Origin: Diogma glabrata
Lineage: Eukaryota > Arthropoda > Insecta > Diptera > Cylindrotomidae
Direction of reading: 5' to 3'
Assembly (NCBI GenBank): GCA_963693315.1
Contig: OY856188.1
Span: forward strand, 146,346,945-146,410,944
DNA length: 64,000 nt
Shown: in pieces, positions 1 through 64,000 of the stretch
Position numbering within the stretch: the first letter of the stretch is position 1
Layout of the letters: every line of letters begins with the position of its first letter
Notes under the pieces: model-generated
Seen by the model: only the letters and a program-made list of their open reading frames with translations
Told to the model about the DNA's origin: nothing
Database searches by the model: none
Position numbers and translations under genes: made by a program

Positions 1-251
1 AAAATTCAAACTTTTCCCAAAATGCCAAAAATATTGCAAAAATTATAACATAATCAAAGATGAAACTTTTTTCAAAATTCTAAAAATATCCCAAAAAGTA
101 ATCCAAAATCAAAGATTCAAATTTATTTTCCAACTGTTCCTGTTATTCAGAAGTCGTAGAATCGAATTCAAAATCACACAATCACACAAAAAATTGCTCA
201 AGAAACATCTAACTAATAATTACAATTTTTGTCAAATATGTTTCCCATAAT

Positions 252-510
252 ATGTTTCTCAAAAAATTTGGAAGCAAAATATATAAACAGAAATAGACAT
301 AAACAAAACTGTCTATCCAAGAAGGAACAAAAGTTGAAAATTTGTTGTTGTTGCTATTGCTTATTTTGGTAGTCATAATTTGAAACGTCTACTGATGTTT
401 CTCAACAAATTTGGAAACATAAATAGACAGAAACAAAACTGTCTATCCAAGAAGGAACAAAAGTTGAAAATTTGTTGTTGTTGCTATTGCTTATTTTGGT
501 AGTCATAATT
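252..510. repeat. Direct duplication of about 120 bp
   Basis: Two near-identical copies lie at about 252-380 and 396-510. Both run from TGTTTCTC through AAACAAAACTGTCTATCCAA to GGTAGTCATAATT, with a few small indels in the first part. The first 250 bases of the window are AT-rich with no coding signal. The second copy ends just before the left end of the 526-4620 element. Confidence 0.85.
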
Positions 511-1066
511 AGTGAGCCTACATTAGTGAGCCTACATAAATAGAGAGTGGACAGGTTAAAACTGACAGTTTCCGTTAGTTTCCGTTAATTTTAAATAAAA
601 TGCTTATTGTCTCAGATTTGCAAAAAAATCATTTGGGCCTCTTAATATGCAATTATAATCAAATTTTGTAGAGAAGAAAAAAATTTATAAATCCTAAATT
701 ATCTGTAAAAATGAAAACGAAGTCAAAAATTTCGTACTAATACATACAAATCGCCATAGATTTTCGAAAAATATGGCCGCCATTTCGAAAGTAAACAAAA
801 ACAAAAAAAGTCATTTGATATTTAAAACTGACATTTCATTATAATTATATAACGAAATATAAAGCGTGAAAATGATTTATTATGTAAAATATCAAATTTT
901 TTTTATAATAATTAATTAAGTTATTATAATCCTACGTGTTTTAAGTGCTATTAGTGAATTTTGAATGTTTTAATTGTATGAATTTATAATTAAAATATCC
1001 CACGTGTTTGAGGTTAAAACCGCGGGTTTCTTTTTTTATTTTGTGCAATCAGATCTCTGTACTTTG

Positions 1067-2391
1067 ATGATAATGGAGAATAGTAGTCGGAATATTGGAA
1101 CGGTTTCATTAATAAGTCCATTGATTGTAAAACAATTACAAAATGTTGGTAGACATTACATAAAATATCATACAAGACACTCGAACGATGGACAAGGTTT
1201 GATTAATTCGGAGAATTCATCGACAAAGGTTACTGATCAAGATCTCGATATATTTATTGATGTTGATTATTTAAGAAGTTTGGATCCAAAAGAATGGCAA
1301 GATCAAGATCATTATGCTGTTTTGGGTTAAAAAAGTCATCGGTAATTATTGACATTTAAGTGATCATAATTTTATATTGGAGTAATATTAACTTTTATTT
1401 TTTTAGTTATAATACGTCTGACTATGACATTAAAAGAGCGTATAGGAAAATTGTTTTGAAACATCATCCGGATAAAAGGAAAGCTCAAGAAGAAGAAATT
1501 AAAACAGAAGATGATTACTTTACCTGTATAACAAGGGCTTATGAAACATTAGGTAAATATTTTAATAAGTCTCATGTTCGTGCAAAATTTAAGATACATA
1601 AAATAAGTTTCCCTAATATTATTTTTGATTTTATTCCATTCCATTGATTGTAGAACTGACGGTCATCGTAATTTCTTTGTTTAAAATGTAAGCATCAACC
1701 TGTAATTGTTTGAATTCAACAGAAAACTTCTAAAAGGTGGTCGGCATATTTTTATGAAAACATTAAATAATATCGAGAATAAAATCGAAGAAGAACGTAG
1801 AGCTTTGTTTTCAAATAAAACTAAATCTGAATCATCATCTAATCAAAATTCATCAGTTAAAGTAATTGATAAAACGGCAATGTGGACATCGGAAAATATG
1901 CAAGTTCTTAGAAAAGCTGTAAATCTACTCCCGGCTGGAATGATCCAACTTTGGGAAGTGATTGCTAATTTTATGAATCAAAACGGCCAAATTTGTAATG
2001 ATCGTAAATATTTAGCTCGTGATGTTCTGATTAAAGCGAAAGATTGGCAAAGTGGCGATTTCTCTAAAAACTCTGTTAAAGTACAAGCAAATGAAAATAA
2101 ATTTTCATCGTTTGAAAAAGAACAAAAACGAATTAAAAATTCAGAAATAATTCAGAAATCAGTGGTGTTAAAGTAAACGAATCATCTAAACAGAAACACA
2201 AGAATAAAGTAGTAAATAATAATGGTGTTCAACCAAAAATGATGAATGGAGTTGATAAACAAAAAACTCCACCGCCTCAATCCATACAGGAAACTTCACC
2301 AACCCCACCACAATCATTATCAACAACGTTATATATTTTATATTTTATTGTATTTGGCTTTGTATTTATTTTTGTTAGCATGGTAATATAG
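1067..2391 (+). pseudogene. DNAJC2: DNAJC2/zuotin-like gene copy, broken and internally deleted
   Basis: DNAJC2 (zuotin/MPP11) is a ribosome-associated Hsp70 co-chaperone with a J domain and two C-terminal SANT domains. Here an N-terminal exon (ATG at 1067 or 1073) encodes the family signature LDPKEWQDQDHYAVLG. It reaches a 65-bp intron (1342-1406, GTAATT...TTTTAG). The next exon (1407-1552) encodes the J domain with the HPD motif in [10 protein letters not shown] and ends at a good donor (AG/GTAAAT). A TAA at 1328-1330 interrupts the first exon in the otherwise correct frame. The roughly 250 residues expected between the J domain and SANT1 are absent. From 1706 to 2176 the frame encodes a basic helix and SANT1 (WTSENMQVLRKAVNLLPAG). 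A -1 frame change between 2137 and 2174 leads to a 76-residue tail ending in about 20 hydrophobic residues (stop at 2389-2391). SANT2 is missing. Introns are retained, so this is DNA-level capture and not a retrocopy. I am sure of the family and infer that it is nonfunctional. Confidence 0.8.
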
Positions 2392-2545
2392 AATTATTCG
2401 TTTCTGGGAAATTTTTTTTTTTAAATAATAAGTGTTGTGCAATTCAATTCAAACTTTATTGAGACTTTTTTTTTAGTGGAAAATTGCTAAATTCTAATTA
2501 TGATATGCTTTCTTCTAAACCTGGATGTGGAATATTTGAAAGTAT

Positions 2546-3990
2546 TCTAGGATTCTCTGTAAGTCTAATTAATTCTGAACCCACTCACTTCTCGTCAACC
2601 AGCTCATCCTTGCTGGAGATCTTGTGTTATGTAATACCAACAAAGTAAACTTTCGTAATCAAATATCTCTCCCCGGAATATCTCATCACGACCTTGTATT
2701 TTTCTCATATGATGCAATGCCAAATCAATCCCAGAAGATAATAACTTTTCGAGATTATAAAAATGTAAATATTGAAGAACTTATCTCATACTGTACAAGA
2801 TTACTGTGGAATATAATTTATGACTTGAATGATATTGACAGCCAACTTGAGCATTTCAATATGCTAGTAATTGAGATGTTCGAAATTCGACTCGAATTCG
2901 TCGATTAGGAAAATATATGTTAATTTAAAACAACCTGAATGGTTCACTACTAACATCAAAATAAAAATTACAGAACGAATTAGGGCATACAATAAGTGGG
3001 CCAGAACTCGCTCTGATCAAAACCGGTAAACTATGTACGGCTGAGAAATATTGTTACCGTATCAATCCCGAAGTCGAAATACGAACATCTGAATAAAAAA
3101 CTAAACCCTGAACTGCCGCCTAAGATGTTCTGGAAGAATGTAAAAAGTCTTGGAATTGGTAAAGAAAATGAACACCAGGTAATTCCTTTTAAACCTAATG
3201 ATTTAAATAGCTATTACTGCTCTGATGTTCCTATCCAACCCTCACATGACTCGCATGTTGACCCTGTTTTTCCGGAAATTGATGCTAACATTCCAAATTT
3301 TGCTTTTGAACATATATCACATGAACAATTGTTCTTTGCTATCAATTCAATTAAAACTAACGCGACTGGTCTTGATAATATCTCATTAAAATTCATCAAA
3401 TTAATTCTCCCTGAAATTTCTTCTTTTCTTTTATATATTTTCAATAACATAATTACTAAACCGTTTTTTTTCAACTTGTTGGAAAACAGCTAAAATAACA
3501 CCAATTCCTAAAGTTAAAAATCCTCTGTCTATGTCTGACCTTGTCTGAAAACCCAAATGGTACAATATTTGAACAGAAACAAACTGCTTTGTAAACATCA
3601 ATCAGCATATAGGATTAGTCATAGTACAGCCGCAGCTCTACTACACATTGTAGATGATATACGCCGTAATGCTGACGCAAAAAAGTTCACGGTACTTGCG
3701 CTGCTTGATTTTTCGAAAGCATTTGATTCAATAAACCATAAAAAACTTTGTCGTAAACTTTCATTTCTTTTTAATTTTTCACCGTCTGCTTGCAGGCTCA
3801 TTTATTCGTACTTGACTGGCAGATCGCAAATTGTTGAAATTGATAATATTCTATCTGAAATAATGTCACAGCACTGTGGTGTTCCTCATGGATTCGTCCT
3901 AGCCTAGGACCAATCTTGTTCTCGCTTTTCATAAATGAAATAGCTAATTGCATAACGAATTCTGAATTTCACATCTACGCTGATGATAGG
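2546..3990 (+). pseudogene. LINE ORF2 relic: endonuclease end and reverse transcriptase (Jockey/CR1-like)
   Basis: The endonuclease C-terminus is visible at about 2546-2908, with the PTHF and SLPGISHHDLV motifs. Linker and RT follow in several frames: 3125-3493 carries a ...NATGLDNISLKF segment, and 3557-3907 carries the finger/palm region with LLDFSKAFDSINH (catalytic Asp in LDFSKAFD) and the GVPHG motif. After a stop at 3905 the frame continues with GPILFSLFINE and ends at YADD (about 3980-3991), where the copy breaks off. At least three frameshifts or stops make it dead. The KAFDSINH and YADD forms resemble Jockey/CR1-group elements; the clade is inferred. It lies inside the 526-4620 TIR element. 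Confidence 0.8.
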
Positions 3991-4172
3991 AAATAAAGCT
4001 AAAATAGAAAAAAAATTTGTGAAAACAGTGCAATTTTGTATGGATTTTAAAGGCCTGTATCTTGGCCCCCGGGGTTGATACACAACTCGTTTTGGTTTTA
4101 TTCGCTTCAGTGAGTGATTCTATATCAAATTAAAAAAAAATTCTTGGCGCCTAGGTAAAAGTAATATCCCCC
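3988..4172. repeat. Truncated copy of the 8-bp-TSD MITE family
   Basis: This piece matches the right third of the MITE at 13271-13858. Shared blocks include GTGCAATTTTGTATGGATTT, AACTCGTTTTGGTTTTATTC, and the terminal GTAATATCCCC. It starts abruptly where the LINE reverse transcriptase breaks off, so its left part has been lost. Confidence 0.75.
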
Positions 4173-4589
4173 AAGCATTAAACTAAGACATAAATAGGCA
4201 ATGATTTATTTTTTGTTACGTTGTGATATTCGTTCATCTAAATTCATATCTAGTCAAATCATACATTAGTTTGCGTATCTTTCATAATTCTAATGTAATC
4301 ATTTCCTCCCTTAACTTTAAAGTAAAAGTTTATATAAATTATTAAGTTATAAATATTAAGAGACATATGTGATGTAATTTACTGTAAATAGAAGCTTTCA
4401 TAGCTTACTGTCAAATAAATAGTATTATTATTCATTATTATTATTATTAAAAATGCAAAACATGTTAGCAATATTGACATTGACAACAAAAAATATATAG
4501 TATAATATACACACTAATACCTTGATAAAAATCTTTCGAACAGTCCAGCCGCCATATTGAATTTTTTCGAACAGTCCACTTCGAAAATT
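4173..4589. other. AT-rich stretch without recognisable gene
   Basis: No coding signal was seen. It contains a TTATTATTATTATT microsatellite around 4425-4448. It forms the right interior of the 526-4620 element, ending with two copies of CGAACAGTCCA near 4535-4580. Confidence 0.6.
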
Positions 4590-4621
4590 ACCTGTCCACT
4601 CTCTATTTATGTAGGCTCACT

Positions 4622-5702
4622 ACTGTCATGAAACCAAATAGATGTCTGCTAACTATATGCTCAACTTATTTTAATTAATCATAAAACTATTATTTCCTAA
4701 ATTATGAAAATAAATTCTTAAATGTTCCCAAACGATTCGTATAATTTATGATAGTATTATAGATAATATTAATGTGTCTGCTAAGTGCTAACGCTATACG
4801 CTGATCTTATTTTGATTAATAAAAACTTCCTAAACTATAAAAACATATTCCTAAATGTGCCGAAACGATTACCAAGCGAATGGTATATTTAATAATAGGT
4901 CAAATATCAAATTTACTTTTGTATATTAAAATGTGAAGTTTTTCATGAAAGCTACTGTCATTAAAAATAACATCTACTGTCATGAAACAACTACTGTCAA
5001 GAAAGCTGCTATCATTTAAAATATGGATGTCTGCTAACTATACGTTCAATTTATTTTAATTAATTAAAAAACTGTTATTTCCTAAATTATGAAAATATAT
5101 TCCTAAATGTTCCCAAACGATTCCCAAACGATTGGTATAACTGATGATAGGTAATATTAATGTGTCTGCTAACTATACGCTATACTTATTTTGATCAATA
5201 AAAAGTAAACTATAATTTTCTAAACTATGAAAACATATTCCTAAATGTGCCCAAACGATTAGCAAGCGAATGGTATATTTAATAATAGATCAAATATCAA
5301 ATTTACTCTTGTATTTATTAAAATGTGAAGTTTTTCATGAAAGCTACTGTCACTAAAAATAACATCTACTGTCATGAAACAACTACTGTCAAGAACTGCT
5401 ATCATTTAAAATATGGATGTCTGCCAACTATACGCTCAATTTATTTTAATTAATTAAAAAACTACTATTTCCTAAACTATGAAAATATATTCCTAAATGT
5501 TCCCAAACGAATCCCAAACGATTGGTATAATATAAGGTAGGAAATATTAATGTGTCTGCTAACTATACGCTAAACTTATTTTAATCAATAAAAACTAAAC
5601 TATAATTTCCTAAACTATGAAAACATATTCCTAAATGTGCCCAAACGATTCCCAAACGATTGATATATATAATAATAGTGAATACCAAATTTGCCTGCTA
5701 AC
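4622..5702. repeat. Tandem satellite-like array, about 390-bp period, nearly three copies
   Basis: The phrase ACTGTCATGAAAC starts copies near 4622, 4976 and 5367. Each copy contains GTCTGCTAACTATACGCT twice, followed by TTATTTTAATTAAT and CCTAAATGTTCCCAAACGAT. The repeat is therefore a higher-order unit of two diverged ~150-200-bp halves. It abuts the right end of the 526-4620 element and is cut by the element at 5747. Confidence 0.85.
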
Positions 5703-5746
5703 TATACGGAGGTCAGTCTTGACCATGGTAAAATGAAAATAAGGTA

Positions 5747-7002
5747 CCCAGCGAATAAAATGTTATCGATTCGTTCATGAATCGTTGAAGAAACTTCTTC
5801 TCTGAGGTGTAGAATCGTGATGGAAAAGGAATGGAAATTTGTATGCAAAAAAATAAAATGTCCGCCAGATTCGTTAACGAATGCTCTACTACGATTCATC
5901 ATGTAATACTACCACTTGAATCGCTATGGAATATTCTTCAACGATTCCATAGTGAAATTTACACAAATTTCTTTAACGATTCTCTATAGAAATTTTGTTA
6001 TTTTTCAGAAATCGAGAAATAAATTGAATAAAACATTGAATTATTAAAAACACATTTTCGTTTAGTTGAATCTAGTTACAACTTTAATAAATTTTTTTAC
6101 TTAGTCTAAGTACATATTCATTAAGGTTAATATATATAGTTTCAGTTTAATTTTAAAATTAGAAATTAGAAAACTAAAATATTAAATTATTTGATTTTTG
6201 TAATGTTTTTATAACGATTGTTGGCATATTCACCATTTTGTTTTTTTTCAATGTATCTGAATATATAAAAATAATTTATTGAAGTAAATTTTAAAATTAT
6301 TTTAGTTTATTATGAAGATAATTTAAGAAATTGTTTAAGGTTTTATACATGCTTGCTTCCCTGCATACGTCTTCCATGTTCAATCTTACCATAACTTATT
6401 CGTTTATCATTCGCCATTATTGTTTTCCTTCTGTAAAAATTTGAGCAAATATTTTTATTTTAAACATAAATTTTAATCAAAATAGCGTAATCACAGAATT
6501 GAAATTAAAAGCAAAAAATCTGGTTTTAGTAAATTTGTAAACCTGGATGTTTTGAATGCAGTTGCGTTCGTTGTATATTTTTAGATTTCGAACTTTGTTT
6601 TTTTACCTTCACTTTCACGTTTAAACTATTTAAGCTATTTTGTTTTATAGTTTCTTGTTTTAGTTCAGTTCTATAAAATTAGTTTATAGGTGGCAGTCTC
6701 ATCATTGATTTAACCAATCAAAAGTCATTAAAATTGTATAGAAAGAATCGAGATAGAATCGTAGTGTAGTCTTCCTACGGAAAAGGTATAGAAACTTTCT
6801 ACTGTAGAAATGAAATTCGTTGGGATAGTTTCTTGTTTTAGTTCAGTTCTATAAAATTAGTTTATAGGTGGCAGTCTCATCATTGATTTAACCAATCAAA
6901 AGTCATTAAAATTGTATAGAAAGAATCGAGATAGAATCGTAGTGTAGTCTTCCTACGGAAAAGGTATAGAAACTTTCTACTGTAGAAATGAAATTCGTTG
7001 GG
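5747..7002. mobile_element. 1.26-kb TIR element, CCCA(G/A)CGAAT ends, TA duplication
   Basis: The left end CCCAGCGAATAAAATG and right end (reverse complement CCCAACGAATTTCATTTC) are inverted repeats of about 12 bp. TA flanks both sides (5745-5746 and 7003-7004). A related inverted copy lies at 53129-54076, sharing the left ~250 bp (GTTCATGAATCG, CTGAGGTGTAGAATCGTGAT) and the right end. On the minus strand near 6420-6355 is a short ATG-initiated coding-like stretch (MANDKRISYGKIEHGRR). No transposase was recognised. Confidence 0.75.
6647..7002. repeat. Tandem duplication, 178-bp period, at the element's right end
   Basis: Copies at 6647-6824 and 6825-7002 are identical or nearly so, each from ATAGTTTCTTGTTTTAGTTC to GAAATTCGTTGGG. 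The terminal inverted repeat itself is therefore duplicated, giving the element two tandem right ends. Confidence 0.95.
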
Positions 7003-7004
7003 TA

Positions 7005-7421
7005 TTCTCACTAGAGTGACAGCGATGCCATTTTGATTTTGATTGACGTCACTCAGAGTTTGATATAATACGTTTGTTGTTATTATCAATGAGAAAAGCT
7101 ATTGTTTTTAAATTAAAAATATATTTAGTATGATTTATAAATTAATTTATTAATTAATGAAATGATTGAAATTAATTCATTCATTAATTAATGAACTTTA
7201 GTATTTGTTTTACTATTAAAACATATACAAATTTAAATGCCGAACTACGTTAAAACCAAAAGTTTTCAACAAATGTGAAAAATCATACTCAAAACATAAG
7301 GTTTTTTAATTTCCAGAAAAATAAATCAATTTGTAGTGGATAGAATCATGTGGAAAAAGAAAATGTTCGTATTTATTATAAGATAGTTTGTTCCTTACAC
7401 TTCACTGAAAATGATTGGACT
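7005..7421. other. Intergenic stretch without recognisable gene
   Basis: Nothing coding was found. A small imperfect inverted repeat (GAGTGACAGCG...TGACGTCACTC) lies at about 7014-7055. Confidence 0.5.
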
Positions 7422-7910
7422 TTAAAAAATTAACAAATATAGTGTTAAACTATTTTATTTTTATTTATGTTTTATTAATAATAACAACCGTCGTGTGAAG
7501 TACAATAATTGTTGAAAATTATTTAAACATGTTTCGATAATATCTTGATTATCATCCTCAGTATTTTATCAAAATTTGAAAACGACTTATGTTAAATATA
7601 ATAAATTGCAAAAACAATATCAATAAAATGACATATAAATTACAATGCTACAATGATAATCATTGTAGCATTGTAATTTATATGTCATTTTATTGATATT
7701 GTTTTTGCAATTTATTATATTTAACATAAGTCGTTTTCAAATTTTGATAAAATACTGAGGATGATAATCAAGATATTATCGAAACATGTTTAAATAATTT
7801 TCAACAATTATTGTACTTCACACGACGGTTGTTATTATTAATAAAAAATTTATTAATAAAACATAAATAAAAATAAAATAGTTTAACACTATATTTGTTA
7901 ATTAAATATT
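7422..7910. repeat. Near-perfect long palindrome, arms about 235-245 bp, essentially no spacer
   Basis: The centre is at about 7658 (ACAATGAT-A-ATCATTGT). The sequence then mirrors itself outward through CATTTTATTGATATTG, AAGTCGTTTTCAAATTTTG and CACACGACGGTTGTTATTA to GTTTAACACTATATTTGTTAA. The only clear difference is an insertion of about 15 bases (AAAAAATTTATTAAT) in the right arm near 7840. No target duplication was found. It fits a foldback element or the product of a recent inverted duplication. Confidence 0.95.
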
Positions 7911-8204
7911 GTGAAGTGGGTGAATTTATTCACAAATTAAGAGAGATATTTTTAATATCATTCAACATGGACTTTAAAAGACAAAATTTTAAATACTCTA
8001 ATGAGTAAAAGATCGTTGAATTGATCGTTGAAAGTGGAACCTTATCTTAGAACATACAAGGAAGTGGTAACTTCCAATATTTGCACATATAAAGGAACGG
8101 TTTAAAATCGGTTTAAAAACATAAGTCTGCTTATGAATCGATCGATGCGAAAAGAAAGTACTGGCAATTCTCAAATTATTTGATAATGCAAACGCAGTCA
8201 TTCT
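7911..8204. other. Intergenic, no gene seen
   Basis: Nothing coding is evident. A weak TTGTGAAGTGGG match to sequence left of the palindrome (CACTTCAC near 7398) suggests that the inverted duplication once extended slightly farther. Confidence 0.4.
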
Positions 8205-8618
8205 CTCACCATTATCATTGTTGGTGTTGATTTCATAACCTCCTCCAGTGCTATGTAGAAAATATTGACGGTCTTAGCTTCAGTAGGTGCATGCAAGGCA
8301 ATAAGAGAAATACTGTTTTATGTACCGCGTACCCCTAAGTAGCAAATCCTCTCATTGACCAGGATGAATTTCAACACGGCTTCTTGTATGCGTGCACCAA
8401 CAAGGAAACCAGTACTAAATTCTTTTCGAGAAGAATGACCACTACTGCATAAAGAGTGACTATTCGAGTTTTGTTTTCCGATTATTGGATGTCTAATTTC
8501 TTGCAGAGAAATGATATCCATCCTATGCCTCTCAGTCTCTGTTTCTAGGCTTATTAAAGCATCATGAGCGATCAGGCTGCACACGTTTCACGTTCCGATT
8601 CGGAAGTTTGGTTCTTTC
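8205..8618 (-). pseudogene. RTE-type LINE endonuclease relic
   Basis: Read on the minus strand, it encodes the start of an APE-like endonuclease of the type common in RTE/BovB elements and annotated in animals as craniofacial development protein 2-like. Visible motifs are NFRIGT*NVCSL (the usual Trp codon is now TGA), MDIISLQEIRHP (catalytic QE), SGHSSRKEFSTGFLV, VNERICYLGVRG, and after another stop IALHAPTE. Two in-frame stops and the missing second half make it nonfunctional. The adjacent 8619-8900 (plus strand CTGCAGCATGGCGTAGACGTC) may be its 5' region, but I cannot prove this. Confidence 0.8.
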
Positions 8619-9597
8619 TCACGTCCAGGTAAAACTTCTGTTGTTTTGTTAGTGTCTTATGTCAAATCAAATTTAACAAAGCTTTTTTTCGGAGTGATGG
8701 TATTAACCTCAGTCCCAACCCAAATTTTCGTTAATGGTTCTGTTATGATGTTAAGGTTATAAGAAGTTTTAAGGCGCCAATTCGCAGTGATGTAGCGTAA
8801 TAGACTAAGCAGTTTTTCTCTGCTTGTCTCCGATACACCAGCCTAATTCTGTCTGCATTACCCCTGCAGCATGGCGTAGACGTCGAATTTTCTACCCTGC
8901 AAAATGTTCTTTAGAGTTAGAAAACTTAATAAACAAATTTTTAATGAAAAAAATAAGGAAAACCATAACGTAAAATTATGTTTTCTCTAATTTTCAAATT
9001 AAAACATATTTTGTTTCTTTATATTTACGCCGGATGACGTCACACAAAATTTTCGTTTAGCTGTCAAGAATACCTTATATTCGTTATACCATGAGTCTTG
9101 ACTATAAAAATTATTAGGCAATATTTTGACCTGACACTTAGTGGTCAATACTAAAACTAACTGACTACAAATGCGATGTTTTCAATTTGTTCAAATTATT
9201 ATTAATTGCAGGATATTTTTTGAATCTAGACGGTAAATGTTGAAATTAATTTTCGTTGCACACAAAACGATTACCATCAATTTAATAAATTAACTAAAAT
9301 TAAACAAAAAAACATTTGCATAATGACAAACCAAAATACTTATCAGTATTTGCCATTTGGAAAAATAAAAATATTTCAAAAATGTTTTCAAAATCTCGGC
9401 GCCATAACGTAGCCTACCAATAGCAGAAAAACATAGCTAATAATTTGATGAAAAAGTATAGTTAATAATTAAAATAGTCCTAAATATTATTAAAAATTTT
9501 AATAATATATTTTGAATTTAAAAACTACAGAAAATATATAAAAATATTCTAACATCATTTGGAGCCACTAAAGTATTCAAAACGTCAATAACGAAAA
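8619..9597. other. Intergenic, no gene identified
   Basis: 8619-8900 is less AT-rich than its surroundings and may be the 5' leader of the LINE on the minus strand. 8900-9597 is AT-rich without coding signal. Confidence 0.4.
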
Positions 9598-10075
9598 CTT
9601 ATACTAAGTTTATACCACCGATAGTTTAATAGAATAGTTTTTTGCTATTAAACTATCGATACATTGAGCGTTTATACCACAAAATAGTATTATTCTATCT
9701 GTGGTATAAACGCTCAGAATAATATTGACAGATAGAATACGGCTACCGTATTTCAAATTTGAATATAAAATCTTATCAATCTAAAAGTATTTCAACAAAA
9801 AATTATAATACTATTATTAATTTAAAATAAAAACTAGATTTTAAGTGATTTGGGTGTTGCACATTTTTTACAATCGCCTGAAATTGTCTATTACATTTAA
9901 CGTTTTGACCGTTACAATTTTTTTGAAGATACTATTATACTATCGATCAAAAGCAAAATATCAAATAACTATCTGTCAAAGTAAAAAGGTATTATTCTAT
10001 CCGTTTATACCGTAATAATTTAATAGCTATTTGCTATTATTCTATTATACTACCATGGTGTAAACTTAGTGTAAG
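9598..10075. mobile_element. MITE of about 480 bp with several internal inverted repeats
   Basis: The left end CTTATACTAAGTTTATACCA and the right end (reverse complement CTTACACTAAGTTTACACCA) match at 18 of 20. Internal hairpins include GATAGTTTAATAG/CTATTAAACTATC (9620-9657) and TGAGCGTTTATACCACA/TGTGGTATAAACGCTCA (9665-9716). No coding sequence was seen and the target duplication is unclear. Confidence 0.7.
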
Positions 10076-11161
10076 ATAATTGACTACAATAATTTGAGTT
10101 GAAAACATAATTATTGTAGTCCTCAATTATTGCCATATTTTACGTCTTCACGCATCAATTAATTGCAGTGTAGGATAATTGTAGTCAATTAATTGCTACG
10201 TCAAGACATAGTATTAAAGGTGGCAGCATGAACTGTTCTTTGAAATAAGTAGATTTTTTTCAAAATTTTATTTATTTCTCGTTTAAACTAATCGTTATTT
10301 TAGGAAAAATTTGTCTTAAAATGTATTTATACCTGTTTCCTACTTAAATAAAAGATAATGAATAAGTTATATATTTTGTTGATTTTATTTTAATAATTTT
10401 TTTCTCGATATTTTTAAACATTAAATACATAAAAGCAAAATTGCATGCCATCGTATTTGGCAACAGCAATAATAGCAGTATCACACTAACAACAGTCTAA
10501 CTTCATTACCAGCAATACAAATGAACACATCTTTACGAATACAGATTTGTAAAGCTGTTCTGCAAGCAAATATTTTTATTTGACTACAAAACTTCTATGA
10601 ACTAACTTCTATAAAAAAACTTATCTAAAATCTTTATCGTATTCAGTTTTTTCTACCAGTTGCCTTTTTTAGAATATAACGAAATTGGCATAGGTTGAAA
10701 ATACTCCAAAGTACCTTTAAACCCACTTTAAAAGATGATTGTTCCTAAATATTGACGAAATTAGCTTGTACTGTCTATTGGTCTAAAAATTCGATTTTAA
10801 TTTATGTTTATATAACCATACTTATATCGACTAATAAACTAATAATAAAATGTATAAACATCGTAGTCAAATTGAAAATCCTTATGGTTATATATGTTTG
10901 AACAATATATTTCACTATTAAAAATTCTAGATCAAATCCGTTTAAAATTTAAATCATATTCAAATTCATATTTTTTACACACACACTTTTCATAAAAAAC
11001 AATGACTTTATACAATCCCTTTGAATGGGCGTGTCTAACAAAATTGTTTTGACATTAGGGCAACCTTACTTATGAGAAATTAAATAAAAAATTAAATTAG
11101 AAAATAATTAATTTTGTGACACAAACTTATTGTAAATACATTGAAAATATATCCTAAATTG

Positions 11162-11337
11162 GGATGTTTTTTGCATTAAACGAGGGGAGGTTCGAATCCC
11201 ATCCGAAACACGTAAAATGTGAATTGGAGTTTTTTTCTGAGAAACTTCAAACCATACCTTTGAATTGAAAAAATTCCAATTACTTCTTTACTTACTTCAG
11301 TTTAATTGATCTCAAAAATCCAAAACATACTAAATTG
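11162..11337 (+). mobile_element. SINE-like insertion with a perfect RNA polymerase III B box (copy A)
   Basis: About 167 bp flanked by direct repeats CCTAAATTG (11153-11161) and ACTAAATTG (11329-11337). Copy C has this site with a single ACTAAATTG and no insert (34131-34142). Near its 5' end is GGTTCGAATCC, an exact B-box/T-arm sequence, in the context GGGGAGGTTCGAATCCCATC. No A box was found upstream, so if this is a tRNA-derived SINE it is 5' truncated. There is no poly(A) tail. Confidence 0.55.
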
Positions 11338-11836
11338 TTTTTTTAACATTTTTTATCAAAATATCCTTATCTGATAATATGTAATTTTAGCAGCAAAATG
11401 CTTTGAAATGTTGACAATTTTTTTACATGTTTTGATGCCGTACGCCATTTTTATGAATAAATAACTATATAAACACAATTAATTGTTGTGAAAAAAAACA
11501 GTTTAAATACTAATTTGTATAAAATTGAATTACAATTCAATATTTTAAGAACAAAATTCAGAAAAAACACTTTAGTTTGTTTTAAAATACGACGTAAACA
11601 AATGAAATGACATTGACAGTGTGGCAACCTAACAAATACATTTTTAAAAAAATGTATCACTGATCATTTGTGTACGTACACGTAGTGATATACTTCCTTA
11701 TATATATTTTATTCAATGCCCAAAATGGATGGATAAAAATTCACGATAAGACTGTATAAGTCATTATATTACTAAGTTAGAATGCATTCAGGAGATTCTT
11801 ACGACATCTGCCAAAATCTACGATATTTAGGCGCGC

Positions 11837-12384
11837 TATAGAGCGATTTTTCTGTTCTGATGTTAACCGCAATGGCGCTGCAAAAGGGGGATAAGAGAAA
11901 AAATCACTAAAACTTTATATGGGATTCCATACAAAACACAATTTGAATAATTTTAAAAGTTATCTATGAAATTTCTCATTTTACCACAATTGAACAATTT
12001 TAATTTGATTATAAAGTATTTTTGACTATATATTAAGCGTAATATATAAAATATTATTTTTAAGTCTCTTAAAAAATAAACATAAAAATTGCCAAAATTT
12101 CCCATACAAAGTTGTATGAAAAATTTAACCTATTTTCGTATTTGTTTTACGGACAGAAAAAATAAAATATTTTATATATTATGCTTATTATATAGTCAAT
12201 AATAGTTCATAAACAAATTTAAATTATTTAATTGTAGTAAAATGAGAAATTTCATAGATAATTTTAAAAATAATTCAACTTGTGTTTTGTATGAAATCCC
12301 ATATAAAATTTTTTGAATTTATTCTCTTATCCCCCTTTTGCAGCGCCATTGCGGTAAACACATGAACAGAAAAATCGCTCTATA
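11837..12384. mobile_element. Palindromic TIR element with TATA ends, copy P1
   Basis: The ends read TATAG(A/G)GCGATTTTTCTGTT, continuing inward through ACCGCAATGGCGCTGCAAAA and GGATAAGAG. The inverted copy at the other end is almost complete, so the ~548-bp element is a near-continuous hairpin. TATA stands at both edges. The right TATA is shared with the left end of the next copy. Confidence 0.85.
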
Positions 12385-12929
12385 GGGCGATTTTTCTGTT
12401 CTGGTGTTTACCGCAATGGCGCTGCAAAAGGGGGATAAGAGAAAAAATTCAAAAACTTTTATATGGGATTTCATACAAAACACAACTTGAATAATTTAAA
12501 AAATTTTCTATGAAATTTCTCATTTTTCCACAATTGAACAATTTTAATTTGCTTATGGAGTATTATTGACTATATTTTAAGCGTAATATATAAAATACTA
12601 TTCTTAAGTCGCTCAAAAAAGAAACATAAAAATTGCCAAAATTTCCCATACAAAGTTGTATGAAAAATTTAACCTATTTTCGTATTTGTTTTACGGACAG
12701 AAGAAAAGAAAATATTTTATATATTATGCTTAATATATTGTCAATAATACTTCATAAACAAATTTAAATTATTTAATTGTAGTAAAATGAGAAATTTCAT
12801 AGATAACTTTTAAAATTATTCAAATTGTGTTTTGTATGGAATTCCATATAAAATTTTTGTGATTTTTTCTCTTATCCCCTTTTTGCAGCGCCATTGCGGT
12901 AAACATACGAACAGAAAAATCGCCCTATA
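12381..12929. mobile_element. Palindromic TIR element, copy P2 (tandem with P1)
   Basis: Same family as P1, from TATAGGGCGATTTTT at 12381 to AAATCGCCCTATA at 12926-12929. It is joined head-to-tail to P1 at 12381-12384 and to a truncated third copy at 12926. It differs from P1 by scattered substitutions, so it is not a very recent duplication. Confidence 0.85.
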
Positions 12930-13020
12930 GGGTGATTTTTCTGTTCCGGTGTTTACCGCAATGGTGCTGCAAAAAGGGGATAAGAGAATAAATTTAAAAA
13001 ATTTTATATGGGATTTCCAT
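12926..13020. mobile_element. Palindromic TIR element, truncated third copy
   Basis: Starts TATAGGGTGATTTTTCTGTT, carries the ACCGCAATGGTGCTGCAAAA block, and ends abruptly near 13020 after TATATGGGATTTCCAT. The following 140 bp (13021-13160) show no homology to other repeats here and no gene. Confidence 0.8.
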
Positions 13021-13270
13021 TGAATAAATATCTAAGGAAGAGTAACTAGACTTTTTGAGTGAAGCATCTAATTTGTAGTATTGGTGCGTTTGATGGTGTT
13101 TGTATTTAATCGTAGGGTGGTACTGTGTATAATTTGTATATAGTTACACAAACATAACTTAGGTGGCAGCATGAACTGTTCTTCGAAATAAGTAGATTTT
13201 ATTCAAAATTTTATTTATTCCTCGTTTAAACTAATCGTTATTTTAGGAAAAATTTGTCTTAAAATGTATT

Positions 13271-13858
13271 GGCAAGATTACTTTATCTTAGGTCCCGGCC
13301 AATTTTTTTTAAGGGCACTTTTATAAGCATATTACAAAAAAAATTTTTTGAAAATCAGTCCCGGGGACCAAGATATAGGCCTTTGAAAAAAAAAATATCG
13401 TATAAAAGTACACTTTTTTTTACCGAATGTTGCAATCCAAATGACGTTTAATGTTATTTTTTATATATAATTTTAAAGAATTAACATGAATAACTTAAAA
13501 AAAAATAATTATAACCTTAGGGGCCCACGTTATGACCATTTGAGGCAAGATTACTTTAACTTAGGCGCGAGTGGATTTTTTTTTATTATTTTTATCGTAA
13601 ATTAAGAAAATTTTGTAAAAGGAACAGTTTTGATCGTTTATCTTGTAAGCACATAGGAAATGAAGCAAAAATAAGTAAAAAATAAAAATTTTTTGTCAAA
13701 ACCAGTGCAATTTTGTATGGATTTTGCCTTTTTCAAAGGCCTGTATCTTGGAGCCCGGGGCTCCGATACAACTCGTTTTGGTTTTATTCGCTTCAGTGAG
13801 TGATTCTCTATCATATAAAAAAACAAATTCTTGGGGCCTAAGAAAAAGTAATATCCCC
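13271..13858. mobile_element. 588-bp MITE with 8-bp target duplication (copy in B)
   Basis: AATGTATT flanks both sides (13263-13270 and 13859-13866) and is present once in copy A. The left end GGCAAGATTACTTTATCTTA and right end (reverse complement GGGGATATTACTTTTTCTTA) are imperfect inverted repeats of about 26 bp. A third copy of the end motif, GGCAAGATTACTTTAACTTA, lies internally at about 13544. An 8-bp duplication fits hAT, P or Merlin superfamilies; ends starting GG favour Merlin, but this is an inference. The short frames inside are not genes. Confidence 0.9.
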
Positions 13859-14703
13859 AATGTATTTATACCCGATTCCTACCTACCTCAATAAAAGATA
13901 ATGAATAAGTTATATATTTTGTTGATTTTATTTAATAATTTTTTTCTCGATATTTTTAAACATTAAATACATAAAAGCAAAATTGCATGCCATCATATTT
14001 GGCAACAGCAATAATAGCAGTATCACACTAACAACAGTCTAACTTCATTACCAGCAATACAAATGAACACATCTTTACGAATACAGATTTGTAAAGCTGT
14101 TCTGCAAGCAAATATTTTTATTTGACTACAAAACTTCTATGAACTAACTTCTATAAAAAAACTTATCTAAAATCTTTATCGTATTCAGTTTTTTCTACCA
14201 GTTGCCTTTTTTAGAATATAACGAAATTGGCATAGGTTGAAAATACTCCAAAGTACCTTTAAACCCACTTTAAAAGATGATTGTTCCTAAATATTGACGA
14301 AATTAGCTTGTACTGTCTATTGGTCTAAAAATTCGATTTTAATTTATGTTTATATAACCATACTTATATCGACTAATAAACTAATAATAAAATGTATAAA
14401 CATCGTAGTCAAATTGAAAATCCTTATGGTTATATATGTTTGAACAATATATTTCACTATTAAAAATTCTAGATCAAATCCGTTTAAAATTTAAATCATA
14501 TTCAAATTCATATTTTTTACACACACACTTTTCATAAAAAACAATGACTTTATACAATCCCTGTGAATGGGCGTGTCTAACAAAATTGTTTTGACATTAG
14601 GGCAACCTTACTTATGAGAAATTAAATAAAAAATTAAATTAGAAAATAATTAATTTTGTGACACAAACTTATTGTAAATACATTGAAAATATATCCTAAA
14701 TTG

Positions 14704-14879
14704 GGATGTTTTTTGCATTAAACGAGGGGAGGTTCGAATCCCATCCGAAATACGTAAAATGTGAATTGGAGTTTTTTTCTGAGAAACTTCAAACCATACC
14801 TTTGAATTGAAAAAATTCCAATTACTTCTTTACTTACTTCAGTTTAATTGATCTCAAAAATCCAAAACATACTAAATTG
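14704..14879 (+). mobile_element. SINE-like insertion with B box (copy B)
   Basis: Copy of the 11162-11337 insertion within repeat unit B, with the same flanking repeats (CCTAAATTG at 14695-14703, ACTAAATTG at 14871-14879). It differs by one base in the block after the B box (GAAATACG versus GAAACACG). Confidence 0.55.
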
Positions 14880-15378
14880 TTTTTTTAACATTTTTTATCA
14901 AAATATCCTTATCTGATAATATGTAATTTTAGCAGCAAAATGCTTTGAAATGTTGACAATTTTTTTACATGTTTTGATGCCGTACGCCATTTTTATGAAT
15001 AAATAACTATATAAACACAATTAATTGTTGTGAAAAAAAACAGTTTAAATACTAATTTGTATAAAATTGAATTACAATTCAATATTTTAAGAACAAAATT
15101 CAGAAAAAACACTTTAGTTTGTTTTAAAATACGACGTAAACAAATGAAATGACATTGACAGTGGGCAACCTAACGAATACATTTTTAAAAAAAATGTATC
15201 ACTGATCATTTGTGTACGTACACGTAGTGATATACTTCCTTATATATATTTTATTCAATGCCCAAAATGGATGGATAAAAATTCACGATAAGACTGTATA
15301 AGTCATTATATTACTAAGTTAGAATGCATTCAGGAGATTCTTACGACATCTGCCAAAATCTACGATATTTAGGCGCGC

Positions 15379-15926
15379 TATAGAGCGATTTTTCTGTTCT
15401 GATGTTAACCGCAATGGCGCTGCAAAAGGGGGATAAGAGAAAAAATCACTAAAACTTTATATGGGATTCCATACAAAACACAATTTGAATAATTTTAAAA
15501 GTTATCTATGAAATTTCTCATTTTACCACAATTGAACAATTTTAATTTGATTATAAAGTATTTTTGACTATATATTAAGCGTAATATATAAAATATTATT
15601 TTTAAGTCTCTTAAAAAATAAACATAAAAATTGCCAAAATTTCCCATACAAAGTTGTATGAAAAATTTAACCTATTTTCGTATTTGTTTTACGGACAGAA
15701 AAAATAAAATATTTTATATATTATGCTTATTATATAGTCAATAATAGTTCATAAACAAATTTAAATTATTTAATTGTAGTAAAATGAGAAATTTCATAGA
15801 TAATTTTAAAAATAATTCAACTTGTGTTTTGTATGAAATCCCATATAAAATTTTTTGAATTTATTCTCTTATCCCCCTTTTGCAGCGCCATTGCAGTAAA
15901 CACATGAACAGAAAAATCGCTCTATA
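15379..15926. mobile_element. Palindromic TIR element in repeat unit B
   Basis: Counterpart of P1 (11837-12384), with TATA at both ends and the same GCGATTTTTCTGTT arms. Repeat unit C begins about 15 bp after it. Confidence 0.85.
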
Positions 15927-16021
15927 GGGTGATAGTAGATAAGTAGATTTTATTCAAAATTTTATTTATTCCTCGTTTAAACTAATCGTTATTTTAGGAA
16001 AAATTTGTCTTAAAATGTATT

Positions 16022-16611
16022 GGCAAGATTACTTTATCTTAGGTCCCGGCCAATTTTTTTTTAAGGGCACTTTTATAAGCATATTACAAAAAAAATTTTT
16101 TGAAAATCAGTCCCGGGGACCAAGATATAGGACTTTGAAAAAAAAAATATCGTATAAAAGTACACTTTTTTTTACCGAATGTTGCAATCCAAATGACGTT
16201 TAATGTTATTTTTTATATATAATTTTAAAGAATTAACATGAATAACTTAAAAAAAAATAATTATAACCTTAGGGGCCCACGTTATGACCATTTGAGGCAA
16301 GATTACTTTAACTTAGGCGCGAGTGGATTTTTTTTTTATTATTTTTATCGTAAATTAAGAAAATTTTGTAAAAGGAACAGTTTTGATCGTTTATCTTGTA
16401 AGCACATAGGAAATGAAGCAAAAATAAGTAAAAAATAAAAATTTTTTGTCAAAACCAGTGCAATTTTGTATGGATTTTGCCTTTTTCAAAGGCCTGTATC
16501 TTGGAGCCCGGGGCTCCGATACAACTCGTTTTGGTTTTATTCGCTTCAGTGAGTGATTCTCTATCATATAAAAAAACAAATTCTTGGGGCCTAAGAAAAA
16601 GTAATATCCCC
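16022..16611. mobile_element. MITE with 8-bp target duplication (copy in C)
   Basis: Almost identical to 13271-13858 and at the same target position (AATGTATT at 16014-16021 and 16612-16619). It was therefore copied with the repeat unit and not inserted independently. Confidence 0.9.
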
Positions 16612-16835
16612 AATGTATTTATACCCGATTCCTACCTACCTCAATAAAAGATAATGAATAAGTTATATATTTTGTTGATTTTATTTAATAATTTTTTTCT
16701 CGATATTTTTAAACATTAAATACATAAAAGCAAAATTGTGTGCTATCATCTTCAGCAATAGTATCACACTAACAACAGTCTAACATCATTACCAGCAATA
16801 CAAATGAACACATCTTTACGGATACAGATTTGTAA

Positions 16836-17560
16836 TGGTGCTATTACACACAAATTAAATTCAGCTGCCATAATCAATTTTGCAGTTACCATAATCTGAA
16901 AAGTTGATGAAAAATATTTTGTATGAGAAAAAGAGGGATAGCATGCGCGAGATAGATATAAAAACTGCAAGAAAAGTTAGCTGATAGCAACTGACTTTTT
17001 GAAAAATTATTTGGTTTACCAATTACTGCTAGAAAATCGTCAGATGATTTCATCTGCAAATTTAACCGGTTTAAAACCGATTATCACATTAATTGATTTT
17101 CATAATAAAATCATAATAAAAATTATATTATATTAGGTATAAAATGATTGAATACATATTTTCAAGATTTTAATGTAAAAATTTTACGTTTTCTTTACGT
17201 ATTTTCGATTCACATTTTTTTTTCAAATCTTAGCGCATTTTCTTATTGTACAAGCTACAACAATTGCTCTATAATGTGGTGTCGCCATTTTGACATTTCA
17301 TTTGCTTTTACAGTATATAATTTATTTACAATTTATATACCACTAATTTAGATATAATCGATTATATAATATAATATTAATACTAAATAACTGATGATTT
17401 TTTAAGAAATTGTTGTTTAAAACTTATTATTACTTCGTAAAGTTATTTGTACTTTCTTGCAGTTTTTGATCTTTTCGCCATCTACAGTCAAAAATAATAA
17501 ATACTATCATCTGAAAAGTTGATGATAGCAACTGAATTTAATTTGTGTGTAATAGCACCA
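16836..17560. mobile_element. 725-bp PIF/Harbinger-like MITE, TAA duplication
   Basis: The ends are inverted repeats starting TGGTGCTATTACACACAAAT, about 30 bp long. TAA flanks both sides (16833-16835 and 17561-17563), and copies A and B have the uninterrupted site GATTTGTAAAGCTGT. The 3-bp TAA target is typical of PIF/Harbinger. A second inverted motif, ATCTGAAAAGTTGATGA, lies inside both ends. No transposase remains. Confidence 0.9.
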
Positions 17561-17752
17561 TAAAGCTGTCCTCTAAGCAAATATTTTTCTTTAACTACAA
17601 AACTTCTATGAACTAACTTCTATAAAAAAAACTTATCTAAAATCTCTATCGTATTCAGTTTTTTCTAACAGTTGCCATTTTTTGAACATAACGAAATTGG
17701 CATAGGTTGAAAATACTCCAAAGTACCTTTAAACCCACTTTAAAAGATGACT

Positions 17753-20700
17753 TGTAGTGAAGCGCTTTCTCATTGGCGAACCAATGAGAAGGACATAGCA
17801 GGAAGCGTACCTAGCGAGATTGATTTTCAAGCCCCAAACTAGCTTCAGCCCATGGGAACGATAAAATAACCCTGCTACTTCAGCACAAATACAGACATGT
17901 ACGCTATTCACGAGAATTTGCAGAAATGGACAGAAATACAAGTGGAAAAACGGAGACTCTGGCGACCCCTGTTGCGAAAGACCCACGATCAACACGTCCA
18001 ACCCCCACGTTCGCTCACATACGCCCGCACACACACCCACACACACACACACACACACACATTCACACCCCCTTATCATTAAGACCTAATTAATAAGTTA
18101 AATTTACTCACCCCATGATTAAACCCCGTCCTCCTATTCTGCTTCCATCAGCCCTCCATCCGCACGTGGATCACGTTAGGAATCTCTCGAAATTATTTTA
18201 TAGGGTAACAATGTTGAATGGAGTTGCACGTACAAACGTGGTACGAAACGCCAAGTAGAAACGTTATGTATATTCGTAAAACTTTGTTGAATCGAAAAAA
18301 TATTGTAATTGATGTAAAATTTTGTTGAATCAACAATGGTAAGTAGAAACGTTATATAACTTTGTAAAATTTTGTTGGATCAAAAAATGATGTAATTGAT
18401 GTAAAATAATGTTGAATCAAAAAATGTTGTAATTGATGCCAAATATCGTTGAATCAAAATTGATAGGTAGAAACGTTATATAAATTTTGCAAAATTTGGT
18501 TGAATTAAAAATGATGTAATTGAGATAAAATGTTGTTGAATCCAAAAAATATTGTATTTGATGTAAAGTTTTGTTGAATCAAAAATGATGGAATTGATGT
18601 AAAATATGGTTGAATCAAAAACGATACGTAGAAACGTTATATAAATTTGTAAAAATTGTGTTGAATCAAAAATGATACGTGGAAACGGTATATAAATTTG
18701 TAAAATTTCGCTGAATCAAAAAAATGTTGTAATTGATGCAAAATATCGTTGAATCAAAAAATGTTGTAATTGATGCAAAATATCGTTGAATCAAAAATGA
18801 TAGGTAGTAACGTTATATAAATTTTGTAAAATTTTGTTGAATCAAAAAATATTGTAAGTGATGCAAAATATCGTTGAATCAAAAAATGTTGTAATTGATG
18901 CCAAATATCGTTGAATCAAAATTGATAGGTAGAAACATTATATAAATTTTGTAAAATTTGGTTGAATTAAAAATGATGTAATTGAGATAAAATGTTGTTG
19001 AATCCCAAAAAAAATATTGTAATTGATGTAAAGTTTTGTTGAATCAAAAATATTGTAATTGATGTAAAGTTTTGTTGAATCAAAATTATGGTAATTGATG
19101 TAAAGTTTTGTTGAATCAAAAATATTGTAATTGATGCAAAATATCGTTGAATCAAAAATGATAGGTAGTAACGTTATATAAATTTTGTAAAATTTTGTTG
19201 AATCAAAAAAATAATATTGTAATTGATGAAAAATTGGGTTGAATCAAAAATGATACGTCGAAACGTTAATTAAAAATTGGTAATCACCAGCGTGGAAGAA
19301 ATTTGTTACCAAAATTATTGAATGAATTCGTTATCAAAGCTGACATTGATGATAGACATATGGTGTCAAGATGTGCTGTGAAACTTGATAATGATTACAC
19401 AAATATGAGATACAACCTCGTTGTACAACTGGCCAATGATGATTTACGTTGGATGAAAATATGTGTATAAACCTTGATATGATACTATAAAAGTTGTGTC
19501 CAACTTTGTTGTAAAGGTTGACAATGATGATATCAGTTGGATGAAAATACGTTGTATGATCTTTGGTATGATATTGTAGAACGTTGCGCTGCACAATTAT
19601 TTCACCTCCCAGACGGATATTTTAACGATGATAAAAAAAACTCGGGCGATATAGATATAATTTTCTTTAATTTATAACTCGGAACATCTACAATACTTAG
19701 GTGTAATTAATTGTTAAATTCTATGATCTATTTTTGAGACAGAGTGTCATTATATCTATATATATATATATCAAATATCAATATGTATAACAATTAGTTG
19801 GATGAAATTCAGGATTGCATCGTAATTAATTTACGTTGGATAAGGCACTCGTTCTTATAAATTTTACCATAAATTAGGTTGAACTGAAAACCATTCAACT
19901 TCGGTGGGTATATATTATTCCTTAGTTCACAATTTATAACCAAGATTATGCGTACCAAACAGTTATAAATAATTGGAGATCAATTACACTAAATAATTAC
20001 CGCACAGAAAAGATAAAAAAAAAAAACAAATTCGAATGTTCTCGTTTTGTCGTCTACCGACATGCAATAAATAGACAGAGCTTCAAGGTCTCTTACTTAA
20101 CGGCACTAACATGCAGCATTTTTATTTTGTTTAAATCTCGTTAAGCTAATCGCCACGACGATACCAGAACCATACTGTAACTCTTTAGGGCTCATAAAAC
20201 ATTTTCTCCATCAACACAAATGCATTTACTTTAATTTTACCGTCACACTCAAAAACAAATGACTTCATTAACTTTATTTTTACGGATTAAAGAATAATTT
20301 TTGCATGAACATTCGACTATCAAGAAATAGACAATAAGAAATAATGTTACTGAACACGGAACAAACTTAGAGATTAAATTTATAATTTTACTATCGACTT
20401 GGCTTTGATTTTTATAACTCAAAACACAGTTAAGTCCAAACTGGATTTTCTACTTACACGGGCACATGATAAAATTCACATAACATCTCGTCCAGTAATA
20501 ACAACGGAAATACAAACACTATCGCACTGACTACGGCACAAACAGATAAATTATTCTTTTTTTTTTTATTATATTATTATATTATTACTTGAATAAAGAG
20601 AAACCGTATTAAAACATTTAATTCACTTTATCAAATTCACCATATTTTTTTCCTGTAACTCTTCACGAACTGTCAGACATCAAACACAAGAATTCAAAAG

Positions 20701-21638
20701 TAATAGATTTGAAAGAGTACTATGTGAATCGCTAAATTGAACTAAGCGAGAGAATAAGTTACCGTGCTCATTATATAGTCAAATTTTTAATCTCGCAGTA
20801 ACTCGAATAAAGTATTTAGATGGGAGATAATTAATTTACATCAGATTTTCAAATTATTGGGAACTTATTATAGTTCACAAAACCGTTTGCTATTTGATAA
20901 TATTGTACGAGAATAAGGTTGGGATACCGAATATTTCTGACACATCCATAATATTTATAATTGAATCCAAAATGAATTAAATGCAGATGCGATCAATGTT
21001 ATGATGTTTGGACGTTTATTAAACTACACCCTACTATATCAGCACAGTGAAGTTCAGTTTAATAACGGAAGGATTGTTTAAAGCAAAATACTCATACAAA
21101 GATAAATCAAATGTTTAACAAAGCAAAAATAGTAATTCGTTGTATGTTGACGATTGGAAACAAAATACACGTAGCCGTTATGAGGTTTTGAAAATTTCGT
21201 TGTTTCATTACGGTTTGTGTTTTAGAAAAAAATTCAAACTCAAGTAGTAAGGCGAGAACAATCGAATGGAAGTATAACGCGCGTCAATTTTAGTGCGTTG
21301 CAAGACTAAATTCTGATTAATTTTTTGTGATTATACGGATGATGATTAAGGAAGATTATTAATTAATTCAAATTAACCAATATTGTGGTATATTAATGAA
21401 TAAATAAATCAAGGTAATTAGTGTAATTTTCTTTCTCCTATACATTTGTCCGGCTATTGCAGATTTAGTAGATTTTAAGAAACGTAAGGAAACTATGGGT
21501 TAAGGAAACTACACGAAATATGACTATTGATGATGAAGGGATGAGAATCCATTACAAGCGTTACAGATTAATATAAGGAACAACAACTAAGGAAGCTGCG
21601 ACTATATTATACTATATTATCCCAGACTATCCATTACA
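17753..21638 (-). mobile_element. 3' LTR (left copy), 3,886 bp
   Basis: On the minus strand it runs from TGTAATGGATAG at 21638 to CACTACA at 17753. It contains a CA microsatellite (about 18027-18067), a minisatellite (about 18275-19265) and an alternating TA stretch (about 19755-19775). Apparent small frames in it are translations of these repeats. No promoter could be assigned from sequence alone. Confidence 0.95.
18275..19265. repeat. Minisatellite inside the LTR (left copy)
   Basis: About 1 kb of degenerate tandem units built on GTTGAATCAAAAA, AATTGTAATTGATGTAAAAT and GATAGGTAGAAACGTTATAT motifs. GTTGAATC recurs every 30-60 bp, more than 20 times. Units vary in order and length. The same array stands at 30358-31348 in the other LTR with matching unit order. 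Confidence 0.95.
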
Positions 21639-22422
21639 GAACAAGTGCTTTTTGGACGGGGACTCATGACCAAAAAGAAGTTGAAAAAAGGACTAGACTG
21701 GTCGCAAACAGACCTTGTACATCCACATTAGTATGGGGAGGCACCTCAGTGTTCTACAGATTAGCAATCAAATCGCTCGGTATTACAAAGCCCGATCTTA
21801 ACAGAAACGAATTATTTATGACTATACAAAAAAAATCTTGGAGGGGTAGCGAGAAAGCAGGTATTCTACTCTATTGCAGGCGATGGATAACTAAAATCTT
21901 CCAGACCCAATTTCGGGCAGATCTGGGGGTTCCCGAGACTTTAAAGTCACAAAAAAAATTTATTCAATCTGCTACAGATCGAAAAGAAAAAAAAAAACAC
22001 CATTGGACCGACTCCTTTAATGAAACATCCGACACCATTCCGCTTTTACGCCATGCAGGCTCGCAACCCACACCTGAACTAACACGAGTCTCATACTTCT
22101 CCGACTGAGCTAGCCGGGCCACACTGTTGTACGCTTCCGTCCCAGGGACTCTGAAGGCTGAGAAAAAAACTGTTCACATAGGTTCAAAGTAACCAACTGA
22201 ACCAAATTCAAATACGTTCAATCACGGAATTTACACTTATAAATAGTCAAAACAAAAAAAATTTTGAAACAGGACCCGAACACCAAAGTTGATACACACT
22301 CACTGAACTGTGAATTCAAGATGAAACTACCCTCATATGGTCGTCGATACTCTTGACTTACAATGGCGGTAAAACACAAGCGAACGTTACTAACATAGTG
22401 ACAAAAGAAGTTATCACCGATA
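21639..22422 (-). other. Region between pol and 3' LTR
   Basis: 784 bp with no env-like gene. The short minus frame at 22218-22454 overlaps the end of pol and has no signal peptide or recognisable domain. It holds a tRNA-Lys-like sequence (22049-22119). I see no polypurine tract next to the 3' LTR: the minus strand there reads CCAAAAAGCACTTGTTC before TGTAATGG. Confidence 0.7.
22049..22119 (-). ncRNA. Decayed tRNA-Lys-like sequence inside the retrotransposon
   Basis: Read on the minus strand, it begins GCCCGGCTAGCTCAGTCGG, identical to the first 19 bases of animal tRNA-Lys (anticodon CUU), including a perfect A box. It continues with TATGAGACTC (anticodon stem), TGTGGGTTGCGAGCC (T arm with one extra base in the B box) and an acceptor-like GCATGGCG. 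The anticodon loop reads CTCGTGT and not CTCTTAA. Length is 71 nt. Mismatches in the acceptor stem and T loop make a functional tRNA unlikely. It sits in the sense orientation of an element whose primer-binding site matches the 3' end of the same tRNA. Confidence 0.75.
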
Positions 22423-25116
22423 TTAGGCACGAATGTCCTTGGAATGGTAAACACCTCTACGTTTAGAAGCCAGGTCCTCCAGTTCGTAAGCAGCGCTACC
22501 TACCAACCTTATTACTCTGGCTTCAATAAACTTCTGCGCAAGTTTAGCCGATAATTTCTTACCGGCGTCACTCAAAATAAAATTCCTTCGGAACACCGTA
22601 TCACCTGGTTTAAACAAAGTTAACCGAGCTCGTAAGTTGTATCTTTCAGCACTTTTGACAAATGCTTCGGCAGTTAAATCAAGAATTCGAATTCGAATCT
22701 TATTAAGATAATCCGGTCGCAGAATCGTTTCACCTGGCTCAAGAAGACTATTCAGTCGTCTCAGCAGTTCATATGACGAACCATGAGTCACCATGGGTAA
22801 TCCAAACATTGCGTAATAAGGGGAACATTGAAGGGTTTGATGCAGGGAACAGCGTAGTGCACAAGCGATCTCGCTCAAGTGCAGATCCCATTTAGAATGC
22901 TCCTCCTTTAAATAGGCTCTAATACCAGATAAAACACTTCTATTCACCCGTTCAGAAGCGTTAGCTTGAGGTGAATATAACGCTAGCAATGAATGTTTCA
23001 CTCCGTGCTTCGCCAAGAAATCTTCAAATAGTTTAGACTTAAACTGCGTCCCATTATCGGACACAATAACTTCGGGACAACCAAATACGTGAAAGACATT
23101 GGTAGCCAATAGATGACAAATTGGTTCAGCAGTTAGTTTCCGTAAAGGAAACAAAAAAGGATATTTCGTAACATGATCCAATACTACAAGAATAGCGATA
23201 TTCCCGGCCCTTGAACGAGGATAAGGGCCAAGAATATCGATATACAATCGCTGACCAATTCGTTCTGTTTTCATCCGAGAAACCATGGGAGCACGAAGTG
23301 GAACATTAGTGGCTTTAATTTCTTTGCAGGTCTTACAATTTCCTATGTACGATTTAACCTGGGTATACATACGAGGCCAGTAGTAAAATTTACGAATATT
23401 AAACAAGGTTTTCGCTAGACCTCCATGAGATGAGGTAGGAGGATTGTGGGCCCTTGCAATACACTCGTCAGTGTATTCCTCAGGTAACCACAATTTCCAA
23501 ACCTCACCCTCTGAAGGAATATCAAGATCTAGACAAGCCGTTCGTTTATAAACCCGACCAGAAATTACTTTCAGATCAGGCAATGTACCGTCTGCTTCGG
23601 TAACCAGATTTACCAACTCCAGATATCGAGAAGTGTTGAAGAAAGGGGAATTAAGATCTAATTCAGGCACTGGACATAATTCAGAAATGACGTCAACAGA
23701 GTCACGTCTTGATAGAGTGTCTGGAACTATGTTTAAACTTCCTTTTCGGTACTCAATATCAAAGACATAACCCTGCAATTTCAAGCTCCAACGAGCCAAT
23801 CGACCAGAAAGGTCTTTTTGTTGCATTAACCATCTTAATGAAGCATGATCAGTTATGATCTTAAAGGCCTGGCCCTCGACATACGCTCTAAATTTCTTTA
23901 CTCCCAGTACGGCGGCTAGACACTCTTTCTCACTAGTTGAGTAATTGCGTTGCGCAGAATTTAGTTTCTTGGACATGTACGCTATGGGATGTTCCATACC
24001 GTCCATGTCACGCTGAAGTAATACACAGCCTATACCGTCATTACTAGCGTCGCACTGGAGAGTAAAAGGTTTAGTATAGTCGGGGTTTATGAGGACTGGT
24101 GCTGATATGAGAGCATTTTTGAGATTTATAAATGCTATCTCAGCTTCTGGTGTCCATACGAATTTATTAGAATTTTTCTTCAACAAATCTGATATTGGAG
24201 AGGACATAGCAGAGAAATCGGATATAAAACGGCGATAATAACCCGCCATACCCAGGAATCGTGGAATCTGTTTGGACGTACGCGGTGTAGGAAATTCAGA
24301 AATAGCTTGCGTTTTATCAGGATCAATTTTTAGCTTACCACCTCCCACTACATATCCCAAATATTTTACATCCGGCAAGAGAAACTTACTTTTTTTCACG
24401 TTTATCGTCAAGTTCGCACGTCTAAGACACTGGGAGATATCTTCTAACAGTTTCAGATGGGCCTCAAAGGTATCTGTAACTATTAGAAGATCATCCAAGT
24501 ATACGAAGACGCACGACTTGAGATGTGGAGGAATTACTTGGTCCATCAATTTGGTCATTGTTTGTGGCGCATTGCACAGTCCGAAAGGCATCCTTACGAA
24601 CTGATACAATGGCCGCCCTGGGACCGTAAAAGCAGTTTTCTCTCGGGAGTGTTTTTCTAACGGTATCTGCCAGAAAGCGTCTTTCAGATCTAAACTGGAA
24701 ATGAAATTACTTTGTGGCAGACGACTCAAGATTCCATCTATCTGTGGGAGGGGGTAAGCATCCTTCTTAGTAACTGTATTGACCTTTCTACTATCCAAAC
24801 AGAGACGATTCTTCCCAGGTTTGCGAATTAAGACCACCGGACTTGACCATGGGCTGTTTGAAACCTCTATAATACCCAGAGACAACATCCTATCCAGTTC
24901 TTCTCCCATCAGTTTCTCAATGGCGGGCGATATTGGATAGTGTCGTTGCTTGATGGGAGCTGCAGTCCCCACATCAATAACGTGTTCCAACAAATGTGTT
25001 CGACCCAGACCCATTTTTGAAAATGATGGTAGAAGCTGAATAGTGTTTTGTAGACGTGCTTGATTGTCCATAGACAATTCTGAAATTCCTGACTCCGTGT
25101 CGAAAATGTAGGTAAG
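22423..25116 (-). CDS. pol: Pol: reverse transcriptase, RNase H, integrase
   Basis: One open frame of nearly 900 codons, opening after a TAA at 25117-25119. RT copies the element RNA into DNA: LCLDSRKVN, SLDLKDAFWQIPLE, MPFGLCNAPQTM and the YLDD active site are present. A connection and RNase H follow (QCDASNDGIGCVLLQ, EKECLAAV, ITDHASLRWL). The integrase zinc domain is intact (H...H...CKTC from HNPPTSSHGG to GNCKTCKEIK). The catalytic core has all three acidic residues (YIDILGPY, VSDNGTQF, ASERVNR). The C-terminus has a GPY/F-like region (KFIEARVIRLVGSAAYEL) and ends at DIRA. The YPLPQIDG and LDLKDAFWQIPL forms place it in Ty3/Gypsy. No chromodomain is evident. It lacks its own obvious start and would be made as a Gag-Pol fusion. 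It is in the -1 frame relative to the protease segment, an oddity discussed under findings. Confidence 0.95.
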   Translation of the reverse strand, partial: LTYIFDTESGISELSMDNQARLQNTIQLLPSFSKMGLGRTHLLEHVIDVGTAAPIKQRHYPISPAIEKLMGEELDRMLSLGIIEVSNSPWSSPVVLIRKPGKNRLCLDSRKVNTVTKKDAYPLPQIDGILSRLPQSNFISSLDLKDAFWQIPLEKHSREKTAFTVPGRPLYQFVRMPFGLCNAPQTMTKLMDQVIPPHLKSCVFVYLDDLLIVTDTFEAHLKLLEDISQCLRRANLTINVKKSKFLLPDVKYLGYVVGGGKLKIDPDKTQAISEFPTPRTSKQIPRFLGMAGYYRRFISDFSAMSSPISDLLKKNSNKFVWTPEAEIAFINLKNALISAPVLINPDYTKPFTLQCDASNDGIGCVLLQRDMDGMEHPIAYMSKKLNSAQRNYSTSEKECLAAVLGVKKFRAYVEGQAFKIITDHASLRWLMQQKDLSGRLARWSLKLQGYVFDIEYRKGSLNIVPDTLSRRDSVDVISELCPVPELDLNSPFFNTSRYLELVNLVTEADGTLPDLKVISGRVYKRTACLDLDIPSEGEVWKLWLPEEYTDECIARAHNPPTSSHGGLAKTLFNIRKFYYWPRMYTQVKSYIGNCKTCKEIKATNVPLRAPMVSRMKTERIGQRLYIDILGPYPRSRAGNIAILVVLDHVTKYPFLFPLRKLTAEPICHLLATNVFHVFGCPEVIVSDNGTQFKSKLFEDFLAKHGVKHSLLALYSPQANASERVNRSVLSGIRAYLKEEHSKWDLHLSEIACALRCSLHQTLQCSPYYAMFGLPMVTHGSSYELLRRLNSLLEPGETILRPDYLNKIRIRILDLTAEAFVKSAERYNLRARLTLFKPGDTVFRRNFILSDAGKKLSAKLAQKFIEARVIRLVGSAAYELEDLASKRRGVYHSKDIRA

Positions 25117-25888
25117 TTAAATATCGGGTTAAACAAACCAAAAGCGTTAAAGAAATCTATACCTAGATATAGATTTTGAGTCAAAGACGGGATAATGAAG
25201 ACGTCCAGGGTTCTGACTTGGTTCATAAATGAAATCTTTGTTTTTACAAACCCCAAGATCTTCTGTCTTTGGCCATCGGCAGTACGAACTACGGCAGACG
25301 AATAAGTCAGAAGGTCTGGAGTCTGTACGATTTCTTTAGCAAAATCACCACCAATTACAGTCAAGGACGCTCCACTATCCAACAGTCCAGTATGTTGTTT
25401 ACCCAATATTGACACTGTGGCATAAGATCTCACATCGTTGGCCAATTTCACAATAGAGGAAATGGTTTTAGTTTTAAACAAATGACGTTGTTGCCAATAA
25501 ATACGAGAACGGAGCGCAGAGCGCGATGGAAGTTTCAAAGATGATAATGAATCGACAAATAGGTTTGAGCGTATTTTCAGGTATTCGTTCAATCGTTGTT
25601 GGAACGATTTGATTTTGGTCCATAATGGAGGTGGTTCAGTATGAGCGGGCGTTCGTTTCAATAATGTTACATTGATATCATGGGTGGATACCAGTGTATC
25701 AGAAGCAGTATTCAACGGGTGTTCTATAAAAGTGGATGTTGACGCTCGGCTCAACAGTGTATCGTGTACCGGTAAGTTATTGGGATTGGTAGATGAAATA
25801 TCTGAAGAATCAGGAGAAAAATTAATTTTGGTCTCAGATGCATCTAAGACAGGTCCTGGGAGCGAGAAAAGGTGTTGGGATTCTGGCC
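25103..25888 (-). CDS. pol: Pol, N-terminal part: aspartic protease
   Basis: This frame is -1 relative to gag and overlaps its last 45 nucleotides. It has a long polar linker of about 160 residues, then the retropepsin core: HTGLLDSGASLTVIGG with the catalytic D-S-G, and SLTQNLYLGIDFF for the flap-distal ILG-like strand. Protease would cleave the Gag-Pol polyprotein in the particle. Homology to Gypsy polyproteins stops making sense after a TTTT run at 25103-25106, although the frame stays open to 24909. The matching continuation lies in the -1 frame (starting FDTESGISELS). The product probably comes from ribosomal frameshifting at 25886-25892. Confidence 0.9.
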
Positions 25889-27409
25889 CCCCCTTCGGTT
25901 TCCCTGACAATTTTCACAATTAGGACATAACACATCGTCCTTCCCACATCCCCAACAAAACAATCGCTGAGATTCACGACAATCGTGCCACCGATGACCA
26001 GGTCGTTTACAGTTCCAACAAATAGTTGAACTGGTTATTCGTTTTATATTAGGGGCGGGCTGTATTGCCGCGAGTTCGTTAGATGTAATTGGTAACGATT
26101 CAGTTGGCAATTCGCTAATTTGAATTTGTGAGAATTCACGATCCAAGTCCACTTCTGACACTGGTCTAGATGGTCTAATAGTATAATCTCGTGGTCTGGT
26201 TATTGATTCGGCCCATAATTTTTCACGATCACGGCAGAGCTGGCGCAGATGTTCCAGTCCATAAATGGTGACATAAAGTAGCTCCCTTCTAATTTCCAAT
26301 CGTAAGTTGTTGCGAATCAAGGAGAACAACTCCACATCCGGCATCGGTACTCGTAGTTTATCGCCTAGTCGATAAATTGATTGTAAGAATTCATCAAACA
26401 ATTCGGTGGGCCGCTGTTTCCTGGCCCTCATCCGCTCCTTTACCTCTTCGTCCGTCTGCCTGTCCTGAAATTCTATTCGAAGAGCCTGACATAAGTCGGT
26501 CCAAATAAGCTGTCGGTTCTGGCGAAAATATCTCCAGAACCAATCAGCGGCTCGATCTGTGAATAACAGGTATAGACAACGGGTGACAATAGTAAAATCG
26601 CTATTTAAACACATCTCCGTCAGCCGCTCTATTCTGAAGATGAACGCTTCAACATCCAGACCATCGGGTCTGCCTGAGAACGTAACGTTCCAATTTCTAA
26701 CTGTGGTAGAGTGCTGATCGAGATGTGTTCGCAATCTAGCCGGAGCAAGAGCAGGAGGAGGTTCAGCAAACATTGGTGGTACCGGTACGTTATTCCGTAC
26801 ATACGCATTTACTGGTGTATAATTTCCGGAATGAACCGATTGATGTCTCGGGGTGGTGGGCGATACTACATTATGTGCTAGGGGTAACAACACTTCAGGT
26901 GCCAGAGCACGCGATTGCATCATGGAGTGATTAATCCTTGAAATTTCCTGATCGATGTGAGCATTTACAGCTTCCTGAAAACCATGATCTTCCGCTGCCG
27001 CGGTACCATGTATGGGAGATCGTTGAGCTAGATTCACTCGCACTTCATCGGCGAGTCGGGATGGTGGAAGACGGTTTGCCAAGGGAGTGGACGAGGGTTG
27101 ATTTCCGGTGCTGGAACGACGTTGCCAACCTGCGGTAACAGATCGAGTCACAGGTCGCGGTGGAGGTGGCACTATTGTATAATTATTTTTATCTATCCCT
27201 CGAGGCAACCTTTGTAATTCTGCACGCTCACAAGCGGCTCGACAAATTGGACAGGTGCGATTCTGCAACAACCAGTCGTTGAGGCAGATGTCATGAAAGA
27301 GGTGGTTACACCGAGTGAGAAGTTTTACGTCGGCCGGCACTATTTCGTGTTGACAAACAGCACAAGAGCTGGACCTATCCAGAACGTCAATCTTATCAGC
27401 GGCAGACAT
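25844..27409 (-). CDS. gag: Gag with an N-terminal RING-H2 zinc finger
   Basis: 521 residues from ATG at 27409. Residues 16-56 form a complete RING-H2 finger: C16-x2-C19-x14-C34-x-H36-x2-H39-x2-C42-x10-C53-x2-C56. It carries the Trp (W46) and Pro (P54, in CPIC) typical of E2-binding RING ubiquitin ligases. Residues ~60-240 are a Pro/Ser/Arg-rich linker. Residues ~245-400 match the Ty3/Gypsy capsid fold (NWNVTFSGRPDGLDVEAFIF, RAADWFWRYF, TELFDEFLQSIYRLGDKL). Residues 464-477 are a CCHC zinc knuckle (CWNCKRPGHRWHDC) and 485-501 a Cys-rich second finger. Gag should assemble particles and bind RNA. A RING in this position is not a standard Gag domain and probably was acquired; an E3 activity is inferred and not shown. 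The frame is intact and the start is well defined because the RING would be lost with any later Met. Confidence 0.95.
   Translation of the reverse strand: MSAADKIDVLDRSSSCAVCQHEIVPADVKLLTRCNHLFHDICLNDWLLQNRTCPICRAACERAELQRLPRGIDKNNYTIVPPPPRPVTRSVTAGWQRRSSTGNQPSSTPLANRLPPSRLADEVRVNLAQRSPIHGTAAAEDHGFQEAVNAHIDQEISRINHSMMQSRALAPEVLLPLAHNVVSPTTPRHQSVHSGNYTPVNAYVRNNVPVPPMFAEPPPALAPARLRTHLDQHSTTVRNWNVTFSGRPDGLDVEAFIFRIERLTEMCLNSDFTIVTRCLYLLFTDRAADWFWRYFRQNRQLIWTDLCQALRIEFQDRQTDEEVKERMRARKQRPTELFDEFLQSIYRLGDKLRVPMPDVELFSLIRNNLRLEIRRELLYVTIYGLEHLRQLCRDREKLWAESITRPRDYTIRPSRPVSEVDLDREFSQIQISELPTESLPITSNELAAIQPAPNIKRITSSTICWNCKRPGHRWHDCRESQRLFCWGCGKDDVLCPNCENCQGNRRGGQNPNTFSRSQDLS
25886..25892 (-). promoter_or_regulatory. 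Candidate -1 ribosomal frameshift site GGGGGGC
   Basis: In the gag frame the codons read AGG GGG GGC, so the heptamer G GGG GGC fits the X XXY YYZ rule exactly. Slipping back one base enters the protease frame, which is open from before this point. The run is seven Gs on the minus strand (25887-25893). I did not verify a downstream pseudoknot or stem-loop. Confidence 0.65.
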
Positions 27410-28659
27410 TATGAATCTCAAACCGCCGCACAGGACCAGATCAATAAATGTACGTATATGGAGAGCGAAACGAAAATTATTACACTATCGATGTGAACTT
27501 TGAATCCAAATAAACAATTTAATTATCAACAGAAAAGATTACTTTATTCCAATATTTGATTACTTTGAATATTTTAAAGCAGAATTTAAAAAAAATTATA
27601 TGGAAGTTTAGCGTTTCAAACCTCAAACAGCTGCGCAATATTTTTTTTCAATTCGACAATTATATTAAATCAGATTGATTATTATCTTGATATTATTTTA
27701 TTACTATTTACAACTGTTTTCCAAGGTGCTGATATATGAACAGAACAACAAAAAAAAATAAATGGTGAGATTTGAGAAAAAAGTATACTACAAATATGGC
27801 AGAAGATGGCAATTACGAAAATACTACTGTGTTCAAAGATATTAGAGTAGCGTTTAAAGAGTGGTATGTCGATATAATTATTATTAAGACGATATAAGTA
27901 TTCAAACCTTGAACAGCCGCGCGAGATCTGACCAATTCGACACAAGTATAATTTTTTTTTTTGCTTTAAAAAAAAAATCTTAATCTGACAACAGCCGAGC
28001 GTGTAACACACAAAAAAAACTATCCTGGCTGATGCTTGTATTTGATTTGAACAAACAAGGTAAAAATTGTACTGTAAGAGAAAATAAGGATACTAAGAAT
28101 ATGGCAGAAGATGGCAATAATATAAACTGTTCCAGACCCAAAAGGTCAACAGGTCACTCGAACTACTAGGAAATGCTAGATGAGTGCAGATATATCCCTC
28201 CGGTGGGGGCGGAGAAATTAATAATTTCAACCGATAATAACAAAAAAATTGATTTATAACAAACTTAAAATCTACCATGCATTAAGGAACACAAGAATAA
28301 AAAAGGTACTAATACGACTTAAATTTAAAACAAACAAAAATACTATAGCTGTGTTGTTGTCCTGGTGGTAGGTTGTAATATTGATAATTTGATGTATTCT
28401 CGGTAAATAGTATAATTTTTTTCTTCTTTATAATTTGATGTCTTCTAGGTAGATAGTATTTCCTATATGATTGGATATCTTGATTTCAATATTTCCCTTT
28501 TTTTTTTATATATTTAGGTGGATCCTACAATTTTGAGAGAAAGAAACAATTAATACCTAATATTATCAGCAAATTGAGTTATTTATTTATTTATATTTTT
28601 TTCTTTTATATAAATATTTATTTATTTATTTTTATATAAACATTTATTTATTTAGTATA

Positions 28660-28700
<41 letters not shown>

Positions 28701-29814
28701 TTATTTATTTATTTTTTTAATAAATATTTATTTAATTATTTATTTATTTACTATATTTATTTATTTACTGACGATGGACGGACGGACCAATCAAGGGGGG
28801 AGTTCACCACACCTGGGGTTGAAGATGGTGATCGCCGTTCTTTCTTAATTTATGTTGATTTTATTTTGTTTTTTTAGTTTGTTTGGGGACCAAAGAAAAG
28901 TTTAAAATTACACTACGTTAAAGGATGGGAGATCCGAAAGGAAAAGGGAAGCAGAGGGGATGTAAAAGGATGGGAAAAGGTAGGGCGGGAAAGGAATAAG
29001 ATGGGGTATGTGCTGATGGGATCTCACCCAGCTGACAAGTGTTGACGGGATGGCCAGAAGATAAATCCTCTGGACCACCATTCGATCATCAACACCCGCC
29101 AACTGCGATCCACACCACCAACACATACGGGCGAGGTGCTATGACCTGAGTGGATTCAGTCAACCACGGCATAAAAGCTGAGCGGACATCTTCCCTCAGT
29201 AGCTGATCGGGCTACTTTGGAAAATGTCCCTCAGTATTATCCATGGGGAACCGAAACACTCAGGCCATAGGAAACCAATATTGTCGGGAGGGGACTCTAA
29301 CAATTAGACAATATCAGTCCGGACTGGACTCTGAGGACACCACGAACCCGAAGCCTGACCAGGTGACCAGACTCGGACGAGAATTGGCGTATACACCAAT
29401 ACACGTCAGTCTAGGTCTGGCACCTGAATCACCTTCGGCCCTCGTGACATCGCCAGAAACCCAGCCCGTAACTAGGGTCCGTGGGGTTGTAATGCCCATT
29501 GGAAATACTTCCTAAGAAATATTCCCACCCTTGCGTTAACCAAAAAAAAACAAAAGGAGAAATATTGCTGGAGGCGTAGGGACGCAACTCCCCATCAAAG
29601 AAAAGTCTGAGGGATCTCAGACTTCCTTTGCTCCTGCGCGTATGAAGCAGGGAATTGCTTCTACGCCGCCAGAGCCTCTAACTATTATATGGTGGATAAT
29701 GAAAATTTAAAAGAAGAAAAAAAATTTTAACAAAAAAATTTTTCCAAAGTTTTTTTTTTGTAATTTGAAGGGACTCCTCCAGAGTCCTACACCGCTGTAG
29801 GGACCCTTAGAGTA
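27410..29814 (-). other. Long 5' leader of the retrotransposon
   Basis: 2.4 kb between the primer-binding site and gag, without a convincing gene. It contains a run of 36 T on the plus strand (28663-28698) inside a TTTA/TTTAT-rich tract (about 28570-28770), and a GC-richer segment (28770-29520). A plus-strand frame at 29243-29515 is antisense and without homology. A repeated tract, ATATGGCAGAAGATGGCAAT, occurs at about 27796 and 28099. Confidence 0.7.
28663..28698. repeat. Homopolymer run of 36 T
   Basis: Unbroken T run, poly(A) on the retrotransposon's sense strand, flanked on both sides by (TTTA)n microsatellite. It could be slippage or the tail of an inserted retrosequence. Its exact length may vary with sequencing. 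Confidence 0.95.
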
Positions 29815-29832
29815 GCCCCACGTTGGGCGCCA
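29815..29832 (-). promoter_or_regulatory. Primer-binding site for tRNA-Lys
   Basis: The minus strand reads TGGCGCCCAACGTGGGGC, the full 18-base complement of the 3' end of animal tRNA-Lys (CUU). It starts 3 nt after the 5' LTR. Minus-strand DNA synthesis would be primed here. It fixes the orientation of the element, in agreement with gag and pol. Confidence 0.95.
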
Positions 29833-29835
29833 ATT

Positions 29836-32800
29836 TGTAGTGAAGCGCTTTCTCATTGGCGAACCAATGAGAAGGACATAGCAGGAAGCGTACCTAGCGA
29901 GATTGATTTTCAAGCCCCAAACTAGCTTCAGCCCATGGGAACGATAAAATAACCCTGCTACTTCAGCACAAATACAGACATGTACGCTATTCACGAGAAT
30001 TTGCAGAAATGGACAGAAATACAAGTGGAAAAACGGAGACTCTGGCGACCCCTGTTGCGAAAGACCCACGATCAACACGTCCAACCCCCACGTTCGCTCA
30101 CATACGCCCGCACACACACCCACACACACACACACACACACATTCACACCCCCTTATCATTAAGACCTAATTAATAAGTTAAATTTACTCACCCCATGAT
30201 TAAACCCCGTCCTCCTATTCTGCTTCCATCAGCCCTCCATCCGCACGTGGATCACGTTAGGAATCTCTCGAAATTATTTTATAGGGTAACAATGTTGAAT
30301 GGAGTTGCACGTACAAACGTGGTACGAAACGCCAAGTAGAAACGTTATGTATATTCGTAAAACTTTGTTGAATCGAAAAAATATTGTAATTGATGTAAAA
30401 TTTTGTTGAATCAACAATGGTAAGTAGAAACGTTATATAACTTTGTAAAATTTTGTTGGATCAAAAAATGATGTAATTGATGTAAAATAATGTTGAATCA
30501 AAAAATGTTGTAATTGATGCCAAATATCGTTGAATCAAAATTGATAGGTAGAAACGTTATATAAATTTTGCAAAATTTGGTTGAATTAAAAATGATGTAA
30601 TTGAGATAAAATGTTGTTGAATCCAAAAAATATTGTATTTGATGTAAAGTTTTGTTGAATCAAAAATGATGGAATTGATGTAAAATATGGTTGAATCAAA
30701 AACGATACGTAGAAACGTTATATAAATTTGTAAAAATTGTGTTGAATCAAAAATGATACGTGGAAACGGTATATAAATTTGTAAAATTTCGCTGAATCAA
30801 AAAAATGTTGTAATTGATGCAAAATATCGTTGAATCAAAAAATGTTGTAATTGATGCAAAATATCGTTGAATCAAAAATGATAGGTAGTAACGTTATATA
30901 AATTTTGTAAAATTTTGTTGAATCAAAAAATATTGTAAGTGATGCAAAATATCGTTGAATCAAAAAATGTTGTAATTGATGCCAAATATCGTTGAATCAA
31001 AATTGATAGGTAGAAACATTATATAAATTTTGTAAAATTTGGTTGAATTAAAAATGATGTAATTGAGATAAAATGTTGTTGAATCCCAAAAAAAATATTG
31101 TAATTGATGTAAAGTTTTGTTGAATCAAAAATATTGTAATTGATGTAAAGTTTTGTTGAATCAAAATTATGGTAATTGATGTAAAGTTTTGTTGAATCAA
31201 AAATATTGTAATTGATGCAAAATATCGTTGAATCAAAAATGATAGGTAGTAACGTTATATAAATTTTGTAAAATTTTGTTGAATCAAAAAAATAATATTG
31301 TAATTGATGAAAAATTGGGTTGAATCAAAAATGATACGTCGAAACGTTAATTAAAAATTGGTAATCACCAGCGTGGAAGAAATTTGTTACCAAAATTATT
31401 GAATGAATTCGTTATCAAAGCTGACATTGATGATAGACATATGGTGTCAAGATGTGCTGTGAAACTTGATAATGATTACACAAATATGAGATACAACCTC
31501 GTTGTACAACTGGCCAATGATGATTTACGTTGGATGAAAATATGTGTATAAACCTTGATATGATACTATAAAAGTTGTGTCCAACTTTGTTGTAAAGGTT
31601 GACAATGATGATATCAGTTGGATGAAAATACGTTGTATGATCTTTGGTATGATATTGTAGAACGTTGCGCTGCACAATTATTTCACCTCCCAGACGGATA
31701 TTTTAACGATGATAAAAAAAACTCGGGCGATATAGATATAATTTTCTTTAATTTATAACTCGGAACATCTACAATACTTAGGTGTAATTAATTGTTAAAT
31801 TCTATGATCTATTTTTGAGACAGAGTGTCATTATATCTATATATATATATATCAAATATCAATATGTATAACAATTAGTTGGATGAAATTCAGGATTGCA
31901 TCGTAATTAATTTACGTTGGATAAGGCACTCGTTCTTATAAATTTTACCATAAATTAGGTTGAACTGAAAACCATTCAACTTCGGTGGGTATATATTATT
32001 CCTTAGTTCACAATTTATAACCAAGATTATGCGTACCAAACAGTTATAAATAATTGGAGATCAATTACACGAAATAATTACCGCACAGAAAAGATAAAAA
32101 AAAAAAACAAATTCGAATGTTCTCGTTTTGTCGTCTACCGACATGCAATAAATAGACAGAGCTTCAAGGTCTCTTACTTAACGGCACTAACATGCAGCAT
32201 TTTTATTTTGTTTAAATCTCGTTATGCTAATCGCCACGACGATACCAGAACCATACTGTAACTCTTTAGGGCTCATAAAACATTTTCTCCATCAACACAA
32301 ATGCATTTACTTTAATTTTACCGTCACACTCAAAAACAAATGACTTCATTAACTTTATTTTTACGGATTAAAGAATAATTTTTGCATGAACATTCGACTA
32401 TCAAGAAATAGACAATAAGAAATAATGTTACTGAACACGGAACAAACTTAGAGATTAAATTTATAATTTTACTATCGACTTGGCTTTGATTTTTATAACT
32501 CAAAACACAGTTAAGTCCAAACTGGATTTTCTACTTACACGGGCACATGATAAAATTCACATAACATCTCGTCCAGTAATAACAACGGAAATACAAACAC
32601 TATCGCACTGACTACGGCACAAACAGATAAATTATTCTTTTTTTTTTTATTATATTATTATATTATTACTTGAATAAAGAGAAACCGTATTAAAACATTT
32701 AATTCACTTTATCAAATTCACCATATTTTTTTCCTGTAACTCTTCACGAACTGTCAGACATCAAACACAAGAATTCAAAAGTAATAGATTTGAAAGAGTA

Positions 32801-33719
32801 CTATGTGAATCGCTAAATTGAACTAAGCGAGAGAATAAGTTACCGTGCTCATTATATAGTCAAATTTTTAATCTCGCAGTAACTCGAATAAAGTATTTAG
32901 ATGGGAGATAATTAATTTACATCAGATTTTCAAATTATTGGGAACTTATTATAGTTCACAAAACCGTTTGCTATTTGATAATATTGTACGAGAATAAGGT
33001 TGGGATACCGAATATTTCTGACACATCCATAATATTTATAATTGAATCCAAAATGAATTAAATGCAGATGCGATCAATGTTATGATGTTTGGACGTTTAT
33101 TAAACTACACCCTACTATATCAGCACAGTGAAGTTCAGTTTAATAACGGAAGGATTGTTTAAAGCAAAATACTCATACAAAGATAAATCAAATGTTTAAC
33201 AAAGCAAAAATAGTAATTCGTTGTATGTTGACGATTGGAAACAAAATACACGTAGCCGTTATGAGGTTTTGAAAATTTCGTTGTTTCATTACGGTTTGTG
33301 TTTTAGAAAAAAATTCAAACTCAAGTAGTAAGGCGAGAACAATCGAATGGAAGTATAACGCGCGTCAATTTTAGTGCGTTGCAAGACTAAATTCTGATTA
33401 ATTTTTTGTGATTATACGGATGATGATTAAGGAAGATTATTAATTAATTCAAATTAACCAATATTGTGGTATATTAATGAATAAATAAATCAAGGTAATT
33501 AGTGTAATTTTCTTTCTCCTATACATTTGTCCGGCTATTGCAGATTTAGTAGATTTTAAGAAACGTAAGGAAACTATGGGTTAAGGAAACTACACGAAAT
33601 ATGACTATTGATGATGAAGGGATGAGAATCCATTACAAGCGTTACAGATTAATATAAGGAACAACAACTAAGGAAGCTGCGACTATATTATACTATATTA
33701 TCCCAGACTATCCATTACA
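29836..33719 (-). mobile_element. 5' LTR (right copy), 3,884 bp
   Basis: Nearly identical to 17753-21638. It contains the same CA run (about 30110-30150, two bases shorter) and the same minisatellite (about 30358-31348). Transcription should start within it on the minus strand; the start site cannot be placed from sequence alone. Confidence 0.95.
30358..31348. repeat. Minisatellite inside the LTR (right copy)
   Basis: Same GTTGAATCAAAAA-based array as 18275-19265, in the same order, as expected from reverse transcription copying one LTR into the other. Confidence 0.95.
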
Positions 33720-34515
33720 GACTGTTGCTAAATATTGACGAAATTAGCTTGTACTGTACTGTCTATTGGTTTAAAAATTCGATTTTAATTTATGTTTATA
33801 ACCATACTTCGACTAATAAACTAATAATAAATGTATAAACATCGTAGATAAATTGAAAATCCTTATGATTATATATGTTTGAACAATATATTTCACTATT
33901 AAAAATTCTAGATCAAATCCGTTTAAACTTTAAATCATATTCAAATTTATATTTTTTACACACATTTTTCATAACAAACAAAAACTTTATACAATCCCTG
34001 TGAATGGGCGTGTCTAACAAAATTGTTTTGACATTTTGGCAAACTTACATTTGAGAAATTAAGTAAAAAATTAAATTAGAAAATAATTAATTTTGTGACA
34101 CAAACTTATTGTAAATATATTAAAAATATATACTAAATTGTTTTTTTAACATTTTTTATCACAATATCCTTATCTGATAATTGTAATTTTAGTAGCAAAA
34201 TGTTTTGGAATGTTGACAATTTTTTTACATGTTTTGATGAAGTACACCATTTTTATGAATAAATAACTGTATAAACACAATTAATTGTTGTAAAAAAAAC
34301 AGTTTAAATACTAATTTGTATAAAGCTGAATTACAATTCAATACTTTAAGAACAAAATTCAGAAAAAAGCTCTTTAGTTTGTTTTGAAATACGACGTAAA
34401 CAAATGAAATGACATTGACAGATTGGCAAACTTAACAAAAAATTAAAAAAAAATGCTTCACCGATTATTTGTGTACGTACACGTAGCGACACTTCCTTAT
34501 ATATTTTATTCAATG
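33720..34515. repeat. Large repeat unit, copy C, right part
   Basis: Resumes the unit after the LTR element (GACTGTTGCTAAATATTGACG, compare GATTGTTCCTAAATATTGACG in A and B). It lacks the SINE-like insertion of A and B: ACTAAATTG occurs once at about 34134. It is more diverged from A and B than they are from each other. Homology ends at ATTTTATTCAATG near 34515. Confidence 0.9.
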
Positions 34516-34974
34516 GGGATTTCATACAAAACACAACTTGAATAATTAGAAAAATTATCTATGAAACTTATTTTACTACAATGAAATAATTTAAATTTGT
34601 TTATGAACTATTATTGACTATATATTAAGCATAATACGTAAAATATTTTATTTTTTCTGTCCGTAAAACAAATACGAAAATGGGTTAAATTTTTCATACA
34701 ACTTTGTAAGGGAAATTTTGGCAATTTTTATGTTTGATTTTTGACAGATTTAAGAATAATATTTTATATATTACGCTTAATATATAGTCAATAATACTTT
34801 ATAATCAAATTAAAATTGTGCAATGGTGGTAAAATGAGAAATTTCTTAGAAAACTTTTAAAATTATTCAAGTTGTTTTGTATGGAATCCCATATAAAATT
34901 TTTGTGATTTTTTCTCTTATCCCCCTTTTGCAGCGCCATTGCGGTAAACACCGGAACAGAAAAGTCGCCCTATA
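34516..34974. mobile_element. Rearranged partial palindromic TIR element
   Basis: Contains the inner part of the P1/P2 family (ATTTCATACAAAACACAACTTG, then an inverted order of internal blocks) and one good end (GCAGCGCCATTGCGGTAAAC... to TATA at 34971-34974). The left arm end is missing. Confidence 0.7.
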
Positions 34975-35519
34975 GGGCGATTTTTCTGTTCTGGTGTTTA
35001 CCGCAATGGCGCTGCAAAAAGGGGATAAGAGAATAAATTCAAAAACTTTTATATGGGATTTCATACAAAACACAACTTGAATAATTTTAAAAGTTATCTA
35101 TGAAATTTCTCATTTTACCACAATTGAACAATTTTAATTTGCTTATGGAGTATTATTGACTATATTTTAAGCGTAATATATAAAATATTATTCTTAAGTC
35201 GCTCAGAAAAGAAACATAAAAATTGTCAAAATTTTCCATACAAAGTTGTATGAAAAATTTAACCTATTTTCGTATTTGTTTTACGGACAGAAGAAAAGAA
35301 AATATTTTATATATTAAGCTTAATATATAGTCAATAATACTTCATAAACAAATTTAAATTATTTAATTGTAGTAAAATGAGAAATTTCATAGATAACTTT
35401 TAAAATTATTCAAATTGTGTTTTGTATGGAATTCCATATAAAATTTTTGTGATTTTTTCTCTTATCCCCTTTTTGCAGCCCCATTGCGGTAAACACCGGA
35501 ACAAAAAAATCGCCCTATA
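34971..35519. mobile_element. Palindromic TIR element, copy P4
   Basis: Complete copy of the TATAGGGCGATTTTT family, tandemly joined to the partial copy on its left through a shared TATA. On its right a small MITE (35520-35711) begins directly after its last TATA (35516-35519). Confidence 0.85.
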
Positions 35520-35711
35520 CACCAGAGCTAAACTATGCTAGCTATGTTTTTAAAAAATAATGTTTTAATGCGAATGTTTTTAAAAAAAGATGTATTGTTT
35601 CCGTTTTTATTTTCTTTTTTAAATGTTTTGTTTCCGTAATGTTTTTTTCTATAATTACTTTATATACATTATGTTTTATAAAAACATAGATCGTATAGTT
35701 TATCTCCGGTG
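35520..35711. mobile_element. 192-bp MITE with CACC(A/G)GAG ends
   Basis: Inverted ends of about 33 bp: left CACCAGAGCTAAACTATGCT, right (reverse complement) CACCGGAGATAAACTATACG, both continuing to CTATGTTTTT. TATA lies on both sides (35516-35519 and 35712-35715), which suggests a TA or TATA target duplication created by insertion at the end of P4. Confidence 0.75.
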
Positions 35712-35783
35712 TATAGCGCCTAATTCCTGATTATTTGAAAGAATCACGATTACTTATTTTGCTTTAATGCATGTTAATAATTG

Positions 35784-37789
35784 ATACTAGTTTCCCACCG
35801 CAGAAATTTACTATGTAGTATAGCAAATATTTGATATTAGTTTGATTTCTCACCGTTCATATTATATAAAGATAATGTTTCGGTGGGAAACCAAACCTAA
35901 CTTGACACTAGAATAAAATTGATATATCAAAATACCGTACTGTCAATTTTATATTTGATATTAGCGTTATAGTTTTTAAAATGAAATTTACAACCCAGAG
36001 AAAATCAAACTAGATTTAGACCAGCCCTGCCATCGTTTTTGAACAGCATAAAATACATATAAGTTTCGGATTGGTTTTTGTGAACAATTAAGCTTAAGTA
36101 CATATTGCAAATCACTTGAATTTTGCAATTCGAAATAATTTTTCATTTTCTCTAAAATTCCTTTAGAAAAAATTTTGTTGTGTTTCGTGTCAGAATTCGA
36201 ACTACACTCATCAGAGACACATCGTTCAAATTCCGTGTGTCTTACACAACTTAGCCAAAGCGGCGATGACGAAACATATTTTAATTTTGATGTTCAGATA
36301 ATTTCTAAATTGAAACTTCATCATTTTTCATATTTACTTAAGTTGAATTTTTCATCTATGATTACATATTGAAAATTGTATTTCTTTGGTATTTTTTGTA
36401 TTAAATTTCTAGATATTACGATGTGTGAATTCATAGGATGAGAGAATATTTCGTCAACATCTAAGTCAACATTCTAATCAACATCCTAAGTCACGAGTGT
36501 AAAGTCATTATTGATTGTTGCCAATCAATGCGAAACTTAATATCTGACGTAAAGTCAATATGTTGTTATATTTTTGGTTAGGAAATATAGACAACATTAG
36601 GGGAATTTTTAATTTCGGATTGGTTTTTGTGAACAATTAAGCTTAAGTACATATTGGAAATCACTTGAATTTTGCAATTCGAAATAATTTTTCATTTTCT
36701 CTAAAATTCCTTTAGAAAAAATTTTGTTGTGTTTCGTGTCAGAATTCGAACTACACTCATCAGAGACACATCGTTCAAATTCCGTGTGTCTTACACAACT
36801 TAGCCAAAGTGGCGATGACGAAACATTTTAATTTTGATGTTCAGATAATTTCTAAATTGAAACTTCATCATTTTTCATATTTACTTAAGTTGAATTTTTC
36901 ATCTATGATTACATATTGAAAATTGTATTTCTTTGGTATTTTTTGTATTAAATTTCTAGATATTACGATGTGTGAATTCATAGGATGAGAGAATATTTCG
37001 TCAACATCTAAGTCAACATTCTAATCAACATCCTAAGTCACGAGTGTAAAGTCATTATTGATTGTTGCCAATCAATGCGAAACTTAATATCTGACGTAAA
37101 GTCAATATGTTGTTATATTTTTGGTTAGGAAATATAGACAACATTAGGGGAATTTTTAATTTCGGATTGGTTTTTGTGAACAATTAAGCTTAAGTACATA
37201 TTGGAAATCACTTGAATTTTGCAATTCGAAATAATTTTTCATTTTCTCTAAAATTCCTTTAGAAAAAAAATTTTTTTTCAGACAGAGACATTAAATATTC
37301 TCTCATCCTATGAATTCACACATCGTAATATCTAGAAATTTAATACAAAAAATACCAAAGAAATACATATAAGTTTTATTCTATAACGTCTTTTTTAAAT
37401 AATTCTCTCACGGAAACCAAACGTCTACGTTGACTACGTTTTTCATGTCCTATTCCTTTATAATGCTATACTAAACATATCTATATCATAATCAACAATT
37501 AATACATACACTTTAATTTATTAAATATCAGAAATGAATCTTACAAGCTAAAAATCGCAAGAAAACACAATGTTTACAAATTCCATAAAATGACATTTCA
37601 CCTATAAAATAATAATTACGTTTCACACCGTCGATATTATACTTTATTTGATAAGTATTATATTTACTAGCTAGCAAATGAAAATAGCAAATTTAAAATA
37701 ATTGTTGTGATAGTTTGCTTTCACACCATTGCTATTATACTTTATTAAACTATACTAGCTAGCAAATTACTACGGTGGGAAACTAGTAT
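35784..37789. mobile_element. 2.0-kb TIR element, ACTAGTTTCCCACCG ends
   Basis: Left ATACTAGTTTCCCACCGCAG and right (reverse complement) ATACTAGTTTCCCACCGTAG match at 19 of 20. The GTTTCCCACC motif recurs inverted near 35880-35890. AT may be the duplicated target. The interior holds a 548-bp tandem duplication and no recognised transposase. Confidence 0.7.
36063..37270. repeat. Tandem duplication, about 548-bp period, 2.2 copies
   Basis: Copies start with TTTCGGATTGGTTTTTGTGA at about 36065, 36615 and 37161; the third stops after about 110 bp at CCTTTAGAAAAA. Copies 1 and 2 differ by a 4-bp deletion and a few bases. Immediately after the third copy (37285-37365) is an inverted copy of the 36385-36450 segment (CTCATCCTATGAATTCACAC), so the structure can also fold back. 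Confidence 0.9.
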
Positions 37790-37985
37790 GAGAGAAATAG
37801 GTAGCAAAAAATCTATTTTGTTCAGTGTAAGAAATTGTATTACAGTTTGCTTAGGGCCATATCGACAAACCCAACTAAAATCGCAACTACAACTAAAGCC
37901 GTGCATTCACATAAAACAGAAACAGAAACCGAAACTGAAAATTTTCAGTTTCTGTTTCTGTTTCTAATTTGGTTGACGGTGGAGA

Positions 37986-40900
37986 CAGGGGCGTCAATTG
38001 GGTAGGGCTGGGGGGGGCATTGGCCCCCCCCCCAAGGATCTGATACTATCAATACATCGATTCAATAAAATCATCCAATCGTGATAGAATTATACACTAT
38101 AAAAATTTCAATGCACTGTTATTTTGTAAATTCGTCTAATTTTTAGAAGATTTACTTAACTAATATACCAATTTTATCGCATACTATTAATTGAAATATA
38201 TCTGATAATATAATTATTACGTTATATATTATTTTGGCCCGACTAAAGTACAGTTCACCGCAATATTCAAACCGTTATCGTTCTTTGTATCAAGGACTAG
38301 AGCGCCACCGATACGAAAGGCGGTCGTATTGCTTCTAATCTTCTGATGAAATCAGTTTTATAAACAAAACACGATCGTTATTCCAAAAACGCCGTGGGTG
38401 CGCATTTTGACAAAATTCTATCGTACTATAAGGTGCGCGGCATCACCGCTTTTAGAAGAACGATTGTGTTTTGCTTATAAGATATTCGTGTCTGAGCCAG
38501 AGGAAACAAAATATTTCATTAGTATAGGGTTCCTCGAGAGTTTATAGTGCAGTATTTCACATTCAAATCTCAATTGTTATTGGTAATTTTTATAAACTTA
38601 AAAGTAAGTACATGCATGAGAACACAACCTAATTATACCCCACTTATTTGGAGAACCCTGACTGTTTGGACTTGTTTTTTATCTATATCATATTGTACAA
38701 ACTTTACAAGACTTTTTTAAAAACAATAAATAAAAAACAATTCTAAAATGTAAAATCCTATAACATATCAAAAGTTTTCTTGATAGTTGTGCTAATTTTT
38801 ATAAAATGAATGAAAATAATTACGGGAGTGATTTAAATTTATTGGGTTATTTCCAGTGATTTTATAATAGTGAATGTTTTATAATGGACAAGCAATATTT
38901 TCTAACGACACGAACAAATATTTAAGTTATGTAAATATTTTCAAAGTATGTTATGCAAACTTGCTGACAAATTCTTTTCGCTATATGGACTATAATTTTT
39001 AATTCATAAAATAGCAAAAATTATATATTTGGTTGGTTATAATAAAATCCAAAACGTATTCTAAACGTCAATCTTTGCTCATTTTTTTTATACAGTCACA
39101 GTTAGGGAGAAACTATTATTTTTTTGTGGTAGGTTTTTCTTATAGATTTAAAAGAAGCTCGCAATAATTGTACAATTTTGAATCAAATGAAAAATTTACG
39201 CACGTTTATGGGTAGTAAACTGACCAGAAGTCCCATGCTGCGTGAAAATGTCACACATTTCATTGCGTTGTCCCACGGAGAAATCTGTCCCACGAAGCGT
39301 CCCACGAAACAAATATTTCCACCACATTTGCCCGCATTATCGAAATAATCAACAAGTCTTATATCTACCTACGTACAGTTTGCGCAATATCTTAGTCAAA
39401 GCAATGGCTTCACAGTTTTTTCTTGCAGTTTGTATAATGTTATGTATATGTTGATTTAACCATATTGAGAGAACAAACCAGTGCAATATTTTTTTTACTA
39501 AAATAGTGTTTTAACTATAATTTTCTTAAAAATACTAAACTCAGTTATTTCACTTCAATAATTTACATATCTTTAATGTCAGCGAAAAGGTTTCTTTGTT
39601 TATAGAAACATCTCCCCGGTGTGTATACGAGAGATCGAAAGTATATTATGAAAAACAAAATTCAAAATATTTTACTTAAAAAGACTCAGTTTTGCGTATA
39701 CATTCATAAAAATTTAAATTTTTAAACCAGAGTTTACAATTTTCCTTTATTCGAGCACTCATTTCGATCCTTTGAAATAATATTCAAAAAATAAAATCTT
39801 CATAATTTGAATATCGTTCTTACTCGTATAAGAGTAAAATTTTGGTTTTTTCGATTTTACTCCTTTGGAGCAGATTACATTTTCCTGTTATTTCATTCGA
39901 TTTGTAAAAGAAGGAAATTAGTCACTCTACGTCATCCTTTATATTCATTTTTCTAACAATACATGAATAATTGAACGAATCATTCGAAGCATTTTACGTT
40001 GGAAAGCATCAAATTTGACGCATATATAAATGTTTTGAGTATTTGAAAGAAAATATTTATTTCAATTTAGTAGCAAGAATGATATTTTGTTATTTTTACT
40101 CCTGTATGTGAGAGTGTTATATTTTTTTTAAGCTACGCACTCTGAAAGAACAAAGTAAAGGAGTGGTATAGGTAGCGTTTCAAACTCTGTTTAAAACACA
40201 CTTTAACTAGGTAGCTCAAAAGTAAAATTATTATTTTCTAATTCATAATTTTTTTCTCAATAAAGAACAAAGTAAACAGCATAAAAACTTGATAAATGGT
40301 ATAGATTTGCAAAAGATAGAACGAGAGGTATACTGTATACCTCTTATACTTACAGAATACAGAAAAGATATTAATTATTTAGTAAAATAAAAATAAATTG
40401 TTTCAATTGTTTTGCAGTCTTTACTTGTGTAACAAAAGTTTTAAGCTACTATAAAAGGTAAATTTATACTAATTTTTAAAATTATATTTAAAAAGTTCTC
40501 CTGCAAATCAAGACGGATAGAAAACGTTTACGTAAATTCTTATACGATATTGAATTGGACTATCCTTTTATAAAAAAATCAAAATATAACGACGCAAAAG
40601 TTTAGTGTATTACCAGTCAGAGTGAATTTGCAAATTAACAGTGGACATTATGATATTAAAAGACATATAGATACAGATAAACATAAAAAGGCGTTGCTAT
40701 AAGCCGCCAGCTCCAGTAGCTTAAACATGTTTTGTTGTTATTTTGTTGCAATTTGCGCTGATAACACGAACACCAATTTTAGTGGTGTCACGTCAAGGGG
40801 TGAAAATTTAAAAGCAAGCTAAACTCGAATTTGAACCAGAGTGTATTGGGTATTTGATTCGCAGCCCATATTCTAAATAATGCAATAAGAAATGCTGCTG

Positions 40901-41910
40901 ATTTAAATGGCAGGGTTAAAAAAATTTGGATATTTTACTGTCTTTACTGAAGACGTTGAAGGAGTTCTGCGGCAAAAGTAATGTCGAACATAACCAACTT
41001 ATTGTGAAACTCGCTGGCTGGCGGTAATGCCAGCACTAGAAAGAATTTAGAAAATGTACGGACCACTGCAAGCACATTTCCTAACGGTTGAATGTCCAAT
41101 TAAAATAAAAGAATTTTTTGAAGAATTAAATAGTAAACAAATAGTAAAGGAAAGCATTAAATAGTAATTTTATGCACAATCTAGTTAGCACATTTTCACC
41201 GTTCCACTTTCTCGCAATAGAAATTCTAATTAGTTAGTATTTGGAAGAATGTTTGCATTTTGTCCCACATTTTAACGATTTGGCTCTGGTCAGTTTAGGG
41301 TAGACATAACTCTTTCTCTCTGAGACAAATAAAGGAAAACAAACAAACAAACAAACAAAAAAACGATTCGACATAAGAGGAGTCACGTAGGGATTGCAAT
41401 CCCGTGGTGTTTTATGGATCCTGGGACTATGTGACTCATAAATTTTAAATCCCGGGATGCCCGGGATCTAAAAAATCGTATTGAAAAACCATCCTTTTTT
41501 ATCTATGCTGCACGATCTGCTGTGGTTTACAAATTCACTCTCTGAACAGTTACAAAGCAAAAATATAATAATTTCTAGCACAAGCGCTTTAATTAAAACT
41601 ACTTTCTTGATGCTTAAACAATGCAAAGATGATACCGAGATGAAATTTGAAATTATTTTTAACAAATGAAGGGATTTTGCAGAAGTTTGCGGCATTCTCT
41701 TCGATGAAACAACACCAGAAGACTAGCAGAGTAACCAATGTACCAGTGTACCAAAAGCATTTTATTTTTATTTCTAAGTCGATGCATTTAAATGCTTTTA
41801 AATATATGTGTGTATAAAAATGTATATGTTATGTTTTACGAAAAAAATCTTTTTATGTCATTTAAATTTTCGCCCCCCCCCCCCAAGATTTTGGTGAAAT
41901 GACGCCACTG
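37986..41910 (+). mobile_element. 3.9-kb hAT-family element with decayed transposase
   Basis: Ends CAGGGGCGTCAATT and (reverse complement) CAGTGGCGTCATTT are typical hAT ends. The 8-bp flanks are GGTGGAGA (37978-37985) and GGTGGTGA (41911-41918), a target duplication with one later change. Runs of 7-13 G/C lie just inside both ends. Relics on the plus strand include a zinc-finger-like SGHYDIKRHIDTDKHKKAL (about 40640-40700) and a transposase-core-like ECPIKIKEFFEELN (about 41090-41140), with many stops. A frame at 41481-41669 resembles an insect hAT-related domain but is weak. A (CAAA)n tract at 41340-41362 may mark another insertion. Confidence 0.8.
40500..41145 (+). pseudogene. hAT transposase relic
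   Basis: Scattered coding pieces in several frames. DYPFIKKSK then the His/Lys-rich SGHYDIKRHIDTDKHKKAL resemble the N-terminal zinc finger found in insect hAT-related proteins. HAAHILNN-like and FGYFTVFTEDVEGVLRQK pieces near 40865-40970 and VKLAGW...MPALERI near 41010-41050 resemble the insertion and catalytic regions. ECPIKIKEFFEELN follows. Stops and frameshifts separate all of these. Family assignment is from motif similarity only. Confidence 0.6.
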
Positions 41911-42478
41911 GGTGGTGAATAATAAAACAGAAACAGAAACCGAATTTTAAGATGGCAGCTGTCATATTATATTATATATGCCAAAATTAAAATATATATA
42001 TTTAACCCAATTAAAATTGAAAAAATTATATTAATATAAAAAAAGTATTGTAATTCAATAAACTGTGTATTTTATTTTTCATTCATATAAATAAAAAATA
42101 ACACAATTTTGTAATGTATAGTGAAGAAGAAATTTATTTTTTTCGTTATCGCACATAATAATATCCATCAAAAAGAATCGAGCTAAATTCAACGTTATTT
42201 TTGACTAAATATTTATTTCTTAAAATAATGTACAATCCCGTTACATAAATTTAAAATAATATGGTCACGTGACAGTTTCTGGACCAGAAACAATTAAATT
42301 TTAATTGTTTCTGGTCCAGACAAAACAGACGAATTTTCAGTTTCTGTTTCTGTTTCTAAATTAGGTTTCTGTTTCTGTTGCTGTCAAATTTGTATGAAAT
42401 TCGGTTTCTGTTTCTGTTTTATGTGAATTGAGTATTTTCCTTAAAATATTTTGACAGATAAAATAGTTGATTTTAAAG

Positions 42479-43453
42479 CCGGGGGCCAAAAGTGAATTTT
42501 TGTTGATACAAAATCGTCAGTTTTTGTATGAAAAGTGTTAAAAAATAAACTAAAAATTTATCTAGGAGTTGTTAATTACATTTAAACAAGTAGTAAGTAT
42601 AAACTGGTTAAAAATATTTCATAAATTTATGTTAAATCGATGTTTTTGGTTGCCCGCAGTGTTGTTTAGTTACTGGAAAATCTTCAGTTTTATTTATGAG
42701 AAATGCCCGAAAATGATTTACAATAGTTAAATAATAAACTAAACTACAAATTAATAATAATATTAATACAAGTGGTGTGTCTAAATTTGTGAAATATATT
42801 CAATAAATTTATGTTAAAATCAATGTTATATTGCTGTATGTAATCTCGTTACGTCGTTACATTTCTGTATGTAATCTGTCGTTACGTCGCTATAATCTGT
42901 CTAATGATAACTAGAAATCAGTAATTATGTATTAAAATTTACTGCAAAACCAATAATAATGCAAATATATTAAAAACAATTTAAATACAACGCAAAACGA
43001 CCTTGATTTGCAAGAAATAACAATTATTTAAGGTTTTCGAAATACAAATCAGCTGATCACATATGTCAAGTTTTTTTCGGGAAAAAATGTGTACTATAAA
43101 CAAAAAACATTGACTTTAGCATAAATTTATTGAACATATTTAACAAATTTATATATACCCTTGTATTAATACTATTATTAACTTGTAGTTCAGTTTAATA
43201 TTTAACTAGTTTAAACTGTTTTTTGACTCTTTTCATACACAAAACTGAAAATTTTCCAGTAACTAAACATCACTACTGGCAACCAAAAACATTGATTTAA
43301 CACTAATTTATTGAATATTTTTAACCACTTTATACATAATACTTTTATAAATGTTATTAACAATTCCTAGTTACATTATTAAATTATTTTTTAACATTTT
43401 ACATACAAAAACTGAAGATTTTGTATTAACATAAATTCACTATTGGCCCCCGG
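42479..43453. mobile_element. Foldback element, about 975 bp, CCGGGGGCCAA ends
   Basis: Long imperfect inverted repeats: left CCGGGGGCCAAAAGTGAATT and right (reverse complement) CCGGGGGCCAATAGTGAATT. Similarity continues inward for several hundred bases through AAACTGACGATTTTGT-like and CTAGGA(G/A)TTGTTAA blocks. Internal arms repeat the motif TTGGTTGCC. No clear target duplication and no coding sequence. Confidence 0.75.
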
Positions 43454-43551
43454 ATATATGTAAGTATTTTTAATATTTCATTTTGACGTTTAAGTAAAAA
43501 GGTCAATGCACGGCTTAAAGTGTCAGTTTTGGTATTTTTAAACCACATTAA

Positions 43552-44468
43552 CAGGCTGATTCTGACATACCCTCACAGATGTAAAAATAATCATAGTAAA
43601 GACTTTTCTCTTAGCTAAGACTAAAACCTCTTAAATGCGATTCTGTATGTAGTCACAACTGTGAGATGTCAAAAAAAACCTCTTAACGTATAAGACCATC
43701 AAACATGGTCATCTTAAGCATCATAATTTAATGTTACATATTTTTTTATTTGAATTCTTGTATGAAAAATTATATTAATAAAGGATAAAATATTATTTAT
43801 GTAATTATTATAAAATTTATAATAATTATCTATATTTTATTATAGTTTGAATCAAAAATATAAAACAAAATATATATTGATAATGATTTTAAATAAAATG
43901 GCGATTGAAAATTATATATTTGCACTATCAAAGTTTGGTGTCTCATGTTGTTCTATTTGTGCAAATTTTATATAAACTTTAAGAAAAACTATCATTTTTT
44001 TTTCACAAATCTATTGCAAAATAAATAATAATAATCAATATATTATATGGTATAATTTTATATTAATTGTACATAAATCAATAAAATATATTTCAAGATT
44101 GATATTCAATCAATAAAATGGCGGTTGAATATTTTCACAAACAAAAATTATTTATATCTCAAAAAATTTTCCAAAACATAAACTTGATTTTTATAAAAAA
44201 AAACTATTATATAATATTACTATATTTCTTAATAATAATTTATATGGTATTTCAATATGTCTTTAAATTATTTAAAAAGAAAGTATGACATTTTATAATA
44301 ATTTTGTTTATAAAAATAGCCGTTTGAAAGATCTCCAAAATATTTGTAGAATTATTATGAGGTTTTTTATGACAACGTTCACAGAATCGCAATTAAGATA
44401 TTCCTCTTAAAAAAATTGTCATAACAAAAATAATCATAGCTAAGACCTCTTAACTCAGAATCAGCCTG
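43552..44468 (+). mobile_element. 917-bp MITE, CAGGCTGATTCTGA ends, TAA duplication
   Basis: Inverted ends CAGGCTGATTCTGACATACC and (reverse complement) CAGGCTGATTCTGAGTTAAG. TAA at 43549-43551 and 44469-44471. Noncoding. A second copy in opposite orientation lies 68 bp downstream. Confidence 0.9.
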
Positions 44469-44536
44469 TAAATCATCAGTTTTAAATGTAGATTAAAGTT
44501 GTAGTTGCAGATTTAGTCATGGATATCGGTGATTAA

Positions 44537-45441
44537 CAGGCTGATTCTGAGTTAAGAGGTCTTAGCTATGATTATTTTTGTTATGACAATTTTTTTAAGA
44601 GGAATATCTTAATTGCGATTCTGTGAACGTTGTCATAAAAAACCTCATAATAACTCTACAAATATATTTTGGAGATCTTTCTAACGGCTATTTTTATAAA
44701 CAAAATTATTATAAAATGTCATATTTTCTTTTTAAATAATTTAAATACAAATTAAAATACCATATAAATTATTATTAAGAATTATGGTATATTGTATAAT
44801 AATTTTTTATAATAATCAAGTTTTTGTTTTAGAAAATTTTTAAAGATATCAATAATTTTTGTTTGTGAAAATGTTCAACCGCCATTTTATTGATTGAATA
44901 TCAATCTTGAAATATATTTTATTAATTTATGTACAATTAACATAAAATTATACCATATAATATATTCATTATTATTATTTATTTTGCAATAGATTTGTGA
45001 AAAAAAATTATAGTTTTTTCTTAAAGTTTATATAAAATTTGCACAAATAAAACAACATGAGACACCAAACTTTGATAGTGCAAATATAAAATCTTCAATC
45101 GCCATTTTATTTAAAATCATTAACAATATATATTTTATTCAATAATTTTGATACAATATAGATAAATATTATAAATTTTATAAGAATTACATAAATAATT
45201 CATAATTTATTCTTTATTAATATAATTTTTCATACAAGAATTCCAATAAAAAAATATGAAACATTAAATTGTGATGCTTAAGATGACCATGTTTGATGGT
45301 CTTAAGTATGAGGTTTTTTTTAGACATCTCACAGTTGTGACTACATACAGAATCGCATTTAAGAGGTTTTTGTCTTAGCTAAGAGAAAAGTCTTTGCTAT
45401 GACTATTTTTACATCTGTGAGGGTATGTCAGAATCAGCCTG
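44537..45441 (-). mobile_element. 905-bp MITE, same family, opposite orientation
   Basis: Reverse-complement copy of 43552-44468 with small indels. TAA at 44534-44536 and 45442-45444. The two copies together form an inverted repeat with ~0.9-kb arms and a 68-bp loop. Confidence 0.9.
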
Positions 45442-45892
45442 TAAATTTACACTTACAATTGACGGTTAAAATTCGATGATAGATTTTTTTAAATCAATAC
45501 GTTGTCAAATAATATTTTATAATAAAATGTTTTGAAACATTAACATAAATATGTATTTCAACTGTGTTCTTTATAAAAATTCTAAATAATTGAAAACTCT
45601 AAATAATTGTTAATCTTGCAAATCAATATTGTTTTGTGTTGTATTTAACTTTTTTTTTACTATAGTTACATTATTATTAATATTGCAATAAATTTTAATA
45701 CATAATTACTGATTTCTAATTATTGCCGTGTTCGAAAAATTATTGTTTTAAATTACGTTTAAAAATACCATCAAAATCTCAACTAAATTCGTAGTTTTAA
45801 TGTGGTTTAAAAATACCAGTTTTGAACATCAATTTCGAAAAAACTGTGACTACAACTAAAAGTTGTAGTTGCGTCTGTCGATATGGCCCTTA

Positions 45893-46275
45893 AAGTAGGA
45901 CATTTTTATAATAAAGGAGGGCGGTGGACATTCTTTCTTGCTCCAAAAGAGGACACGTAGCAACCTGTTCTATGGTGTTGATGGACCTTTTTTAAACATT
46001 TATAATGCACGGACAAAGAAATCCCTCTACATTCTGTCGCTGTGACAATGAGTGATCTCAACATTTTTTCTGTACAAACCGATTGACGAGTAAAACGGGG
46101 AAAGGAATATGTTTGAGTTTGAGGCACGTTGGTTGGATCTTAGGTAACTGATGAGTGTTGTCCGGAAGCTGCTAGGGGCGTTGTCCAAATATTGTTGTTC
46201 AGGTAATTGAGATGATATGTGGATAGTGGAGATGAGTTGTTATCCAGATGAATTAATTCTTAAATTGCTAGTCGA
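45893..46275. other. Unassigned stretch between elements
   Basis: The minus strand is mostly open at 45906-46270, with Asn/Pro-rich coding-like sequence. It may be an old retrotransposon gag fragment, but motifs are too weak to call. The 46276-47428 element interrupts it, and 47429 onward continues it. Confidence 0.35.
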
Positions 46276-47428
46276 CCCTGACGGAAAATAAAGTATGAAA
46301 AACTATGAAAAAAAAATGAAAACTTATGAAAAATAAATATGATAAACTATGAAAAAACTATAAAAAAATATGAGAAACTATCTAAATTAATGAAAAACAT
46401 ATGTAAATTTGGACATTTTTCATAAATTTTCATAGTTTTTCTACAAAAAGTTATGAATTTCTATGAATTTTAATGACAATGATTAATGAAAATTTAAAAT
46501 ATATGTATGCAAATCTATGATGGTTGGCGGTTCGAAATTCGAAGGTGTCATTTTTGGAAGGATGTTTCCATACGAATAAAAAATTATGCATTCCCATTCA
46601 ACAAGAAACTGAATAATTTTACATTATATCAGAATGTTCCTACTTAACATCTTTGAATTACGTATCGACAAAAACCAAGGCATTACCATAGATTATAAAG
46701 CCCCGCTAATCTGCTTCAAAACTGAGTGATTAACTATCGGATTAAGGTGTAACTGACATTAAATGATTATTATATGCTTTTGTTAAAACGCAACGTTACC
46801 TTTTCGGAATATTCAGAAATTTTGTTTGACTTTTGTAACTTTCGTCCTCTGAGTTTTCGCCAAATTTGGTTTTCATATTTATCATGCAGAGAACCTAATC
46901 TATCTATTTACAAAAATCGCTATTTTGAATACGGAAATAAAAAACGATTCGAAAAAATTTTACGTGCTCAATAATCAGATTTTTTCTTCGTTTTTCATAG
47001 TTCATAAACATAATTTTTCAGATAAATTCATAATTGTTTACCTAATTTTCATAGAAAATAAGAGATTTAAAAAAAAAATAACATGTTCATAGTCATAGTT
47101 TTATCATAGTTTTTCATTTATTAAAGACATACTCTTGCAGAGAAATTCATGCTTTTTCCTAAAAAATTATATTTGTTGCTATTATTTTCTATGAAAAAAT
47201 ATTGGGGCCTATTCAGTAAAATCTTCTATCGAAAGTTTATGTTATTCTTTTATTTTTTGTATGAAATTTTATAACGGGAAAATAAAATTTCATACAAAAA
47301 ATAAAAGAACGGCAGAAATTTTCGATAGAAGATTTTACTGAATAGGCCCCATTATTGTCTATGACTTTTCGTTTCATAGCTTTTCATTGAATTTCTTGGA
47401 ATTTTTCATAGGCTTTTTTCCGTCAGGG
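46276..47428. mobile_element. 1.15-kb TIR element, CCCTGACGGAAAA ends, 2-bp duplication GA
   Basis: Ends CCCTGACGGAAAATAAAG and (reverse complement) CCCTGACGGAAAAAAGCC. GA outside both (46274-46275 and 47429-47430). The subterminal 300 bp on each side are packed with variants of TATGAAAAACTATGAAAA. A second member lies at 49679-51800 in the opposite orientation. A 137-bp MITE (47214-47350) is nested inside. Confidence 0.85.
47214..47350. mobile_element. 137-bp MITE, GGGGCCTATTCAGTAAAATC ends, ATT duplication
   Basis: Inverted ends of about 31 bp (GGGGCCTATTCAGTAAAATC, then TTCTATCGAAA). ATT on both sides (47211-47213 and 47351-47353). The related element at 49679-51800 has the uninterrupted site near 49752-49775. 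Confidence 0.9.
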
Positions 47429-47789
47429 GATATTCGTAAGGAGTAGTATTTTATCTATTTTCAATCAGGATTCAATAAATTTACTAATTTGTCCGCATAT
47501 ACGAGTTTGAATGCAGTTCAAAGAATCACTGCAAATATTTGTGTTTCTTTTTTTAATAATTCCGGATCAGTTCTTCAAACACAGAGTATTCATGATCCAC
47601 TTACAAGAATATTTTTTTTAATTTATTGGAACATTTAAAATTATTCATAGAAATCTAAATACATGAATATAAATTTGTATTGTATGGAATTATTTCTAAT
47701 ATAATGTTTTTGATAAGTAAGTTTTATTTTAAATAAACATAAAACCTGGCATTAAAATAATCATCTCCATTCAAGAATTTTTAATATGG
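47429..47789. other. AT-rich stretch without recognisable gene
   Basis: Continuation of the unassigned sequence left of the 46276-47428 element, then AT-rich DNA up to the LTR fragment. Nothing else was identified. Confidence 0.4.
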
Positions 47790-48003
47790 AGTTATTTAGC
47801 ATTTATATAAATCAACACAATAATAAAATTAACAATACAATTATTGTTATTAAAGAAAATCAATAACATTAATATTAATGGAAAAATAATGACAATAGAT
47901 GTTTATGATTTCCCATAATACCTCGTCTCTCCAGGCAACTTTTCCTTTCATTCCAAAAAAAGGAGTTACACGTTTTTAAATATTGCGGAAAGTTATCGCC
48001 ACA
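47790..48003 (-). mobile_element. LTR of an old Gypsy element (3' LTR)
   Basis: On the minus strand it starts TGTGGCGATAACTTTCCGCA at 48003, directly after a purine-rich AGGGAGGAGTGT that fits a polypurine tract. The same sequence, 26 bp shorter, occurs at 57090-57272. The LTR's far end was not determined. Confidence 0.7.
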
Positions 48004-48168
48004 ACACTCCTCCCTAGTGCCATCGAAGATGGTACGATATAGAAATTATTGTGCTACAGCACGGAGGAAACGAGCAGAGGTACGATTGGTTCTACCTGCT
48101 CACGTAATTGTGGATGCAGGATGGAATATTTGTGTTTGAGAAATGAGATTAAATCTAACCCTTTTAGG

Positions 48169-49380
48169 TTATACAGTTGCCTTAGCGTAGCGTTTTCTCG
48201 TTTCTGCGGAGGTAGAAGGAGAAGACTGAAATGTGTCCGACGGAGTAGAATGGACATTATCTGTAGAAGACGAAGTTTCGTCTGCGTGACTGAGATTAGT
48301 ACTCGAAGTAGGTGAGCTTTGAGTTGAGTCATCTTCAGATTGTTCCTTAAAGCACGGTTTTAATCTGTCGATGGAAACTCGAATATGTTGACCTTTACGG
48401 TCAATAACGAAATTTTTATCATCGCGGCTGATGACTTTAAATGGACCTTCGTATGGAGGCTGTAATGCTTTACGTACTAAGTCCGTACGTAAGAAGACAT
48501 GCGAACAAGACTCAAGGTTTTTGGAGACGAAAATATTACGAGAAGAGTGTCTTGACGCAGTAGAGGGACGAAGGTGAGTAAAATGTTGTTTTAATTGTGA
48601 AACGAAATCAGATTGAGGAGTTAGAATTTTGGCTGAAGAATCCTCCGGGGAGACGTATGTTTGTACCGTAGACGAGCTCAGCCGATGAAGATTGGAAGTC
48701 TTCACGGAAAGTGATTCGTAAACCAAGTAATATATTGACGGTAAAATTCGTGTCCAGTCCGTTCTGTCGTAGGCCATTATCGCGGATTTTAGAGTTCGGA
48801 TGTCAACGTTCAATTTAGGATCGTAACTTGTAGTGCGTTTGCGTTCGAAACCACTAAGTTTTGACAACTCGATAAAGAGATTGGATTCGAATTGGGAGCC
48901 CTGATCAGTGACGATTACTGAAGGTACTCCGAAACGAGCAATCCAATTAGAGTAGAGAGCTGATGCTACCGTTTCAACTGTAATATCCGAGATAGGAATG
49001 GCTTCAGACCATCGAGTATAACGGTCAATAATAGTGACACAATAACGTTTGTCCTCAGCGGTAGGAAGTGGACCAATAATGCCCATATGAATCTCGGAAA
49101 ATCGTTGAGAAGTTTGAAGATAATTACCTAAAGGAGATTGAGTATGGCGAGAGACTTTTGCCTTTTGGCAAGCCAGGCAGTTCTGTGCCATTTGTCGTAC
49201 ATCCTTCTTAATAAATGGCCATATGACTTTTTCAGAAAAAAGTTTGACAGAACTGTGGACTCCTGTGGGTGAGATAAATTATGGAGAGTTTCGAAAACAG
49301 ATTGACGAAATTGCTTTGGAATAAAAGGTCGTGGGTATCTTTTTCCGAGAATTAATTTTCTTAATTTCTGCTGTATTTTT
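48169..49380 (-). pseudogene. Integrase end of an old Gypsy pol
   Basis: Open for 340 codons (48169-49191) and extended upstream in shifted frames to about 49380 ([21 protein letters not shown], then after a frame change [20 protein letters not shown]). The zinc domain keeps H-H and CLAC. The catalytic core is damaged: the first Asp is replaced by Gly (HMGIIGPLP where D is expected), [10 protein letters not shown] keeps the second Asp, and the segment with the catalytic Glu is deleted ([15 protein letters not shown]). The C-terminus ([20 protein letters not shown]...IDRLKPCF) is well kept. It belongs to a different Gypsy lineage from the 16-kb element. A foldback element (from 49381) cuts off the rest of pol. 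Confidence 0.85.
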
Positions 49381-52300
49381 TTGAGACCTGTTTACATAAA
49401 AACGATACTTTTATTTTTTAAAATATTGCACCTAGGTCCTAGATTGATAAAAAATCGAGAGTAAAGTTCTCTGTAGAAAACATTTTATATGGATAATAAT
49501 AATTTGATTCTCCCATATTATATTATAACTTTACAAAAAACAGTCAAATCGTCGCAAAAACAACCAAAAGGCTGTAAAAAAGCCGCGCCATGTTTTTCTT
49601 TAGCTTGAAACTATCATTTTAACTATAAGAAATAAATTCTTGTATCTTATTCTTTACAAAAACTTCTCAAATCATAAACCCTGACGGAAAAAAAACTATG
49701 AAAAATTCAAAGAAATTCAATGAAAAGCTATGAAACGAAAAGTCATAGACAATAATAATTTTTCATCGAAAATAATAGGAACAAATATAATTTTTTAGGA
49801 AAAAGTATGAATTTCCCTGCAAAAGTATGTCTTTGAAAAATGAAAAACTATGATAAAACTGTGACTATGAACATGTTAATTTTTTTATAAATCTCTTATT
49901 TTCTATGAAAATTAGGTAAACAATTATGAATTTATCTGAAAAATTATGTTTATGAACTATGAAAAACGAAGAAAAAATCTGATTATTGAGCACGTAAATT
50001 TTTTTCGAATCCTATTTTATTTCGGTATACAAAATAGCGATTTTGTAAATAGATAGATTAGGTTCTCTGCATGATAAATATGAAAACTAAGTTTGGCGGA
50101 AACTCAAAAGGGCGAAAGTTACAAAAGTCAAACAAAATTTCTGAATATTCCGAAAAGGTAACGTTGCGTTTTAACAAGAGCATATAATAATCATTTAATG
50201 TCAGTTACACCTCAATCCGATAGTTAATCACTCAGTTTTGAAACAGATTAGCGGAGCTTCATAATTTGAGAATTTAGTAAAAATCTAAATTTAGTTTAAA
50301 TCTCAAAGAGAGCCAATGTGAAGTTGAAAGTTTGACACCATATAACTTTGGCCACCGCATTTGCGCACAATTTGTTCACAAATGCAAAATGATGCAAAGG
50401 ATCATTTCCATTCCAATCTTTCCATTTATCTATAAAAACAACCTTGTTGAAACCAGGATAAAATAGGAGCAATTGTGAGCTTTTCTAAAAATTTATGTTT
50501 TTACATTATGATCACTCAATATGCCAAAATTTGTGTTTGGTATTATATATTATTTTAGCATAAATCTCATAGAATCTTACTCGTACAACAAACTTTGTAC
50601 GTAATTCGGACATAAAGTTTCTTTTTGCTTTCGAGTGTTTCTTTGATTTCGCTCTGAAGCAAAAAAGTCCTTAATACATAATTAGCTATTTCGCCCATAT
50701 TACCTATTTCGATTTTTGGTCCAACTAAAATTCGAATTTTTCATCATTTTTTCAAACTTCAGTGGTTAAAATTTTTTGATAATAAAAATTGATCGAAAAA
50801 ATAATGAACAACTAGAATTTTAGACGGACTAAACATTTTTAAAATTAAATATCTCAAGAACACGAATTAACGCCTCCTTGTAAATTTGAAATATTTTAAA
50901 GTAAGGATAGAACTATATTTAAAAAAAAAAAGTTAAAATTTAATTGATTTTAAAATTTTTTGTTAACGGAAATTGTTTGAAAAAATGATGAAAAATTAGA
51001 ATTTTTGTCGTACTAAAAATCTTTAAAATTAGATATCTCAAGAACAAAAATTAACGCCTCCTTGTAAATCTGATATCAAAGTAAGAATAGAACTATTTTC
51101 AGGAAAAAATGAATTAAATTCCAATTGATCTTCGACCCTAGCGCTATCTTTATAAAAGTTTTTTTAATATTTTTATCTAAAACTTAATTACAAATACAAT
51201 TAATTATTTTTTTTAAACGACCAACCAATCATCTATCAAACAAAAAAGAGTTTGATGAAATCGGTATAGCCGTTCTTGAGCAATTTAATTGCAAAGTTAC
51301 ATCGGATTGGCAGAATTTTAATTTTTCAAACATAATGGGGTGCCCCCATATGCTCAAACTATGCACTTTAAAAAAATTGGAAAATGAATTGTATTTTTTA
51401 TTTTGTCCATTTTTTTAATATGAAAAGTTTCAGAAAAATTAAAAATGGTCAAGTTTTCACAACTCGGCCTAGAACACGTTTTTCTTCAATTTTTTATTCG
51501 TATGGAAACATCCTTCCAAAAATGACACCTTCGAATTTCGAACCGCCAACCATCACAGTTTGGCATATCCATATTTTTTTAATTTTCATTAATCATTGTC
51601 ATAAAAATTCATAGAAATTCATAATTGTTTGTAGAAAAACTTTGAAAATAACTATGAAAATTTATGAAAAATGTCCAAATTTACATATGTTTTTCATTAA
51701 TTTAGATAGTTTTTCATATTTTTTTATAGTTTATCATATTTGTTTTGCATAAATTTTTTTTTTTTTTTCATAGTTTTTCATACTTTATTTTCCGTCAGGG
51801 AAGCACTAGTTATAAAATTTCTTAATGGCATTTTGTTTTCTAAACATCTAGCTATATTATATAATTTAAGTAATACCCTAGAACTACATATCATAATTCT
51901 AAAATATATAATAAATATGCACATATATTAAAATTTATTTAAGCAGAGGAAATATAATTTATTTTTTTTTCTATAAAAAACCGCTCACTTTCACTTACAT
52001 ATTTCTTGAACAAAAACCTTGGCGCGACCTTTTCTCAATTAATTTAATAATGTCATTCTTAAGGTCTATTTTCAGACGACTGTGAAAAGCCGATGAATTC
52101 AACAGTGGACTTCTAATTATATTAATTAAGTCAGTATCATATTTTCTACAATTTTCCTGAAGTATAGTAATCTATTTGAAATTCCCTTTATATTATTACG
52201 GTATGCTTAATTTTATATAAGACATGATTTGCTGTAAGAATATCTAGCAAATGGCAACTATAACAATATAACGATGACTATGAAATAACATTATCAATAA

Positions 52301-52972
52301 ATTTCTTTTCGTACTGAATTTTAACATTCATTGATATTCATTTAAGATTGCTATTTAATCAATGGTTATTTCAATATAATGTTTATTATGAATCAACCAT
52401 AGTCACTATGCGGTTGGCTTTATTAAGAATAGGTCATATTAAGAAAAGGTCGCACCAAGGTTTTTGTTCAAGAAATATGTAAGTGAAAGTGAGCGGTTTT
52501 TTATAGAAAAAAAAATAAATTATATTTCCTCTGTTTAAATAAATTTTAATATATGTGCATATTTATTATATGTTTTAGAATTATGATATGTAGTTCTAGA
52601 GTATTACTTAAATTAGATAATATAGCTAGATGTTTAGAAAACAAAATGCCATTAAGAAATTTTATAACTAGTGCTTTATGATTTGAGAAGTTTTTGTAAA
52701 GAATAAGATACAAGAATTTATTTCTTATAGTTAAAATGATAGTTTCAAGCTAAAGAAAAACATGGCGCGGCTTTTTTACAGCCTTTTGGTTGTTTTTGCG
52801 ACGATTTGACTGTTTTTTGTAAAGTTATAATATAATATGGGAGAATCAAATTATTATTATCCATATAAAATGTTTTCTACAGAGAACTTTACTCTCGATT
52901 TTTTATCAATCTAGGACCTAGGTGCAATATTTTAAAAAATAAAAGTATCGTTTTTATGTAAACAGGTCTCAA
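49381..52972. mobile_element. Foldback element with ~540-bp inverted repeats, interrupted in its left arm
   Basis: The left arm is 49381-49678 plus 51801-52050; the right arm is 52437-52972. They match closely from TTGAGACCTGTTTACATAAA through AGCCGCGCCATGTTTTTC and GCACTAGTTATAAAATTTC to GGCGCGACCTTTTC / GGTCGCACC near the centre. The middle ~390 bp is unique. Removing the inserted 49679-51800 element leaves about 1.47 kb. It sits inside the old Gypsy pol. Confidence 0.9.
49679..51800. mobile_element. 2.1-kb TIR element, CCCTGACGGAAAA ends, 2-bp duplication AA
   Basis: Ends CCCTGACGGAAAAAAAAC and (reverse complement) CCCTGACGGAAAATAAAG; AA outside both (49677-49678 and 51801-51802). The right arm of the surrounding foldback element shows the empty site ATCATAAAGCACTAG, confirming a 2-bp duplication. 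It is longer than the 46276-47428 copy by an internal ~1-kb AT-rich region with two diverged repeats of AAATATCTCAAGAACA (about 50855-50890 and 51025-51060). No transposase recognised. Confidence 0.9.
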
Positions 52973-52977
52973 CTATA

Positions 52978-54221
52978 GTTTTTATGTGTGTGTTTCCGTT
53001 GTATGTAATAATTTTATTAATTTTCGAATGCATTGCTTTAGACTTATTTTCGAATATTTCTTTTACTTTTCACATGAACAACTCATGAAAAAGTAAAAGA
53101 AATATTCGAAAATAAGTATGCATTGCTTCCCAACGAATTTCGTTTCTACAGGAGAAAGTTTCTACAGCTTTTCCATAGGAAGACTACACTACGATTCTAT
53201 CTCGAATCTTTCTATAACATTTTAATGTCTTCTGATTGGTTAATTCTCTGATCAGTATGCCATCTTTATACAAGTTTTAATAAAGTGAACTAAAACAAGA
53301 CAAAATCAACATTGTATAACTTTGTAGTTCATAAGTATGTTTTTTCGTGAGAAAATATTTTTCAATTTTAAGTAATGGTTTTTTTAAATATACAAAATAT
53401 AATGTGAACTATAAAAACGCGAAAGTGTACTTAATTAAGTAAAGAGAAAAATTTACAAAAAATGCTGGTCTATAAACAAACATTTTTGTTCAAATTTTTA
53501 CAGGGAGTAAATAATTATGGCGGCTGATAAGCAATCTGGTTCTGGTAACAATAAACTTTGAAGACAGTCATGGAGAGAAGTAAAATAGCAATTACCAGCT
53601 ATTAAATCATTTCTTTTCGGTAAGTATTAAAACTATTTTATTTCAATAAAAAAAATTCTTTTACGTTTTCAGATGCATCGCGAGAAAAACAAAAATAATA
53701 TAAATTTTGTATTAAAGTAGCACTATATAACTATGTACTAAATCTAAATAAATAAATTTATTAGAAATAAAATGAAATTCAACTAAAATAAAATAAGTTT
53801 TAATTATTGCAATGTTAACAACTAACAAAATTTCTATGAAGAATCGTTTAAGAAAGTAGTCTAAATTTCACTAAAGAATCGTTGTGGAATATTCCACAGC
53901 GATTCAAGTGGGAGTATTACATGATGAATCGTACTAGAGCATTCGTTCACGAATCTGGCGGACATTTTATTTATTTACATACAAATTTCCATACCTTTTC
54001 CATCACGATTCTACACCTCAGAGAAGAAGCTTCTTCATCGATTCATGAACGAATCGATAGCATTTTATTCGCTGGGTTTAGACTTATTTTCGAATATTTC
54101 TTTTACTTTTCACATGAACAACTCATGACAAAGTAAAAGAAATATTCGAAAATAAGTCTAAAGCAATGCATTCGAAAATTAATAAAATTATTACATACAA
54201 CGGAAACACACACATAAAAAC
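52978..54221. mobile_element. TIR element, GTTTTTATGTGTGTGTTTCC ends, interrupted
   Basis: Inverted ends of about 110 bp (GTTTTTATGTGTGTGTTTCC through AATTTTCGAATGCATTGC). TATA on both sides (52974-52977 and 54222-54225). Hairpin segments TTTTCGAATATTTCTTTTAC ... GTAAAAGAAATATTCG occur on each side of the element inserted at 53129-54076. Without that insert it is about 0.3 kb. Confidence 0.75.
53129..54076. mobile_element. 948-bp element, CCCA(A/G)CGAAT ends, 2-bp duplication TT
   Basis: Inverted relative of 5747-7002. TT flanks both ends (53127-53128 and 54077-54078), and the surrounding element's other arm shows the empty site GCATTGCTTTAGAC. At 53518-53620 is a short ATG-led coding-like stretch (MAADKQSGSGNNKL, stop, RQSWREVK, stop, QLPAIKSFLF) followed by a good splice donor (GGTAAGTATT). 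An acceptor-like TTTTCAG stands at about 53672. Confidence 0.85.
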
Positions 54222-54227
54222 TATAGT

Positions 54228-55392
54228 ATTTGACTAATAATTTAAAAAAATTAACATAACAATTTTATAAAAGTTCTTGAGGATAGCATAAAAGCTTAAA
54301 TCGATTGTTATTTACTCTAAATTAATAATAAACAAAACAACATTGTGCAAAAAAGATGTGAAATTAAGTGTTTCGCAATTAAACAATTTTTTTAAAAATT
54401 CTTGATTACGTTCAGCCAAGTACCATTGATGTCTTCCATAAACTTTATAGTCTATGATTGACTGAAAGTTTTAAAAAATTTCAGTTTTTACGGTTATATA
54501 TCACCTCAATCTCGAAATCGGCACATATTTGTCATTTTCGCCTTATCTTACCACATAAATATACGTAAATACATATATTTTCATTTTCAGTGAGAAAGTC
54601 GTTGTGAATAATGGATAATAAACAATCAAGTCCTCACCATAAGGGTTTTGTTCTATTTTTTCAAAGTACGGAACCCTTAAAATAATAATAAAATTTTCTC
54701 AAATTCTTTTCTTTATATCTCATAAAGCTTAAAAACACAAAATTTTAAAGCCTACTAAATTATTTTTTTATCTCATCACTTCAAAATAACTACCAACGTT
54801 CTAAAATAAAATGAAATAAAAATTAAAATTTATTATCGATACAACATTTGTTGGGTTCTCTCAGATAACAAATTTACATAATAGACCAAATACATGTTTT
54901 CAAAACATCGTTTTCTTAACACATCAATAATAGGTCTTTTTACTGAAAGCATATTCTAAATATATTCTTTTTTCTAATACCTTTATAATTACCAACTTCC
55001 ATTTAATATATTAATAAAACATTTGATGGGTTTTCTGGATACAAACATAACAAATATTTTTATCGAAAACAACTATAAGTTGCAAACTAATCTGGGTTCG
55101 TGTTTAAGTTTTTTAACTGTTGTTAAATATTACCAATATTGAGGGATAATAAATTTCAATTCGCATAATTTTGTGTTTTTCAATTCTGTACATTTGGTTG
55201 GTTTTTGAAAATTCGCCAAAATGATACTAAATTACTACATTCATATCAATGCTACCAACGTGGTATAAAAATTTGTAAAAACATTTTAATTTTACTAAAA
55301 GTTTGGGAAAGCAAAATTTTGATTTTATAAACTTTCATAAAAAAGCATGAATGCTGACTTTTTTTTTACTAATGAGAAACATATAGTTAATT
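54228..55392. other. AT-rich stretch, no gene identified
   Basis: Nothing with convincing coding potential. An ATG-led MDNKQSSPHHKGF at about 54610, after a TTTTCAG acceptor-like site, resembles the MAADKQSG start in the neighbouring element and may be a relic of the same family. Confidence 0.4.
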
Positions 55393-55397
55393 AATGG

Positions 55398-56061
55398 TCC
55401 AAATACATGTGCAGAATTCTGCATGCAGCGAAATTAGAACATGTGTTGTTATACGAGAGCAATTACATGTAAATTCTGCATGCAGAAAAATTCTGCAAGA
55501 TATCTCTAATTCTAATTTCGCTGCACAGAGGCAGTGCTACCACAATAAAAAAAACAAAAACTACTTGAAAACTCAGATAAAAATGGATGATTTTGACATT
55601 TTGTTTGGAAATGAATTATTTTTTTTTAACTCAAAAAAAATGAATGATATTTTTTTTTAAATGAAATTATTTTTGTAATGATTATTTGTTTATAAAGATA
55701 TTCAAATATTCTAAATAATCCCAATTATAAAATAATTAAAACTAATATTGTTAATAAATAAATTTTTGAGAAAGGATTATCGGAAACAGTGGTATATGTA
55801 ATTTGAACTTAAATTTTAATTTAGACATAAACGTTTTCACAGGCAATGATTCAATTATTTTCTTCTATCTTTTAATTAAAAAGACAGTTTTCTTTAAATT
55901 GTGACAATTTTCACTTATAACTATTTCATAATACGTAAGAAAACGAACTGTCAATGTTACGAAAATTCTGCACGTCAAATATATAAAAATTCTGCACATC
56001 TATTTTAGATGCAGATATGCATGCAGCACTGCGTGCAGACTTTCTGCACATGTATTTTGGG
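55398..56061. mobile_element. MITE of about 660 bp with TGCAGAA subterminal repeats
   Basis: Ends CCAAATACATGTGCAGAA (left) and (reverse complement) CCCAAAATACATGTGCAGAA (right). TTCTGCATGCAG, TTCTGCA and TGCAGAAA motifs recur at least eight times near both ends. An internal inverted pair TAATTTCGCTGCA / TGCAGCGAAATTA stands at 55424-55530. Target duplication not resolved. Confidence 0.7.
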
Positions 56062-56185
56062 CATAAGATATACTTTTATTGATAACTTTGAATACAGTTG
56101 TAGAAAAAATGCAAATTATTCGAAATGAAATTTTTAACCTTTAAACGAATAGGTTTGCACAGTATATATTTGCACAGTATATATA

Positions 56186-56292
56186 TACTAGTAGTGTCTT
56201 TCAAAACATGGCGCGCAAGACACTACCGCGTCTCTTGAACTAGTAGTGTTTTTCAAAACATGGCGCGCAAGACACTACCGCGTCTCTTGATA
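56186..56292. repeat. Tandem duplication of about 52 bp
   Basis: Two copies of ACTAGTAGTGT(C/T)TTTCAAAA followed by CATGGCGCGCAAGACACTAC and CGCGTCTCTTGA, joined directly. One substitution between copies. The GC content is well above the surroundings. Confidence 0.9.
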
Positions 56293-56294
56293 TT

Positions 56295-56530
56295 TGTTAA
56301 GAAAATCAGCTCCTAGGATAGGAGTGGTAACATTGGCTATAACAAAGGTCTGTCAGATCGCTCGTCTAAGACCAATGTTTAAGTTTAAAGATCGTGTACC
56401 GTAAGTGATAAATTTAGTCGCATTAGCGGCGTAAAGGTATATGTCTTATTTTCTGGAAATTTTTTCCTCCACAGTAGTGGGGAGAACTGAAACTTCGGCA
56501 CCTGTATATTATGATATTAATATGTCAGCT
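56295..56530 (-). pseudogene. Aspartic protease relic of an old Gypsy element
   Basis: On the minus strand the reading is TGAEVSVLPTTVEEKISRK, stop, DIYLYAANATKFITYGTRSL, NLNIGLRRAI, stop, QTFVIANVTTPILGADFLNKY. The YGTRSL and PILGADFL motifs are typical of Gypsy proteases of the lineage that carries the 48-49 kb integrase. The catalytic Asp of D-T-G-A is now Tyr, and there are two stops. It lies between the LTR fragment at 57 kb and the integrase at 49 kb in the expected order on the minus strand. Confidence 0.8.
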
Positions 56531-56545
56531 AAACTTTGAAAAAGA

Positions 56546-57089
56546 ATATTGTTTTTTATTAACATAATGTCAATCTCTTGTTACTTTACGCAAATAACTT
56601 ATTTAATAAGTTTAATAATAAATTAAAGAAAACAAAGCTTTTTTAATTTTACTGTTACTCTATATATTTCAGCTTGTTAGGCCATCTTCTGGAGTAATCT
56701 TTTTTGATTGAGTTTTGAGTTTTTTATTGATTATTATCTTTATTCTATGCATGTTTGAAATGGAAATATATATGAAAATACATTTGTTGTGTTTATGTCA
56801 TCCTGAATTTAATTGATTAGATTGAAAATCTGTGCATCAATGTGAATCATTACATTACGTTTTTAATAATATAATTATTGGTGCATCATCAATGAAACTT
56901 ATTATTATTCAATAAATCTCATCTCTATTATAAAGGCTAATTTCCTTTATTCTATCATTAAGCTTTATATTAAGCTATATACAAATACTTTGTCGAAGAA
57001 AATATTTGAAGCCATTTGGATTGTTATAGCACGAATGACTAGCTATAACTTATTTATTTTATATAGCGCGAATTACAAGCTATAAGGCG
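56546..57089. other. AT-rich stretch between protease relic and LTR
   Basis: No gene recognised. If the Gypsy relic is one element, gag should have been here but is deleted or unrecognisable. A palindromic-looking motif TATAGC...GCTATA recurs at 57025-57085. Confidence 0.4.
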
Positions 57090-57272
57090 TTATTTGGCAT
57101 TTATATAAATCAACACAATGATAAAATTAACAATACAATTATTGTTGTTAAAAAAAATCAATAATATTAATATTAATGAAAAAATAATGACAATAGATGT
57201 TTATGATTTCCCATAATGCCTCGTCTTTCCAGGCAACTTTTCCTTTCAATATTGCGGAAAGTTATCGCCACA
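57090..57272 (-). mobile_element. LTR of the old Gypsy element (5' LTR or solo fragment)
   Basis: Matches 47790-48003 (GCATTTATATAAATCAACAC, ATGACAATAGATGTTTATGA, GCGGAAAGTTATCGCCACA) apart from a 26-bp deletion and scattered changes. On the minus strand it starts TGTGGCGATAAC at 57272. No second LTR of this family occurs elsewhere in the window. Confidence 0.75.
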
Positions 57273-57419
57273 GATCTTCATCCGATCACTGCTGGTGGCG
57301 GTATTTGAAAAAAAAAACAACACCAACAGTGCAACATAGTCGCGGGAAATCAAGAATCGTAGGGAATCAAGATTTAATGTCAAATTAAACATTTCCGTAA
57401 TAAATAAGTTTATATCTAT

Positions 57420-58195
57420 TGAGGAGGCCGAGTTTTCTTGACGCGCTCTTTCCCATCGCCATTAGATTATCGTTCCAGAGTAAGTCATTGGAAATTGTAA
57501 CTCCCAATCAACGAATGCTTTCACATTCGTCTATTTATTCGTCACACATACTATGTAATTGATATATCGTTGGGGAACTCTGTCTTCAATCTGGAAAACA
57601 ATCACTAGCTGTGTGGCGAAATTAAAATTGACCGAAATTTTGTCACCCCAATCGATGACTTTTCTAGATCCTCGTTTATATTTATGACTGCGTCTCTCCG
57701 GGAGGATTTATTCGTTCATGCATTTTACCCTTTGAAGAAAGGGAGACGAATGACTTGTGCAGTGACTACCATCTGCAAAACTATTTATCGGATTGCTGGT
57801 GATTTTCAACAGTTCTTTGATATAAATTAATAACAGCAGCGTTAATTAATTAAGACTCAGAAGAAGTCATCTTTCATACAGAAATGTAGCGGTTAGACAG
57901 ACAATTTTGAATCAGCTCCACGACTGTGGGATGAAAACCGTACACAAAAAGCTTGTTGATCATGTCAGATTCAGTTGGCATGCTAGATTCACACAAATGA
58001 TTTTGTGATGTCTAATGCAATAACGTACGTTTCACCTTTATCAAGTAAGCTGTTCGAAAGATGTCCTACATAGTTCAATAGATCGGCGGTTGTGGATGTT
58101 TTATTTCTAAGACCGTATTGGCTGTCAGATATCAAATGATTATCTTCCAAAAATTTAGTGCTTGTATATTTTAGATGTTGGCTAACATGCATGCA
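57420..58195 (-). pseudogene. LINE reverse transcriptase relic (Jockey-like)
   Basis: On the minus strand: KFLEDNHLISDSQYGLRNK, STTADLLNYVGHLSNSLLDK and TYVIALDITKSF (catalytic Asp in LDITKSF), then after a break MINKLFVYGFHPTVVELIQN, SFADG where FADD is expected, VNFNFATQ, IRWLGVTISND and ASRKLGLLN. Domain order is that of the RT palm and thumb. Several frameshifts and the altered FADD make it dead. Sequence differs from the 2546-3990 LINE, so it is a separate family member. Confidence 0.8.
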
Positions 58196-59519
58196 TATTA
58201 GGCAACATTATGAGAATTTTAATTTCGGAATTTATGAGCAGGAACTTTCCTTTCAACTTTTTCAATTCGAAATCGATTTCTCTGGATAAACCTTATAGTT
58301 TATTACATTAAAACGCAATTTTTCTCTTTATACGTGTTTCTCTTTTTTCATTTTAAAGTTTTATAAAACTTTTGTAAAATAATAAAAAATAAATTAAAGA
58401 AAATGAATTTAATAATTCTTATTTTAGGATGAACCGGAATTGGGTTACTGGAGACAATTTTGGTGTTATACTTAATCGAACCCCTAGTTAGATTTCATCG
58501 AACACCTGCTAGCATTCAGTTCCGGGGGAAGTAACAAATAATTATTAGAAAGATGTCTTTATTTTATTTCTTGCACTTTTTTTCTCAATTCGCAATTTAC
58601 AGGAAAATGCCGGAATACACGTACAGAACTTTGGCTCTGTAGTGAATACCATCGAATCCAAATGATTTTCCAATTTGAATGTTTTGTCGATTAATCCAAA
58701 TATTGATTTTAAAAAATTAAACATACGCAAGGAAGTTCAAATTCCATTTTATGTTTATTTATACTTTTTTTTTTACAATACAGGGTTTACAGTAACGTAA
58801 AACTTTTATCGGTATAGAAACATCATTTTATTAAAACTTTAAATTTATATTTTTAATTATATACCTTAAATTAAAAAACATATTTATATATTTAGTAATC
58901 ATTATTCTAAACTTTATTAAATTAGTTAATTAATATTTATATAATAAATTAAAACTATGCTTTTACATTTTAAATTACGTTTGGTAAAACTCTAAAACTC
59001 ATGTAGAGTAAAAATAATATTTTAAGCTTAGCGCGAAATTTAAATTAGTTATAAAAACAAAAAAAAAATGTAACTTAATAAAAATATTGATTTTATCTTT
59101 ATAAATAAATTCATTTATTTAATTTAATCACAATAGTTCGAGCATTAATGTGTTTCTTTTCAACATTTTTCTTGCAGCTATTATTTATGTAATTATTTGT
59201 CAATTAATTCTTTTCTTTCTCACAGTAAATTTTGATATGCTTTTTAAAAGCTTTTTTTGATTCCGTATAGGTCCATAGTTTTTAAAAAGGCCCTATTCGA
59301 TATTGTTTAAATTGACAAGAGATGTAAACATTTTAGTTGTTGAAAATAAAAGATAACACAATAAAGCGACCAAACGAAATAAAACAATAATGATTGGTAT
59401 TGGAAAAACATTGCACAAAATTTTATTAATAATTTTATTTTCAAGTTTCGTGTTATTTTAAAGTTTTTTAAATAAAGAAATTCATATAATTTCAAAAAAC
59501 TGATTCAAAAAATTGGATC
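58196..59519. other. 3' flank of the TRIP12-like gene, no other gene
   Basis: AT-rich. The part nearest 59519 is presumably the 3' UTR on the minus strand; AATAAA-type signals occur (TTTATT on the plus strand near 59420-59440), but the true poly(A) site cannot be chosen. 58430-58545 (ACCGGAATTGGGTTACTGGA...) is less AT-rich and unassigned. Confidence 0.5.
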
Positions 59520-59977
59520 TTAAGATAAATGAAAGCTCATACTTCCCTCATTTGCAGCTGTTGAAAGTTTAGATTTCATCACATCTCGTGATGTATATTC
59601 AGGTAATTTTAAATAATTTACACAAGTCATTACTGATGGTAAATAATCGTCTGGATTTTGATTACTATCCATGGTTTTCCGAACAATTGTTAATGGCGGA
59701 GTTAATGATTTAAAACCACCGGTAGGAAGTCTTGGACTTCCTGTCACGAATTGTAAAAACATTCGTTGTTCATCGCGATCATAATTACTTATTATATCAT
59801 AAAAATATTCTATAGCTTTTGAATCTTGAGTAAATCCATGATCAGTACGACAATTTTCATGTAGCATTTTAATATCCCATTTATATATTGTTTGTGATCC
59901 CGAACCACAAAATACATTTTCCAATTCTTCAGGATAAAACATACGTAAGCGGTTTGGAGAAAATACACTCTCAAAAC
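59520..59977 (-). CDS. Trip12: TRIP12/ctrip-like HECT E3 ubiquitin ligase, last exon
   Basis: Encodes the catalytic C-lobe of the HECT domain, which takes ubiquitin from an E2 onto a cysteine and passes it to substrates such as N-degron and DNA-damage factors in the nucleus. The exon starts after TTTTTTAG and reads [19 protein letters not shown]. The C-lobe follows, with [27 protein letters not shown], then the catalytic Cys in [17 protein letters not shown] and the conserved end SMSFHLS before TAA at 59520-59522. Phase joins correctly to the exon at 60039-60240. No stops. Family identity is clear from these motifs. Confidence 0.95.
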
Positions 59978-60038
59978 CTAAAAAACATTTCGATTGACAT
60001 TATTACTGAATTTTGTAGTTTAAATGAAGTATACCAAC

Positions 60039-60240
60039 CTTCACGTAATGCTTCAAACTGTCTATAAACCCCTTCAACTAAGAACCAGTGAGTTACAAGT
60101 AAAATATATTGATGCAAATTGTGTATTGTAACAGGTATATCACGTCCTCCACGTCTCAGTTCTATATCAGCATGACCCGGTAAAACAAAATCTAAGCCTA
60201 AATCAGCAATAGAACAGCCATCGAGATCTAATGTTTCAAT
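60039..60240 (-). CDS. Trip12: TRIP12/ctrip-like HECT E3 ligase, second-last exon
   Basis: Read on the minus strand after GTTGTAG: IETLDLDGCSIADLGLDF, then VLPGHADIELRRGGRDIPVT and IHNLHQYILLVTHWFLVEGV, ending YRQFEALREG with donor GTTGGT. This is the N-lobe segment of TRIP12 HECT domains (DLGLDFTLPG-like and EGV..QFE motifs). 202 nt, phase 0 in and phase 1 out, compatible with both neighbours. The intron to the last exon is 61 bp (59978-60038). Confidence 0.95.
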
Positions 60241-61329
60241 CTACAACATCGGCACATAAATATAGAATTAATTTAATTAGCATACATACAATTTTTATAG
60301 CGAAATAGTTTTTGTTTACATCTACATTATAAGATTGGATTTATTTCATTTTATATGAAAGCAAAAGCTTTCTATCTATCAGCAAATTTATTCGTCAATG
60401 AGTTTTGACAAATATATTTGAAAACAAATATTTTATGAAAGGCATCTGTTCACTTGCCGCAAAAAAAAACTTGCATATTATCATCTGCGAATATCGAATA
60501 AACTTAATTCTCTTTTTATGCGGTAGATACGTTCCTTAGAAAAACACATCAGAAATTACCATAAAAAAGTCTAGCACTGTCTTGCCCAATGAATAAAACC
60601 CAGATAAGAAGCCTCATTTTTCGAGCAAGTAATAGCGTACCATTATCAAGGAATATTCCACAACAAAGATTATGTGTGCTACAGTTGACTGAATACAGTT
60701 CATCTTCTAGCACCCCTAATATATCACCAAAGATACTGATTTCTCATTGTTGTGATATATCATGTTAACTCGTATGTCAACAGCAGGGACTGAAGTACGT
60801 GGATTTGTCACACCCGTAGATCATAAATAAACAAAAATAACAAGTCAACATAAACTGATCGCTCCATGAAAGGAAAATCTCACAAAGCAACTAGAAATTA
60901 TTAAATAAAATAAAAATACGTTAGGTAAAAAGATATTAATCAAAAGATATTTAGTATTTTTAAGGCACAACTAATGAAAGTAACATCTAATTCTCAAATA
61001 AGTTATTTTTTTCTTTTTGGTACAAATGCATTTTCTTATCTTATTTTAATTTCATTCTGTGCAGATATGTGCAATCCATGATAAATTTTAAACAAAGGTC
61101 CTGCGACCCACAACTGGATGACATCCCTATGACAGAGATAATCGTCATTAAGAATGCAAGCGATTACCCCCTGACAACTGAACAAATGGCTAATTACATA
61201 ATACATCAAGGCACGCTATAAAGTATAACATCTATGGCAGCCTATCTACGTTTTTACCAAGCAGGCGCACATAAAACAATTGCTAAATACTTAATTGACA
61301 TACGAGGTAACGTGAAATATCATATTCAC

Positions 61330-63365
61330 ATATCAGTAGCAATAGCAGTGAGATATCACTAGCCAAAGTGATATCTTAGAGGTGCTGGCGAACGAACTAA
61401 ATTTAGTCAATAGTAGCACCCTCAATCTTAGTTATTGACTATTGTTTGACGATGGCACGCTTTTGCTTGCTCGAAGAAACGAACCTCAATATTAATCTAT
61501 AAGTGGGTTTTAATAATTGAAGAAGATAGTGCGCACCTCCTGATCAAGGAATATACTACTAACTGGCTTATTTACAACCGTGTTAATTTTGTTCCTACAA
61601 ATCTTAGAAAAATTGACCATTACCTCTTATTTTACTTCCTCCATCATATAATGGAATATTGGCCTATGTCATATTTTATATGTGATAGCATTTATTGTTT
61701 AGTTATCCGTTCTTAAAAAAAAAAAATTAAACAAAAAAAAATTACGTCAATCAGCACCTAAGAACGCGATTGTTTTTGTAATTCCTATATTGCACAATAC
61801 ATTTAGTGTGGTTTTTGGCAAAACCGAGGTGCACTTTTATCGATGAGGCTGATTTTCGACAAATGTCGATAGTTCAACATATTTGTCTACCAACTAACAC
61901 TAATTCAAGTTAAACAAGACTTTTATTGGACCGGTGATGATGTATGAATCACAAATCAAACGTGGAACCTTACACAAACTGAGAAATCCAGCTATCGGTT
62001 TTAGACCTTTTTTCACCCATTTAAGAGAGACGATAGACTACAAAAACCGATATAAATTGTAATCAGGCAACTAGAACTTTAGCTACCTTACTTTTACTTT
62101 AACTAACTTACTTTTTCTAACTTTAACAAAAATGCGGCGGATTTGACGATTTTCTCATTTCTCTTATCTTTTCTTTTTTATTTTCGACAATTTTAATCTC
62201 TAGAATTCCGAATTCAACGTTCATAAACTCCTCAAAGGAAATAATATTATAATCTCAAATCCTAGTTTGTAAACGGCTATTCAGAGAGGATTAATTCATT
62301 TTAATTAACACTAAAGATGCCTAGCGTTCCATAAAAAAAAATAACTTCTTGAAAGTCCTAATATAATAGGTTGTATGCGCTTCAATAGAATTGCTTGGTT
62401 TTGGAGTGTTCTACGATTCATAGGAATATTCAAAAGAATCTTGATTAGTCGGCTACGCTCAAACGAAGAGCAAAGAGGCAAAAAAACATATATAAGCTAA
62501 AACTAAAATATATTTGATTTTAGTTTTAGTTTACAGTCAAGTATCAATTAAGTATCTGCAGGAAATAGGTAATGATTAAAAAAAATAATAGTTGCATGTT
62601 CATAAAAATACTATTTTTGATATCTAATTGATCATCTAATTGAATTATCTAATCTAATCTAATTTCTATTTATTAAGCATGTAGACGCTGTTATTTTCAA
62701 GATATATACCAAAGTTTAAAATATTCCTTGAAAATGAAAGAATAGATGTAGAAACTAACAGGTAGTAGGAGGGATCAGTTGTACGCATGGAGGGATCATT
62801 TTTTATTAATTTGTTAATTTTTTTCTATTTTTGATCCACGGGTGTGACAACCCCGCATACTCCAGTCCCTGCTATTGGCATATGAGTTAACGTGAGATAT
62901 CACATACCACTGGCAATAGCAGTGAGATATCACTAGCCAAGGTGATATCTTAGGGGTGCTGGCGGATGAACTGTATTCAGTCAACGATAGCACTCTCAAT
63001 CTTAGCTAATGAATATTCCTTGATGCTGGAACGCTGTAGCTTGCTCGAAGAAACGAGCCTTCATATAACTATATATCTGAGCTTTAATCATTGAAAAATA
63101 TACTGCGTCCCATAATCAAGGATTATGCCATTGGCTGGACTATTGGCAAACCAATTTTAGTATTGTTCCTGCAAGTTTTTAAAACAAATTTGCTTTTTAT
63201 CTCTTATTTTATTTTTATTTTCCCTATCCTATCACGAAATATTGGCCTATGTCATATTTTATATGTGATAGGATTTCTGGTTTAGTTATCCATTATTTAA
63301 CAAAAAATATTAAAAAAAACAAAAAAAAAACAGATTTGCGTCCATTAACATCCTTAGAACGCATG
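61330..63365. repeat. Repeat family inside the intron: two direct copies
   Basis: Copies at about 61330-61765 and 62895-63365 share GCAATAGCAGTGAGATATCA, GGTGATATCTTAG, GCTTGCTCGAAGAAACGA and ATATTGGCCTATGTCATATT, at roughly 75-80 % by eye. They are joined by 1.1 kb of unrelated AT-rich sequence. Element type unknown. Confidence 0.8.
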
Positions 63366-63419
63366 TTGTTGTGGGACCTTGGTCTTAAAAGGTTTTTATG
63401 TGTTGTTGTGACACATATT

Positions 63420-63600
63420 GCAATGCCTACTACACATCACATTTTATTAAAAAAAGTAGAAATTAAAATCAAGCGGAATTTCTTTGTCCGTACATCGTAC
63501 AAATGGAATGATTTGCCCGAATCACTAGTCTCGGGGGCGTACAATCCACAGTGGTTTAAAAAAAGCGTAATCAACTCCTCAGAACGCATGTTGTTGTGAA
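63420..63600 (+). pseudogene. LINE ORF2 C-terminal fragment
   Basis: The plus strand encodes RNFFVRTSYKWNDLPESLVS and GAYNPQWFKKSVINS, the typical last segment of Jockey/CR1-group reverse transcriptases (R...WN.LP....YN.Q.FK). It is flanked by two copies of AGAACGCATGTTGTTGTG (63358 and 63580). Fragment only. Antisense to the host gene. Confidence 0.7.
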
Positions 63601-63809
63601 ACTTAGGTCGTAAAAGTTGTCTGTCTATGTGTTGTTGTAATTCCCTATTGTAATTCCTATACTGTAATTCCTATTCCTGTTCCTAACATAACACTTCAAA
63701 AATTAGATATCAAAAACTAGTGATTTTCTAAACTCTAAACAAAAAAAAAATTATGATGAATGATTCTTGATTTCTTAGTATTTTATTAAAGAAACTTTTA
63801 AAATCATAC

Positions 63810-64000
63810 CTTATTGTTCCTTTCCATAACATCTAGTGTGGGGTCAAGATGAATTATATCTCGTTGTCTAACAACTGCTTGTAACCGTATCAATGTTGCT
63901 TGAATTTCTGGAACAATCTCAGATAAGTCTATTATGCTGAGTGAATGTTCTTCGCCCAAAAGCCAACGATAAAATGGTATTGACAATGGAAGATCCAACT
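63810..64000 (-). CDS. Trip12: TRIP12/ctrip-like HECT E3 ligase, exon cut by window edge
   Basis: The minus strand reads LDLPLSIPFYRWLLGEEHSL, SIIDLSEIVPEIQATLIRLQ, AVVRQRDIIHLDPTLDVMER and NNK, then donor AAG/GTATGA. This matches the start of the TRIP12 HECT N-lobe (PLPFYKWML-like segment followed by a DL.....V helix). Phase 0 at the donor joins IETLDLDG of the next exon. The rest of this large gene lies beyond the window. Confidence 0.9.

What the first reader, a model, noticed from the sequence alone, without database searches (positions are those of the whole stretch)
25844..27409. A Gypsy Gag that carries a complete RING-H2 finger at its N-terminus
All eight metal ligands are present with canonical spacing (C16, C19, C34, H36, H39, C42, C53, C56), as well as the Trp and CPIC Pro used for E2 contact. 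The same uninterrupted frame continues into a normal capsid and CCHC nucleocapsid. The element is young and the frame open, so the domain is likely under selection. A retrotransposon that encodes its own E3-like ligase on Gag could ubiquitinate host restriction factors, promote particle release, or control Gag turnover. The RING is seen in the sequence. Its acquisition from a host and its activity are inference.
Basis: partly seen in the sequence, partly recalled or inferred. Interest (0 to 1): 0.88.

Follow-up and report, generated by a model that had tools for sequence, protein, structure and literature searches.

The report
RING-finger Gag of an Osvaldo-like retrotransposon
A jumping element, probably in a fly or mosquito relative, makes a capsid protein with a ubiquitin-ligase-type RING finger at its front end; such fusions were already noted in related fly elements, but here the finger is kept across many copies and several sister families as if it does a real job.

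Summary
ORF 27409-25844 (minus strand, 521 aa) joins a complete RING-H2 finger (zf-RING_2 E 2.9e-10), a Gag capsid (E 1.3e-6) and a weak CCHC finger in one frame. It lies in a young 16-kb Ty3/Gypsy element (LTRs differ by 2 mismatches and one 2-nt gap) whose pol frame is broken in this copy. The fusion is not new: a Calliphora Osvaldo-lineage element with a RING on its 531-aa Gag was reported in 2013. All 83 fetched copies encode the RING; in 80 with a frame of 500 codons or more, ligands, Trp46, Pro54 and Arg57 are invariant and RING pN/pS is 0.10 (capsid 0.09). A RING-less Gag query led to eight sister families; 45 of 46 fetched loci encode a RING, intact in 28 and damaged or displaced in 17. 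One family lacks the Trp and Arg, and its RING is relaxed (0.36 against capsid 0.11). Best reading: an old, selected, E2-binding RING in the matrix position, probably a ligase clustered by Gag assembly. Ligase activity and targets are inference. Verdict: real, known kind, moderately interesting.

The parts
29836..33719 (-). 5' LTR (TGTAATGG...CACTACA), about 3.9 kb, with internal minisatellite arrays
   Evidence: self-BLAST and end inspection; tandem repeats
17753..21638 (-). 3' LTR, 99.9% identical to the 5' LTR
33720..33723 (-). target site duplication AGTC, copy before the 5' LTR
17749..17752 (-). target site duplication AGTC, copy after the 3' LTR
29815..29832 (-). primer binding site of tRNA-Lys type (the complementarity to tRNA-Lys is recalled, not computed)
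   Evidence: sequence; PMC3286476 section 13 says the primer site of mosquito Osvaldo-like elements is invariantly complementary to tRNA-Lys
27410..29814 (-). long leader between primer site and Gag; 13 ATGs counted from 29834 to 27410
25844..27409 (-). Gag ORF, 521 aa
27239..27364 (-). RING-H2 finger, Gag residues 16-57 (ligands C16 C19 C34 H36 H39 C42 C53 C56; W46, P54, R57)
26195..26704 (-). capsid region, Gag residues 236-405 (Retrotrans_gag; similar to Drosophila Arc2)
25895..26029 (-). nucleocapsid zinc fingers, Gag residues 461-505 (CCHC plus a second Cys-rich finger)
24909..25913 (-). protease frame of pol (stop to stop), overlapping the end of gag by 70 nt in the -1 frame
22423..25116 (-). 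RT-RNaseH-integrase frame of pol (stop to stop); out of frame with the protease in this copy

Best explanation
This is the Gag gene of a young, multicopy, Osvaldo-like Ty3/Gypsy retrotransposon. The RING-H2 finger takes the place that matrix has in retroviral Gags, in front of a variable linker, the capsid and the nucleocapsid fingers. It is shared by divergent Gag families and looks to be under purifying selection (shown, with the sampling bias stated). Most likely it binds a ubiquitin-loaded E2 and works as a RING ubiquitin ligase (inferred from the kept ligands, Trp, Pro and linchpin Arg, whose roles are recalled). Because Gag assembles into a lattice, many RINGs would be brought together, which could switch the ligase on, much as clustering does for TRIM5 (recalled; inference). 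The likeliest targets are Gag itself or proteins bound to the particle, to tune Gag turnover, trafficking or release, or host antiviral proteins (inference; targets unknown).
For: RING models above curated cut-offs. The best PDB sequence matches are RINGs of named E3 ligases such as Arkadia and RNF126. 83 of 83 fetched copies encode the RING pattern. In 80 of 80 copies with a frame of 500 codons or more, all ligands, W46, P54 and R57 are invariant; pN/pS RING 0.10 (codon bootstrap 0.02-0.29), capsid 0.09, linker 0.18. Nine Gag families (F0-F8, capsid identity 42-76%) have the RING at the same place, with zf-RING_2 above cut-off in 8 of 8 sister representatives. 45 of 46 loci reached with a RING-less Gag query encode a RING: 28 intact in the Gag frame, 17 damaged or outside it. 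Family F3, without the Trp and linchpin Arg, has a relaxed RING (0.36 against capsid 0.11, 14 copies), as expected if E2 binding is what is selected.
Against: No activity data. The 83 copies were ranked by whole-protein score, which favours copies with few amino-acid changes and a kept RING; the RING interval overlaps the linker's (0.10-0.29). The linchpin Arg is Thr or Gln in three of nine family representatives (F3, F5, F6). Across all nine families RING and capsid identities do not correlate (r 0.10, 3348 of 9999 permutations as high); only without F3 do they (r 0.53, 113 of 9999), and F3 was left out after its RING had been seen. Structure predictions were uninformative (pLDDT 36 and 56). 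Isis, of the Osvaldo lineage, is reported to lack the RING and so does without it.
Confidence: 0.55

Rival explanations
1. The RING is a structural matrix-like module: it folds, oligomerises or binds membranes or partners to help Gag assemble or leave the cell, without ligase activity, as one might compare with the arenavirus Z protein (recalled).
For: It sits where retroviral Gags have matrix and stays in front of capsid in all nine families; three of nine representatives lack the linchpin Arg and one of these lacks the Trp, yet most F3 copies still keep the zinc ligands.
Against: W46, P54 and R57 are invariant in 80 of 80 copies of this family and W is present in eight of nine family representatives; a purely structural zinc finger would not need the E2-contact residues.
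Confidence: 0.25
2. The RING is a decoy or adaptor: it binds E2s or host RING proteins and blocks host ubiquitin-based restriction rather than ubiquitinating anything.
For: Consistent with kept E2-contact residues and with lattice multivalency (inference).
Against: The linchpin Arg, which matters for transfer rather than binding (recalled), is invariant in this family.
Confidence: 0.12
3. The RING is a passive host-gene fragment carried by one recently captured element, with no selected role.
For: Elements do capture host fragments (recalled); Isis is reported to lack the RING.
Against: pN/pS 0.10 with 0 of 2000 bootstrap values at or above 1; RING in nine divergent families; RING Gags reported in Osvaldo and Calliphora Isis-like.
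Confidence: 0.03
4. Translation starts after the RING, so the protein in use lacks it.
For: 13 upstream ATGs in the leader make the start uncertain.
Against: ATG 27409 has A at -3 and the next in-frame Met is residue 163, deep in the linker; sister families also have a Met just ahead of the RING; the RING's protein sequence looks constrained.
Confidence: 0.03

Closest known systems
Isis-like element of Calliphora vicina, Osvaldo lineage (PMC3630058; section 7 read, other passages seen)
   Same: Gypsy element of 10,995 bp with long LTRs (2577/2574 bp), 4-bp TSD, 531-aa Gag with a RING finger, separate pol ORF
Osvaldo of Drosophila buzzatii (as stated in PMC3630058 and PMC3286476; original paper not seen)
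   Same: RING finger present; primer tRNA-Lys
   Different: Sequence not compared
Isis of Drosophila buzzatii (as stated in PMC3630058)
   Same: Osvaldo lineage; pol related to the Calliphora element
   Different: Reported to lack the RING and to carry an env domain
Osvaldo-like elements of Culex quinquefasciatus (PMC3286476; section 13 read, passages seen)
   Same: Long LTRs (997-2055 bp), primer site always tRNA-Lys, mostly 4-bp TSDs in the table
   Different: The word RING does not occur in its main text (whole-word search)
Burro giant Gypsy elements of planarians (PMC6431247; passages seen)
   Same: RING-related and ubiquitin-pathway motifs reported in a Gypsy polyprotein
   Different: 4,873-aa polyprotein; its N-terminus is described as a typical Gag with retrotrans_gag motif and CCHC knuckles
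Host TRIM5 and arenavirus Z (recalled, no call)
   Same: A RING joined to a capsid-lattice binder, and a RING inside a viral matrix protein
   Different: Unrelated proteins; analogy of working only

Membership tests
Ty3/Gypsy LTR retrotransposon | LTR pair, TSD, primer site, Gag, PR-RT-RNaseH-IN order | tested here: met
   pol frame broken between PR and RT in this copy
Osvaldo lineage of Ty3/Gypsy | pol groups with named Osvaldo or Isis sequences in a tree | not testable with these tools
   no sequence so named was available; the five organism-named proteins among the 120 listed of 4770 hits are all flies, 53-55% identical
Osvaldo lineage of Ty3/Gypsy | primer site complementary to tRNA-Lys | tested here: inconclusive
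   the 18-nt site was found; its match to tRNA-Lys is recalled, the lineage rule is from PMC3286476
Osvaldo lineage of Ty3/Gypsy | long LTRs and 4-bp TSD | tested here: met
   3.9 kb and AGTC; longer than the 997-2055 bp given for Culex
RING-H2 finger | eight C3H2C3 ligands with canonical spacing | tested here: met
RING ubiquitin ligase | E2-contact Trp, Pro and linchpin Arg (roles recalled) | tested here: met
   W46, P54, R57 in 80 of 80 copies; Trp and Arg missing in family F3, Arg also in F5 and F6
RING ubiquitin ligase | binds an E2 and transfers ubiquitin | not testable with these tools
   needs biochemistry
RING-bearing Gag as reported for Osvaldo and Isis-like | RING finger on the Gag ORF, in frame with capsid and nucleocapsid | tested here: met
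   published precedent (where in Gag the RING lies was not stated in the section read)

The most novel reading that the evidence does not exclude
A whole lineage of retrotransposon capsids carries its own built-in ubiquitin ligase, switched on by lattice assembly: the mirror image of TRIM5, with the element rather than the host putting RINGs on the capsid. At least one sister family has lost the catalytic face and its RING is decaying, giving a natural loss-of-function comparison.
Probability: 0.3. Interest if true: 0.75.

Novelty: new member of a known kind. Interest (0 to 1): 0.42.

Why it matters
RING fingers on Osvaldo-lineage Gags have been mentioned in print, but none of the nine searches of the held library showed me a test of what they do. 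The evidence here says the RING is about as constrained as the capsid and is shared by many Gag families in one genome, so it is worth testing. If it is an active ligase, mobile elements would be shown to encode a ubiquitin enzyme inside their own capsid protein.

Tried and rejected
Protein search with whole Gag gave no hit at E 0.001 (7997 candidates scored), and with region 236-345 none at E 10 (48 candidates), so Gag relatives came only from the window's own genome and from P0006, found by a pol search. Viral contigs gave no relative for Gag or pol. The genome-contig scan gave 47 loci, 46 of them 24-42% identical in the best pol segment and L045 55% over 98 residues; none of the 47 showed the RING pattern in a frame of 90 aa or more. 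This is a weak control: many contigs are short, and I did not check which hold a Gag. AlphaFold2 without an alignment was useless for Gag (pLDDT 36) and for residues 1-69 (56), so no fold search was made. NCBIfam gave only a sub-cut-off rad18 match for Gag. A RING tree with host genes was not built: the 150 scored zf-RING_2 places in the genome could not be cut out. Of those 150, at least 42 lie within 1.5 kb upstream of a Gag match listed; I picked the pairs by eye and one search checked those 42 only. Many others sit in repeated frames of 480-491 aa and may be further Gag families; this was not checked. A planarian Burro origin, my first guess, was dropped. Hermetia P0006 shows no RING in its Pfam scan, but it may be a truncated gene model, so I do not count it as a loss.

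Full report
What is there. On the minus strand, 27409-25844 is an open frame of 521 codons. Residues 15-57 match zf-RING_2 (40.7 bits, cut-off 27.3), residues 282-366 match Retrotrans_gag (28.9, cut-off 24.1), and residues 464-478 resemble a CCHC knuckle below cut-off (14.2 against 20.8). All eight ligands, Trp46, Pro54 and Arg57 are at the stated positions, and a strict RING-H2 pattern appeared in 0 of 20000 shuffles of the protein. The capsid part also matches Drosophila Arc2 in the PDB (E 4.6e-4). The RING part is closest to RINGs of named E3 ligases such as Arkadia and RNF126.

The element. Two LTRs of 3.9 kb (33719-29836 and 21638-17753) differ by 2 mismatches and one 2-nt gap. AGTC stands on both sides of the pair, so this is a single insertion of about 16 kb. 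Just inside the 5' LTR is an 18-nt site, TGGCGCCCAACGTGGGGC, which I recall as the complement of tRNA-Lys. Each LTR contains minisatellite arrays. The protease frame overlaps the end of Gag by 70 nt in the -1 frame. In this copy protease and RT are in different frames; in 6 of 8 copies examined they share one frame. The Pol of this insertion is therefore damaged, although its Gag is open.

Which lineage. The RT-integrase frame is 58% identical to its best hit. Of 4770 hits, 120 are listed; the five of these that carry an organism name are all flies: Hermetia, Drosophila ananassae, Drosophila pseudoobscura, Scaptodrosophila and Episyrphus, 53-55% identical. PMC3286476 (section 13 read) gives long LTRs and tRNA-Lys priming as marks of the Osvaldo-like elements of mosquitoes; PMC5408442 (passages) describes an Osvaldo/Ulysses group in Drosophila. 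No reference sequence named Osvaldo was available, so membership by tree is not tested. The window's genome is 1.33 Gb and unnamed; that it is a fly or mosquito relative is inference from the pol hits.

Prior art. [quoted passage not shown] A supplementary legend of the same paper colours a RING finger in its Pao element (passage). The legend of Figure 1 in a 2026 Drosophila virilis paper lists a RING domain among element domains; the text does not say which element (PMC12910113, section 18). The finding is therefore not a new kind of object. Nine literature searches, seven of them about RING and Gag, showed me no functional study of these RINGs. I opened seven papers in part and saw the rest as listings only.

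Conservation within the family. The Gag protein matched 83 scored places in its own genome, 96-100% identical over nearly the whole length, 5 of 83 with a stop inside; 83 is a lower bound, since 6240 places passed the first look. I fetched all 83, and all 83 encode the RING pattern in an open stretch. Three (L052, L081, L087) were dropped for stops before residue 500. In the other 80, all ligands and the three E2-contact or linchpin residues are invariant. Pairwise pN/pS is 0.10 for the RING (bootstrap over codons 0.02-0.29), 0.09 for capsid, 0.07 for nucleocapsid and 0.18 for the linker (0.10-0.29). Copies were ranked by whole-protein score, which biases all regions towards low pN. The comparison between regions is safer than the absolute values, and the RING and linker intervals overlap. 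A capsid-only sample was asked for twice and not answered.

Conservation between families. To avoid choosing for the RING, I searched the genome with the RING-less Gag part of Hermetia P0006: 140 candidates were scored and gave 194 matches, not all of them listed. Of these places I fetched 46 (L131-L176): the 30 best by score and 16 chosen by hand for different frame lengths. 28 of 46 have an intact RING pattern in the Gag frame; 12 of these 28 are of family F3. Of the other 18, tblastn with the family RINGs finds a RING in 17: with lesions, outside the Gag frame, or cut by the end of the fetched stretch (L169). It finds none in L134. L166 is itself the F8 query, so its match is not independent. 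Together 45 of 46 encode a RING or a damaged RING. At least four of the 46 (L163, L164, L168, L174) belong to the window's own family; L174 has stops inside its RING and the other three are intact. By eye the loci fall into families F0 (the window's) and F1-F8. The eight sister representatives all pass the zf-RING_2 cut-off (33.0 to 53.8 bits), L166 with its first Cys missing. Capsid identities between families are 42-76% and RING identities 24-71%. These loci are related copies, so the family count matters more than the locus count.

A natural contrast. Family F3 (L139-L160 except L141) keeps most ligands but has no Trp and no linchpin Arg. Of its loci, 14 have a full N-terminal frame; among these L139 has lost the first His and L154 a ligand Cys. 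Its RING pN/pS is 0.36 against 0.11 for its own capsid (linker 0.39). This is what one expects if the E2-facing surface is what selection holds in the other families. The numbers are small and the copies are related.

Results against. RING and capsid identities do not correlate across all nine families (r 0.10, 3348 of 9999 permutations at least as high); after leaving out F3 they do (r 0.53, 113 of 9999). F3 was left out after its degenerate RING had been seen. The linchpin is Thr or Gln in F5 and F6 as well as F3. The F8 representative L166 has lost its first Cys, which its sister L173 retains. No useful structure model was obtained.

How it works. Shown: the RING is in frame, intact in most copies, shared by divergent families and constrained. 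Inferred: it binds an E2 and transfers ubiquitin; assembly of Gag clusters RINGs and raises activity; the target is Gag itself or a particle-bound or antiviral host protein. The main rival is a structural matrix role. The start codon at 27409 is likely in use: A at -3, next in-frame Met at 163, and a Met just ahead of the RING in sister families.

Verdict. A real and well-conserved feature, already reported in kind. Its worth lies in the selection evidence and the built-in comparison between catalytic-looking and degenerate families.

Noticed in passing
window 22120-22050 (-): A stretch in the non-coding part between pol and the 3' LTR looks like part of a tRNA-Lys (recalled likeness). Rfam and ARAGORN find nothing. 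PMC3286476 section 13 describes a tRNA-Lys/Glu dimer inserted in a Culex Osvaldo-like element.
   Followed up: partly
window 18255-19268 and 30336-31349: Minisatellite arrays with periods of about 36-125 nt and longer inside both LTRs.
   Followed up: no
window 25116-24909 (-): Protease and RT are out of frame in this copy and in L053, while the other 6 of 8 examined copies have them in one frame.
   Followed up: yes
window 43547-45446; also 11836-12930, 34516-35435, 7428-7903: Long palindromic stretches that match their own reverse complement at 85-94%.
   Followed up: no
window 48169-49191 (-): A second, distant Gypsy-type integrase frame (rve, E 1.4e-11; about 27% identical to this element's integrase).
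   Followed up: no
L139-L160 except L141: Sister family F3 has a degenerate RING without the E2-contact Trp and linchpin Arg, with relaxed constraint.
   Followed up: yes
G000, listing: Many of the best zf-RING_2 matches in the genome lie in repeated open frames of 480-491 aa that I did not see in the listed part of the Gag search; they may be more RING-bearing mobile families.
   Followed up: no
Gag residues 58-93 in families F0-F8: A short conserved tail follows the RING (Leu at 65 in eight of nine, Thr at 88 in eight of nine, Arg at 89 in nine of nine), which may be part of the functional unit.
   Followed up: no
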